Shown here one piece after another: positions 1-41,478 of a stretch of 41,478 bases of DNA. The position numbers and the translations under genes were made by a program. How positions within the stretch are numbered: position 1 is the first letter of the stretch; each line of letters starts with the position of its first letter. Below the pieces are notes generated by a model. It was not told the DNA's origin, searched no databases, and worked only from the letters and a program-made list of their open reading frames with translations. Location: contig JAETOJ010000025.1 in the NCBI GenBank assembly GCA_021768085.1, forward strand, positions 1 through 41,478, given 5' to 3'. Source of the stretch: Bacillota bacterium. Its GTDB lineage: Bacteria > Bacillota > Clostridia > Oscillospirales > Oscillospiraceae.

Positions 1-2
1 CG

Positions 3-149
3 GAGAAGATAGACGGCAAGCGGCATCAGCGGGTGGACATCTACTACAGCACCATCGGTCTTTGGACAGCGCCGGAGCCGGAAACGCTGGAACGGGAATA
101 TATGGCCTACTATCAGGCCATGCGGAAGCGCAAGAAAAGGACGGCATAG
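3..149 (+). CDS. Large serine recombinase, C-terminal end only (partial)
   Basis: The reading frame is open from the window edge to TAG and gives 48 residues rich in Tyr, Lys and Arg, including IDGKRHQRVDIYYSTIG. That stretch resembles the C-terminal beta strand of clostridial large serine recombinases (the DUF4368-type tail), which catalyse site-specific integration of mobile elements. A basic tail (KRKKRTA) ends the protein. The catalytic domain lies outside the window. A strong terminator follows 40 bases later, so this is the last gene of a plus-strand unit. I infer the end of a mobile element. It is distinct from the two recombinases at 33.9-36.8 kb, which are on the other strand. Confidence 0.6.
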   Translation, partial: EKIDGKRHQRVDIYYSTIGLWTAPEPETLEREYMAYYQAMRKRKKRTA

Positions 150-186
150 CCGTCCCACATAGAGAGATTTCTTTACAGGTAGCCCG

Positions 187-222
187 AAGGGTGGCACTTC
201 TTTACGAAGTGCCACCCTTTTG
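187..222 (+). terminator. Intrinsic terminator after recombinase end
   Basis: A perfect 14-bp stem (AAGGGTGGCACTTC pairing with its complement at 206-219) has a five-base loop and is followed by TTTTGTG. It closes the recombinase unit. Confidence 0.85.
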
Positions 223-559
223 TGCGGGATTTTTGTGCTAAATCAGCAAAAAAAGGAAAAGAATAATTTCAAGGCATTTCAAAATTTTGGGGCCGCAAAA
301 TAAAAGTAACGTGCCGGAGATGCAAATTCCCCGGATTTGGAAGTTTTTAGAAGCACACATGACTCGAACTCTCCAGCATTCAAAAAAAATTTGCCGTCCA
401 CAGTCTGCCGATCACCCAGGCCGCTCCGTGGGCAGTTTTTCATGATCCAACCTGTTCAGATTGGTGCTTATGCTTCGTTTGCCTCTGGTTCCTTGTAGTA
501 ATTTTATTGATGCCTTTCAGCTACACTTGCGTTGCAATCAGCGAAAAGGAGAATGACAC
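223..559. other. Gene-free, AT-rich junction
   Basis: No credible coding frame is visible. The stretch is AT-richer than the flanks and contains several A-runs. On the minus strand, 355-385 contains a TTCGA box reminiscent of a tRNA T-loop, but no pairing arm is present, so it is not a tRNA. It lies where the edge of a mobile element would be expected, so an attachment site may be hidden here. That is inference only. Confidence 0.35.
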
Positions 560-828
<269 letters not shown>

Positions 829-936
829 TGAAAGCCAAGGTCATGAAATTCGGAGCGGGGCGAAAGCCTGTGCCGGAGGCGGAGCCATCCGCGTCGTGCG
901 GTGCTCGGTGTCCTGCCTGAAACTTTTCATAAAATT

Positions 937-965
937 TTGACTTTTCCCCGTGTGGGCGCTATATT
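937..965 (+). promoter_or_regulatory. Sigma-A promoter of the frameshifted TetR gene
   Basis: The -35 box is TTGACT at 937-942 and the -10 box is TATATT at 960-965, with a 17-base spacer. Confidence 0.65.
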
Positions 966-978
966 TGTTTTCAAGTGA

Positions 979-994
979 CTATGTTACAACATAG
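979..994. promoter_or_regulatory. Palindromic TetR-type operator
   Basis: CTATGTT and AACATAG form a perfect 7-bp inverted repeat around a 2-base centre. Weaker symmetry extends outward to GTGACT and AGCGAC (975-998). The palindrome sits just downstream of the -10 box, where a bound repressor would block transcription, and 37 bases upstream of the TetR-like gene. This is the usual arrangement of a self-repressing TetR regulator. Confidence 0.6.
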
Positions 995-1030
995 CGACAA
1001 GTCATATCGAGGAAGTGAAGGTACGCGGGA

Positions 1031-1689
1031 ATGAAAAAGAAAGATCTGCACGGACAGGAGAATGTGAGTACACGGGACAAGGTTCTGTATGCCGCCGCTA
1101 CGCTCTTTTGGGAAAAGGCTATGAGAAGGCGGCCATAGTGGAAATTGCCGCCCGGGCCGGGGTCAACCGGGGGTCTGTCCTTTTTGCCATTAAGAGCAAA
1201 GAAAATCTCTTGCGTACTCTGGTTTCCTATGTGCTCGAAAGCACCTTTTCCTCCAGCACATTGCTTGTAGGGGAAACAGACAACCCTGTTTTAAGCTATG
1301 CCGTCGAATCGGCCTTACAGCTCTACATGGCCGAGAGCCGGGAGGAAGTGCGGGAGCTGGCCGCTGTGGCCTACACCCTGCCGACCCCTTCCGATCTGAT
1401 CTACCGCAAGACGGCCAAATGGCTGTCGGAGCTGTTCAAGCCCTACAACCCCGATTGGGAGGAGCGGGACTTCTACGAGCGGGAGATCGCTTCCGGCAGT
1501 ATCATGCGGGCCCAGCTGGACGAGATCCTCGTCCTTTACCGGGAGCTGACGGAGGACGAACAGGGACAGCTTGACCTTTCCCGTGTCCTGACGCTGCAAG
1601 AGGCGCTGGACGGGGTCAACGCCCCCGCCCCGGCGGCGGGCCGCGCTGACCGTAGAGGAAACCGCGATCCTGGAAGCCGTCGGTCCTGA
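1031..1689 (+). pseudogene. TetR/AcrR-family regulator, frameshifted
   Basis: From ATG 1031 the frame reads MKKKDLHGQ, then DKVLYAAATLFWEK, the first helix of a TetR DNA-binding domain. The frame breaks at the A-run 1113-1116 (GGAAAAGGC). Shifting by one base restores GYEKAAIVEIAARAGVNRGSVLFAIKSK, the recognition helix and following Lys-rich turn, and a ligand domain of about 150 residues. One extra A would repair the gene. The C-terminal 25 residues are low-complexity and run into surface-protein debris, so the 3' end is probably also damaged. Promoter and operator upstream look intact. A sequencing error at the homopolymer is possible. Confidence 0.75.
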
Positions 1690-2223
1690 AAGCACTGGAT
1701 TCACTATAAACACATCTGTGGACAAAACTATCCAGATCTCCGGAAAAGTAACGGGGCCGCGCAGCGGTATAAATTTGTTCAGAGGTACGCTGAATATCGA
1801 ATCAGGCGCAGTGATCACAGGCGGCCTATATTGGGATAGACGTGTCCGGCGGAGCAATCAACCTGAACGGCGGGGTCATTACAGGCGGCTCGATCATCTC
1901 GCAAGGCAGTTCCGCTTCCCAAGCATAACGGGAGGCAAACCGCTCCGCGAGCTGCTGGGGACTGTCGAGGGAAAACCATGCGCCTGCTATGCCAGCAGCG
2001 GCAGCACCGTCACCCTGACGGTCACGCCGGAAGCCCTGCGGCTACCAAAAAGGAGCTGCACTTCACCGACGCGGACAAGGCCAGCGGCTATGCGCTGGAC
2101 GCCCTGCACTGGGCCGTGGAGAAGGGCGTCATGGGTGGCTATGGCAACGGTCAGTTAGCACCCCAGGGGCTGGCGACACAGGCGCAGGTGGCGCAGATGC
2201 TGAAAAACTTTTGGGGTAAATAG
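1621..2223 (+). pseudogene. SLH-domain surface protein, degenerate 3' fragment
   Basis: Pieces in different frames belong together. One (about 1720-1825) reads GTLNIESGAVITGG, followed after a frame change near 1830 by IDVSGGAINLNGGVITGG. These are short beta-helix-like repeats typical of clostridial surface proteins. The last frame (about 2050-2223) reads FTDADKASGYALDALHWAVEKG, then GGYGNGQLAPQGLATQAQVAQML, the end of an S-layer homology domain that binds secondary cell-wall polymers. At least two frame changes and no start or signal peptide mean it is dead. A terminator follows its stop codon. Confidence 0.7.
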
Positions 2224-2237
2224 CGGCCAATACAACG

Positions 2238-2280
2238 GGGCGGTGAGACGATCTAAATGTCTCACCGCCCGTCTTTTTTA
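2238..2280 (+). terminator. Intrinsic terminator after SLH pseudogene
   Basis: A 12-bp stem GGGCGGTGAGAC (2238-2249) pairs with 2259-2270 and is followed by GTCTTTTTTA. Confidence 0.85.
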
Positions 2281-2342
2281 ATGCGGAACTTCAAGGAGGA
2301 ACCAGCTACGAGCAAACAATTCAGCGTCTGATCTCAGCAAAG

Positions 2343-2383
2343 GTAACATTGTCACAGAAGGGTCTGGGGGCTTTGGGTATAAT
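2343..2383 (+). promoter_or_regulatory. trx operon promoter with Crp/Fnr-like site
   Basis: A perfect -10 box TATAAT lies at 2378-2383, but no -35 box sits at the right distance. Instead there is an inverted repeat GTAACA-T-TGTCAC (2343-2355), matching 5 of 6 bases per arm, centred about 41 bases before the expected start site. That is the class II position for Crp/Fnr activators, and a Crp/Fnr-family gene lies at the far end of this cluster. The -10 box is seen in the sequence; activation is inferred. Confidence 0.5.
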
Positions 2384-2418
2384 AAGGCCATCCAAATAAA
2401 GAAAAGGAGACCAACACT

Positions 2419-2724
2419 ATGTCTGTTATCAATATCGGTCAAGCCAATTTTTCATCGGAGGTTCTGAACGCCGACCGCCCCGTCCTGCTGGACTTCTGGG
2501 CACCCTGGTGCGGCCCCTGCCGCATGGTGGGGCCCATCCTGGAGGATATCGCGGCGGAGCGCCCCGACATCAAGGTGTGCAAGGTGAACGTGGACGAGCA
2601 GCCGGAGCTGGCGGTTCAGTACGGCGTCACCAGCATCCCCACCCTGATGGTGGTGAGGGATGGCCAGGTGGTGAACCAGTCCATGGGCGCCCGGCCGAAA
2701 AGCCAGATCCTGGCCCTGCTGTGA
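2419..2724 (+). CDS. trxA: Thioredoxin
   Basis: This cytoplasmic protein-disulfide reductase donates electrons through a dithiol. The 101-residue product carries the active site FWAPWCGPC with Cys31 and Cys34 and the cis-proline loop TSIPTLMV near residue 74, and covers nearly the whole thioredoxin fold (family length about 105). AAAAGGAGA lies 9-10 bases upstream of ATG. It is the first gene of a unit with a rhodanese (12-base gap) and a CoA-disulfide-reductase-rhodanese fusion, so it probably reduces persulfides or disulfides formed by its neighbours rather than serving only as the general thioredoxin. No thioredoxin reductase gene is adjacent. Confidence 0.93.
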   Translation: MSVINIGQANFSSEVLNADRPVLLDFWAPWCGPCRMVGPILEDIAAERPDIKVCKVNVDEQPELAVQYGVTSIPTLMVVRDGQVVNQSMGARPKSQILALL

Positions 2725-2736
2725 GGGGGCATCGCC

Positions 2737-3057
2737 ATGGGATTCTTTGATTTTTTGAGAGGGCCCGACATTAACCAGGGCGTCAGCGAATACGGCGCCA
2801 CCCCCGGCGCGGTGCTGCTGGACGTGCGCACCCCCCAGGAGTACCGGGAGGGCCACATCCCCAACAGCGTCAACGTGCCGCTGCAAACCCTGGGCGGGGC
2901 GGAATCCGTCCCCGCGGGGAAGGACGCGCCCCTGTTCGTCTACTGCCACAGCGGCGCCCGGAGCCGTCAGGCGGTGGGGCTGCTGGAGCGGATGGGCTAT
3001 ATTAACGCAAAAAATATCGGCGGCATCGCCGCCTACAAAGGAAAGGTGGAGCGCTGA
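2737..3057 (+). CDS. Single-domain rhodanese-like sulfurtransferase
   Basis: The 106-residue protein has the rhodanese fold signature LLDVRTPQEYREGHIPNSVNVP and the active loop CHSGARS with catalytic Cys70, which carries sulfur as a persulfide. Single-domain rhodaneses move sulfane sulfur from thiosulfate or polysulfide to thiol acceptors such as thioredoxin. The next gene ends with a second rhodanese domain with the very similar loop CQSGLRS. The gene lies 12 bases after trxA and ends one base before the next ATG, so the three are co-translated. The N-terminal GFFDFL stretch is somewhat hydrophobic but too short for a membrane span. Confidence 0.88.
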   Translation: MGFFDFLRGPDINQGVSEYGATPGAVLLDVRTPQEYREGHIPNSVNVPLQTLGGAESVPAGKDAPLFVYCHSGARSRQAVGLLERMGYINAKNIGGIAAYKGKVER

Positions 3058-3058
3058 C

Positions 3059-4750
3059 ATGAAGGTTGTGATCATCGGCGGCGTGGCGGGGGGCGCCACG
3101 GCGGCGGCAAGGCTGCGCCGGCTGGACGAAGGGGCGAAGATCGTGGTGTTCGAGCGGTCTGGCTACATCTCCTACGCCAACTGCGGCCTGCCCTACTATA
3201 TCGGCGGGGCCATTGAGGATCCAGAGGAGCTGACCCTCCAGACCCCGGAGAGCTTCTACGCCCGCTTCCGGGTGGAGATGCGGGTGCGCCATGAGGTGAC
3301 GGCCATCCATCCGGATCGCAAGACGGTATCCGTCAAAAACCTGGAGACCGGGGCGGAGTTTGAGGAATCCTACGACAAGCTGATCCTCTCCCCCGGCGCG
3401 AAGCCCACCCGGCCTCCCATCCCCGGCATCGATTTGGAGCGGATCTTCACCCTGCGCACGGTGGAGGACACCTTCCGCCTCAAGGCATATATCGACGTCA
3501 ACCGCCCCAAATCCGCGGTGCTGGTGGGCGGCGGCTTCATCGGCCTGGAGCTGGCGGAAAACCTGCGGGAGCTGGGGCTGGAGGTCACCATTGTGGAGCA
3601 GCTCAATCAGCTCATGAGCCCCTTCGATCCGGACATGGCGGCCTTCCTCCACGGCGAGGCCCGCAGGCACGGGGTAAAGCTGGCCCTGGGCCGGGCCGTG
3701 GCGGGCTTTGAGGAGCGGGAAGGCGGTGTGAAGGTGCTGCTGAAGGACGCGCCGTCCCTCCACGCCGACCTGGTGGCGCTGGCCATCGGCGTCACCCCGG
3801 ACACCGCCCTGGCCAAGGAGGCGGGGCTGGAGCTGGGCCTGCGGGGTAGCATCGTAGTCAACGACCGGATGGAGACCTCCCTGCCGGACATCTACGCCGT
3901 GGGGGACGCGGTGCAAGTGAAGCACGGGGTCACCGGACAGGATACGCTCATCGCCCTGGCGGGCCCCGCCAACAAGCAGGGCCGCATTGCCGCGGACAAC
4001 ATCTGCGGCGGGGACAGCCGGTATTCCGGCAGCCAGGGCAGCTCGGTGATCAAGGTGTTCGACATGACCGGGGCGGCCACCGGCCTCAATGAGACCGCCG
4101 CCAAGCGGGCGGGGCTGGACGTGGACACGGTGCTACTCTCCCCCATGAGCCACGCGGGCTACTACCCCGGCGGCAAGGTGATGACCATGAAGGTCGTCTT
4201 TGAGAAGGGCACCTACCGCCTGCTGGGGGCCCAGATCGTGGGCTACGAGGGGGTGGATAAGCGGATCGACGTGCTGGCCACCGCCCTGCGGGCCGGGCTG
4301 ACCGCCATCCAGCTCAAGGATCTGGATCTGGCCTACGCGCCGCCCTACTCCTCTGCCAAGGATCCGGTGAACATGGCGGGTTTCCTGGTGGACAACCTGG
4401 CCCGAGGCTTCGTCAGACAGTTCCACTTGACGGAGCTGGCCACCCTGCCCCGGGACGGCAGCGTGACCCTGCTGGATGTGCGCACCCCCCAGGAATACGC
4501 CCAGGGCCGGGTGGAGGGCTTTTGCAATATCCCGGTGGATGAGCTGCGGGAGCGGCTGGGCGAGCTGGGTCAGGGCAAGCCGGTGTATGTGATCTGCCAG
4601 AGCGGCCTGCGCAGCTATATTGCCTGCCGGATTCTGGCGGCGCGCGGCTTTGAATGCTACAACTTCTCCGGTGGCTTCCGGTTCTACGACGCGGTGGTAA
4701 ACGACCGACGCCTCATTGAATCGGCCACGGCCTGCGGGATGGATCGATGA
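3059..4750 (+). CDS. CoA-disulfide reductase / NADH oxidase-rhodanese fusion
   Basis: This FAD- and NAD(P)H-dependent flavoprotein of the coenzyme A-disulfide/persulfide reductase family has 563 residues. The N-terminal FAD-binding motif is VVIIGGVAGGATAAARLRR. The redox cysteine is Cys42 in SYANCGLPYY. The NAD-binding motif is VLVGGGFIGLELAENL near residue 155, and a second FAD motif (DIYAVGDAV) lies near 280. The C-terminal rhodanese domain (about 460-550) has catalytic Cys513 in ICQSGLRSY. Fusions of this type (CoADR-Rhd) reduce CoA persulfide, CoA disulfide or polysulfide, releasing sulfide; some members act mainly as NADH oxidases. It starts one base after the rhodanese stop codon. Exact substrate is uncertain. 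Confidence 0.9.
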   Translation: MKVVIIGGVAGGATAAARLRRLDEGAKIVVFERSGYISYANCGLPYYIGGAIEDPEELTLQTPESFYARFRVEMRVRHEVTAIHPDRKTVSVKNLETGAEFEESYDKLILSPGAKPTRPPIPGIDLERIFTLRTVEDTFRLKAYIDVNRPKSAVLVGGGFIGLELAENLRELGLEVTIVEQLNQLMSPFDPDMAAFLHGEARRHGVKLALGRAVAGFEEREGGVKVLLKDAPSLHADLVALAIGVTPDTALAKEAGLELGLRGSIVVNDRMETSLPDIYAVGDAVQVKHGVTGQDTLIALAGPANKQGRIAADNICGGDSRYSGSQGSSVIKVFDMTGAATGLNETAAKRAGLDVDTVLLSPMSHAGYYPGGKVMTMKVVFEKGTYRLLGAQIVGYEGVDKRIDVLATALRAGLTAIQLKDLDLAYAPPYSSAKDPVNMAGFLVDNLARGFVRQFHLTELATLPRDGSVTLLDVRTPQEYAQGRVEGFCNIPVDELRERLGELGQGKPVYVICQSGLRSYIACRILAARGFECYNFSGGFRFYDAVVNDRRLIESATACGMDR

Positions 4751-4752
4751 GC

Positions 4753-4797
4753 AAACCCCCTCCCCGCTTCCAACCGGAGGCGGGGAGGGGGTTTCTT
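4753..4797. terminator. Bidirectional intrinsic terminator
   Basis: AAACCCCCTCCCCGC pairs with the complement ending at 4794, with a loop of about 10 bases. T-rich sequence follows on the plus strand and A-rich sequence precedes it. It serves the converging reductase and Crp/Fnr genes. Confidence 0.8.
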
Positions 4798-5449
4798 ACG
4801 CCTGGCCCAGGGCCCTCAGCTTTTTGATGTCCAGCAGCTCCACCGTCCCCCGGGACAGCCTGACCATCCCCTCACCCTGGAGGTAGCGCAGCATCCGGGT
4901 CACCACCTCCCGGTGGGTGCCCAGGTGGTTGGCGATGGCCTCATGGGTGATGGCCAGCCGGGTGCCACCCTCGATGGCGGACTCGTCCAGCAGGAAGCCG
5001 GCCACCCGCCGATCCATGCTGTTCCACATGACCTGCTCCAGCAGCCACATGACCTCGGAGAACCGGGCGGCCATGATCTCATTGGTGTAGTTGGACAGGG
5101 GGGCGGATTCCGCCATAATCTGCTGGTAGACCTCCGTGGGGATCACTTGTAGCTCCGTGTCCCGCTCCGCCTGGATGGTGACATCGAACTGGACGCTGCG
5201 CAGCATACAGGAGGCGGAAAACAGACAGATGTCCCGGTCAAACAGCCGGTAGATGGTGATCTCCCTGCCCCCGTCTGACAGGATATAGGCCCGGAGCCGG
5301 CCGGACTCCACCAACAACAGCCCCGCGCAGTCCGCACTGCCGTTGTGGATCACTGTGCCCGCCTGGATCCGGCGGGGGATCAGGCTGTCCAGGATGCGGC
5401 CCCGCTGGGCGTCTGTCAGTTGATCCCAGATGGGAAACCAGTCCCGCAT
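4796..5449 (-). CDS. Crp/Fnr-family transcriptional regulator
   Basis: The 217-residue protein from ATG 5449 begins MRDWFPIWDQLTD; an alternative GTG lies at 5455. GGGGGTGG precedes both, so the exact start is open. An N-terminal cyclic-nucleotide-like beta barrel (about 20-120) is followed by the dimer helix and a C-terminal winged helix (TRLAITHEAIANHLGTHREV, about 167-200). It lacks the four-cysteine iron-sulfur cluster of Fnr but has three cysteines in the sensory half: Cys41, and a Cys75-x5-Cys81 pair in DICLFSASC. The gene converges on the trx-rhodanese-CoADR operon, so I infer it senses a sulfur or redox signal and controls that operon. Confidence 0.87.
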   Translation of the reverse strand: MRDWFPIWDQLTDAQRGRILDSLIPRRIQAGTVIHNGSADCAGLLLVESGRLRAYILSDGGREITIYRLFDRDICLFSASCMLRSVQFDVTIQAERDTELQVIPTEVYQQIMAESAPLSNYTNEIMAARFSEVMWLLEQVMWNSMDRRVAGFLLDESAIEGGTRLAITHEAIANHLGTHREVVTRMLRYLQGEGMVRLSRGTVELLDIKKLRALGQA

Positions 5450-5516
5450 ATTCACCGGCCACCACCCCCTTTTTTCTTGAGTTCCATTATGCCGTCCGCC
5501 CTTCCTTCCTGGCAAC

Positions 5517-5545
5517 AGCATACCCTCTTGCAAGCGAAAAGTCAA
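5517..5545 (-). promoter_or_regulatory. Sigma-A promoter of the Crp/Fnr gene
   Basis: Read on the minus strand, TTGACT (5545-5540) and TATGCT (5522-5517) are separated by 17 bases. It lies back to back with the promoter at 5580-5608. Confidence 0.7.
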
Positions 5546-5579
5546 GCCGCGGAGGCAAAGCCGCCGCAGGCCCTTCCCC

Positions 5580-5608
5580 TTGACAGCGTTTGTAGGAAAT
5601 GCTATACT
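5580..5608 (+). promoter_or_regulatory. Sigma-A promoter upstream of the FG-GAP gene
   Basis: A perfect -35 box TTGACA (5580-5585) is followed by a 17-base spacer and TATACT (5603-5608). Transcription should begin near 5615, giving a leader of about 128 bases. Confidence 0.75.
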
Positions 5609-5649
5609 TCGGCGTAGAGAATGCCCTCATTTTTTGAGACCGCTCCAAT

Positions 5650-5676
5650 CCGCTCAAAAGATGAGCGGCTGTTTTT
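5650..5676 (+). terminator. Leader terminator/attenuator
   Basis: CCGCTCA (5650-5656) and TGAGCGG (5662-5668) form a 7-bp stem with a 5-base loop, followed by CTGTTTTT. It lies between the promoter and the gene. It could be an attenuator or could end a small RNA of about 60 bases. Confidence 0.55.
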
Positions 5677-5682
5677 CGCCTG

Positions 5683-5706
5683 TGCCCACCTCCCGCTCGG
5701 TGGGCA
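5683..5706 (+). promoter_or_regulatory. Second leader hairpin before the ribosome site
   Basis: TGCCCACC (5683-5690) and GGTGGGCA (5699-5706) form a perfect 8-bp stem 18 bases before the GAGAAAGG ribosome site. Together with the terminator hairpin it makes a two-element structured leader. Confidence 0.45.
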
Positions 5707-5742
5707 TGGCCTGGAAGGACATTTGAGAAAGGTGTGTATCAG

Positions 5743-7935
5743 ATGAAAAAAGCTCTGTCCCTTGTGTTGTCTCTGGCGCTGTTCTGCTCACTGGCCGTCC
5801 CCGCGGCCTATGCCGCGGAGCCCCCGGTGATCGGGCTGAAGGAAAAGTACACCTTGGTGGGCGGTCAGCAGGTGCTCCAGACCCACTCCGGCATCGAGTA
5901 CGTAGAGGAGTCTTACTACGCCGCCCCCGTGGTGGTGGACCTGGACGGGGACGGCAAGCTGGAGGTCGTCACCACCGCCTACTCCCTGACCGTGGCGGAC
6001 GCCGCCACCGGCAAGGTGAAGTGGCAGGTCAACGCCGGTAAGGATCGCTCCACTCCCTATGCCCGCTATGACCAGGGCGGGAATGCGGCGGATGGAAAGG
6101 TGTATACCACCCCCATCGTCAAAGATCTGGACGGGGACGGCAAGCTGGAGGTGGCCGTGGCCTATGCCAACGGCACCATCTCCGTGCTGAACAATCAGGG
6201 CTACTTCCTGTCCGGCTGGCCTAAGAGCACCGGAGGCGCTGTCTGGGCGCTGACGGCGGCCGATGTGGACGGGGACGGCAGGCAGGAGATCATCGCCGGC
6301 CTGGGTGTGGCCCACTCCGTCAGCCTATACGTCTACGGCTGTGACGGCAATCTGAAACCCGGCTGGCCCAAGGCGGAGGTGGGTGGGGCCCTGCCCTACT
6401 CCTATATGGACGGCATTTACGCCAACGGCATCGCTACCGGCGACTTGGACGGCGACGGCCTGCCCGAGATCATCATGCCCACTGATAACTTCTTCGTCAA
6501 CGCCTTCAATGGCGACGGCACCCCGGTGATGGCCGGCGGCAGCTTCCAGAACAGCCAACAGGATCAGTTCAGCTTCGGCGGCCGGATCCCCTGGGGCGCT
6601 GTGGGCTTCTATGAGGACTACAGCCGGGAATTGAAGCGGGACAACGGCGGCTGGGGCATGGGTCTGACCTATGAATCCCTGGAGCAGAAGGGCCGCACAG
6701 GCACCTATGGCCCGTCCATGACCGCCTCCGTCGCCCGCTACGTGGACGTGGACGGAGACGGCAAGTCCGAGGTGGTGGTGTCTGCCCTGATGGCGGATCG
6801 CACCGTCTATTTCCAAAACCCCGGCAACCGGAACCCCTTCACCGTCCGAGACACCAAGTATGCCACCGTTTACATCTTGAATCAGGATCGCACCCGGTTC
6901 AGCGGCTGGGAGACTATCCCCACCAACCTCACCAACCCCAACTTGGGCGCGCCCCTGAACCAGAGTGCCAACAGCGTCAGCGGCGGTGTGCAGCTGGTAC
7001 CCCTGGTGGCCGACATCAACGGCGACGGGGCGAACGAGATCCTGTTCAACTCCTTCGACGGCAAAATCCACTGCTACTCCCTGCGGGATAGCAGCCGGGA
7101 GCTGGAGGGTTGGCCCTATGTCCTGCCCGGCACCAACGGCTCGGTGTATGAGATCGCTGGCGAGCCGGTGGCCGCCGACCTCAACGGTGACGGGAAGAAG
7201 GAGGTCGTTTTCGCCTCCTGGACCTCCAACGCCGCCGGCACCAGAGCCGGGATGGATGGCTCCCTCTATGTGCTGGATGGCAGCGGCAAGCTGATCACTA
7301 AGCACAAGCTCCACCCCTCCATCTATGAGTATGACGCAGTCAAGACGGACAACGGCTCCTATGCCGCCCCCACCGTGACCGATATCGACGGCGACGGCAG
7401 GCCAGAGATTCTGGTGAACACCCTGCACTACGGCGTGTGCGCTTACGACGTCAACCCCGGTCAAACTACCCAGGAGCCCCAGCGGGTCAACCCCAACGTG
7501 CAGCGGGTGGTGGTGAATGGGAACGAGGCCCGAGCCTTCAACCTTTACACCTATATGCTCAACGGTGAGAACTATGTGGCAGTGCGGGATCTGGCCTGGT
7601 TCATGACCGACGTGCTGTGGGATCAGAAGGGGATTTTCGACGTATCCTGGAACGGTTCCATCAATCTGGTCACCGGCAAGCGGTACGCCCCCTATCCCAA
7701 TCACAACAACGGCGTGGAATGTCAGCTGCGTTTTGTGGGCCCACAACCCTATCGCATGGGCACCGCCCCGGTGCTGGTGAACGGGGCGCAGAAGGGGATC
7801 CGGTACTTCATGATCACCGACGCCAACGGCGGCGACACCAGCTATTACAGACTGCGTGACCTGGCCGAGGCTATGGGCACCTTCACAGTGGGCTGGAACG
7901 GGGACACTCGGACGGCTACCATCACCACAAAGTAA
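5743..7935 (+). CDS. Secreted FG-GAP (VCBS) repeat protein with C-terminal stalk-like domain
   Basis: The start at ATG 5743 is chosen because GAGAAAGG (5725-5732) is 10 bases upstream; an in-frame GTG at 5734 is too close to it. The 730-residue product begins with a signal peptide (KKALSLVLSLALFCSLAVPAAYA). Eight Ca2+-binding loops of the form DLDGDGKLEV follow, the mark of FG-GAP/integrin-like beta propellers. The C-terminal 130 residues (YVAVRDLAWFM, later YYRLRDLAEAMG and WNGDTRTATI) look like a copper-amine-oxidase N-domain-like repeat, common at the ends of Firmicute wall proteins. No LPXTG or SLH anchor is present. It is probably exported and may bind surface ligands; function unknown. 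Confidence 0.85.
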   Translation: MKKALSLVLSLALFCSLAVPAAYAAEPPVIGLKEKYTLVGGQQVLQTHSGIEYVEESYYAAPVVVDLDGDGKLEVVTTAYSLTVADAATGKVKWQVNAGKDRSTPYARYDQGGNAADGKVYTTPIVKDLDGDGKLEVAVAYANGTISVLNNQGYFLSGWPKSTGGAVWALTAADVDGDGRQEIIAGLGVAHSVSLYVYGCDGNLKPGWPKAEVGGALPYSYMDGIYANGIATGDLDGDGLPEIIMPTDNFFVNAFNGDGTPVMAGGSFQNSQQDQFSFGGRIPWGAVGFYEDYSRELKRDNGGWGMGLTYESLEQKGRTGTYGPSMTASVARYVDVDGDGKSEVVVSALMADRTVYFQNPGNRNPFTVRDTKYATVYILNQDRTRFSGWETIPTNLTNPNLGAPLNQSANSVSGGVQLVPLVADINGDGANEILFNSFDGKIHCYSLRDSSRELEGWPYVLPGTNGSVYEIAGEPVAADLNGDGKKEVVFASWTSNAAGTRAGMDGSLYVLDGSGKLITKHKLHPSIYEYDAVKTDNGSYAAPTVTDIDGDGRPEILVNTLHYGVCAYDVNPGQTTQEPQRVNPNVQRVVVNGNEARAFNLYTYMLNGENYVAVRDLAWFMTDVLWDQKGIFDVSWNGSINLVTGKRYAPYPNHNNGVECQLRFVGPQPYRMGTAPVLVNGAQKGIRYFMITDANGGDTSYYRLRDLAEAMGTFTVGWNGDTRTATITTK

Positions 7936-7958
7936 CCCCTCATTTTCCTCAAAACAAA

Positions 7959-7998
7959 CCCCGGGCGGAGCTGTGGCTCCGTCCGGGGTGATTTTGTT
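7959..7998 (+). terminator. Intrinsic terminator after FG-GAP gene
   Basis: CCCCGGGCGGAGC (7959-7971) pairs with 7976-7988 through a 4-base loop and is followed by TGATTTTGTT. Confidence 0.8.
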
Positions 7999-8069
7999 CC
8001 GCGCCTGAAAATCCATGAGTTCTGGCCCGTCGCGTGGGGCATACTATGTGGGAAAAGGAGCGTGATTGT

Positions 8070-8504
8070 ATGATTGAGCCAGACACCATAAAACTGCTGC
8101 GAGAATGTGACGCGGGGATCAAGATGGGGGTGGCCTCCATCGACGACGTGCTGGAATATGCCCGCTCGGACAAACTGCGGCGGCGGCTGGCCGACTGTAA
8201 ATCGGAGCACGAAAAGCTTCAGCGGGAGACAGAGCATCTGCTGGACGAGTACCATGACGCCGGGAAAAACCCCAATCCCGTGGCAAAGGGGATGTCGTGG
8301 ATCAAAACCAATGCCAAGCTGGCCATGGACGATTCCGACGCCACCATCGCGGAGCTGATGACGGACGGTTGCAACATGGGCGTGAAATCCCTGAACCAAT
8401 ATCTGAACCAATACCAGGCCGCCGACGAGGTGTCCAAGGACATCGCAAAGCGGCTGATCCACCTGGAGGAAGATCTGACGGAGGATATCCGCGCGTTCCT
8501 GTAA
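8070..8504 (+). CDS. Small four-helix (DUF2383/ferritin-like) protein
   Basis: The start at ATG 8070 follows AAAAGGAGCG at good spacing; longer in-frame starts lack a ribosome site. The 144-residue product is almost wholly alpha-helical and charged, with no signal peptide or membrane span. It begins IEPDTIKLLRECDAGIKMG and resembles small ferritin-like bundles found in Clostridia (DUF2383/PA2169-like), often linked to spores or stress. No canonical di-iron ExxH pair is visible. It stands alone between two terminators. Function unknown. Confidence 0.7.
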   Translation: MIEPDTIKLLRECDAGIKMGVASIDDVLEYARSDKLRRRLADCKSEHEKLQRETEHLLDEYHDAGKNPNPVAKGMSWIKTNAKLAMDDSDATIAELMTDGCNMGVKSLNQYLNQYQAADEVSKDIAKRLIHLEEDLTEDIRAFL

Positions 8505-8530
8505 GCGCCGCCGGTCCCATAGATAGAACA

Positions 8531-8577
8531 AGCCCCCTCCCGCCAATTCGGGTTGAACTGGCAGAAGGGGGCTTTGC
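8531..8577. terminator. Bidirectional terminator
   Basis: AGCCCCCT (8531) pairs with AGGGGGCT (8566-8573), and an inner stem GCCA/TGGC extends it. CTTTG follows on plus and CTTG on minus. It separates the helical protein from the convergent HxlR gene. Confidence 0.65.
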
Positions 8578-8610
8578 TGCGCAGACGGCCCGCCCAGCCG
8601 CTCTGGATCG

Positions 8611-8937
8611 TCAACCTCCCGCGGCCTCTTTGTACCGCGTCCCCCAGTTCTCCATGGCGTCCAGCACGGGCTTCAGGCTGTGCCCCAGCTCCGTCAGGGT
8701 ATACTCCACCCTGGGGGGCACCTCCGGGTACACTGCCCGGCTCAGCAACCCGCTGTCCTCCATCTGCCGGAGCTGGGCGGTGAGCACCTTCTGGCTCACG
8801 CCGCCGATGGACTTTTTCAGCTCTCCGAACCGCTTTGTCCCCGTCAGTAGATCCCGGAGTATGAGTACCTTCCATTTGTCGCTGATGAGGGTCAGCGTAG
8901 TTTCCACCGGGCAAGCGGGCAAAGTCTTTGTATCCAT
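8611..8937 (-). CDS. HxlR-family winged-helix regulator
   Basis: ATG 8937 is preferred because AAAAGGAGG lies 8 bases upstream. The 108-residue product has the HxlR signature CPVETTLTLISDKWKVLILRDLL, then FGELKKSIGGVSQKVLTAQLRQMEDSGLL (helix-turn-helix) and a wing with PRVEYTLTELG. Cys9 in the ACPVE motif is the position at which several HxlR members sense thiol-reactive compounds. A perfect inverted repeat overlaps its own -35 box, suggesting autorepression. The regulated target is unclear. The aldolase and phosphorylase genes upstream run in the same direction. Confidence 0.87.
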   Translation of the reverse strand: MDTKTLPACPVETTLTLISDKWKVLILRDLLTGTKRFGELKKSIGGVSQKVLTAQLRQMEDSGLLSRAVYPEVPPRVEYTLTELGHSLKPVLDAMENWGTRYKEAAGG

Positions 8938-8959
8938 GGCGGCAGCCTCCTTTTGCTCC

Positions 8960-9004
8960 ATTGTACCCCATCCTTCCACCCAGGGCAAGGTAATCGCCTT
9001 GCCC
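8960..9004 (-). promoter_or_regulatory. HxlR promoter with overlapping inverted-repeat operator
   Basis: Minus-strand TTGCCC (8988-8983) and TACAAT (8965-8960) are 17 bases apart. GGGCAAGG (8983-8990) and CCTTGCCC (8997-9004) form a perfect 8-bp inverted repeat with a 6-base centre that covers the -35 box. Confidence 0.55.
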
Positions 9005-9036
9005 CTGGCGATTTGTCGCTGAGAAGGGGGGAGGAC

Positions 9037-9849
9037 TCAGTCCAGCCAGCCCTCCCGGGCCCGAACGCCGAACTTATCCGCCAGCAGGCGCAGCTGCTCA
9101 TCGGTGATGGTGTTTAGCCGGGGCAGGTGGGCGATCTTCAGGTAGATCTCCGCCGCCTTCTCCGCCGTCTCGATGAGGCCGAAGGCCTCGTCCAGATCCC
9201 GGCCCACGCCGTAGATGCCGTGCTGGGCCCACACCACCAGCCGGGCGGTTTTCATCTGCTCCGCCGTAGCCTGGCCGATCTCGTTGGTGCCGCACAGCAT
9301 CCAGGGCAGCACGTTCACCCCCTCCGGAAACACGGCCACGCACTCGCTGCACATCTGCCACAGGGTGCGGGTGAAGGCGCGGCTGTCCAGGTCGTGGACG
9401 TAGGTCATGGCCAGCAGATGGTTGGGGTGGCAGTGCATCACCACCCGGTTGGCGGGATCCACGCTGAGCCGGGCTGCGTGGCTCATCATGTGGGCGGGGA
9501 ACTCGCTGGTGACGCTGCCGCCATTGGAAAATCCCCAGAGGAGTTGGGCGGTTCTGCCCCCGTCCAGCAGCTTCACCAGCCCCAGGCTGTCCGCCGGGTC
9601 GTACTGTACGTTTCTGAAATACTTGCCCGTGCCGGTGACCAGGACATAGGCCCCGTCCAGCGCTGGGGCCTCAAAGCCGGTGGGAATGTCCCGGATGGGC
9701 GCGTGCAGATCCACATAGTCCGCCACCTGATCCTCGTTCAGCAGGACGCTGACGTTACCGCCGTTGCGCTCGTCCCAGCCGTGGGCGTACATGGTGGAGA
9801 TGGTGCGGATCAGCTCCGTCAGGAAGGGGGCGCTGATGATATCTTTCAT
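9037..9849 (-). CDS. rhaD: Rhamnulose-1-phosphate aldolase-like class II aldolase
   Basis: This zinc-dependent class II aldolase of the RhaD type has 270 residues, close to E. coli RhaD. RhaD splits rhamnulose 1-phosphate to DHAP and lactaldehyde. Visible motifs are WDERNGGNVS near residue 25 (phosphate binding), TGTGKYFRN near 72, TSEFPAH near 115 with the likely catalytic Glu, the zinc ligands His139 and His141 in VMHCHPNH, and His210 in AQHGIYG. The start codon follows GGACGAGGAAC. It lies 34 bases downstream of a uridine-phosphorylase gene in the same direction. No rhamnose isomerase, kinase or transporter is nearby, so the natural substrate may be another 1-phospho-ketose. Confidence 0.85.
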   Translation of the reverse strand: MKDIISAPFLTELIRTISTMYAHGWDERNGGNVSVLLNEDQVADYVDLHAPIRDIPTGFEAPALDGAYVLVTGTGKYFRNVQYDPADSLGLVKLLDGGRTAQLLWGFSNGGSVTSEFPAHMMSHAARLSVDPANRVVMHCHPNHLLAMTYVHDLDSRAFTRTLWQMCSECVAVFPEGVNVLPWMLCGTNEIGQATAEQMKTARLVVWAQHGIYGVGRDLDEAFGLIETAEKAAEIYLKIAHLPRLNTITDEQLRLLADKFGVRAREGWLD

Positions 9850-9883
9850 GTTCCTCGTCCTTTCACGGCGCTGGCTGGTGTTG

Positions 9884-10657
9884 TCAGCTCTGCTTCTCCC
9901 GATCTCGGGCGATAAGCAGCTTGACTGCCTCGATCCCCACCCGGATGGCGGAATCGGTGTCCTCGTCCCGGGTCTGATCCAGACCGGCGGCGTTGCGCTC
10001 CTGGTTCCAGATCACGTGGAAGGCGGAGCCGCACCGCACCCCCCGGTGGGCGGCCACGGTGAACAGCGCGGCGCTCTCCATCTCGGAGGCCAGCACCCCC
10101 AGCCGCTTCCATGCCTCCCATTTGTTTTGCAGTTCGTAGGACACTGGCATCACCTGGGGGGAGTGCTGCCCGTAGAAGGAGTCCTTGCACTGTACCACCC
10201 CGGCGTGCCACCGGCGGCCCGATGCCTTGGCGGCGTCCACCAGGGCGGTGAGCACCTCGTAGTCTGGCACTGCGGGGAACTCGATGGGGGCGTACTCCCG
10301 GCTGGTGCCCTCCATGCGGACGGCCCCGGTGGCGACAACAATATCGCCGCTGGACACATCCAGCTTGATGCCGCCGCAGGTGCCCACCCGGATGAAGGTG
10401 TCCGCCCCAATGTTGGTCAGCTCCTCCATGGCGATGGCGGCGGACGGCCCCCCGATGCCGGTGGATGTGACGCTCACTTTCTCCCCCAGGAGGGTGCCAG
10501 TATAGGTGACATACTCCCGGTTGGTGGTGATGTGGGCGGGGTTGTCGAAGTATTGGGCGATCTTTTCGCACCGCCCCGGATCGCCGGGGAGGATGCAGTA
10601 CCGCCCCACGTCCCCAGCCTTGCAGTTGATGTGGAATTGACGCTCCGACGGGATCAT
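9884..10657 (-). CDS. udp: Uridine phosphorylase-family nucleoside phosphorylase
   Basis: The start ATG 10657 follows AAAAGAGGTG. The 257-residue product matches the PNP/UDP superfamily: [12 protein letters not shown] (phosphate loop, near residue 24), [24 protein letters not shown] near 90, [13 protein letters not shown], and the ribose-binding EMESAALF near 190. It cleaves a nucleoside with phosphate to base and ribose 1-phosphate. The loop after SFYGQ, where E. coli Udp has Gln166/Arg168 holding uracil, reads HSPQVMPV here, so the Arg is not obvious and base preference may differ. It is co-directional with and 34 bases from a RhaD-like aldolase, suggesting linked salvage of the sugar phosphate. 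Confidence 0.86.
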
Positions 10658-10687
10658 GGCCGCACCTCTTTTCCTTGATTTAGCTCC

Positions 10688-10716
10688 ATTATACCGCCAA
10701 ACCGGGGAAAATGCAA
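10688..10716 (-). promoter_or_regulatory. Promoter of the udp-rhaD pair
   Basis: Minus-strand TATAAT (10693-10688) has TTGCAT (10716-10711) 17 bases upstream. The -10 box is perfect and the -35 box moderate. Confidence 0.55.
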
Positions 10717-10719
10717 GGC

Positions 10720-11283
10720 TCAGCCGTCCAGCAGGGGCTCCAGTCCCTGAGCAATGGGCTCCGCCCCCCGCACCAGGGGGCCGTGGTATTCGTAGAGGGC
10801 GTAGGAGGTCTCCATCCACACCCACCTGCCCTGTACCACCTTTTGGCCCTGGTAGAGGCCCACCGTCTCACCGGGACCCATGGCCCACAGCAGGCCCAGC
10901 ACACCGCAGGAGAACATGGCGCCCGTCAGACAGAACCCGCACAGCCACGTCACCGGGCCCTTCACGCGGCCCAGCCAGCGTCTGGCGTAAACCACCGTCA
11001 AAATCCCCGTAGACAGTCCCGACAGGCCCAGCAGGACGGCCAGTCCCTCCTGCGCCCAGGTGCGCCATGCCAGCCCGTACCGTCCCAGCACCGCCGAACC
11101 GCCGAACAGCACCGCCGCCAGCGCCAGCATGGTAAAGAACAGGGCGAGCAGCCCCCGCCGCCGCTGGGGCTCCAGCTTGTCCAATGTGACAACGCACACC
11201 CCGGCCAGCACCAGCAGCGGCCCCCACAGCAACAGGATCCGGATCAGCACCCCCATCGCCGGGGACAACAGCAATTCCTCCAT
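10720..11283 (-). CDS. Membrane protein of unknown function
   Basis: ATG 11283 follows GGAGAAG and gives 187 residues. Four hydrophobic segments are visible: [58 protein letters not shown] and [19 protein letters not shown] soluble C-terminal tail of about 50 residues ([19 protein letters not shown], later [10 protein letters not shown]) ends just inside the udp promoter region. No family was recognised. It follows a lipoprotein gene by 17 bases and is probably co-transcribed with it. Confidence 0.6.
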
Positions 11284-11300
11284 ACTCACATCTTCTCCGG

Positions 11301-11693
11301 TCACTGGGTGTCCGCAGTGAGCGTCAGTCCCTCCGCCCCATCCCGGGCGGTGACGTACCACTGCTGTCCTTCCGGAGGGGCCTTCTCCACGGTGAATCGG
11401 GCCAACTCCCGCTGTTCGGAGCCGTCGAAGGGTGCGTCGTATACCGTCAGCGTCACCGGGTACGTCCCCGCCTGTAAGCTGAAAGTTTCTCCCCGCTTTA
11501 AGGGGCTGCCGTCGGCGTTCTGGGCGCCCCCGGACTGATCCAGAAATTCCGCCGTTACCGCTGCGATCACCGCGTTGGAGTCGTTGACAAACACCAGATC
11601 GGTATCGGTGTCGCCGCCATGATCCTGGCGGCAGCCGAACAAGGTGAACAGCATCGCGAATCCGATTAAGGCAAGGGTTGAAAAGCGTTTCAT
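11301..11693 (-). CDS. Small lipoprotein
   Basis: The 130-residue product begins MKRFSTLALIGFAMLFTLFGC, a lipoprotein signal with lipobox LFGC and acylated Cys21, so it should sit on the outer face of the membrane. The mature part (about 110 residues) is predicted beta-rich: DTDLVFVNDSNAVIAAVTAEF, TYPVTLTVYD, QWYVTARDG. No known domain was recognised, though it has the look of an immunoglobulin-like sandwich. AGAGGAGAATATAC precedes the start. It is paired with the membrane protein downstream. Confidence 0.7.
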   Translation of the reverse strand: MKRFSTLALIGFAMLFTLFGCRQDHGGDTDTDLVFVNDSNAVIAAVTAEFLDQSGGAQNADGSPLKRGETFSLQAGTYPVTLTVYDAPFDGSEQRELARFTVEKAPPEGQQWYVTARDGAEGLTLTADTQ

Positions 11694-11772
11694 TGTATAT
11701 TCTCCTCTCTAAATTGGGCGATAGGGATCGTCCCCGTGGTGGGGCCAGTCATGCGGTCTTTTTATTCTGCTA

Positions 11773-12003
11773 TCAGCCCTCTCCCTCCTTCTTGTCATCC
11801 TCCGGGACAAACTCCAAAATGTCTCCCGGCTGGCAGTCCAGGGCCTTGCAGATGGCCTCCAGGGTGGAAAAGCGCACCGCCTTGGCCTTGTTGTTCTTCA
11901 AAATGGACAGGTTAGCCATGGTGACGTCCACCCGCTGGGACAGCTCCCCCAGGGACATCTTTCGCTTGGCCATCATCACGTCCAGGTTGACGATAATTGC
12001 CAT
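11773..12003 (-). CDS. Xre-family HTH regulator (YozG type)
   Basis: This 76-residue, single-domain helix-turn-helix protein reads IVNLDVMMAKRKMSLGELSQRV, then MANLSILKNNKAKAVRFSTLEAICKALDCQPGDILEF. That is the compact DNA-binding domain always found beside DUF2975 membrane proteins in Firmicutes (YozG/YoaS-like pairs). It begins 12 bases after the DUF2975 stop codon. The acidic tail EDDKKEGEG follows the fold. It likely regulates its own pair. Confidence 0.85.
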   Translation of the reverse strand: MAIIVNLDVMMAKRKMSLGELSQRVDVTMANLSILKNNKAKAVRFSTLEAICKALDCQPGDILEFVPEDDKKEGEG

Positions 12004-12015
12004 ACGCCCCGCCCC

Positions 12016-12606
12016 CTAAATCGTCAGGTCGTTTTCCGCCTTCAGCTCAGCGGCCTGCCGGAACAGGGCGGACATCACCAAAAACAGCAGCCCACCCATG
12101 AGGAAGATGGGGACGAACAGGGCATTGTAGGTCAGCAGTGGTGCGATGCTCCGATAGTACGCGAACCCCCAAATAAGCCGCACCAGCGCCGCCCCGGAGA
12201 TCCCAAAGCAGCAGATGGCGGCCCGCTTCATGCTTTTGGCGTTGCCCATAGCAAAGGGGCTCCCCTTTAGAATGGTGTCCAGCACCCGCTTGCCCTGCCA
12301 GAGGATGACGGCGGTGCATACGCCGCAGGACAGCAAAAACAGGGACAGCACCGGCCAATACAGGTCGTCCGCCGTCAAGGCCAGCATCCAGATAACAGGA
12401 TTCCAACTGTGAATGGTGAAGCCCAGCCAAAACCCCACGCTCTCCCCGGTCATGAGCCGCTCCATGGTCTGTCCGTCCCACCGGTTCTCCGTCAGCATGG
12501 CCGCAAGGGTGGGTACAAAGAACAGCATGATGATGTTGCACACAAAAACCACAAGGATCATGACCCGCAACACCCGGGCCAGCTTCTGCACGGAAGTTCG
12601 TTCCAT
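12016..12606 (-). CDS. DUF2975 membrane protein
   Basis: ATG 12606 is favoured because AAGAGGTGG lies 5 bases upstream; an in-frame GTG at 12615 overlaps that site. The 196-residue product has four hydrophobic segments (VMILVVFVCNIIMLFFVPTL, WPVLSLFLLSCGVCTAVIL, AICCFGISGAALVRLIWGFA, ALFVPIFLMGGLLFLVMSAL), with the typical DUF2975 loop TILKGSPFAMGNAKSMKR before the third. This family is always followed by a small Xre regulator, as here. Its role is unknown, possibly as a membrane-bound antagonist or sensor for the regulator. Confidence 0.82.
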   Translation of the reverse strand: MERTSVQKLARVLRVMILVVFVCNIIMLFFVPTLAAMLTENRWDGQTMERLMTGESVGFWLGFTIHSWNPVIWMLALTADDLYWPVLSLFLLSCGVCTAVILWQGKRVLDTILKGSPFAMGNAKSMKRAAICCFGISGAALVRLIWGFAYYRSIAPLLTYNALFVPIFLMGGLLFLVMSALFRQAAELKAENDLTI

Positions 12607-12627
12607 GACAACCACCTCTTGCCCCAG

Positions 12628-12656
12628 AGCATACCACGGCTTATATCGTTTGTCAA
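12628..12656 (-). promoter_or_regulatory. Strong sigma-A promoter of the DUF2975/Xre pair
   Basis: Minus-strand TTGACA (12656-12651) and TATGCT (12633-12628) are 17 bases apart. Just upstream, TTTATTG (12663-12669) and CAATAAA (12675-12681) form an inverted repeat that could be an operator. Confidence 0.75.
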
Positions 12657-12703
12657 GTATTTTTTATTGTTTTTCAATAAATGGTGGTGGCATAGTCTGG
12701 GCG

Positions 12704-12739
12704 AAAAGCGCCCCCTGCGGATGGTTCCACAGGGGGCGC
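12704..12739 (-). terminator. Terminator after CPBP protease gene
   Basis: On the minus strand a stem GCGCCCCCTG/CAGGGGGCGC (12739-12730 with 12717-12708) is followed by TTTT. Confidence 0.75.
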
Positions 12740-12744
12740 CGACC

Positions 12745-13638
12745 TTATTCATCCCAGGGGTCATAGTCATAGGTTCCCGGCTGGGTGGGCAGATCCCAGT
12801 CTGGGGCAGGCAAGGCCGCCTGCCTGGGCCTGCGCCGGAACAGGGCTGCCACGCCCCTCCGGTTTAGGACGGGGGCTGCAATGGCGACAAGGATCAGCAC
12901 CACCACCGCCGCCCCTTCCCCCTCCTCGGGCACGAAGGACAGGATCTGGCTGATAGCGTTAAAAGCGATATGGCCCAGGATGGAGGGCAGGATGGACTGG
13001 GCCCGCAGATCCAGGAGGGCGAAGAAGGCCCCCAGCACAAAGGCGTAGGCAAACCAGACCGGGTGCCTGTGGCACACCCCGAAGGCGGCGGAGGACAGCA
13101 CCGCCGCCAGCCACCCGGGCATCACCCGGCTCAGGCGGTTCAGCATCAGCCCCCGGAAGATGAGCTCCTCCACCACCGGGGCCACCACCGCCACCGCCAG
13201 CACCCCGGTGAGGGTGCCGCTGTCAATGCCGGCGGAGGCCTCGTTGTAGCTCTCCAGCCACGCTTCCGGCAGCAGGGCCAGCGCCCCGCCCACAATCAGG
13301 TAAAGCGCCGGGGCCAGGGCCGCCCCCGTCAGCAGGATGGGGCCGTCCACCCCCCGGAGCCACAGCGCCTCCGCCATGGGCTTGCGGCGGACGCGGTAAA
13401 CGGCGATGACAATCGCGATGGTCAGCAGGCCGGAGATCATGGTATAGGTCACGGCATTGGCCATGAGCTGGTCATACAGCCCCTCCACATCGCCCCCCAG
13501 GGCGGCCAGTACGCCGATATAAATCGACTCCGGCAGCATGATGGCCACCTGCATCCCGACGAACAATGCCAGGTAGCACACACACTTGCCCAGGGCAGCC
13601 AGCACCGGCATGGCCCGGGCAACTCGCTGGTCTCTCAC
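12745..13638 (-). CDS. CPBP-family intramembrane metalloprotease
   Basis: The GTG start at 13638 overlaps the sirtuin stop by 4 bases (GTGA), so the pair is translationally coupled. The 297-residue protein has about eight hydrophobic segments and the three CAAX-protease/bacteriocin-processing motifs: EELIFRG near residue 160, FGVCHRHP near 190, and HIAFN near 220. These supply the glutamates and histidines of the membrane-embedded active site. Relatives process prenylated proteins, bacteriocins or anti-sigma factors; the substrate here is unknown. A cytoplasmic Pro-rich tail (ALPAPDWDLPTQPGTYDYDP) ends the protein. Confidence 0.85.
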   Translation of the reverse strand: MRDQRVARAMPVLAALGKCVCYLALFVGMQVAIMLPESIYIGVLAALGGDVEGLYDQLMANAVTYTMISGLLTIAIVIAVYRVRRKPMAEALWLRGVDGPILLTGAALAPALYLIVGGALALLPEAWLESYNEASAGIDSGTLTGVLAVAVVAPVVEELIFRGLMLNRLSRVMPGWLAAVLSSAAFGVCHRHPVWFAYAFVLGAFFALLDLRAQSILPSILGHIAFNAISQILSFVPEEGEGAAVVVLILVAIAAPVLNRRGVAALFRRRPRQAALPAPDWDLPTQPGTYDYDPWDE

Positions 13639-14357
13639 AGCCCGATCCCCCCCAGCACCCTTCCGATGGAGTCGTGGATCACCAGATCCGCCTGCCCGTC
13701 ATAGGGGGTGGGATCCCGGTTGATGAGGGCCAGCTTGTTCCCCCGGTAGTAGTTGATGAGGCCCGCCGCCGGGTACACCACCAGGGAGGTGCCCCCCACG
13801 ATGAGCACGTCCGCCCGGCTGATGGCCAGCACTGCGCCCTCGATGGTATCCTGATCCAGCCCCTCCTCGTAGAGCACCACGTCGGGCTTCACCAGCCCGC
13901 CGCACACGGGGCACCGAGGCACGCCCTGGCCATCGGCGATAAAGTCCACGCCGTAGAAGGCGCGGCACTTGGTGCAGTAGTTCCGGTGGACGGAGCCGTG
14001 GAGCTCATACACCGTCTGGCTGCCCGCCGCCTGGTGGAGGCCGTCGATGTTCTGGGTCACCACCGCCTTCAGCTTGCCCGCCTGCTCCAGCTCCGCCAGC
14101 TTCTTATGGGCGGCGTTGGGCTTGGCGTCCAAGCACAGCATCTTGTCCCGGTAGAAACGGTAGAAGTCCTCCGTCCGGGTCTCGAAGTAGGTGTGGCTGA
14201 GGATGGTCTCTGGCGGCTGGTCGTACTTCTGATTGTAGAGGCCATCCACGCTGCGAAAGTCCGGGATGCCGCTTTCGGTGGACACGCCCGCCCCGCCGAA
14301 AAAGACGATGTTGTCGCTGTCCGCAATCCATTGCTGTAGCTGTTCTTGAGGAGTCAT
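13635..14357 (-). CDS. cobB: NAD-dependent protein deacylase (sirtuin)
   Basis: This Sir2 enzyme removes acyl groups from lysines using NAD. The 240-residue product shows FFGGAGVSTESGIPDFRS (NAD binding, residues 19-36), TQNIDGLH near 97, the catalytic His in HGSVH, the zinc pairs CTKC and CPVC, and GTSLVVYPAAGL near 185. A strong ribosome site, AAGGAGGGAGG, precedes ATG. It overlaps the CPBP protease gene by 4 bases. A TATAAT -10 box lies at 14386-14381 but no good -35 box is visible. Confidence 0.93.
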   Translation of the reverse strand: MTPQEQLQQWIADSDNIVFFGGAGVSTESGIPDFRSVDGLYNQKYDQPPETILSHTYFETRTEDFYRFYRDKMLCLDAKPNAAHKKLAELEQAGKLKAVVTQNIDGLHQAAGSQTVYELHGSVHRNYCTKCRAFYGVDFIADGQGVPRCPVCGGLVKPDVVLYEEGLDQDTIEGAVLAISRADVLIVGGTSLVVYPAAGLINYYRGNKLALINRDPTPYDGQADLVIHDSIGRVLGGIGL

Positions 14358-14423
14358 GGGCCCTCCCTCCTTTTGAGGGGATTATATCATAGTCGGGGGA
14401 AAAAGAAAAGCCCCGGGGCAGGC

Positions 14424-14460
14424 AAAAAGTCCCCCGCCCGGGGTGGGCGGGGGACTTTGT
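14424..14460. terminator. Bidirectional terminator after oad operon
   Basis: AAAGTCCCCCGCCC (14426-14439) pairs perfectly with 14445-14458, with A- and T-runs on both sides. It ends the oxaloacetate decarboxylase operon (minus strand). Confidence 0.85.
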
Positions 14461-14469
14461 TCGCACAGC

Positions 14470-15894
14470 TCAGCCGCCGAACCGGGCCAGCAGGAAGCCG
14501 GCCGCAATGGCGGAGCCGATGACGCCGGCCACGTTGGGGCCCATGGCGTGCATCAGCAGGAAGTTGTTGGGGTTGGACTCCCGACCCACGTCCTGGGACA
14601 CCCGGGCCGCCATGGGGACGGCGGACACGCCGGCGGAGCCGATCAGCGGATTGATCTTGCCGCCGGACAGCTTATACATGATCTTGCCCATCAGCAGACC
14701 GCCAATGGTGGAGAACATGAAGGCGATGACGCCCAGGCCCACGATCATCAGGGTCTGGAGGGACAGGAACCGGGCGGCCACGGTGGTGGCGCCCACGCTG
14801 ATGCCCAGAAACAGGGTGACAATGTTCATCAGGGCGTTCTGGGCGGTGTCGGACAGGCGCTCGGTGACACCCGTCTCACGCAGCAGGTTGCCGAACATCA
14901 GGCAGCCGATGAGGGGGGCGGTGGACGGAATGAGCAGGATGACAAACACGGACACCACGATGGGGAAGATGATCTTCTCCACCTTGGACACGTTCCGGGC
15001 CTGCTCCATCTTTACCTTCCGCTCCTTCTCCGTGGTCAGCGCCCGCATGAGGGGCTTCTGGATCATGGGGATCAGGGCCATATAGGAGTAGGCGGCGATG
15101 GCGATGGGGCCCAGGAAGGCCGGGGCCAATTTCGTGGTCAGGTAGATGGCCGTGGGCCCGTCCGCGCCGCCGATGATGCCGATGGAGGCGGCCACGTTGC
15201 CGGCAAAGCCCAGCAGGCACGCGCCGAAGAAGGCGAAGAACACGCCTAACTGCGCCGCCGCGCCCATCAGCATGGAGGACGGCCGGGCGATCATGGGGCC
15301 AAAGTCAGTCATGGCGCCCACGCCCATGAAGATCAGGCAGGGATACACACCCGCCTTTACGCCGATATACAGGATATCCAGCAGGCCGCCCAGATGAATG
15401 ATGTCGGTGAAGGACAGGCTTCCTTTCAGCTTGCCCGCCAGCTCGTTGGCGGCGTTCTGGTCGCACGTGGCGTACAGGGCCAGGAAGTCATTGGTGACGT
15501 CTGCCCCGGCCTGCTGCTCGAAGTAGTCCTCGATCTGCTCCGTGGTGTGGCCGCTGGCCCGGGCTACGATATAATAGTTCATCTCCATCTCGTCATAGGC
15601 CCGCTCCTCCGCCGTATTGTAGAGGGCGTAGTCGTTGACGGGGTCATAGGCGCACTCATACACATAGGCATCCCACATCCCCATGTGGTACAGCCCCGCG
15701 CCGGGGATGTTGGTCAGCAGCACGCCGAAGGCGATACCAACCAGCAGCAGCGGCTCGAACTTCTTGCCGATGCCCAGGTAGAGCAGCACGCAGGCGATGG
15801 CGATCATGATCAGGTTTTTCCAGCCGCCCGCCGCGAAGAACCCGGCAAAGCCGGACTCGGTGGCCAGCTTGGACAGGGTTTCCAAGATATTCAT
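14470..15894 (-). CDS. oadB: Na+-translocating decarboxylase beta subunit
   Basis: This integral membrane subunit decarboxylates carboxybiotin and exports Na+. The 474-residue product is strongly hydrophobic, with the family signatures LIFMGVGAMTDFGP, GIIGGADGPTAIY (Na+/carboxybiotin site), NPLIGSAGVSAVP and HAMGPNVAGVIGSAI. Relatives are usually 375-435 residues long. The excess lies in a hydrophilic stretch of roughly 90 residues (about 72-165, rich in Asp, Glu and Tyr) between the early and middle membrane segments. GGAGGGG precedes ATG. It is the last gene of the alpha-gamma-carrier-beta operon, 12 bases after the biotin carrier gene. Confidence 0.93.
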   Translation of the reverse strand: MNILETLSKLATESGFAGFFAAGGWKNLIMIAIACVLLYLGIGKKFEPLLLVGIAFGVLLTNIPGAGLYHMGMWDAYVYECAYDPVNDYALYNTAEERAYDEMEMNYYIVARASGHTTEQIEDYFEQQAGADVTNDFLALYATCDQNAANELAGKLKGSLSFTDIIHLGGLLDILYIGVKAGVYPCLIFMGVGAMTDFGPMIARPSSMLMGAAAQLGVFFAFFGACLLGFAGNVAASIGIIGGADGPTAIYLTTKLAPAFLGPIAIAAYSYMALIPMIQKPLMRALTTEKERKVKMEQARNVSKVEKIIFPIVVSVFVILLIPSTAPLIGCLMFGNLLRETGVTERLSDTAQNALMNIVTLFLGISVGATTVAARFLSLQTLMIVGLGVIAFMFSTIGGLLMGKIMYKLSGGKINPLIGSAGVSAVPMAARVSQDVGRESNPNNFLLMHAMGPNVAGVIGSAIAAGFLLARFGG

Positions 15895-15906
15895 AGAAGC
15901 CCCTCC

Positions 15907-16311
15907 TTACGCCAGGATGATCAGCGGCGAACCGGTCTCCACATGGCTGCCCTTCTGCACCACCACCTGGGCGACAGTGCCGTCCTTGGGGGCGAGAATC
16001 TCGTTTTCCATCTTCATGGCCTCCAACACCACCAGCAGCTGGCCCTCCTTGACGGCGGCGCCCTGAGCCACCTCCACCCGGAGAATGGTGCCGGGCATGG
16101 GGGACTCCACAGGCTCGCCCGCGGCGGTGACGGCGGGGGCCGCCGGCGCAGCGGCGGGGGCGGGGGCAGCGGCAGGGGCCGCGGCGGCAACAGGGGCGGC
16201 CGGGGCGGCGGGGGCGGGGGCATAGGCCTCGTACTCGTCGGTCAGCATAGCCTTTCCGGCGTCCACCTCCACCTCGTAGGTGCGGCCGTTCAGGGTCACT
16301 TTATATTTCAT
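15907..16311 (-). CDS. Biotin carboxyl carrier protein of the decarboxylase
   Basis: The 134-residue product has an N-terminal strand region (KYKVTLNGRTYEVEVDAGKA), a long flexible Ala/Pro linker (about 30-62), then a biotinyl domain whose biotinylated lysine lies in EAMKMEN. It shuttles carboxyl groups from the alpha subunit to the membrane beta subunit. In Klebsiella this domain is fused to OadA; here it is a separate gene, as in glutaconyl- and methylmalonyl-CoA decarboxylases. The gene starts one base after the gamma-subunit stop. Confidence 0.93.
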   Translation of the reverse strand: MKYKVTLNGRTYEVEVDAGKAMLTDEYEAYAPAPAAPAAPVAAAAPAAAPAPAAAPAAPAVTAAGEPVESPMPGTILRVEVAQGAAVKEGQLLVVLEAMKMENEILAPKDGTVAQVVVQKGSHVETGSPLIILA

Positions 16312-16312
16312 T

Positions 16313-16672
16313 TCACTTGACCTCCTTAATGGACTTGAAGCGCAGCTCGTTCAGCGGCTTGCCCATCTGGTCGGCCACAATCGCCATGATCATGGCGGCC
16401 TCCTTGTCGGGCACGTCGAACAGCTTGACCTCGCCGGCGGAGCCGGGGGCCGGGGGCGCGGAAGGCGCGGCCGGGGCCGCCGGAGCCGGAGCCGGGGCCG
16501 CAGGCGCCTTGACATCGGCCTTCTTGCCGGAGCTCGCCATGGCCTTGCCCATGATCATGATCACGCACATCAGCAGCACCAGCCCGAAAAACACCACAGC
16601 GTAGCCCAGCACGGCGGTAATGCCGGCGTCGCCCACGTTCAGCCTGCCGGCGGTAAGCGCGAGAGTATTCAT
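16313..16672 (-). CDS. oadG: Oxaloacetate decarboxylase gamma subunit (OadG-type)
   Basis: The 119-residue product has one membrane helix near the N-terminus (ITAVLGYAVVFFGLVLLMCVIMIMG, about 18-42), then a cytoplasmic Ala/Pro linker and a C-terminal segment (VPDKEAAMIMAIVADQMGKPLNELRFKSIKEV). OadG proteins hold the alpha subunit on the membrane complex. It lies between oadA and the biotin carrier with 12- and 1-base gaps. The C-terminal segment is longer and more ordered than the short Klebsiella OadG tail. Confidence 0.88.
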   Translation of the reverse strand: MNTLALTAGRLNVGDAGITAVLGYAVVFFGLVLLMCVIMIMGKAMASSGKKADVKAPAAPAPAPAAPAAPSAPPAPGSAGEVKLFDVPDKEAAMIMAIVADQMGKPLNELRFKSIKEVK

Positions 16673-16684
16673 ACGGCTCCCTCC

Positions 16685-18088
16685 TTACGCCTCGGTGATG
16701 GTGTAGGTGGCCACGTTCTCCTCCTTGGCCTTGCGGTCTTTGAAGAACTTCTCGGCCTGATCGGGGAAGCAGATGTAGCTCATCACATCCTCCTCGGAGC
16801 GGCACAGGTCGCCCAGGGCCTCCTTAGCGGCCTTGAACTCCTCGCCGGTGCGCTTGGAGTCCTCGATCCGGCAGTCCACGGGCTTGCCGCCCTCGCCCAG
16901 GATCTTGGTCTCCAGCTCGGGGCTGACGGGGGCAGGGGCGATGCCGTACTCACCCTTGAAGTAGTTCTTGATCTCCTTGGAGATCTGCTTGTACCGCTCA
17001 CCCATGAGCACGTTGGTGACGGCCTGGTTGCCCACCATCTGGGACAGCGGGGTCACCAGCGGGGGATAGCCCAGGTCGGCCCGGACGCTGGGGATCTCGG
17101 CCAGGGCAGCGTCGAACTTGTCCATGGCGTTCAGATCCTTCAGGTTGGCGATCATGTTGGACAGCATCCCGCCAGGCACCTTGTATACCAGGGCCTGGGA
17201 GTCGGTGGCCATGCTCTTGGGGTTGATGAGGCCGGAGTCCACATACTTCTGCTTGATGGGCTTAAAGTAGTCGTTGACCTTGTTGATCACGTCCTCGTTC
17301 AGCCCGGTGTCCACGCCGTACTGCTGGAGGGCGTAGAACAAGGTCTCGGTAGCGGCCTGGCTGGTGCCGTTGGAGAAGCAGGAGGTGGCGGTGTCGATGA
17401 TATCCACCCCGGACTGGACGGCGGCCAGCAGGGTCATATAGGCCATGCCGGTGGTGCAGTGGGTGTGGAGGATGATGGGCATATCGCCGATGGCGTCCTT
17501 GATGCCCTTGATGAGGCCCTCGGCCTCGTTGGGGCTCATGGTGCCCGCCATGTCCTTCAGGCAGATGGTGTCAAAGCCCATCTCCTTCAGCTCCTTGCAC
17601 ATCTCCACGTACTTGGCCACGGTGTGCACCGGGCTCTGGGTGTAGGAGATGCAGCCGGAGGCCACGGTGTTCTTGGTGGCGTACTTCTTGGTGGCCTCCA
17701 GGGCGGTGGTGATGTTGCGGAAATCGTTGAGGGCGTCGAAGATGCGGATCACGTCGATGCCGTTCTTGATGGACAGCTCCACGAACTTCTCCACCACGTC
17801 GTCGTGGTAGTGCTTGTAGCCCAGCAGGTTCTGGCCCCGGAGCAGCATCTGGAGCCGGGTATTGGGCATATTCTTGCGGATGTTGCGCAGCCGCTCCCAG
17901 GGATCCTCCCCCAGGTAGCGCAGGCAGGAGTCGAAGGTGGCGCCGCCCCAGCACTCCACCGAGTAGTAGCCGGCCTTGTCCATGGTGGACAGGATGTCGG
18001 CGTAGTCGGAGTAGGGCAGGCGGGTGGCCATCAGGGACTGGTTTGCGTCACGGAGCACGGTCTCCGTGAACTGAACCTGTTTCTTCAA
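16685..18088 (-). CDS. oadA: Oxaloacetate decarboxylase alpha subunit (carboxyltransferase)
   Basis: The start is a TTG at 18088: GGAGGTG lies 8 bases upstream, the next residues KKQVQFTETVLRDANQSL match the family N-terminus, and no ATG fits. The 467-residue TIM-barrel carboxyltransferase shows RDANQSLMATR, WGGATFDSCLRYL, a metal/catalytic CLKDMAGTM near residue 180, and HTHCTTGMA near 210. It moves the carboxyl group of oxaloacetate to biotin, leaving pyruvate. It lacks the fused biotin domain of Klebsiella OadA, whose role is filled by the separate carrier gene. The 467 residues include the conserved PYC/OADA C-terminal region. A terminator separates it from pckA. Confidence 0.92.
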   Translation of the reverse strand: MKKQVQFTETVLRDANQSLMATRLPYSDYADILSTMDKAGYYSVECWGGATFDSCLRYLGEDPWERLRNIRKNMPNTRLQMLLRGQNLLGYKHYHDDVVEKFVELSIKNGIDVIRIFDALNDFRNITTALEATKKYATKNTVASGCISYTQSPVHTVAKYVEMCKELKEMGFDTICLKDMAGTMSPNEAEGLIKGIKDAIGDMPIILHTHCTTGMAYMTLLAAVQSGVDIIDTATSCFSNGTSQAATETLFYALQQYGVDTGLNEDVINKVNDYFKPIKQKYVDSGLINPKSMATDSQALVYKVPGGMLSNMIANLKDLNAMDKFDAALAEIPSVRADLGYPPLVTPLSQMVGNQAVTNVLMGERYKQISKEIKNYFKGEYGIAPAPVSPELETKILGEGGKPVDCRIEDSKRTGEEFKAAKEALGDLCRSEEDVMSYICFPDQAEKFFKDRKAKEENVATYTITEA

Positions 18089-18121
18089 ATTGGATACACC
18101 TCCGAAAAATTGTTCGGTATC

Positions 18122-18158
18122 AAAACGGCGGCCCGACCGGCCATGCCGACCGGGCCGC
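18122..18158 (-). terminator. Partial terminator between pckA and oadA
   Basis: On the minus strand GCGGCCCG (18158-18151) pairs with CGGGCCGC (18135-18128) around an imperfect inner stem, followed by CGTTTTG. The U-run is short, so read-through from pckA into oadA is likely and would lower oad expression relative to pckA. Confidence 0.6.
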
Positions 18159-18179
18159 TGCCGGGGAATATGGGAAGAA

Positions 18180-19793
18180 TTACAGCTTCGGGCCAGCCTC
18201 GACAAGGGCCTTGCCGGCGTCGTTGCCGGTGTACTTCACGAAGTTCTTTACGAAGCGGCCGGCCAGATCCTTGGCCTTGGTGTCCCACTCGCTGGGATCG
18301 GCGTAGGTGTCCCGGGGATCCAGGATGGCGGGATCCACGCCGGGCAGGGCGGTGGGCACCGCCAGGTTGAAGTAGGGGATGGTTTTGGTCTCGGCCTTCA
18401 GGATGGAGCCGTCCAGGATGGCGTCGATGATGCCGCGGGTGTCCTTAATGGAGATGCGCTTGCCGGTGCCGTTCCAGCCGGTGTTCACCAGGTAGGCCTT
18501 GGCGCCGGACTTCTCCATCTTCTTCACCAGCTCCTCGCCGTACTTGGTGGGGTGCAGCTCCAGGAAGGCCTGGCCGAAGCAGGCGGAGAAGGTGGGGGTG
18601 GGCTCGGTGATGCCCCGCTCGGTGCCCGCCAGCTTGGAGGTGAAGCCGGACAGGAAGTAATACTGGGTCTGCTCCGGGGTGAGGATGGACACCGGGGGCA
18701 ACACGCCGAAGGCGTCGGCGGACAGGAAGATCACGTTCTTGGCGTCGGGGCCGGAGGACGTGGGGTGCACGTTCTTCACGATCTTCTCGATGTGGTCGAT
18801 GGGGTAGGACACGCGGGTGTTCTCGGTGACGGACTTGTCGTTGAAGTCGATCTTGCCCTCGGCGTCCACGGTGACGTTCTCCAGCAGGGCGTTGCGCTTG
18901 ATGGCGTTGTAGATGTCGGGCTCGGAGTCCTTGTCCAGGTTGATGACCTTGGCGTAACAGCCACCCTCGAAGTTGAACACGCCGTTGTCGTCCCAGCCGT
19001 GCTCGTCGTCGCCGATGAGCAGGCGCTTGGGGTCGGTGGACAGGGTGGTCTTGCCGGTGCCGGACAGGCCGAAGAACAGGGCGGTGTTCTCGCCGTTCAT
19101 GTCGGTGTTGGCGGAGCAGTGCATGGAGGCCATGCCCTTCAGGGGGAGGAAGTAGTTCATCATGGAGAACAGGCCCTTCTTCATCTCGCCGCCGTACCAG
19201 GTGTTGAGGATGACCTGCTCACGGGAGGTGATGTTGAAGATGGCGGCGGTCTCAGAGTTGAGGCCCAGCTCCTTGAAGTTCTCCACCTTGGCCTTGGCAG
19301 CGTTGTAGGAAATGAAGTCGGGCTTGAAGTTCTTCAGCTCCTCCTCGGTGGGCTGGATAAACATATTCTTCACGAAGTGGGCCTGCCAGGCCACCTCCAT
19401 GATGAAGCGCACGGCCATGCGGGAGTCGGGGTTGGTGCCGCAGAACACGTCCATCACGTACAGCTTCTTGTTGGACAGTTCCTTGACGGCCAGGGCCTTG
19501 CAGGCCTCCCACGCCTCCTGGCTGGCGGGCTTGTTGTCATTCTTGAACTCGTCGGAGGTCCACCAAACGGTGTCCTTGGAGTTCTCGTCCATCACGATGA
19601 ATTTGTCCTTGGGAGAGCGGCCGGTGTAGATGCCAGTCATGACGTTGACGGCGCCCAGCTCGGTGAGCTGGCCCTTCTCATAGCCCTCCAGAGTGGGGTC
19701 CATTTCAGCCTCAAAGAGCTGCTCATAGCTGGGGTTGTATATGACTTCCTTGATACCGGTGATGCCGTACTGCTCCAGACCATAGGTTTCCAT
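18180..19793 (-). CDS. pckA: Phosphoenolpyruvate carboxykinase (ATP)
   Basis: This enzyme interconverts oxaloacetate plus ATP with PEP, CO2 and ADP. The 537 residues match the ATP-dependent family in length. Visible are [10 protein letters not shown] near residue 55, the Walker A-like kinase loop [12 protein letters not shown] near 243, [22 protein letters not shown] (Mg/Mn and substrate binding), and a late [24 protein letters not shown] precedes ATG. Its leader is about 108 bases long. Beside oxaloacetate decarboxylase it defines an oxaloacetate branch point: gluconeogenic PEP formation or PEP carboxylation on one side, Na+-pumping decarboxylation on the other. Confidence 0.96.
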
Positions 19794-20051
19794 AGACGTT
19801 TCCTCCTCAAAAAAATTGGTGTATTCTCTCAGCGCCCGGGTCCGAAACCGGAGACAGACGCGGGCTGGCGGTTAACGCAGGAGATAATCATCTCCCACCA
19901 AGTACGCAGTATAGCACAGATTTCCCTGCATTTCCATGACTATTTCTGCCACTATGTTAAATTTTACACAAAATCAGCGTTTTCACCAACGCTCAAAAAA
20001 AGAGCGGGGGAAATTTGGCACAATGACGAAGTCGTTCGGTGCTCACCGGGC
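19794..20051 (-). promoter_or_regulatory. pckA promoter and leader
   Basis: Minus-strand TATACT (19913-19908) has TGGAAA (19936-19931) 17 bases upstream. Transcription should start near 19901. GGAGAT and ATCTCC (19880-19885 and 19890-19895) form a perfect inverted repeat at about +6 to +21, an operator position. The remaining 85 bases of leader are GC-rich with a small TCCG/CGGA hairpin. No known riboswitch was recognised. Sequence beyond 19940 is AT-rich with no gene. Confidence 0.5.
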
Positions 20052-20095
20052 AAAAAAAGAAAGCCCCCCGCGTCCCGAAAGGAGAAGCGGGGGGC
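20052..20095 (-). terminator. Terminator after ferredoxin gene
   Basis: On the minus strand a stem GCGGGGGGC (from 20095 inward) pairs with GCCCCCCGC and is followed by TTTCTTTTTTTG. Confidence 0.8.
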
Positions 20096-20110
20096 CTGGG
20101 GTTGCCCTTG

Positions 20111-20281
20111 TTACTCGGCGGAAATGGCGCCCATGGGGCAGGTGCCCTCGCAAGCGCCGCAGTCGATGCAGGCGCCGGCGTCGACGACCATGTGATCATC
20201 GCCCATGGAGATCGCGCCCACGGGGCAGGAGCTCTCGCAAGCGCCGCAGGAGACGCAAGTATCGTTGATAACGCGTGCCAT
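20111..20281 (-). CDS. 2[4Fe-4S] ferredoxin
   Basis: This 56-residue gene starts at ATG 20281 after GGAGGTG. The product reads CVSCGACESSCPVGAIS, then CIDCGACEGTCPMGAIS: two CxxCxxCxxxCP motifs that bind two [4Fe-4S] clusters, with near-perfect internal duplication. Clostridial ferredoxins of this size carry low-potential electrons between pyruvate oxidoreductase, hydrogenase and Rnf-type complexes. It has its own promoter and terminator, so it is a single-gene unit upstream of pckA. Confidence 0.96.
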   Translation of the reverse strand: MARVINDTCVSCGACESSCPVGAISMGDDHMVVDAGACIDCGACEGTCPMGAISAE

Positions 20282-20325
20282 GTAACATACACCTCCAAAT
20301 GCAGAATATGTTTGAACCGTCCTCT

Positions 20326-20353
20326 ATTGTACCACATCGCCGGAAAATTGCAA
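20326..20353 (-). promoter_or_regulatory. Ferredoxin promoter
   Basis: Minus-strand TACAAT (20331-20326) with TTGCAA (20353-20348) 16 bases upstream. It abuts the divergent clp promoter. Confidence 0.55.
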
Positions 20354-20354
20354 G

Positions 20355-20385
20355 TTGAAATTTTTGCTCAGGAAACAGGTATAAT
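20355..20385 (+). promoter_or_regulatory. clp gene promoter
   Basis: A perfect TATAAT (20380-20385) and TTGAAA (20355-20360) are separated by a long 19-base spacer, so the promoter may be weak or activated. No CtsR/HrcA box was recognised. Confidence 0.45.
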
Positions 20386-20449
20386 TCCCGTTGAAAATTC
20401 CCATCCTCTCCAAAGAAAGACAGGAGATAAAGACAGGAGCTGGGGCAAA

Positions 20450-22540
20450 ATGGAACGACTGGGATTCTTTCAGCGTTTGCGAGGTTTTTTTATGATGGAT
20501 TGGGAAAAGAAGCAGCCTCCCCGGGACGCGACCGGCCGGCCGGCCGGCGATCCCCAGGCCCTGTGCCGGGAGGATCGAACCCGGGCCCGGGAAGGGGCGG
20601 AGACCCGCCTCACCGACCGGTTCTCCCGGGATCTCACCCGGCTGGCGGCCATGGGGGCGCTGGATCCCCTGGTGGGCCGGGAGCGGGAGGTGGGCCGGGT
20701 GATCCAGATCCTGGCCCGCCGCACCAAGAACAACCCCGCCCTCATCGGCGAGCCGGGGGTGGGCAAGACAGCGGTGGCGGAGGGACTGGCCCTGCGGATG
20801 GCCTCCGGGGCGGTGCCCGAGCCCCTGCGGGGCAAGCGCCTGCTGAGCCTGGATCTGGTGTCCATGGTGGCGGGCACCAAGTACCGCGGCGAGTTCGAGG
20901 AGCGGGTGAACCAGGTGCTGGCGGAGGTGCGCCGGGCCAGGAACGTGATCCTGTTCCTGGACGAGCTCCACAACATCGTGGGGGCGGGCTCCGCCGAGGG
21001 GGCCATCGACGCGGCCAACATCCTCAAGCCCGCCCTGAGCCGGGGGGAGATCCAGGTTGTCGGCGCCACTACCCTGGAGGAGTACCGGAAGTATATCGAG
21101 AAGGACGCCGCCCTGGAGCGGCGCTTCCAGCCGGTGAAGGTGGACGAGCCCACCCCGGAGCAGGCCAAGGCCATCCTCCGGGGGCTGCGCCGCCGGTATG
21201 AGGAGCACCACGGCCTGACCATCTCCGACGGGGCCATCGACGCGGCGGTGGAGCTGTCCCAGCGGTATCTGCCCGACCGCTTCCTGCCGGACAAGGCCAT
21301 CGACCTCATCGACGAGGGGGCGGCCCGGCTGCGGATGGAGGAGAAGGTGCCGGTGAGCCTCCAGGCGCTGGCCGACCGGGCGGATCGGGCGGCCCGGGAG
21401 AAGGCCCAGGCCATCGCCATGCAGGACTTCGAGCGGGCGGCCATGCTCCGGGACGCGGAGGCGGACTTCCGCCGGGAGCTGGATCGGAAGCAGACCCGCC
21501 CTTCGTCGGGAACGGCCCGGGAGCTTGGCCGGGAGGACGTGGCGGCGGTGCTGTCCCAGTGGACGGGCATCCCCCTGGAGTCCATCACCAAGGGGGAGGC
21601 CAAGCGCCTGCTGGAGCTGGAGGGGGAGCTGCACCGCCGGGTGGTGGGGCAGGATCGGGCGGTGTCCGCCGTGGCCGCCGCCATCCGCCGGGGACGGGTG
21701 GGGCTGAAGGAGCCCAACCGGCCCATCGGGGTGTTCCTCTTTCTGGGCCCCACCGGGGTGGGCAAGACGGAGCTGTGCCGCGCCCTGGCCGCCGCCCTCT
21801 TTGGCAGCGAGGAGGCCCTGATCCGCTTTGATATGTCGGAGTATATGGAGAAGCACGCCGCCTCCCGGCTGGTGGGATCCCCCCCGGGCTATGTGGGCCA
21901 CGAGGAGGGGGGCCAGCTCACCGAGCAGGTGCGCCGCCGCCCCTGGTCGGTGGTGCTGTTCGACGAGATCGAGAAGGCCCACGACGATATGCAGAACATC
22001 CTCCTCCAGGTGATGGAGGACGGCCAGCTCACCGACGGCCAGGGCCGGAAGGCGGACTTCCGGAACACGGTGGTGGTGATGACCTCCAACGTGGGGGCCC
22101 GGAAGATCGTCAGCAAGGCGCCCCCTCTGGGCTTTGCCGGGGGCAGCTCCAACGACCGCCGCCGGGAGGAGGTCATGGCGGAGCTGAAGGGCCGGTTCAA
22201 GCCGGAGTTCCTCAACCGGCTGGACGAGGTGATCCTGTTCGACCGGCTGGAGCGCCGGGATCTGGAGCGCATCGCCCTGCGGATGCTGGGGGGCGTGCGG
22301 GAGCGGCTGTCCGGCCTGGGGGTGGATCTGGACGCCCGGTGGGAGGCGGTCACCCTGCTGGCCGACCCGGGGACGGAGACGGAGCAGGGGGCCCGGCCCA
22401 TCCGCCGGGCCGTCCGCCGCCGGGTGGAGGAGCCCGCCGCCGATCTGCTCCTCTCCCAGCAGCTCACGGCGGGGGACACCCTGTGTCTGGCCGTGGAGCG
22501 GGAGGACATCGTGCTCCGGGCGGAGAAGCGTCAGGTCTGA
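20450..22540 (+). CDS. ClpC-like AAA+ unfoldase lacking the N domain
   Basis: ATG 20450 follows two AGGAG boxes; ATG 20492 (MMDWEKK) is an alternative. The 696-residue product has two AAA+ modules. D1 shows [16 protein letters not shown] near residue 100 and ILFLDELHN. The short linker contains a UVR-like motif ([22 protein letters not shown]). D2 shows [17 protein letters not shown] near 432, [12 protein letters not shown] and LFDEIEKAH. Such hexamers unfold proteins for ClpP. Typical ClpC is about 810 residues with a duplicated N domain of about 140 residues that binds adaptors; here D1 begins after only about 70 unmatched residues. No ClpP-binding LGF-type loop was confirmed by eye. Confidence 0.9.
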
Positions 22541-22545
22541 CAAAC

Positions 22546-22584
22546 AAACCGCGCGAGGGACGCCTTGTCCCTTGCGCGGTTTTT
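22546..22584 (+). terminator. Terminator after clp gene
   Basis: AAACCGCGCGAGGGAC pairs with GTCCCTTGCGCGGTTT (one bulge) and is followed by TTTTTC. Confidence 0.85.
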
Positions 22585-22631
22585 CTGCGTCTGCCGGGGT
22601 GAGGCGCAAAGCGGAGCCCCGGGCCGGTCTG

Positions 22632-23933
22632 TCACAGCCCTTTTTTATCCTCGGTGGCGGGGTTGTTCAGCAGCGTTCCGTCCTCGCCGAAGCGGGAGCC
22701 GTGGCAGGGGCAGTCCCAGGAGCGCTCCGCGGCGTTGTAGCGCAGGGCGCAGCCCAGGTGGGGGCAGCGGGGGGCGGTGGGCCGCAGCAGGTTCAGGGCG
22801 GCCTCCCAGCCGTTGACCGCCAACTGGGGCCGCAGGGCGCTGCGGCTGGGCGAGAACAGCTCTGTATAGGGGGTTTCCTTCCCACACACCAGATCCGCCA
22901 GCACCCCGGCGGCGGCCATGGCAGAGGTGGTGCCCCACTTGTTGAAGCCGGTGGCCACGTACAGATCCGGCGTGCGGGCCCCATACCGCCCCACGTAGGG
23001 CGCGCCGTCCAGGGTCATGCAGTCCTGGGCGGCCCAGCGGGCGGTCTCCCGGGCCTGGGGGTAATGGCGGCGGGCGAACGCCTCCAGCTCCCGCCAGCCG
23101 CCTCCGGGCTTCCCCGTGCGGTGGCCCCCGCCGCCCAGCAGGAGCAGGCCCTCTGTGTTCCGGAAGGTGAGCCCCGTTTCTGCCTCGTCCACATACATAC
23201 CGCCCAAGTCCGGGGCGTCCTTTAGGGCCAGCAGATAGGAGCGGTGCTGGTACAGTTTGAGAAAGTACCCGCCGTGCTTGTTGAGGATGGGGAAGTGGGT
23301 GGCGATGATCACCTTCTTCGCCGCGATTGTCCCCCGGCTGGTAACCGCCCGCCCCGGCGCCAGCTCCAGCACCTTGGTGTCCTCAAAAATCCGCAGGGGC
23401 CTGGCGATGGCGGTGGCAAATTGCAGGGGGTGGAACCGGGCCTGCCGGGGCACGCACACCGCCCCCGCCACCGGGAAGGGCAGGGGCGTCTCGTCCACCA
23501 GGCGGGCGGCAAGGCCCAGCCTGTCCAAGGCGGCCAGCTCCCGCTCCAGCTTGTCCCGGCTGTCCGTGGAGTAGACAAAATTGTCCTCCTCCACAAAGCC
23601 GCAGTCCATGGTTTGGCACAGGGCCCGGTAGTCCTCCAGCGCCGTCCGGTTGGCCTCCAGATAGAGGCGGGCCCGCTCCTCCCCGAACTGGCGGATCAGC
23701 TTATGGTAGATCAGGCCGTGCTGGACGGTGAGCTTGGCCGTCATGCCCTTTGTGGTGCTGCCGCAGATCCGATCCGCCTCCACCAGGGCGTAGTCCACCC
23801 CCGCCTGAGCCAGCCGATGGGCGCACAGCAGCCCCGCCAGTCCGCCCCCCACGATGAGCACGTCGGTGCGCAGATCTCCCTCCAGCGGACAGAACCGGGG
23901 CAGCTGGGCGGTCTTTGCCCAGATAGAATCCAT
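22632..23933 (-). CDS. FAD-dependent oxidoreductase with C-terminal Rieske domain
   Basis: ATG 23933 follows GAGGTG at 6-7 bases; an in-frame GTG lies 9 bases earlier. The 433-residue protein has a DAO-type FAD domain (DVLIVGGGLAGLLCAHRLAQAG near residue 25; YVATGFNKWGTTSAMAAAGVLADL near 335). It ends with a Rieske [2Fe-2S] site: CPHLGC and, 17 residues on, CPCHGSRF, in the last 60 residues. This architecture (YhfW-like) is known in Bacillus and Clostridia but the substrate is not established. Electrons may pass from an amine or hydroxy substrate via FAD to the iron-sulfur cluster. It is transcribed toward the clp terminator. Confidence 0.88.
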   Translation of the reverse strand: MDSIWAKTAQLPRFCPLEGDLRTDVLIVGGGLAGLLCAHRLAQAGVDYALVEADRICGSTTKGMTAKLTVQHGLIYHKLIRQFGEERARLYLEANRTALEDYRALCQTMDCGFVEEDNFVYSTDSRDKLERELAALDRLGLAARLVDETPLPFPVAGAVCVPRQARFHPLQFATAIARPLRIFEDTKVLELAPGRAVTSRGTIAAKKVIIATHFPILNKHGGYFLKLYQHRSYLLALKDAPDLGGMYVDEAETGLTFRNTEGLLLLGGGGHRTGKPGGGWRELEAFARRHYPQARETARWAAQDCMTLDGAPYVGRYGARTPDLYVATGFNKWGTTSAMAAAGVLADLVCGKETPYTELFSPSRSALRPQLAVNGWEAALNLLRPTAPRCPHLGCALRYNAAERSWDCPCHGSRFGEDGTLLNNPATEDKKGL

Positions 23934-24032
23934 TTGGATCACCTCACGGAGTTAACGTGCCCCAAAACAGAGCCGTCTATCCCCGCTGCGGCGTTGCCCC
24001 GCCTGTTCAGGCTTTTTTGCGCCTGCGGGCGC

Positions 24033-24611
24033 TTAGCGGTCTGACTTCCCCATCTCTCCCAGCAGGGTCAGATACTGAGCGCCCTGGGCGATGAAGGCCT
24101 GAGCGTCGAACGCGCTGTTTTGGATGGCCGCCTGGACGATGATGCCGTCCGACACCAGCAGGAGCAGCCAAGTGAGAAAGTCCGCGGACAAGTGGGTGCG
24201 CTGGGCAATTTTTTCACTGATGAGCCGCTGGAATTCCCCGTAGCGGCGCACCAGCTTTTCCCGCAGAACCTCGTCCCCCGCCTGGGCCTCGCATAAAAGG
24301 TGCATCCGCAGCCCCGCCGAGGCGACGTCCCGCTCCACCACGTACTTCACCAGCCGCTGGAGGGAGGTGTCCTTTTCCTTGTTCTCCGTCCAGCGGATGA
24401 AGTCGTCCCACTGCTGGCTCAGGTAGCGGTCGGCCAGCTCGAACAGGATCTCGCCTTTGGTCTTGTAGTGGTAATACAGCGTCCCCTTAGACACGCCGGA
24501 CTGTCTGGCGATGTCCGCCAGGGAGATATCCGCCCAGGTTCCGGTCTCCAGCAGAATCTGAGCCGCGTTCAATACCGCTGACTTTACGTCGTCTTTTCTC
24601 GGTGCCGCCAT
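24033..24611 (-). CDS. TetR/AcrR-family regulator
   Basis: ATG 24611 is chosen because GGGGAGG lies 5 bases upstream. The 192-residue product has a canonical TetR N-domain: KSAVLNAAQILLETGTWADISL, then IARQSGVSKGTLYYHYKTKGEIL (recognition helix plus Lys-rich turn). The ligand-binding domain follows, ending WLLLLVSDGIIVQAAIQ. It is divergent from the five-gene GlpA/FGGY/AGPS-like operon. A 22-bp palindrome lies just after that operon's -10 box, so it probably represses the operon until a pathway metabolite binds. The ligand is unknown. Confidence 0.92.
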   Translation of the reverse strand: MAAPRKDDVKSAVLNAAQILLETGTWADISLADIARQSGVSKGTLYYHYKTKGEILFELADRYLSQQWDDFIRWTENKEKDTSLQRLVKYVVERDVASAGLRMHLLCEAQAGDEVLREKLVRRYGEFQRLISEKIAQRTHLSADFLTWLLLLVSDGIIVQAAIQNSAFDAQAFIAQGAQYLTLLGEMGKSDR

Positions 24612-24645
24612 AAAAGCCTCCCCATCCCCCATCAATAATGGGTTT

Positions 24646-24674
24646 ATTATATCATCTGCGCCCGGGCCTGTCCA
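24646..24674 (-). promoter_or_regulatory. TetR gene promoter
   Basis: Minus-strand TGGACA (24674-24669) and TATAAT (24651-24646) are 17 bases apart. GCGCCCGG (24658-24665) and CCGGGCGC (24675-24682) form a perfect inverted repeat across the -35 region. Confidence 0.7.
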
Positions 24675-24713
24675 CCGGGCGCGTTTCTTTTGGTCCTTTT
24701 GTGAGAATGTGGG

Positions 24714-24742
24714 TTGACAAACACAGGTCTGTTGGATATAAT
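24714..24742 (+). promoter_or_regulatory. Consensus sigma-A promoter of the GlpA/FGGY/AGPS-like operon
   Basis: TTGACA (24714-24719), a 17-base spacer and TATAAT (24737-24742) are a full consensus match. Such a strong promoter needs control, which fits the adjacent operator. Confidence 0.88.
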
Positions 24743-24755
24743 TTTGACAAACAGA

Positions 24756-24777
24756 GTAAGCCGGTCGGCCGACTTAC
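24756..24777. promoter_or_regulatory. 22-bp palindromic TetR operator
   Basis: The left half GTAAGCCGGTC and right half GGCCGACTTAC are inverted repeats with 8 of 11 positions matching; the outer GTAAG/CTTAC arms are perfect. The site lies at about +8 to +29 relative to the expected start, ideal for blocking RNA polymerase. The only nearby regulator is the divergent TetR gene. Confidence 0.75.
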
Positions 24778-24802
24778 TATATATGAGAAGGGAAGCATCG
24801 GC

Positions 24803-26506
24803 ATGGATCTGCGCAAAACGAACAAGAAGCTGGCCAAGCGGTTTGGCGGCGCGGTGCGCGCCGCCCTGTCGGATGGGTGCGTGGTACTGACGGGACAGCT
24901 GCCCACCTGGGCCGAGGTGGTGGAGGCCTGCCAGCTGGCAGCGACAAAATACGGCAACCTCCATGTGGTAAACGATATTGTCTGCGACGAGGCGGCGCCC
25001 CAAAAAATGCGCCTGCCGTCTCTCCGAGACAGCGCGTTGGAAGGGCGGCGGCCCGACGTGCTCATCATCGGCGGCGGCATCTCCGGCGCGTCCATCGCCC
25101 GGGAGCTGTCCAAGTGGAAGCTGGACATCCTGCTGGTGGAGAAGGAGGCCGACCTGGCCCTCCAGGCGTCAGGAAGGAACGACGGGGAGGTGCACCCGGG
25201 GGTGGATCTGTCTAAGGGCTCCCTGAAGCACCACTACATCCGGAAGGGCAACGCCATGTACGACCAGGTGTGCCGGGAGCTGGACGTGCCCTTCCACCGG
25301 GTGGGGCAGTACGTCTGCTTCGACAAGGGCTGGCTGAAGCCCTTCATTGCCCTGTACTGCCTCTGGCGCAGAACCCATGACGGTATTGAGGATACCCGGG
25401 TTATCTCCGGCGCGGAGCTGAAGCGGCGGGAGCCCAACCTGAATCAGGACTTCAAATTCGCGGTGTCAAACCCCTCCTCCGGCTGCGTGTGCCCCTACGG
25501 GCTGACCATCGCCTATGGGGAAAACGCGGTGCAGAACGGCGCCCAGGTGTGGCTGAACACGGCGGTGCTGTCCATGGAGGTGAAGGACGGCGAAATCAAG
25601 AGCGTACATACCAACCGGGGGACAATCTATCCGACGCTGGTGATCAACGCCGCCGGGGTGTTCGCCGAGGACGTGGCCCGGATGGCGGGGGATCGCTTCT
25701 TCTCCATCCATCCCCGCCGGGGCACCAACTCCATTCTGGATCAGAAGGCCGGGGCACGATTTTCCTCCATCGCCTCCATCATGGAGCTGGCCCGCTCCCG
25801 GGGGCATTCCAAAGGGGGCGGCATCCTGCACACCGCCCACGGCAACCTGCTGGTGGGCCCCGACGCGGTGGAGACTTTTGAAAAGGAGAACACGGCCACC
25901 CGCCCCCAGAGCATCGACACCGTATTCGCCAAGCAGGAAAAGACCATGCCCACCCTAAGCAAGGGGGACATCATTACCTACTTCACCGGCGTGCGGGCCC
26001 CCACCTTTGAGGAGGATTTCATCATCGAGAAGGGGCGGAAAACCCATAATATCATCCACTGCGCGGGCATCCAGTCCCCCGGCCTGACCACCGCCCCGGC
26101 GGTGGCGCTGGACGTGGAGAAGATGGCGGTGGAGGAGCTGCGGAAAAAGAAATCTGTGGCCCCCAACGAGGGCTATTCCCCCATCCGCCGCGGCGTGCCT
26201 GTGCTGCGGGAGCTGCCGGACGAGGAGCGGGCGGAGCTAATCCGCAAAAACCCGGACTATGGGGTCATTGTGTGCCGCTGCGAGGAGGTCAGCCGCGGCG
26301 AGATCCTGGACGCCCTGCGCGCTCCCATCTGCGTGCCCACGGTGGACGGGGTGAAGAAGCGGGTGCGGCCAGGGATGGGCCGGTGCCAGGGGGGGTTCTG
26401 TTCGCCGCTGGTGGCAAAGATCATCGCGGAGTTTTTGAACGTCCCGCTGGACGAGGTGAAAAAATCCGCCCCGGAGGCCAACATCACCTTCGGGCGGACA
26501 AAGTGA
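24803..26506 (+). CDS. GlpA-like FAD dehydrogenase with BON-like N-domain
   Basis: ATG 24803 follows AGAAGGGAAG. The 567-residue product has three parts. Residues about 10-60 (VVLTGQLPTWAEVVEACQLAATKYGNLHVVNDI) look like a BON domain, normally found in membrane-associated proteins. A DAO-type FAD domain follows (VLIIGGGISGASIARELSKW near residue 88), as in anaerobic glycerol-3-phosphate dehydrogenase GlpA. The C-terminal BFD-like [2Fe-2S] domain has Cys491, Cys493, Cys528 and Cys533. I infer oxidation of a glycerol-3-phosphate-like substrate with electrons passed to the next protein. The BON fusion is unusual. First gene of the operon. Confidence 0.88.
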   Translation: MDLRKTNKKLAKRFGGAVRAALSDGCVVLTGQLPTWAEVVEACQLAATKYGNLHVVNDIVCDEAAPQKMRLPSLRDSALEGRRPDVLIIGGGISGASIARELSKWKLDILLVEKEADLALQASGRNDGEVHPGVDLSKGSLKHHYIRKGNAMYDQVCRELDVPFHRVGQYVCFDKGWLKPFIALYCLWRRTHDGIEDTRVISGAELKRREPNLNQDFKFAVSNPSSGCVCPYGLTIAYGENAVQNGAQVWLNTAVLSMEVKDGEIKSVHTNRGTIYPTLVINAAGVFAEDVARMAGDRFFSIHPRRGTNSILDQKAGARFSSIASIMELARSRGHSKGGGILHTAHGNLLVGPDAVETFEKENTATRPQSIDTVFAKQEKTMPTLSKGDIITYFTGVRAPTFEEDFIIEKGRKTHNIIHCAGIQSPGLTTAPAVALDVEKMAVEELRKKKSVAPNEGYSPIRRGVPVLRELPDEERAELIRKNPDYGVIVCRCEEVSRGEILDALRAPICVPTVDGVKKRVRPGMGRCQGGFCSPLVAKIIAEFLNVPLDEVKKSAPEANITFGRTK

Positions 26507-26519
26507 GGGGGGAGCAGCC

Positions 26520-27779
26520 ATGCGTGAATACGATACCGTCGTGATCGGCGGCGGCCCCGCCGGACTGGCGGCGGCGCTGTCCGCCCGGGAAAACGGCGCG
26601 AAAACCCTGCTCATCGAGCGGGAGGCCCGCTTAGGCGGCATTTTGAAGCAGTGCATCCACGACGGCTTTGGCCTGGTGCGCTTCCAGGAGAAGCTCACCG
26701 GCCCGGAGTACGCCCAGCGGTTCATCGATCAGGTGGAGCGGGGGGAGATCGACACGTCCACCCTCACCTTCGTCACCCGGCTGGAGCGGACGCAGGCGGG
26801 CTTTGCCGTCACGGTGGTGAACCGGGCGGGGGTGGAGACCATCCTGACCCGCACCCTGGTGCTGGCCACCGGCTGCCGGGAGCGGACGGCCAAGCAGGTG
26901 AGCATACACGGCACCCGCCCCGCCGGTGTGTTCACCGCCGGCACCGCCCAGCACTTCACCAACTTGCTGGGTCAGCTTCCCACCAAGCGGTGCGTCATTC
27001 TGGGCAGTGGGGACATCGGCCTCATTATGGCCCGCCGCCTCACCCTGGAGGGGGCCAAAGTGCTGGGAGTGTACGAGGTCAAGCCCACCCCCTCCGGGCT
27101 GACCCGGAACATCCACCAGTGCCTGCGGGACTACGATATCCCCCTGCACCTGTCCCACACGGTGACCCGGGTGTTGGGGGAGGATCGGCTGACGGCGGTG
27201 GAGGTGGCCCAGGTGGACGAGCGGATGCGGCCCATCCCCGGCACCGAGGAGATTGTGGAGTGTGACGGGCTGATCCTGTCGGTGGGCCTCATCCCGGAGA
27301 ACGAGCTGGCCCAGTCCCTGGGGGTGGAGCTGGATCCCAAAACCAAGGGGCCGGTGTGCAATGGCCAGCTCATGACCAGCGTGGACGGGGTGTTCTCCTG
27401 CGGCAACGCCCTGCACGTCAACGACCTGGTGGACTACGTGTCCGAGAGCGGGGAGCTGGCCGGACACGCCGCCGCCTGCTATGCCCCCGCCCCCCGGCGG
27501 GAGGTGGCGCTGCGCGCCTCCCCGGCGCTGCTCTACGCCGTCCCCCAGCGGCTGGATCTGAACCGGGACAACAGCAAGACCACCCTGTACTTCCGGAGCC
27601 GGGAGGTGCTGGATCGCTGCGTCCTGCGGCTGCGGGTGGACGGGCGGGAGGTATTTTCCAAGCGTTACCCCTTCCTGCGTCCGCCGGAGATGGAGCGGCT
27701 GGACATGGATTTCTCTCAATTTGAGCTGAGCGAGCACTCCAAAATAGAGCTGGATATCGAGGTGACGGGTCATGAGTGA
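26520..27779 (+). CDS. FAD/NAD(P)-dependent oxidoreductase (GlpA-partner type)
   Basis: The 419-residue product begins VVIGGGPAGLAAALSARENG (FAD) with a central NAD motif CVILGSGDIGLIMARRL near residue 160 and a second FAD motif (GVFSCGNALHVNDLVDYVSESG) near 285. The family includes subunits of hydrogen-cyanide synthase, opine and sarcosine oxidases, and clostridial proteins always encoded after GlpA-like dehydrogenases. CKQCIHDGF-type cysteine content is low (one near residue 44, ILKQCIHDG). It likely passes electrons from the GlpA-like protein to NAD(P). GGGGGGAG precedes ATG and its end overlaps the next gene by 8 bases. Confidence 0.87.
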   Translation: MREYDTVVIGGGPAGLAAALSARENGAKTLLIEREARLGGILKQCIHDGFGLVRFQEKLTGPEYAQRFIDQVERGEIDTSTLTFVTRLERTQAGFAVTVVNRAGVETILTRTLVLATGCRERTAKQVSIHGTRPAGVFTAGTAQHFTNLLGQLPTKRCVILGSGDIGLIMARRLTLEGAKVLGVYEVKPTPSGLTRNIHQCLRDYDIPLHLSHTVTRVLGEDRLTAVEVAQVDERMRPIPGTEEIVECDGLILSVGLIPENELAQSLGVELDPKTKGPVCNGQLMTSVDGVFSCGNALHVNDLVDYVSESGELAGHAAACYAPAPRREVALRASPALLYAVPQRLDLNRDNSKTTLYFRSREVLDRCVLRLRVDGREVFSKRYPFLRPPEMERLDMDFSQFELSEHSKIELDIEVTGHE

Positions 27780-28137
27780 GCTGGTTTGCATCGTATGCCC
27801 CCGGGGCTGCACCCTCCGGGTGGAGGAGGAGGGCGAGACCCTTCAGGTGACGGGCAACGGCTGTAAACGGGGGGCGGACTTTGCCCGGTCGGAGCTGACC
27901 GCCCCTATGCGCACCCTGTGCACCACGGTGCGCACCGCCTTTCCGGACGTACCGGTGCTGCCGGTGCGGCTGTCGGCGGAGATCCCCAAGGGGCAGATTT
28001 TCCCCGTGATGGAGGCCATCAACGCCGTGACGGTGGATCAGCCTGTGGACATGGGCGGCGTGATCCTGAATAATGTGCTGGGGCTGGGCGTGGATCTGGT
28101 GGCCGCCAGCGGCCTGCTCCGGCCGGCGGACGGATAG
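27772..28137 (+). CDS. DUF1667 protein (CxxC small subunit)
   Basis: The 121-residue product has four N-terminal cysteines (Cys6, Cys9 and Cys13 in CIVCPRGC, and Cys31 in GNGCKRG) that could bind an iron-sulfur cluster or zinc. The conserved C-terminal part (PVRLSAEIPKGQIFPVMEAIN) is typical of DUF1667. The family is nearly always encoded with GlpA-like and FAD/NAD oxidoreductase genes, as here, and is thought to be a third subunit of that complex. It overlaps the preceding gene by 8 bases. Confidence 0.88.
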   Translation: MSELVCIVCPRGCTLRVEEEGETLQVTGNGCKRGADFARSELTAPMRTLCTTVRTAFPDVPVLPVRLSAEIPKGQIFPVMEAINAVTVDQPVDMGGVILNNVLGLGVDLVAASGLLRPADG

Positions 28138-28147
28138 GGGGCGGCGT

Positions 28148-29707
28148 ATGAAAACACCGCTGATCCTCACCTTCGACGTGGGCACCCAGAGCACCCGGTG
28201 CCTGCTGGTGCGGCCGGACGGCAGCTTCGCGGATCTCTGCCAGGTCAAGCACGATCCGCCCTACCACTCCCGGAACCCGGGCTGGGCGGAGCAGGATCCG
28301 GACTTCTACTACCAGCGGATCTGCGAGACGGGGCGGGCCGTCTGCCAGCGCAGCGAGGGGCTGCTGGGGGACATCGTCGCCGTGGCCCTCACCACCATCC
28401 GGGACACGGTGCTGTGCCTGGATGGAGATAACAGGCCCCTGCGGGACGCCATTTTATGGCTGGACAAACGGCGGGCGCAGTTCAACGACCCGATCCCCCT
28501 CTATAATAAGCTGCTGTTCCGGGCGGTGGGTATGTCCGGCGCGGTGGAAAACATCTACCGCGCCTCCGCCTGCAACTGGATCGCCCAGCGCCAGCCGGAG
28601 CTGTGGGCGCGGACGGCGAAGTACGTCATGCTTCCCACCTACTTAAACTACAAGATGACCGGGGTGCTGGCCGACTGCGCGGCCAACATGATCGGCCATA
28701 TGCCCTTCGACTACAAAAGGCGGCGCTGGCAGGGCCCCTCCGCCCTCACCCGGTGCGTCTACAACATCCCCCAGGAAAAGCTGTGTGAGCTGACCCCCTC
28801 CGGCCAGGTCATCGGGCGGGTCACCCGGGAGTTCTCCGCCGACTCCGGCGTGCCGGAGGGCCTGCCCCTCATCGCCACCGGCTCGGACAAAGGCTGCGAG
28901 ACCCTGGGCCTGTCCGTCATCCAGCCCCGCAAGGCGGCCATCTCCCTGGGCACCACCGCCACCATCCAGCTGGCCCTGGAGCGCTACGTGGAGCCCCAGC
29001 CCTTTATGCCCGCCTACCCGGCGGTGTCCAACCACCTGTATAACCCCGAGATCGAGCTATATCGGGGCTTCTGGCTGGTGTCCTGGTTCCTGCGGGAGTT
29101 CTGTGCCAAGGACTTGGCCCAGGCGAAGGAGCTGGGCTGCTCGCCGGAGGAGCTGCTGGATCGGTACATCGCGGACATACCGCCGGGGTGCGGGGGCCTG
29201 CTGCTCCAGCCCTACTGGACGCCGGGAATCACCACACCCGCCGCCCGGGGGGCCATCGTGGGCCTCACCGACCACCACACCCGCTACCATCTCTACCGGG
29301 CCATTTTAGAGGGCATCGCCTTCGAGCTCTACGACTCGCTGAAACGCATGGAGAAGCGGGCCGGGATCCGGGTGGAGGAGATCTACGTGGGCGGGGGCGG
29401 CGCCCGCAGCAATGTGGCCTGCCAAATCCTGTCCGATCTATTTGGCCTGCCCGTCAAGCGCACCCAGACCCATGAGGTCAGCGCCGTGGGGGCGGCCATG
29501 GCCGCCTTCCTGGCCCAGGGGATTTTTCACGATTACGACGAGGCCATCCGCAGCATGGTTCATGAGGGGGACGCATTCCACCCCGACCCCGACCGACACA
29601 AACTTTATGCGCAGCTGTACCGCGGCGTCTATGCCCGGTTGTATCCCCGGCTGGAGCCGCTGTACCGCAGAATTTCTGAGATTACGAAAAGGAGCGATGT
29701 GCTGTGA
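28148..29707 (+). CDS. FGGY-family carbohydrate/polyol kinase
   Basis: ATG 28148 follows AGGGGG. The 519-residue product has the FGGY ATP/actin fold: LTFDVGTQSTRCLLVRPDG at the start, WAEQDPDFYY near residue 55, TTIRDTVLCLD near 85, ATGSDKGCETLG and AISLGTTATIQLAL in the middle, and YVGGGGARSNVACQILSDLFGLPV near 420. Members phosphorylate glycerol, xylulose, fuculose or related polyols. The 519 residues and the C-terminal domain differ enough from GlpK that the substrate cannot be assigned. Its last codon overlaps the next gene's GTG, so kinase and flavoprotein are coupled. Confidence 0.9.
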   Translation: MKTPLILTFDVGTQSTRCLLVRPDGSFADLCQVKHDPPYHSRNPGWAEQDPDFYYQRICETGRAVCQRSEGLLGDIVAVALTTIRDTVLCLDGDNRPLRDAILWLDKRRAQFNDPIPLYNKLLFRAVGMSGAVENIYRASACNWIAQRQPELWARTAKYVMLPTYLNYKMTGVLADCAANMIGHMPFDYKRRRWQGPSALTRCVYNIPQEKLCELTPSGQVIGRVTREFSADSGVPEGLPLIATGSDKGCETLGLSVIQPRKAAISLGTTATIQLALERYVEPQPFMPAYPAVSNHLYNPEIELYRGFWLVSWFLREFCAKDLAQAKELGCSPEELLDRYIADIPPGCGGLLLQPYWTPGITTPAARGAIVGLTDHHTRYHLYRAILEGIAFELYDSLKRMEKRAGIRVEEIYVGGGGARSNVACQILSDLFGLPVKRTQTHEVSAVGAAMAAFLAQGIFHDYDEAIRSMVHEGDAFHPDPDRHKLYAQLYRGVYARLYPRLEPLYRRISEITKRSDVL

Positions 29708-31455
29708 GCAGCAAACCTTACAAGGGCTTTCGGCCCAACTGGCTGGAGACCCCCGCACCGGAGGGGAGCTACCGCTCCATTTTCCGCTGGGGCGACCCGA
29801 AGTTCTTCAAGCACCCCAAGGAGTCCCTCTACAAGCTGATGAAGGAGTCGTTTAAAATGACGGACGACGACTTCCGGGACTACACCGACGACATCGGCTT
29901 CGATCCGGTGGATCTGTCGGACTATCCTTCCAAGATCGCCCCAAAACACGTGGCAGCGCTGAAGGAGATCGTGGGGGAGGATTTTGTCACCACCGAGGAC
30001 TACCCCCGGCTGGCGGTGGCCTACGGCTGCACCGGCTACGACCTGCTGCGGCTGCGCCACAAGCAGATCGAGAACGTCCCCGACGTGGTGGTGTACCCGG
30101 ACACAGCGGAGCAGGTGGAGCGACTGGTGGACTATGCCGTCCGGCACAAGATCCCCCTGTACGTCTACGGCGGGGGCAGCAGCGTCACCCGGGGGGTGGA
30201 GTGTGTGAAGGGCGGCATCTCCCTGGATATGCGCAAGCGGTTCAACAAGGTGCTCAGCTTCAATGAGACGGATCAGACCGTCACCGTCCAGGCGGGCATC
30301 TCTGGGCCGGATCTGGAGAAAGCCCTCCAAGACGCGCCCAACCGCTTCGGGGCCAAGCGGGCCTACACCTGCGGCCACTTCCCACAGTCCTTTGAGTACA
30401 GCAGCGTGGGCGGCTGGGTGGTGACCCGGGGCGCTGGGCAGAACAGCACCTATTATGGCACCATTGAGGACATCGTGCTGGCCCAGAAGTACGCCACCCC
30501 CATCGGCCGGATCGTCACCAGCCCCTATCCCCGGGAGGCCACCGGCCCCAGCATGAAGCAGATCATGCTGGGTTCCGAGGGCGCCTTCGGCGTGCTCACC
30601 GAGGTGACCCTAAAGGTGTGCCGCTGGATGCCGGAAAATCGAAAGCGGTTCTCCTATATGTTTAAAAACTGGGACATCGCTATGAAGGCCGCCCGGGAGA
30701 TGATGCAGTGTGAGTGCGGGCATTCCTCCGTGTTCCGCCTGTCCGACCCGGAGGAGACCCACCTGATGCTCCGGCTCTACAACGTGGACGACACACCCCT
30801 GGCCCCGCTGCTGGACAAATTCGGCTACAAGGACATGGAGCGGTGTATGTTCCTGGGCTTCACTGACGGGGAAAAGGGCTTCTCCAAAAATGTGGCCAAA
30901 AACATCGGCCGCATCGCCCGCCGCTACGGGGCCATGCCCATGACGGGCTACGTCACCCGGAGCTGGGAGAAGGGCCGCTTCAACGACCCCTATCTCCGGG
31001 ACACCCTGATGGATTTTAGCGTCATCACCGACACCCTGGAGTGCACTGTGAACTGGTCCAACATGGCCCAGGTACACCGGGACGTGCGGGCAGTATGCCA
31101 CGCCCTACCCAACACAGTGGTCACCACCCATATGTCCCACTGCTACCCCCAGGGGGCCAATCTATACTTCATATTCATCACCAAAATGAACGATGCGGCC
31201 GAGTTCAAGCGCTACCACACCACCATTCTGGACGCCATCCAGCGCTCTGGGGCAGCCATCAGTCACCACCACGGCATTGGCAAGATGTTTGCCCCCTGGC
31301 TGGAGGGCTATCTGGGCGAAAAGGAGTACGGCGCAGTGAAGGTACTGAAGCACTATTTCGACCCCGATGGCATGATGAACCCCGGCGGCACCCTGGGTCT
31401 GGATCTGCCCCAGGAGGAGAAAAAATTTCTGAACACCCGCAAGGACTACCGCTGA
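29704..31455 (+). CDS. FAD-linked oxidase of the alkyl-DHAP synthase (AGPS) type
   Basis: The GTG start at 29704 overlaps the kinase TGA; AGGAG lies about 10 bases upstream. The 583-residue protein is a VAO-fold flavoprotein. The FAD pyrophosphate loop is YVYGGGSSV (about 154-162) and TVQAGISGPDLEKAL is near 198. The cap domain ends with a run of three histidines, His521-523, in ISHHHGIGK, which is the signature of alkylglycerone-phosphate synthases. These swap the acyl chain of acyl-DHAP for a fatty alcohol to make ether lipids. No acyl-DHAP acyltransferase is nearby, so it may instead oxidise or cleave a glycerol derivative. No secretion signal is present. Confidence 0.88.
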   Translation: MSSKPYKGFRPNWLETPAPEGSYRSIFRWGDPKFFKHPKESLYKLMKESFKMTDDDFRDYTDDIGFDPVDLSDYPSKIAPKHVAALKEIVGEDFVTTEDYPRLAVAYGCTGYDLLRLRHKQIENVPDVVVYPDTAEQVERLVDYAVRHKIPLYVYGGGSSVTRGVECVKGGISLDMRKRFNKVLSFNETDQTVTVQAGISGPDLEKALQDAPNRFGAKRAYTCGHFPQSFEYSSVGGWVVTRGAGQNSTYYGTIEDIVLAQKYATPIGRIVTSPYPREATGPSMKQIMLGSEGAFGVLTEVTLKVCRWMPENRKRFSYMFKNWDIAMKAAREMMQCECGHSSVFRLSDPEETHLMLRLYNVDDTPLAPLLDKFGYKDMERCMFLGFTDGEKGFSKNVAKNIGRIARRYGAMPMTGYVTRSWEKGRFNDPYLRDTLMDFSVITDTLECTVNWSNMAQVHRDVRAVCHALPNTVVTTHMSHCYPQGANLYFIFITKMNDAAEFKRYHTTILDAIQRSGAAISHHHGIGKMFAPWLEGYLGEKEYGAVKVLKHYFDPDGMMNPGGTLGLDLPQEEKKFLNTRKDYR

Positions 31456-31489
31456 GCTACTCTGCCATAGCGCTGCGTACTGTGCCCCA

Positions 31490-31535
31490 AAAAGGCATCG
31501 GGCAGAAAGGATCGCCTTTCTGCCCGATGCCTTTT
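31490..31535 (+). terminator. Strong terminator ending the five-gene operon
   Basis: A 21-bp stem (31490-31510 with 31515-31535) closes a 4-base loop ATCG and ends in CTTTTG. It is perfect along its whole length. Confidence 0.88.
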
Positions 31536-31583
31536 GAAGTATTCCAGCTATTGTGTTTTGTGAATCATCATGCTGACTTCCCG

Positions 31584-31711
31584 TGCGGCAGCAGTCCGCA
31601 GGATGGTTCCAACCGCGAGCCCAGCGCAGCGGGTCGCGGGTGGAAGCGAAGAAATTCCCGCCAGAGTGCAGTTTTCGGCGAAGCCGGAAAGGTCACGGTG
31701 GCGGGAATTTC
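31584..31711. other. Multi-hairpin intergenic element
   Basis: Three stem-loops follow each other: TGCGG/CCGCA (31584-31600); CCGCGAGCCC with GGGTCGCGG (31613-31639, one bulge); and a 13-bp perfect stem GAAATTCCCGCCA/TGGCGGGAATTTC (31651-31663 and 31699-31711) enclosing an inner hairpin (31672-31690). A small open frame runs through it on the minus strand (82 codons) but its sequence is dictated by the repeats. It could be a small RNA, a dispersed palindromic repeat, or the recombination edge of the neighbouring element. The rest of 31456-31804 holds two copies of AGGGGGGTGCA (31761 and 31780) and no gene. Confidence 0.45.
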
Positions 31712-31804
31712 TGAGCTGGCAAAGGTGGCAAAACTTGATACAAATGCACACCCTGACCGCAGGGGGGTGCAAAACCTCAAGGGGGGTGCATAGCACTGTG
31801 GAGA

Positions 31805-33037
31805 CTACGACAAATACTTTTTCTTTATCTTTTCAGCGGTGTATTCCAGCTCTGGGTACACAAATGCTTTGTCAATGCCAATACTCTCCAATTCGTTGAG
31901 AATACAGGACTTGTGCTTTGACTCAATAATGATACTGCAAAACTGATGTTCTAAACTTTCTGGGTCAATTTTTTGTATTTCATCTACAATTGAGAAGCGC
32001 CGCTCAAATGAAACTGCACTATCTTCCGTATAAATGGCAAAGCCATCGGCATCTACTCGTTTTGCTATAGGCTTCTCATAACTCGAAAAGAGACGTTGCA
32101 TTGACTGATATGTAACTGTAAAATTGCGCATAGCTACATTATCATTGTGCTTTGGTTTATAAAAATCTGGAGGTGTGTAGATTGGATATACTGAGTCAAG
32201 CGACTCCCGAGTAGAAACTTCTAATATACGTTGTCTGTTTTCTTCTGTATCTTCCATGCCCACCATCGCCTCATTGAGGCCGTAATGTTTTTGATAATAA
32301 CATATCTTCCCCAGATGATCAAACAATTCATTGGGGTATATCAAAAATATGGCTGATTGGTTTTTAATTCGCTGATTCCAATACTTTGGTTTAGCAAATA
32401 GTAGCCGATAATCTTTGGCTAAGTACAGCTTACTTATGTATTCGTATGCCGATACTCTTGTTCCTTGAAGGAAATCTTCGATTGTAAAATTTTCTATAGA
32501 ATATGGGACATAGCTACTGCTAATGGCCTCAACAATTTTGTTATTGCTATAGGAAAGAAAAGCGTTGCAGCAAGTCACTCTTGCATTTATGGCGCTATTC
32601 TTTTCACACGCAAAATAAAGTGCGATTAGTGGATTCGTTGTAAAGTCCAAAAGGCGAGTTGGCAGTCCATAATGTTGCATTTTTGCCAATAACTCAAAAT
32701 TAGAATGTAAATCTTGAAAAGATTCCGGTCTCAGGGTCATAAACTCATTAACCATTTCATGCTCTGTTGAATCATCGCGAAAATCAGACCTGGCAATACT
32801 TGGTATCAAGTCCCATCTATAATCTGACATCCCCCGGAAAACCATTGTGTCTGAACTTAGTCTGTCAGATTTCTGAGAAGTAAGACATTTAACAACGTCT
32901 AAATACTCAGAAATACTGCTAATTGAAAATGTGAAATGCTGGTAATTCGGAAGGCGATCTGCATCTGGTACAACGAAATGCGAAGGAAAACCGCACGATA
33001 AAGCCTCACCGATTATTAACTTCAAATCAGGTTCCAT
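31805..33037 (-). CDS. FRG-domain protein (AT-rich cargo gene)
   Basis: ATG 33037 follows GGAGG at 6 bases. The 410-residue product has a clear FRG domain: VFRGMSDYRWDLIPSIAR near residue 65, then AKMQHYGLPTRLLDFTTNPLIALYFAC near 112. The Phe-Arg-Gly motif names the family, found in phage-carried and defence-island proteins and predicted to be an ADP-ribosyltransferase-like fold. The remaining 270 residues have no recognised domain. The gene is clearly AT-richer than the chromosome around it, so it was acquired. It lies at the outer end of the prophage beyond the repressor, where cargo and superinfection-exclusion genes usually sit. Confidence 0.85.
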   Translation of the reverse strand: MEPDLKLIIGEALSCGFPSHFVVPDADRLPNYQHFTFSISSISEYLDVVKCLTSQKSDRLSSDTMVFRGMSDYRWDLIPSIARSDFRDDSTEHEMVNEFMTLRPESFQDLHSNFELLAKMQHYGLPTRLLDFTTNPLIALYFACEKNSAINARVTCCNAFLSYSNNKIVEAISSSYVPYSIENFTIEDFLQGTRVSAYEYISKLYLAKDYRLLFAKPKYWNQRIKNQSAIFLIYPNELFDHLGKICYYQKHYGLNEAMVGMEDTEENRQRILEVSTRESLDSVYPIYTPPDFYKPKHNDNVAMRNFTVTYQSMQRLFSSYEKPIAKRVDADGFAIYTEDSAVSFERRFSIVDEIQKIDPESLEHQFCSIIIESKHKSCILNELESIGIDKAFVYPELEYTAEKIKKKYLS

Positions 33038-33089
33038 TTTATGCCTCCACAAACCGGATTTTCTTTGAAGTTTGTGCTTTCTTTGTCAA

Positions 33090-33118
33090 AGTATATCAAA
33101 ATATATGCAATCTGTCCA
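33090..33118 (-). promoter_or_regulatory. Promoter of the FRG gene
   Basis: Minus-strand TGGACA (33118-33113) and TATACT (33095-33090) are 17 bases apart. The gene therefore has its own promoter and can be expressed in the lysogen independently of lytic genes. Confidence 0.7.
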
Positions 33119-33131
33119 GCCATTTACTATA

Positions 33132-33383
33132 TCAGAAGATTTTGTACCAGCGCAACAAATCGCTGCGCCCTTCCTTCTCCAACCACTCCACCGCAAAGCG
33201 GAGCCATTCTTCTGGCGTGGGGATTTCCCCAGCGTGTGGTATCTGCTCCCACGATGCCCGTTTCTCCGGGTCAGGGTCATTCATTCCTTGTTCAATGCGG
33301 GCTGCGATGGTGGCCCGCATTTCTTCTACGGTGATATTCCGCTCCTTGGCCCAGAGTTCAAAAAGTGTTTTAGGTTCTTCCAT
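33132..33383 (-). CDS. Small conserved protein of clostridial mobile elements
   Basis: ATG 33383 follows AGGAGG at 5 bases. The 83-residue acidic product reads TLFELWAKERNITVEEMRATIAARI, then NDPDPEKRASWEQIP and TPEEWLRFAVEWLEKEG. The pattern is familiar from small clostridial proteins, some annotated as Spo0A C-domain-like or hypothetical. The first part could be a helix-turn-helix. It is divergent from the Xre repressor gene, the place of a phage antirepressor or Cro-like gene. Function unknown. Confidence 0.65.
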   Translation of the reverse strand: MEEPKTLFELWAKERNITVEEMRATIAARIEQGMNDPDPEKRASWEQIPHAGEIPTPEEWLRFAVEWLEKEGRSDLLRWYKIF

Positions 33384-33469
33384 GATGACCTCCTGTTTCA
33401 ATCAGTATCCCCAAGCCGGGGCCAATAAAACGCTATGACCTTTTTGGGACTTTTGCTATCTACCTATCG

Positions 33470-33520
33470 TGCCTATTATAGCACCATTTTGGGGATTATA
33501 ATAGTTACAGATAGGCAGGT
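33470..33520. promoter_or_regulatory. Divergent lysogeny-control region
   Basis: Overlapping -10 boxes face both ways: TATAAT on plus (33497-33502) and TATAAT on minus (33480-33475). CTATCT (about 33456) and AGATAG (about 33509) arms flank them as an inverted pair. Together with the adjacent Xre gene this looks like a phage operator region. The -35 boxes are poor. Confidence 0.45.
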
Positions 33521-33526
33521 GATGGT

Positions 33527-33826
33527 GTGGACGCACAGGGTCGAATCAAAGACATGATGGTGGAGCGCGGCTGGACGGAATACCGGCTGGCAAAGGAATC
33601 GGGCCTGTCCCACTCCACCGTTACAAATATGTTCAAGAGGAACAACGCTCCCACGCTGCCGACCTTGGAGGCGGTGTGTACGGCCTTCGGTATTACTTTG
33701 GCACAATTTTTCGCTGAAGGGAATCCTCTGGAGCTGACCAATGAGCAGCAGACGCTGTTCGCCAAATGGACCTCTCTGTCGGACAGGCAGAGAAACCTTC
33801 TGCTGGAGCTTATGGACACAATGTAA
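33527..33826 (+). CDS. Xre-family phage repressor-like regulator
   Basis: The GTG start at 33527 follows AGGTGA at 6 bases. The 99-residue product has a Cro/CI-type helix-turn-helix: IKDMMVERGWTEYRLAKESGLSHSTVTNMFKRNNAPTLPTLEAVC, then AFGITLAQFFAEG. A helical C-terminal part (NEQQTLFAKWTSLSDRQRNLLLELMD) probably dimerises. It is the only plus-strand gene of the element and faces away from the small gene at 33132. I infer that it holds the element's promoters off. Confidence 0.85.
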   Translation: MDAQGRIKDMMVERGWTEYRLAKESGLSHSTVTNMFKRNNAPTLPTLEAVCTAFGITLAQFFAEGNPLELTNEQQTLFAKWTSLSDRQRNLLLELMDTM

Positions 33827-33864
33827 AACCCGTTGATCCCATTTTACGGAATCAACGGGTTTTA
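33825..33864. terminator. Bidirectional terminator between repressor and recombinase
   Basis: AAAACCCGTTGAT (33825-33837) and ATCAACGGGTTTT (33851-33863) form a perfect 13-bp stem with U-runs in both directions. It serves the convergent repressor and recombinase genes. Confidence 0.87.
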
Positions 33865-33870
33865 TCTATG

Positions 33871-35454
33871 TCAGCCCTCTATCTCCGTGCCGTTCTGGAA
33901 GGTGAACACCAGCCGCCCATCGTGGTAGGCCGTGGCTTTCTCAATCACCGCCAGCCAAAGGCCCTCGTCAAATTCGGTGACGGTTTCAGTATACTCGGAA
34001 AGTTCAAACATAAACCCGCCGATGAAGTCCGCCTGTGCCAGCCGCTGGACCTTTTCTTTCTGGAGTGCGTCCAGCTTGGTCTTCGCCGCATCGTACCGGG
34101 CCACATAGCCATTATAGCGTTCGGTGTACTCCTCTTGGCTCTGGGCGCTTCGGGCGTTCTCCCGGATACACCGCTGGGTCAGTTCCGTCACCACCTCGAT
34201 TTCCCGGAGCAATTCGTCCAGTTCCGCATCAAGGGCGGAGCAGTTGGTGAGGTGGTCTTGCATGACCCTGCAATCCTCCAGCAGAGCCTTTTTGCCATCC
34301 AGCAGTTGATTGAATGCCGCCAGAAACCGGGCCTTGATGTCCTCCTCCCTCAGATGGGGCGTCCGGCATTTCCGCTCCCCGGCGAACTTCTCATTGCATT
34401 GCCAGATGGTGCGGCGGTACTTGCTGTTGGAGTGCCAGACCTTGGAGCCGTAAAAGCTGCCGCAGTCACCGCAGACAATGCGGGAGGCGAAGATACTGTT
34501 GCCGCTGTAGCGGTGGCCCAGCCCCTTCCGGCGCGCGAACTCGGCCTGCACCTTGTCAAACTCCTCCGGGTCGATGATGGGCTGGTGGCTCTGCTCGATG
34601 TAATATTGCGGAACCTCACCCTCGTTGATCTTCATTTTCTTGTCCAGGAAGTCGATGGTGAATTTCTTTTGCAGGAGCGCCGCCCCTTTGTACTTCTCAT
34701 TCGTCAGAATGGAGGCCACCGTAGTCGTTCCCCATTTCGACTTCCCAGCCGGAGTGGGGATGCCGTCAGCGGTCAGGGTCTTGGCGATGAGGTAGGGTGT
34801 TTTCCCCGCCATGAAAAGGGCAAAGATGCGGCGGACGATTTTTGCCTCCTCCTCGACCACGACCGGAATGTCATCCGGCCCCTTTTCATAGCCAAGGAAC
34901 TGCTTATATGGGAGGCTGACCTTTCCATCCGCAAATCGCTTGCGCTGGCCCCAGGTGACATTCTCTGAAATGGAGCGGCTCTCCTCCTGGGCCAGCGAGG
35001 ACATGATGGTCAGCAGCAGTTCGCCCTTGGAGTCGAAGGTCCAGATGTTTTCTTTCTCAAAGTAGACCTCGATGTGGTTCTCTTTCAGCTTGCGGATGGT
35101 GGAAAGGCTGTCCACCGTGTTCCGGGCAAAGCGGCTCACCGACTTGGTGACGATGAGGTCTATCTTCCCGGCGAGGGCATCGGAGATCATCTGGTTGAAT
35201 CCATCCCGGTGGCGTGTGTTGGTCGCCGAAATGCCCTCGTCCGTGTAAACTGACACAAATTCCCATTCAGGGTTGTTTTGGATGTACCGGGTATAATAGT
35301 CGATTTGCGCCTCGTAACTGGTGAACTGCTCATCGCTGTCGGTGGAGACACGGGCATACCCCGCCACCCGGCGTTTCCCAGCCGCCACCACAGGAATCTG
35401 GCTGTGCAGATTGATGGTGGCCGGAATGACAGTTACTGCTCTTGCTGCTGGCAT
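33871..35454 (-). CDS. Large serine recombinase A
   Basis: The 527-residue product has the resolvase catalytic domain (VAGYARVSTDSDEQ, nucleophile Ser37; then SVSRFARNTVDSL), a Recombinase domain (FLGYEKGPDDIPVVVEEEAKIVRRIFALFMAGKTPYLIAKTL), a zinc beta-ribbon (CGDCGSFYG and later CNEKFAGERKC), a coiled-coil region (SALDAELDELLREIEVVTELTQRC) and a C-terminal strand segment. This is the complete set of an integrase that joins attP to attB by a Ser-phosphodiester. ATG 35454 has only a weak ribosome site, since the gene overlaps the end of recombinase B by 22 bases and is probably translated by coupling. It is oriented toward the repressor gene. Confidence 0.9.
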   Translation of the reverse strand: MPAARAVTVIPATINLHSQIPVVAAGKRRVAGYARVSTDSDEQFTSYEAQIDYYTRYIQNNPEWEFVSVYTDEGISATNTRHRDGFNQMISDALAGKIDLIVTKSVSRFARNTVDSLSTIRKLKENHIEVYFEKENIWTFDSKGELLLTIMSSLAQEESRSISENVTWGQRKRFADGKVSLPYKQFLGYEKGPDDIPVVVEEEAKIVRRIFALFMAGKTPYLIAKTLTADGIPTPAGKSKWGTTTVASILTNEKYKGAALLQKKFTIDFLDKKMKINEGEVPQYYIEQSHQPIIDPEEFDKVQAEFARRKGLGHRYSGNSIFASRIVCGDCGSFYGSKVWHSNSKYRRTIWQCNEKFAGERKCRTPHLREEDIKARFLAAFNQLLDGKKALLEDCRVMQDHLTNCSALDAELDELLREIEVVTELTQRCIRENARSAQSQEEYTERYNGYVARYDAAKTKLDALQKEKVQRLAQADFIGGFMFELSEYTETVTEFDEGLWLAVIEKATAYHDGRLVFTFQNGTEIEG

Positions 35455-36755
35455 GATCTCATCGCCCGTCCTTTCTTCGCAAATTCTCTGGCGGCGGCTT
35501 TCATCTCCGGGGTCCAGCTTTCCGCTCTGGAACGGTCTGCCCATCGTTTAACGGTTTGTGTGCCGTCCTTGAACAGAAATACCAGAGTATTGTTCCCCTC
35601 GGCTCGGATAGCCGTTATTTTATCGTGGAGGACCTTTGCGTCAAAGGCATCCAGCCCCAGCACCTCCGCCGCCGCTTTTTCAAGCGTCCCCTCCGGTATC
35701 TGCTTGGAGGAACAAGCCGCTTTGCCGTAGATGTTGAAGGTGCTGCAAATCCACACTGGGCCGATGCGGGTCACTTTTCGCCGGTAGCCCTTGCCGCAGG
35801 TCCCGCAGACGATCATCGAAGTGAAGGGATACTTGGCGGGGCCACGCTTGGTCTTGTTGTGCTTGGCGGACCGCCGTGCCATCTCATCTTGCACCGCTTG
35901 GTAGTCCTCCATGCTGACGATGGCCTCATGTGTGTTCTCCGCATGGTACATGGGCAGCTCACCACGGTTGGGCAGCGTCTTTTTTGTGATGTGGTTCTCC
36001 CGAAACGTAGTCTGGAGGAGCAGGTTCCCGGTGTAGGAGTAGTTCCCCAGCACCTTCCGAACGCTGGAGCGGCACCAGGCATGGCCGTTGCGGGAGGTCT
36101 TGCCTTGGGCATTCAGCTTTTTCATGATGGCTTCGACACCCATGCCGGAGAGGTAATCGGCGAAGATGCTCCGCACGATCTCGGCCTCCTCCGGCTTGAC
36201 GATGTAAACGCCATCCTCGTAGCGATAGCCCAGCACCTGCCCCGACCAGGGCTTGCCGTCCTCGAAGTTTTTTCTGATACGCCACTTCTGATTTTCGCTG
36301 GCAGAAAGGCTCTCCTCCTGGGCGTAGGATGCCAGAATGGTCAGCATCAGCTCACCGTCCGCGCTCATGGAGTGGATGTTCTGTTCCTCAAAATAGACAT
36401 CCACTCCCATCGATTTCAACTCCCGGACGGTCTGGAGCAGCACCACCGTGTTCCTGGCGAACCGTGAGATCGACTTCGTGATGATGAGGTCGATGTTCCC
36501 GGCGCGGCACTCGGCCAGCAGCCGCTGGAAGTTCTCCCGGTTTTCCTTCGTGCCGGTCAGGGCCTCGTCAGCGTACACCCCGCAGTAGAGCCAGCCGGGG
36601 TGGTTCTGGATGAGGCCGCTGTAGTAGCTGACCTGGGCCGAGAGAGAGTGGAGCATGGCGTCCTTGCCGGAGGACACTCTGGCGTAGGCCGCGACCTTTT
36701 TGGCCTTGGGCTGGGCGGGGATATTCGGCCCTATCCGTTGAATGGTTCTTTCCAA
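35433..36755 (-). CDS. Large serine recombinase B
   Basis: The 440-residue product has the catalytic domain (VAAYARVSSGKDAM with Ser28; SISRFARNTVVLL), the Recombinase domain (VLGYRYEDGVYIVKPEEAEIVRSIFADYLSGMG) and a zinc ribbon (CGTCGKGYRRK and later CSTFNIYGKAAC). It lacks the long coiled coil of recombinase A and is about 90 residues shorter. AAAGGAGG precedes ATG. Its end overlaps recombinase A by 22 bases. The pair appears to be one transcription unit with the small genes upstream. Tandem, dissimilar serine recombinases occur on some clostridial elements, where both may be needed. Confidence 0.9.
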   Translation of the reverse strand: MERTIQRIGPNIPAQPKAKKVAAYARVSSGKDAMLHSLSAQVSYYSGLIQNHPGWLYCGVYADEALTGTKENRENFQRLLAECRAGNIDLIITKSISRFARNTVVLLQTVRELKSMGVDVYFEEQNIHSMSADGELMLTILASYAQEESLSASENQKWRIRKNFEDGKPWSGQVLGYRYEDGVYIVKPEEAEIVRSIFADYLSGMGVEAIMKKLNAQGKTSRNGHAWCRSSVRKVLGNYSYTGNLLLQTTFRENHITKKTLPNRGELPMYHAENTHEAIVSMEDYQAVQDEMARRSAKHNKTKRGPAKYPFTSMIVCGTCGKGYRRKVTRIGPVWICSTFNIYGKAACSSKQIPEGTLEKAAAEVLGLDAFDAKVLHDKITAIRAEGNNTLVFLFKDGTQTVKRWADRSRAESWTPEMKAAAREFAKKGRAMRSCQQQEQ

Positions 36756-36803
36756 AAAATCGCCTCCTTTCGGGTCACATATTCGCTCTAAACCGCCTAT
36801 TTA

Positions 36804-36968
36804 TCAAGCGTTTGAGCGAAAAATGCTATCCAAAGACAGGCCGTACTTTTTGGTCATAATTGTATCAATTTCGGAGTAGTCTTTCTCCGAAATGATGCCC
36901 CGCCGAAGCATGGTAGCGGCAAGGCTCATGGCTACTCTGTAGGCGACAAGGCGGTCGAAAAATTCCAT
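36804..36968 (-). CDS. 54-residue SHOCT-like accessory protein
   Basis: ATG 36968 overlaps the stop codon of the zinc-ribbon gene upstream (TAATG). The product reads MEFFDRLVAYRVAMSLAATML, then IISEKDYSEIDTIMTKKYGLS, and ends SIFRSNA. The second half is a short SHOCT-like motif (a helix, a Ser/Glu/Tyr turn, Ile and Lys-Tyr-Gly). Proteins of this size and pattern stand beside serine recombinases on many clostridial elements and may be cofactors. It lies 48 bases before recombinase B. Confidence 0.75.
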   Translation of the reverse strand: MEFFDRLVAYRVAMSLAATMLRRGIISEKDYSEIDTIMTKKYGLSLDSIFRSNA

Positions 36969-37345
36969 TATTCCACCCCCTTCCGCCGGGCGTCATCGTA
37001 GCAGCGCCGGGAGCAGTATTTCCGATTTTGATTCCCATAGCTTTCAAAAGGCTGGCCGCAGTGGGCGCAGACCATGTGATAAAAAGCTCTGCGCTTGACC
37101 CTCTCCGGGTGGGAGTTCCACCAAGCCACGCGGCACTTGTCTGAGCAGAACTTCTTCTCCTTCCGATGGGGCGGCTGCTCCACAGCGGCCCCACATTGGA
37201 GGCACCTCTTTCCGGCGGGGGTCTGACTTCTCCGACACACAGATTTGACTGTATTTAGCGAGTACCCTGTAATGGCGGCGATGCGTTTGTAGCCCAGCCC
37301 CTGCCGCCGGTATTCCATAATTTCGATTGATTTATCCGTAGCCAT
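36968..37345 (-). CDS. HTH and double zinc-ribbon accessory protein
   Basis: The 125-residue product begins with a sigma-region-4-like helix-turn-helix (IEIMEYRRQGLGYKRIAAITGYSLNTVKSVCRR). Two zinc-finger-like pairs follow: CLQCGAAV with CSDKCRVAWW, and CAHCGQPF with CSRRCYDDARR. This design is common just upstream of serine recombinases in clostridial elements and suggests DNA binding, perhaps in choosing the direction of recombination. It is the first gene of the recombinase unit. It overlaps the 54-residue gene by one base. Confidence 0.8.
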   Translation of the reverse strand: MATDKSIEIMEYRRQGLGYKRIAAITGYSLNTVKSVCRRSQTPAGKRCLQCGAAVEQPPHRKEKKFCSDKCRVAWWNSHPERVKRRAFYHMVCAHCGQPFESYGNQNRKYCSRRCYDDARRKGVE

Positions 37346-37404
37346 AACACATACCTCCTACACAGGTAGGCCACGGGAAATGCAAAACGGGACGGTCCAG
37401 AGGG

Positions 37405-37445
37405 CAAAAAAATATGGCCCACCAGGGAAAAACTCCCCGGTGGGC
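37405..37445 (-). terminator. Terminator after the endolysin gene
   Basis: On the minus strand a stem GCCCACCGGGGA/TCCCTGGTGGGC (37445-37434 with 37428-37417) is followed by ATATTTTTTT. It ends the lysis module. Confidence 0.85.
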
Positions 37446-37476
37446 TTGAACTGTAGGTTAAAATATTGACCGCTGG

Positions 37477-38817
37477 TTAAATTTTCTGTGCGTAGTCCAG
37501 GGAAATCCAGCCAGCGCCGGACTTCAGCCTGCCCCAGCTCTTGGCGGAGCCAGGGCCGTCCTTAACCTCGGTGATGGTGAACACGCCAACCCCGGTGAAC
37601 TTCCCGGTGGCGGCGGTGTCCGTTCCGGGGCCGCTGCGGATGCGCAGATCGGGGATGGATACCTTCACGGTGAACGGAACGGCGGCGGGAGCCGGAGCAG
37701 CTCCGCCAGCGGCGGCGAGGATGGCCTTGAGGATGGTGACGATTTTCTCCCCATAGCCCGCGCCAGTGGCCCAGCCCTTGCCCTGGGGATTCTCTTTCTG
37801 GCCCAGCCACTCCACCACTTCTGCACAGCCCCGCACCACATACTTGAACCGAGGGTCGATGCACTCACCCTTCAGAGGCTCGGTGGAAGCGTAGGCTTTG
37901 AGGTGCTGCACCTGCGCCCGGATGCCAAGCTGGGGTGTGGAGAAGGAATTACCCTTCATGCCGTTAGCGGTGACGCCCATGCCGCAGAAGTTGTTCTGGT
38001 CCAGCGTGACGGCGGAGCCAGCGAAGCCGAAGTTCCCGGTCTCCAGACAGGACTGCGCAAAGGCGATGTCGCCCCGCACACCCTCTGCCGCTCCCTCGGA
38101 CAGATAGAGCGGCACCATGTCCAGAACGCTCTGAGCCACAGCCGGGTTCTTGGCCTTGAGGTAGGTCTGCATCTGTTCCGCCGTAGCTACCGCCACGCCC
38201 ATGATCTTGGTGCCAGACACACCGCTGGGAGCAGTAGAGCCACCCATTGCGGCTTTGACCGCTGCCCGGAAGGTGGACATTGTGTAGGGTAGACCGAGCT
38301 GTGTCCAAAGATGCTCCGGGTCGCCGTGGTTGGAGGCGATGCCCCTGGCACAGCCCTCTTTATGGGAAATGACCACGCCATCCGCCAGTGGGTCCAGACC
38401 GTACTTCTCACAGAGCATGGCAAACAGCTCCACCGCTGCCTGGTAGGTGCGCTGGGCCACGGCCTTGGCGGTCGCAGTGTCGGAGCAGGTGAAGTTGGCT
38501 CCGCCCGTGTACTTGATGCAGGCCGGTTCGCACATCTCAACCCCGATGTGGGTGTTGTTGCCGCTGCCCTTGGAACCAGAGCCGCAGTGCCAGCCCCGGT
38601 GGTCCCAGGGGAGCGTCTGGTATACGGTGCCATCGTTGCCATCAATGAAGCCATGGACGCAGGCACTGCTATAGGACGCGCTATTCCAGTTCTTCACGAA
38701 CACAGAGGCGGAGGGCTGGGGACAGCCCACAGAATGGAGCATGAGGCCCTTGACCGTGATTTTCCGGCCAGCGGTGTAGCAGGGGTTCTTGGTGAGGATG
38801 GATTCAACCAGTTTCAT
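37477..38817 (-). CDS. Phage endolysin: amidase, glucosaminidase and SH3 domains
   Basis: The 446-residue product has three parts. Residues 1-180 are an N-acetylmuramoyl-L-alanine amidase (Amidase_2/PGRP fold), with zinc histidines in GLMLHSVG and the ISHKEGCARGI region. Residues about 210-355 read like a beta-N-acetylglucosaminidase (SGTKIMGVAVATAEQMQTYL; FAQSCLETGNFGFAGSAV with a catalytic Glu; NNFCGMG; RAQVQHLKAYAS). The last 70 residues are an SH3b wall-binding domain (IPDLRIRSGPGTD; GWISLDY). It cuts both stem peptide and glycan links of peptidoglycan. The start overlaps the holin stop (TAATG). Confidence 0.92.
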   Translation of the reverse strand: MKLVESILTKNPCYTAGRKITVKGLMLHSVGCPQPSASVFVKNWNSASYSSACVHGFIDGNDGTVYQTLPWDHRGWHCGSGSKGSGNNTHIGVEMCEPACIKYTGGANFTCSDTATAKAVAQRTYQAAVELFAMLCEKYGLDPLADGVVISHKEGCARGIASNHGDPEHLWTQLGLPYTMSTFRAAVKAAMGGSTAPSGVSGTKIMGVAVATAEQMQTYLKAKNPAVAQSVLDMVPLYLSEGAAEGVRGDIAFAQSCLETGNFGFAGSAVTLDQNNFCGMGVTANGMKGNSFSTPQLGIRAQVQHLKAYASTEPLKGECIDPRFKYVVRGCAEVVEWLGQKENPQGKGWATGAGYGEKIVTILKAILAAAGGAAPAPAAVPFTVKVSIPDLRIRSGPGTDTAATGKFTGVGVFTITEVKDGPGSAKSWGRLKSGAGWISLDYAQKI

Positions 38818-39233
38818 TATTCGTCACCGCCTTTCTCCGTCCGGTCGTGGAGCTGCTCCAGCACGTCCTTCAGCTTCTGGGGGACGGGCAGGCCCAGGTG
38901 GGCGGCGTTCTCCACCAGGGACACACCCTCGTTGGACAGGTAGAAGAAGATGATGGCGGTACGGAGAACGCTGCCGGTGCCGATGACCTGCACATCGAGG
39001 ATGTTTGCCACCCCCACCAGGAAGAAGATCAGCACCTTCCGGCAGATGCCCCGGAAACCCACCTCGCTGGACAGCTTCTTGTCGTTGATAGCGCACATGA
39101 CCCCGGTGACGTAGTCCACCACGGCGAACACCACCAAGGCGATGAGCAGGCCGTCACAGCCGCCCAGGAAGTAGCCCAGCCAGCCGCCCACGGCGGCGAA
39201 TACCATCTGCATCGTGTTCCAGAATTCCTTCAT
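38817..39233 (-). CDS. Phage holin (toxin-secretion/lysis holin family)
   Basis: ATG 39233 follows GGAGGGA at 6 bases. The 138-residue product has three hydrophobic segments: MVFAAVGGWLGYFLGG, DGLLIALVVFAVVDYVTGVMC and KVLIFFLVGVANILDVQVIGTG. The phage holin family 4 signature VVDYVTGVMCAI is present, and a soluble charged tail ends KGGDE. Holins form the membrane pore that lets the endolysin reach the wall. It overlaps the endolysin start by one base. Confidence 0.9.
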   Translation of the reverse strand: MKEFWNTMQMVFAAVGGWLGYFLGGCDGLLIALVVFAVVDYVTGVMCAINDKKLSSEVGFRGICRKVLIFFLVGVANILDVQVIGTGSVLRTAIIFFYLSNEGVSLVENAAHLGLPVPQKLKDVLEQLHDRTEKGGDE

Positions 39234-39266
39234 TGAGATTCCCTCCATTTCTGAAAATTGGTATAA

Positions 39267-39298
39267 TAAAAGGCCATCCGCCAAACGGCGGACAGCCC
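39267..39298 (-). terminator. Terminator between tail-fibre and holin genes
   Basis: On the minus strand GGCTGTCCGCC pairs with GGCGGATGGCC through a 4-base loop and is followed by TTTTATTAT. It would make lysis genes less expressed than tail genes unless they have their own promoter or an antiterminator acts. Confidence 0.75.
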
Positions 39299-39306
39299 TT
39301 CATCCG

Positions 39307-41475
39307 TTATTCGGTTGTCTTGGCCTTGATGTAGGCCGGAAGGCCATCGCTGACGATCATGGGGAGCCATGCACCATCGGTGGCATAGTCGAAGTTAGTG
39401 TTCAGTGTGATCTTCGCCAGCTTGACCCGGTTGCTGGTGTCCTGCCCCAGAATGTAAAGGGACTGCTCATCCTGAGAAAAGCCCAGCCAGCCGAATTGGG
39501 TGATAGTCCCCAGCACCGAGGTCGTGTCGAGATACCCAAAGGACCCGGCCTCCAGAGTACGGGAGAACACGATGCCGGTACCTACGAAAACGAGAAAGAT
39601 GCCCTTGCCCCACAGGTAGGCGGCAGCGTCCACGAACACCTTTGCGCTGGCTGGAAGTGGGAGGTCTGGCTTGATGCTCCCCACCTTGGCCTCGGTGATG
39701 GAAGCCCAGGGGAAAGAGTTGACATCAAAGGTTGCCAGCAGCTTTGAATCTCCCACAACATTGAGCGGACAGATCGAACTTCTGGCGGTGATAGTTCCAG
39801 AATAGGACCGGCTGCTCACCGCAAAATGCCCCGAAGGGGTCGAGTAAATCGTGTAGGTCCTGCTGCTGCTCGTTGTGGCGGTAATGGACACGATCTCGCC
39901 TCGATTTTTTTCGAGGTAGGAAAATCGCTGGTTCTTAAACACACTCGAATCCATGCTTATCGAGGTGCTGATCAGTGATGCCTCTGTGTTTCCATCCACC
40001 CATGTGAGGGCGCCAGGTGTAGAATTGCCATAAGTGTTATACCTTGAGCCAATGGCGCAATAGTAGGTTTCCACACCCGCCACCATTCTTGAAACTACAT
40101 AAGGCACATACTGCGTTGGGTCAAATGTGGGGCAATAATAGTAAGAAGAAGTTGAGGTTTCTTTTTTGATCGTTGTAAAGGGCGGTTCTACTTTGAGAGA
40201 ATCTTCATCGCCAGAGAACTCCGCACCAAAGGCCAGAAATTTGCCCGCAAAAGAATACTCTTTCGGGATATTATTGTCATTTCCACTATCAAGAAACTGC
40301 GCAAGATAAAGTTTAGCCTTATTACCAGAGTGGTGTGGGATGATGGACAGCGCAATTGGTTTCGCATTACTGGGCGCAATCAAATCCGCAAAGTAGGTGC
40401 TGGTACTGGTCACAGGGATAGCCTTGATTGGCCCGTTTCCTTCGAGGTCAATCCCAAATAGTTTTCGAGCGGAAAAGGAATACACCCACAGCCTGCCGTT
40501 ATAGACCGCGCCATTGCTGATCTGCGAAGGAACCTCGCCGCTGGAAAGCAACGTGAATTTGTCACCGCTGGGCATCAGCTTTCCGAGGGTCTGCACCAGT
40601 TCCGGGTAGTCGGCTTCATTGACAAAACTGCCATCACACTTGAGCCAATCATCTCCTGCATTGGCGCTGGGCATGAATTGGATGGTGCCAACGGGAACGG
40701 TCTGGTTCTCCGCCTGCTTGATGATCTCCTCCCGAAGTTCCTGCACCCCATCCTCCAAATTGGCGATGCTGGTCTCGGTATCGGTGAACAGGTCCTTCAG
40801 CACATCGATCTCGCCCACCACATCGCGGGCGGTGAACACGCAGGTGCCGTCCGTCACCCGGTCGCCCACCTCGGCGATGCCAGCGTACTCCACCGGCTCC
40901 ATAGCAGCGGTCACACCGGCGGTGGTGCAGTAGAGCGTCACCCAGCCGGGGGCGTTTTTGCAGGTCACGAAGTCGCCCTTGAAGTATTCGGTGGACCGCT
41001 GGAGGGTGCTGGCCCCGCCGCTGCCGGAGGCCCCGGTGATCTTCTCGAAGGTCGGCACCAGATTGGTGATGCCTGTCCGGGTCACACCGAAGGTGGCCAG
41101 TTCCAGGTCGTAGGCGGTGTTGTTGTAGTTCACATCCTCGTCCCCGGTCAGGTCGGTCAGCATCGAGGCCGTCTCCGTCAGGAGCTGGATCGGCTCGTCC
41201 GCGTTGGACAAGTCCATGTGGATGTAGAGCCGCCCCTGGAGGGTGCCGGAACCGCTGTTGAGGATGACGCCCACCTCGCAGTCGTACACCTCGAAGAACC
41301 GTCCCTTGATCATGCCGAAGCCCTGGGATACATGGAGGACGTTGCCTCTGGCGTAGGTGACATTGCAGCCCTTGAAGATGCCGTTGGTGCCGATGACCGT
41401 CTGCTGGATGATGGCATCGTCCAGCGGGGTCACGCTGCCGCCGCGATAGGTTTTCAAAACGATGTTGTTAGCCAT
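39307..41475 (-). CDS. Phage tail fibre / receptor-binding protein
   Basis: The 722-residue product starts at ATG 41475. The N-terminal part (MANNIVLKTYRGGSVTPLDDAI; FGMIKGRFFEVYDCEV) resembles baseplate-attachment ends of Siphovirus structural proteins. A coiled-coil stretch (IANLEDGVQELREEIIKQAE) leads to a tail-collar motif: PVGTIQFMP, DDWLKCDGSFV and ADYPELVQTLG, near residue 258. The 450-residue C-terminal part is rich in Ser/Thr/Tyr with no recognised domain and is likely the receptor-binding tip. The segment about 39.78-40.50 kb is AT-richer than the rest, suggesting swapping of the tip. Confidence 0.8.
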   Translation of the reverse strand: MANNIVLKTYRGGSVTPLDDAIIQQTVIGTNGIFKGCNVTYARGNVLHVSQGFGMIKGRFFEVYDCEVGVILNSGSGTLQGRLYIHMDLSNADEPIQLLTETASMLTDLTGDEDVNYNNTAYDLELATFGVTRTGITNLVPTFEKITGASGSGGASTLQRSTEYFKGDFVTCKNAPGWVTLYCTTAGVTAAMEPVEYAGIAEVGDRVTDGTCVFTARDVVGEIDVLKDLFTDTETSIANLEDGVQELREEIIKQAENQTVPVGTIQFMPSANAGDDWLKCDGSFVNEADYPELVQTLGKLMPSGDKFTLLSSGEVPSQISNGAVYNGRLWVYSFSARKLFGIDLEGNGPIKAIPVTSTSTYFADLIAPSNAKPIALSIIPHHSGNKAKLYLAQFLDSGNDNNIPKEYSFAGKFLAFGAEFSGDEDSLKVEPPFTTIKKETSTSSYYYCPTFDPTQYVPYVVSRMVAGVETYYCAIGSRYNTYGNSTPGALTWVDGNTEASLISTSISMDSSVFKNQRFSYLEKNRGEIVSITATTSSSRTYTIYSTPSGHFAVSSRSYSGTITARSSICPLNVVGDSKLLATFDVNSFPWASITEAKVGSIKPDLPLPASAKVFVDAAAYLWGKGIFLVFVGTGIVFSRTLEAGSFGYLDTTSVLGTITQFGWLGFSQDEQSLYILGQDTSNRVKLAKITLNTNFDYATDGAWLPMIVSDGLPAYIKAKTTE

Positions 41476-41478
41476 TGC

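Follow-up and report, generated by a model that had tools for sequence, protein, structure and literature searches.

The window, by which we mean the whole 41,478-nucleotide stretch of DNA analysed here, carries at positions 24714-31455 an operon of five open reading frames, all on the plus strand and in frame with their stop codons. These genes and their flanking elements are as follows:

24033..24635, minus strand: TetR-family regulator gene, divergent from the operon (Pfam TetR_N, 2.6e-9)
24714..24742, plus strand: sigma-70-type promoter, TTGACA-17-TATAAT (consensus match 12/12)
24755..24778, no strand: palindrome AGTAAGCCGGTCGGCCGACTTACT, candidate TetR operator just 3' of the -10 (sequence scan and motif count)
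24803..26506, plus strand: GlpA-like FAD dehydrogenase, DAO and Fer2_BFD, with a BON-like N-terminal domain at about residues 1-62 (Pfam, alignment, structure model)
26520..27779, plus strand: FAD/NAD oxidoreductase partner, Pyr_redox_2 (Pfam, comparison with the canonical paralogue)
27772..28137, plus strand: DUF1667 protein (PF07892, 5.6e-28)
28148..29707, plus strand: FGGY kinase of its own clade, neither GlpK nor XylB by curated cut-offs (Pfam FGGY_N/C, tree)
29704..31455, plus strand: AGPS-type (alkyl-DHAP synthase-like) flavoprotein, FAD_binding_4 and FAD-oxidase_C (Pfam, structure match, residues)
31490..31535, plus strand: likely terminator, a perfect inverted repeat (21-bp arms, 4-base loop) whose 3' arm ends in TTTT

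Successive genes are joined by a 13-base gap, an 8-base overlap, a 10-base gap and a 4-base overlap, and the kinase and AGPS-type frames start with ATG and GTG, respectively. A previous, sequence-only reading had described five tightly coupled genes behind a perfect promoter. The coupling holds at all junctions, although its 14-base junction is in fact the 13-base gap, and the promoter is indeed perfect; promoter-like sites numbered 9 in 12 kb, compared with 3.3 in shuffled sequence. Pfam domains confirmed the five family assignments. The divergent TetR gene, the operator-like palindrome, the BON-like domain and the inverted repeat after the last stop codon are new to the present analysis. The repeat, which begins soon 3' of the AGPS stop codon, was absent from the output of the automated palindrome and promoter scan and was verified on the sequence.

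Conservation of the gene set was counted in 62 loci with enough flank among 80 fetched. All five genes occurred together in 55/62, and individually GlpA was present in 62, FAD/NAD in 62, DUF1667 in 61 and FGGY in 56. The co-occurrence expected by the sequence-only reading is therefore conserved, and separation of the genes in most relatives, set beforehand as the refuting outcome, was not what we found. The absence of a nearby kinase from 6/62 long loci counts against the reading that we propose below. A genome-wide check of nine kinase-less loci revealed an orthologue elsewhere in three, a 91% fragment in one and only 23-30% FGGY proteins in five; genomes G009, G159, G184 and G306 carry a GlpA-FAD/NAD-AGPS stretch without FGGY, and no FGGY kinase match at E 1e-90 was found genome-wide in these four. 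Distribution of the operon is patchy (7/250 family genomes, the window's included, and 0/4 other genomes of the genus). The window-type kinase was present in 12/398 genomes, again including the window's, and in 11/12 it adjoins an AGPS-like gene or lies one gene off, while the twelfth copy sits beside a GlpD-like gene.

The same genome encodes a canonical glp operon elsewhere (G000 contig C88, L087), whose true GlpK scores 733 bits (cut-off 590). Both operons unite GlpA, FAD/NAD, DUF1667 and an FGGY-fold kinase, but the canonical one has the true GlpK and a GlpA without the BON-like domain; identity between the copies is 39% for GlpA, 47% for FAD/NAD and 48% for DUF1667. The window dehydrogenase was rejected as a curated anaerobic GlpA (TIGR03377, 131.5 bits, cut-off 552.8; PRK11101, 102.8 bits, cut-off 425). 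It has a GlpA-like architecture, with DAO and BFD [2Fe-2S] domains and the FAD/NAD and DUF1667 proteins as partners, and G3P-site residues are kept: the positions aligned to H51, K258, R320 and S348 of M. pneumoniae GlpO, which we take to form the G3P site, are invariant in 29/29. Its N-terminus was modelled as helix-strand-strand-helix-strand (pLDDT 88.6), which is the topology of the BON fold. Foldseek with this region placed DolP, DolP and OsmY at ranks 1-3 (E 0.02-0.034, none <0.001), while Pfam BON gave 15.8 bits, below the gathering cut-off of 27, and matched 4/29 GlpA-like members when E values as high as 1 were admitted (0.0025 at best). Taken alone, the predicted fold weakly suggests a BON-like domain.

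The kinase was rejected both as GlpK (TIGR01311, 154.7 bits, cut-off 590.35; separate clade) and as XylB (TIGR01312, 225.3 bits, cut-off 380.25; MHG motif of XylB-like paralogues absent). Directly after a conserved R and D, the E and Q of GlpK are replaced by D and K. The operon singles out a clade of FGGY kinases beyond those curated as GlpK and XylB.

The nearest solved structures of the AGPS-type protein were alkyl-DHAP synthases (phmmer 238 bits for 2uuu, versus 75 for the best D-lactate dehydrogenase). Foldseek with its predicted model (mean pLDDT 79) returned only AGPS/ADPS at ranks 1-37, with TM 0.66-0.76 by query length. The catalytic residues of Dictyostelium AGPS named in the legend to Figure 5 of PMC3509576, R352, R447 and Y508, correspond to R345, R432 and Y488 in the window, which are invariant in 36/36 aligned relatives, as is HHH521-523. 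Eukaryotic AGPS/ADPS share the fold, the three catalytic residues and the HHH motif with the window protein, which is about 25% identical to them, bacterial and co-encoded with a kinase and a dehydrogenase in a single operon. No second AGPS match was found elsewhere in the window's genome.

The TetR homologue is divergent in 35/62 long loci and on the same strand in 2/62. A motif AGTCGGT-N5..7-ACCGACT (<=3 mismatches), built on a subset of the loci in which it was then counted, was present in 47/73 upstream regions compared with 1.1 expected from base shuffles; the window copy starts at 24759 and has 3 mismatches. Inducibility, as claimed earlier, is supported by the divergent TetR gene and this conserved candidate-operator palindrome 3' of the -10. 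TetR would presumably bind there and hold the operon repressed until a ligand, perhaps a lipidic one, arrives.

Because an ordinary glp operon with a true GlpK lies elsewhere in the genome, we read the operon as a duplicated anaerobic glycerol operon that has diverged, gained an AGPS-type enzyme and degrades a C1-substituted glycerol, most likely 1-O-alkylglycerols, a reading to which we give close to an even chance. 1-O-alkylglycerols are the core of ether lipids. The earlier proposal of glycerol-derivative catabolism is supported, and glycerol itself is an unlikely substrate since the canonical operon is already present. We infer the following order, direction and substrate. The FGGY kinase would phosphorylate C3 of the alkylglycerol. 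The GlpA/FAD-NAD/DUF1667 complex, perhaps kept at the membrane by the BON-like domain, would then oxidise C2 to a ketone, yielding 1-O-alkyl-DHAP and passing electrons to NAD(P). Finally, the AGPS-type enzyme would form a C1-flavin adduct, as proposed for alkyl-DHAP synthase, from which the alkyl chain would leave as an alcohol and reaction with water would free DHAP. The sequence-only reading had placed AGPS before the GlpA-type step; we reversed this order because AGPS flavin chemistry, as far as it is set out in PMC3509576, acts on a DHAP-type ketone. A non-redox last step also predicts that EtfAB and CCG relatives should be missing, and none were found in the 80 loci (tblastn 1e-10).

In favour of this reading, related clusters exchange the kinase, the dehydrogenase or the regulator. 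Six distant Bacillota loci (L127, L129, L130, L179, L180 and L181) combine AGPS-like and GlpD-like genes with an FGGY kinase that shares 40-44% identity with that of the window; a FadR_C regulator is present in L127, L130 and L131, but AGPS-like proteins of this regulator group have HQH in place of HHH, a point against the reading. Two actinomycete plasmids show the order glpD-TetR-AGPS-YegS/diacylglycerol kinase, and in L080 a YegS/DAGK gene lies 3 bases 3' of AGPS and FGGY is missing. The P. jeotgali cluster runs GlpD-AGPS-FGGY and continues with genes for an aldehyde dehydrogenase, two proteins of enoyl-CoA hydratase type, a TetR regulator and an alcohol dehydrogenase; its AGPS-like protein is without the R447 equivalent and an ABC transporter is present, both of which count against alkylglycerol breakdown. 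Also on the opposing side, among 21 plasmid contexts, kinase and G3P dehydrogenase accompanied the AGPS-like gene in 7, the kinase alone in 6, GlpD alone in 1 and neither in 7. The kinase/dehydrogenase/AGPS trio is absent from R447-retaining L132, L154, L157 and L159.

The same kinase-oxidation-cleavage logic could instead serve a water-soluble C1-substituted glycerol or sugar alcohol without a lipid chain, which we consider rather unlikely. This substrate becomes possible because MFS_2, a family named for sugar transport, adjoins the operon in 6/80 window-type loci (after TetR in L006, L007, L010 and L011, directly after AGPS in L029 and L060) and because sugar ABC transporters occur in related clusters. 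MFS_2 genes were present in 12/80 loci, by a profile built from eight of these, and none was found in the window (tblastn 1e-3). Clusters of Roseibium and Paracoccus contaminans join an AGPS-like gene to a xylulokinase, a sugar ABC transporter and a glycerol dehydrogenase, and that of Mesorhizobium joins one to a xylulokinase and ABC. The E. gilvus, Ilyobacter and S. clavuligerus kinases, which form the sister group of the window's kinase clade, point the same way; in E. gilvus and S. clavuligerus, FGGY and AGPS-like genes are found close to a gene for a G3P-responsive antiterminator. However, MFS_2 also takes in lysolipid carriers such as human MFSD2A. Moreover, the AGPS-like proteins of the sugar-type plasmid clusters form one clade (99/99) in which the R447 equivalent is lost in 11/12, whereas the window keeps it, and lipid kinases and FadR_C regulators lie only beside R447-retaining members among the contexts examined, P. 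aeruginosa being left out.

Ether-lipid biosynthesis, in which the kinase would make G3P, the dehydrogenase DHAP and AGPS alkyl-DHAP, seems improbable to us. It agrees with the known direction of AGPS, described in PMC3509576 as synthesis, and with the proposal published for P. aeruginosa PA3026-PA3024 (PMC8151288). The five genes, however, include neither an acyl-DHAP-forming acyltransferase nor an alkyl-DHAP reductase, G3P and DHAP are already supplied by the full canonical glp operon, and the TetR-type candidate operator and patchy presence (7/250 and 0/4) suit catabolism better. With a kinase and a dehydrogenase encoded alongside, a synthase role is harder to explain; we infer the breaking direction, although in the literature consulted AGPS acts only as a synthase.

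A redox role for the AGPS-like protein, as a 2-hydroxy-acid or polyol-phosphate dehydrogenase feeding electrons to the GlpA complex, is very unlikely: FAD_binding_4/FAD-oxidase_C membership is shared with D-lactate dehydrogenase and some relatives elsewhere have EtfAB or a CCG protein as genomic neighbours, but the nearest structures are AGPS, the AGPS residues are complete and the 80 loci yielded no EtfAB/CCG relative. A spare glycerol operon is scarcely credible: four of the five genes are paralogous to the canonical operon, but the kinase falls far below the GlpK cut-off, in a separate clade and with D and K replacing E and Q.

Our literature search found no published description of this five-gene set, and the earlier statement that no described pathway joins all five stands to that extent; the related P. 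aeruginosa cluster PA3026-PA3024 has, however, been published (PMC8151288). As described there, this part of the GliR regulon was proposed to be biosynthetic, its deletion gave no growth phenotype, a YegS-like lipid kinase lies beside it and the regulon includes a phospholipase C. Compared by description, it shares with the window co-regulation of an FGGY kinase, a G3P dehydrogenase and a CH-OH oxidoreductase that the authors tie to alkylglycerone phosphate, but it has a GlpD homologue in place of GlpA/FAD-NAD/DUF1667 and the AraC activator GliR in place of TetR (PMC8151288). The window operon thus combines kinase, G3P dehydrogenase and AGPS-like genes as a GliR-type cluster does, without an AraC regulator. 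Alkylglycerol breakdown, if true, would give this published, unexplained cluster a testable function. That the route runs in gut Clostridia and, with kinases, dehydrogenases and regulators swapped, in other Bacillota, actinomycetes and proteobacteria, and explains the GliR regulon, is a more tentative proposal that we would sooner doubt than accept.

Mycobacterial Rv2251 is presumably AGPS-like. By gene names, Rv2249c-Rv2252 resembles the window in placing a G3P dehydrogenase (glpD1), a regulator, a flavoprotein and a kinase side by side, but the kinase is a diacylglycerol (lipid) kinase in place of FGGY (PMC4564863, PMC3229680). If the proposed route is true, it would provide an anaerobic way to break down alkylglycerols, with AGPS used in the breaking direction. 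Food, the host and other microbes should all expose gut bacteria to alkyl ether lipids, and strict anaerobes cannot use O2. Alkylglycerol monooxygenase (AGMO), called the sole known enzyme for alkylglycerol breakdown in the review PMC7911779, would do the same net job of breaking the 1-O-alkyl bond, but by a different chemistry that requires O2 and tetrahydrobiopterin.

The operon and its immediate surroundings in the window comprise the following features:

22632-23942, reverse strand: DAO-type FAD-dependent oxidoreductase whose C-terminus carries a Rieske domain; neighbour of the TetR gene
24033-24635, divergent from the operon: TetR gene
Ahead of the five genes: sigma-70 consensus promoter, 12/12 consensus match
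24803-31455, forward strand: five-gene operon with junctions of +13, -8, +10 and -4 bases; domains in gene order DAO and BFD (GlpA-like), Pyr_redox_2, DUF1667, FGGY, FAD_binding_4/FAD-oxidase_C (AGPS-type)
Just past the five genes: perfect 21-bp inverted repeat
31805-33052, reverse strand: FRG-domain protein (PF08867, 2.3e-24), immediately downstream of the operon
33871-35544, reverse strand: large serine recombinase (Resolvase, Recombinase, zinc ribbon), near the operon

A scan of species genomes with the last, AGPS-type protein returned 172 relatives. The best 80 of the 172, 69-98% identical, were kept; where their titles name a group, it is a Clostridia family, Erysipelotrichaceae, Bacilli or, once, Acholeplasmataceae. 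Extibacter muris DSM 28560 and Eubacterium callanderi are among the cultured carriers. Long loci, with at least 5.3 kb upstream and at least 2 kb downstream, made up 62 of the 80. On the same strand, these 62 carried GlpA in 62, the FAD/NAD partner in 62, DUF1667 in 61 and FGGY (above 40% identity) in 56; the complete set of five was present in 55. Gene order was window-like in 43 long loci, while FGGY followed AGPS in 12; six lacked FGGY and one lacked DUF1667. The AGPS gene is rare in the window's family (7 of 250 genomes, the window's own included) and was found in none of four other genomes of its genus. The operon is real and conserved, and the five-gene unit is conserved yet patchily spread; the serine recombinase nearby may bear on this spread. 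In locus L044 a transposase-domain gene (8358-9836, reverse strand) separates the FGGY kinase and AGPS genes. The DAO-Rieske gene was dropped as an operon member because it is a divergent neighbour in just one of the 62 long loci (L001). We also looked for recurring neighbours that might identify the substrate: among clusters of at least three loci, few of them annotated, no listed non-antisense cluster beyond the five genes and TetR exceeded 5 of the 80 loci.

Regions upstream of GlpA contained the palindrome AGTCGGT-N5..7-ACCGACT (at most three mismatches) in 47 of 73 cases against 1.1 expected from base shuffles, an excess inflated because the consensus came from some of the same loci later counted. 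The window's copy has three mismatches. This motif search superseded a looser per-locus palindrome search, which was noisy. In 40 of the 45 rows listed, the palindrome starts 5-13 bases past the best predicted -10, a position that fits a repressor site, and we propose it as a candidate operator that TetR would bind.

We then aligned the catalytic residues. R352, R447 and Y508 of Dictyostelium AGPS, important for catalysis according to excerpts of PMC3509576, correspond to R345, R432 and Y488 in the AGPS-like protein, and these three, with HHH521-523, are invariant in 36/36 aligned sequences (36 of 81 were aligned). The AlphaFold model of this protein (mean pLDDT 79) matched AGPS/ADPS chains at Foldseek ranks 1-37, followed by D-lactate dehydrogenase. 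In the GlpA-like protein, H131, K337, R398 and S425 align with H51, K258, R320 and S348 of M. pneumoniae GlpO, which we take to be site residues of that enzyme; they are invariant in 29/29 aligned sequences, and canonical GlpA also has them. Both enzymes thus retain features expected for a core of glycerol-3-phosphate or DHAP.

As described in excerpts of PMC3509576, AGPS chemistry starts with loss of the C1 proton of a DHAP ester and an adduct with N5 of the oxidised flavin, after which the acyl group departs and an alcohol attacks. If an AGPS-type enzyme acted on alkyl-DHAP and water took the place of the alcohol, the same flavin adduct would yield an alkyl alcohol and DHAP. The kinase and the dehydrogenase would act ahead of this step because it needs a C2 ketone. 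The last step would involve no net electrons, which fits the result that no EtfAB or CCG relatives were found in the 80 loci (tblastn, 1e-10). We consider that the operon is probably a catabolic pathway for a C1-substituted glycerol, lipid and water-soluble forms taken jointly.

Several features suggest a lipid form of this substrate. The GlpA-like protein carries about 80 extra N-terminal residues relative to the canonical copy (567 versus 482 aa); their modelled fold is helix-strand-strand-helix-strand (pLDDT 88.6). The top three hits of this extension in the PDB were DolP, DolP and OsmY (E 0.02-0.034, none below 0.001, weak alone), and Pfam BON was detected in 4 of 29 GlpA-like members (best E 0.0025). 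Phospholipid binding by DolP is mentioned in the title of PDB entry 7a2d, and the BON-like domain may have a membrane-lipid role here. Related clusters exchange parts of the set. Seven loci of more distant Bacillota (L127, L129, L130, L131, L179, L180 and L181) pair a GlpD-like gene with an AGPS-like one, the latter 31-35% identical to the window's where blastp scored (273 bits by profile in L127). All except L131 have a kinase with 40-44% identity to that of the window, and a FadR_C-domain GntR protein adjoins the pair in three of the seven (L127, L130, L131). Two actinomycete plasmids have the order glpD, TetR, AGPS-like, YegS/DAGK-type lipid kinase, and in the FGGY-less locus L080 a YegS/DAGK gene lies 3 bases past AGPS; no second case of the latter was found among the loci searched with that gene (tblastn, 1e-4). 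AGPS stands behind a GlpK-like kinase and GlpD on two megaplasmids from betaproteobacteria. In Paracoccus jeotgali the trio has an ABC transporter upstream; downstream of it come an aldehyde dehydrogenase, two genes of the enoyl-CoA hydratase type, TetR and an alcohol dehydrogenase. A fatty chain is indicated by the lipid kinases, by FadR_C and by the enzymes for alcohols and aldehydes near AGPS-like genes.

Two single loci were also noted. In the divergent locus L076, DegV and FakA-like (fatty-acid kinase) genes come right after AGPS (11836-14414); the FGGY orthologue of this genome is at another site. On an Ilyobacter polytropus plasmid (L153, 4854-11082), AGPS-like, FGGY kinase, MFS transporter and EtfAB genes stand in a row, probably a redox relative of the module.

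The same logic could apply to a water-soluble substrate that is not a lipid. MFS_2 genes occur in 12 of the 80 loci (by a profile built from eight of them) and 6 adjoin the operon, as follows, the remainder lying farther away:

L006 1485-4094 (reverse strand), L007, L010 and L011: MFS_2 after TetR, on the strand of TetR
L029 11767-13191 (forward strand) and L060 11761-13185 (forward strand): MFS_2 directly after AGPS

The adjoining transporters are a possible uptake system of the pathway; the window itself gave no MFS_2 match (tblastn, 1e-3). The family is named for sugar transport and also includes lysolipid carriers. This recurrence shifts a little weight from the lipid form to the water-soluble one. 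Twenty-one plasmid contexts, hand-picked from 96 records with a match, showed a kinase and G3P dehydrogenase in 7, a kinase only in 6, GlpD only in 1 and neither in 7; in three of the six kinase-only contexts the kinase is a xylulokinase, accompanied by ABC transporters of the sugar type or of other types, and one of the six has EtfAB. In the Bacillota locus L104 a CCG protein comes next. In a 33-row AGPS-like tree the sugar-type rows formed one clade (99/99) in which the R447 equivalent is missing in 11/12, while outside it R447 is kept in 18/19 counted rows (L103 excluded for a wrong reading frame; L102 and L132, one protein, counted once). R447 mostly works as a separator of lipid and sugar clusters and was rejected as a clean one, the rule being broken by P. 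jeotgali (inside the clade, without R447) and Novosphingobium (inside it, with R). A Microbacterium with GlpK and GlpD also falls inside the clade, and L132, L154, L157 and L159 keep R447 with the trio absent. We regard a water-soluble substrate as the less likely form. Alkylglycerols are the likelier substrate, a tentative assignment that we place close to even.

The operon as spare glycerol catabolism was rejected, since a canonical glp set lies elsewhere and the kinase is outside the GlpK cut-off and clade. On another contig of the same genome GlpA, FAD/NAD, DUF1667 and a kinase above the GlpK cut-off (733 bits, cut-off 590) lie together, to which the window proteins are 39, 47, 48 and 26% identical, respectively. 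The window kinase scored below cut-off against both GlpK (154.7 bits, cut-off 590.35) and XylB (225.3 bits, cut-off 380.25). In a 31-kinase tree it fell in an 11-row clade (100/99) separate from GlpK and XylB-like rows, made up of the kinases of the window and of five window-type loci, a further two orthologues whose genomes have a kinase-less window-type locus, and three AGPS/GlpD-cluster kinases. Three genomes with AGPS/GlpD clusters (G310, G166, G279) have a true GlpK elsewhere.

The kinase was present at E <=1e-90 in 12 of 398 genomes of one sample, the window's own included. It adjoins an AGPS-like gene, or is one gene off, in 11 of the 12; in the twelfth, G130, it lies beside a GlpD-like gene. 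Ten of the 12 are among the 20 AGPS genomes (raw tallies; Fisher p 5e-13, or 8e-12 minus the window's genome), p values that are not clean probabilities because the genomes are related. Nine FGGY-less loci checked genome-wide gave an orthologue elsewhere in three, a fragment in one and only distant FGGY proteins in five. A genome-wide search at E 1e-90 found no kinase in G009, G159, G184 and G306; its absence is real in some genomes, and some of these assemblies are incomplete. In G400 and G405 the neighbours of the remote kinases were uninformative about the substrate. L003 (1158-1829) has no intact FGGY gene between FAD/NAD and AGPS, and a kinase fragment with 91% identity sits on a different contig (G398, C64), through assembly break or decay. 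L175, L176, L177 and L178 carry GlpA-FAD/NAD-AGPS, with DUF1667 in three of four and FGGY not in the fetched stretch; a similar long gene follows AGPS in L175, L176 and L177 (ABC ATPase and FtsX in L175).

Judged by titles and abstract openings, we found neither the five-gene set nor an anaerobic pathway for alkylglycerols described in the open-licence literature; AGMO, which is O2-dependent, is given as the only known alkylglycerol-cleaving enzyme in an excerpt of PMC7911779. According to excerpts of PMC8151288, P. aeruginosa PA3026-PA3024 encode an oxidoreductase, a GlpD homologue and an FGGY kinase, and GliR activates them and the YegS-like kinase PA3023 together with phospholipase C PA3464. 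In these excerpts, the authors propose a route from glycerol to alkylglycerone phosphate, and deleting PA3026-PA3024 left growth unchanged on glycerol and on BIOLOG plates. Rv2249c (glpD1), Rv2250c (regulator), Rv2251 (flavoprotein) and Rv2252 (diacylglycerol kinase) adjoin in a list excerpted from PMC4564863, and an excerpt of PMC3229680 cites work on Rv2252 in that role. The operon is best read as a new variant of a known but unexplained kind of cluster.
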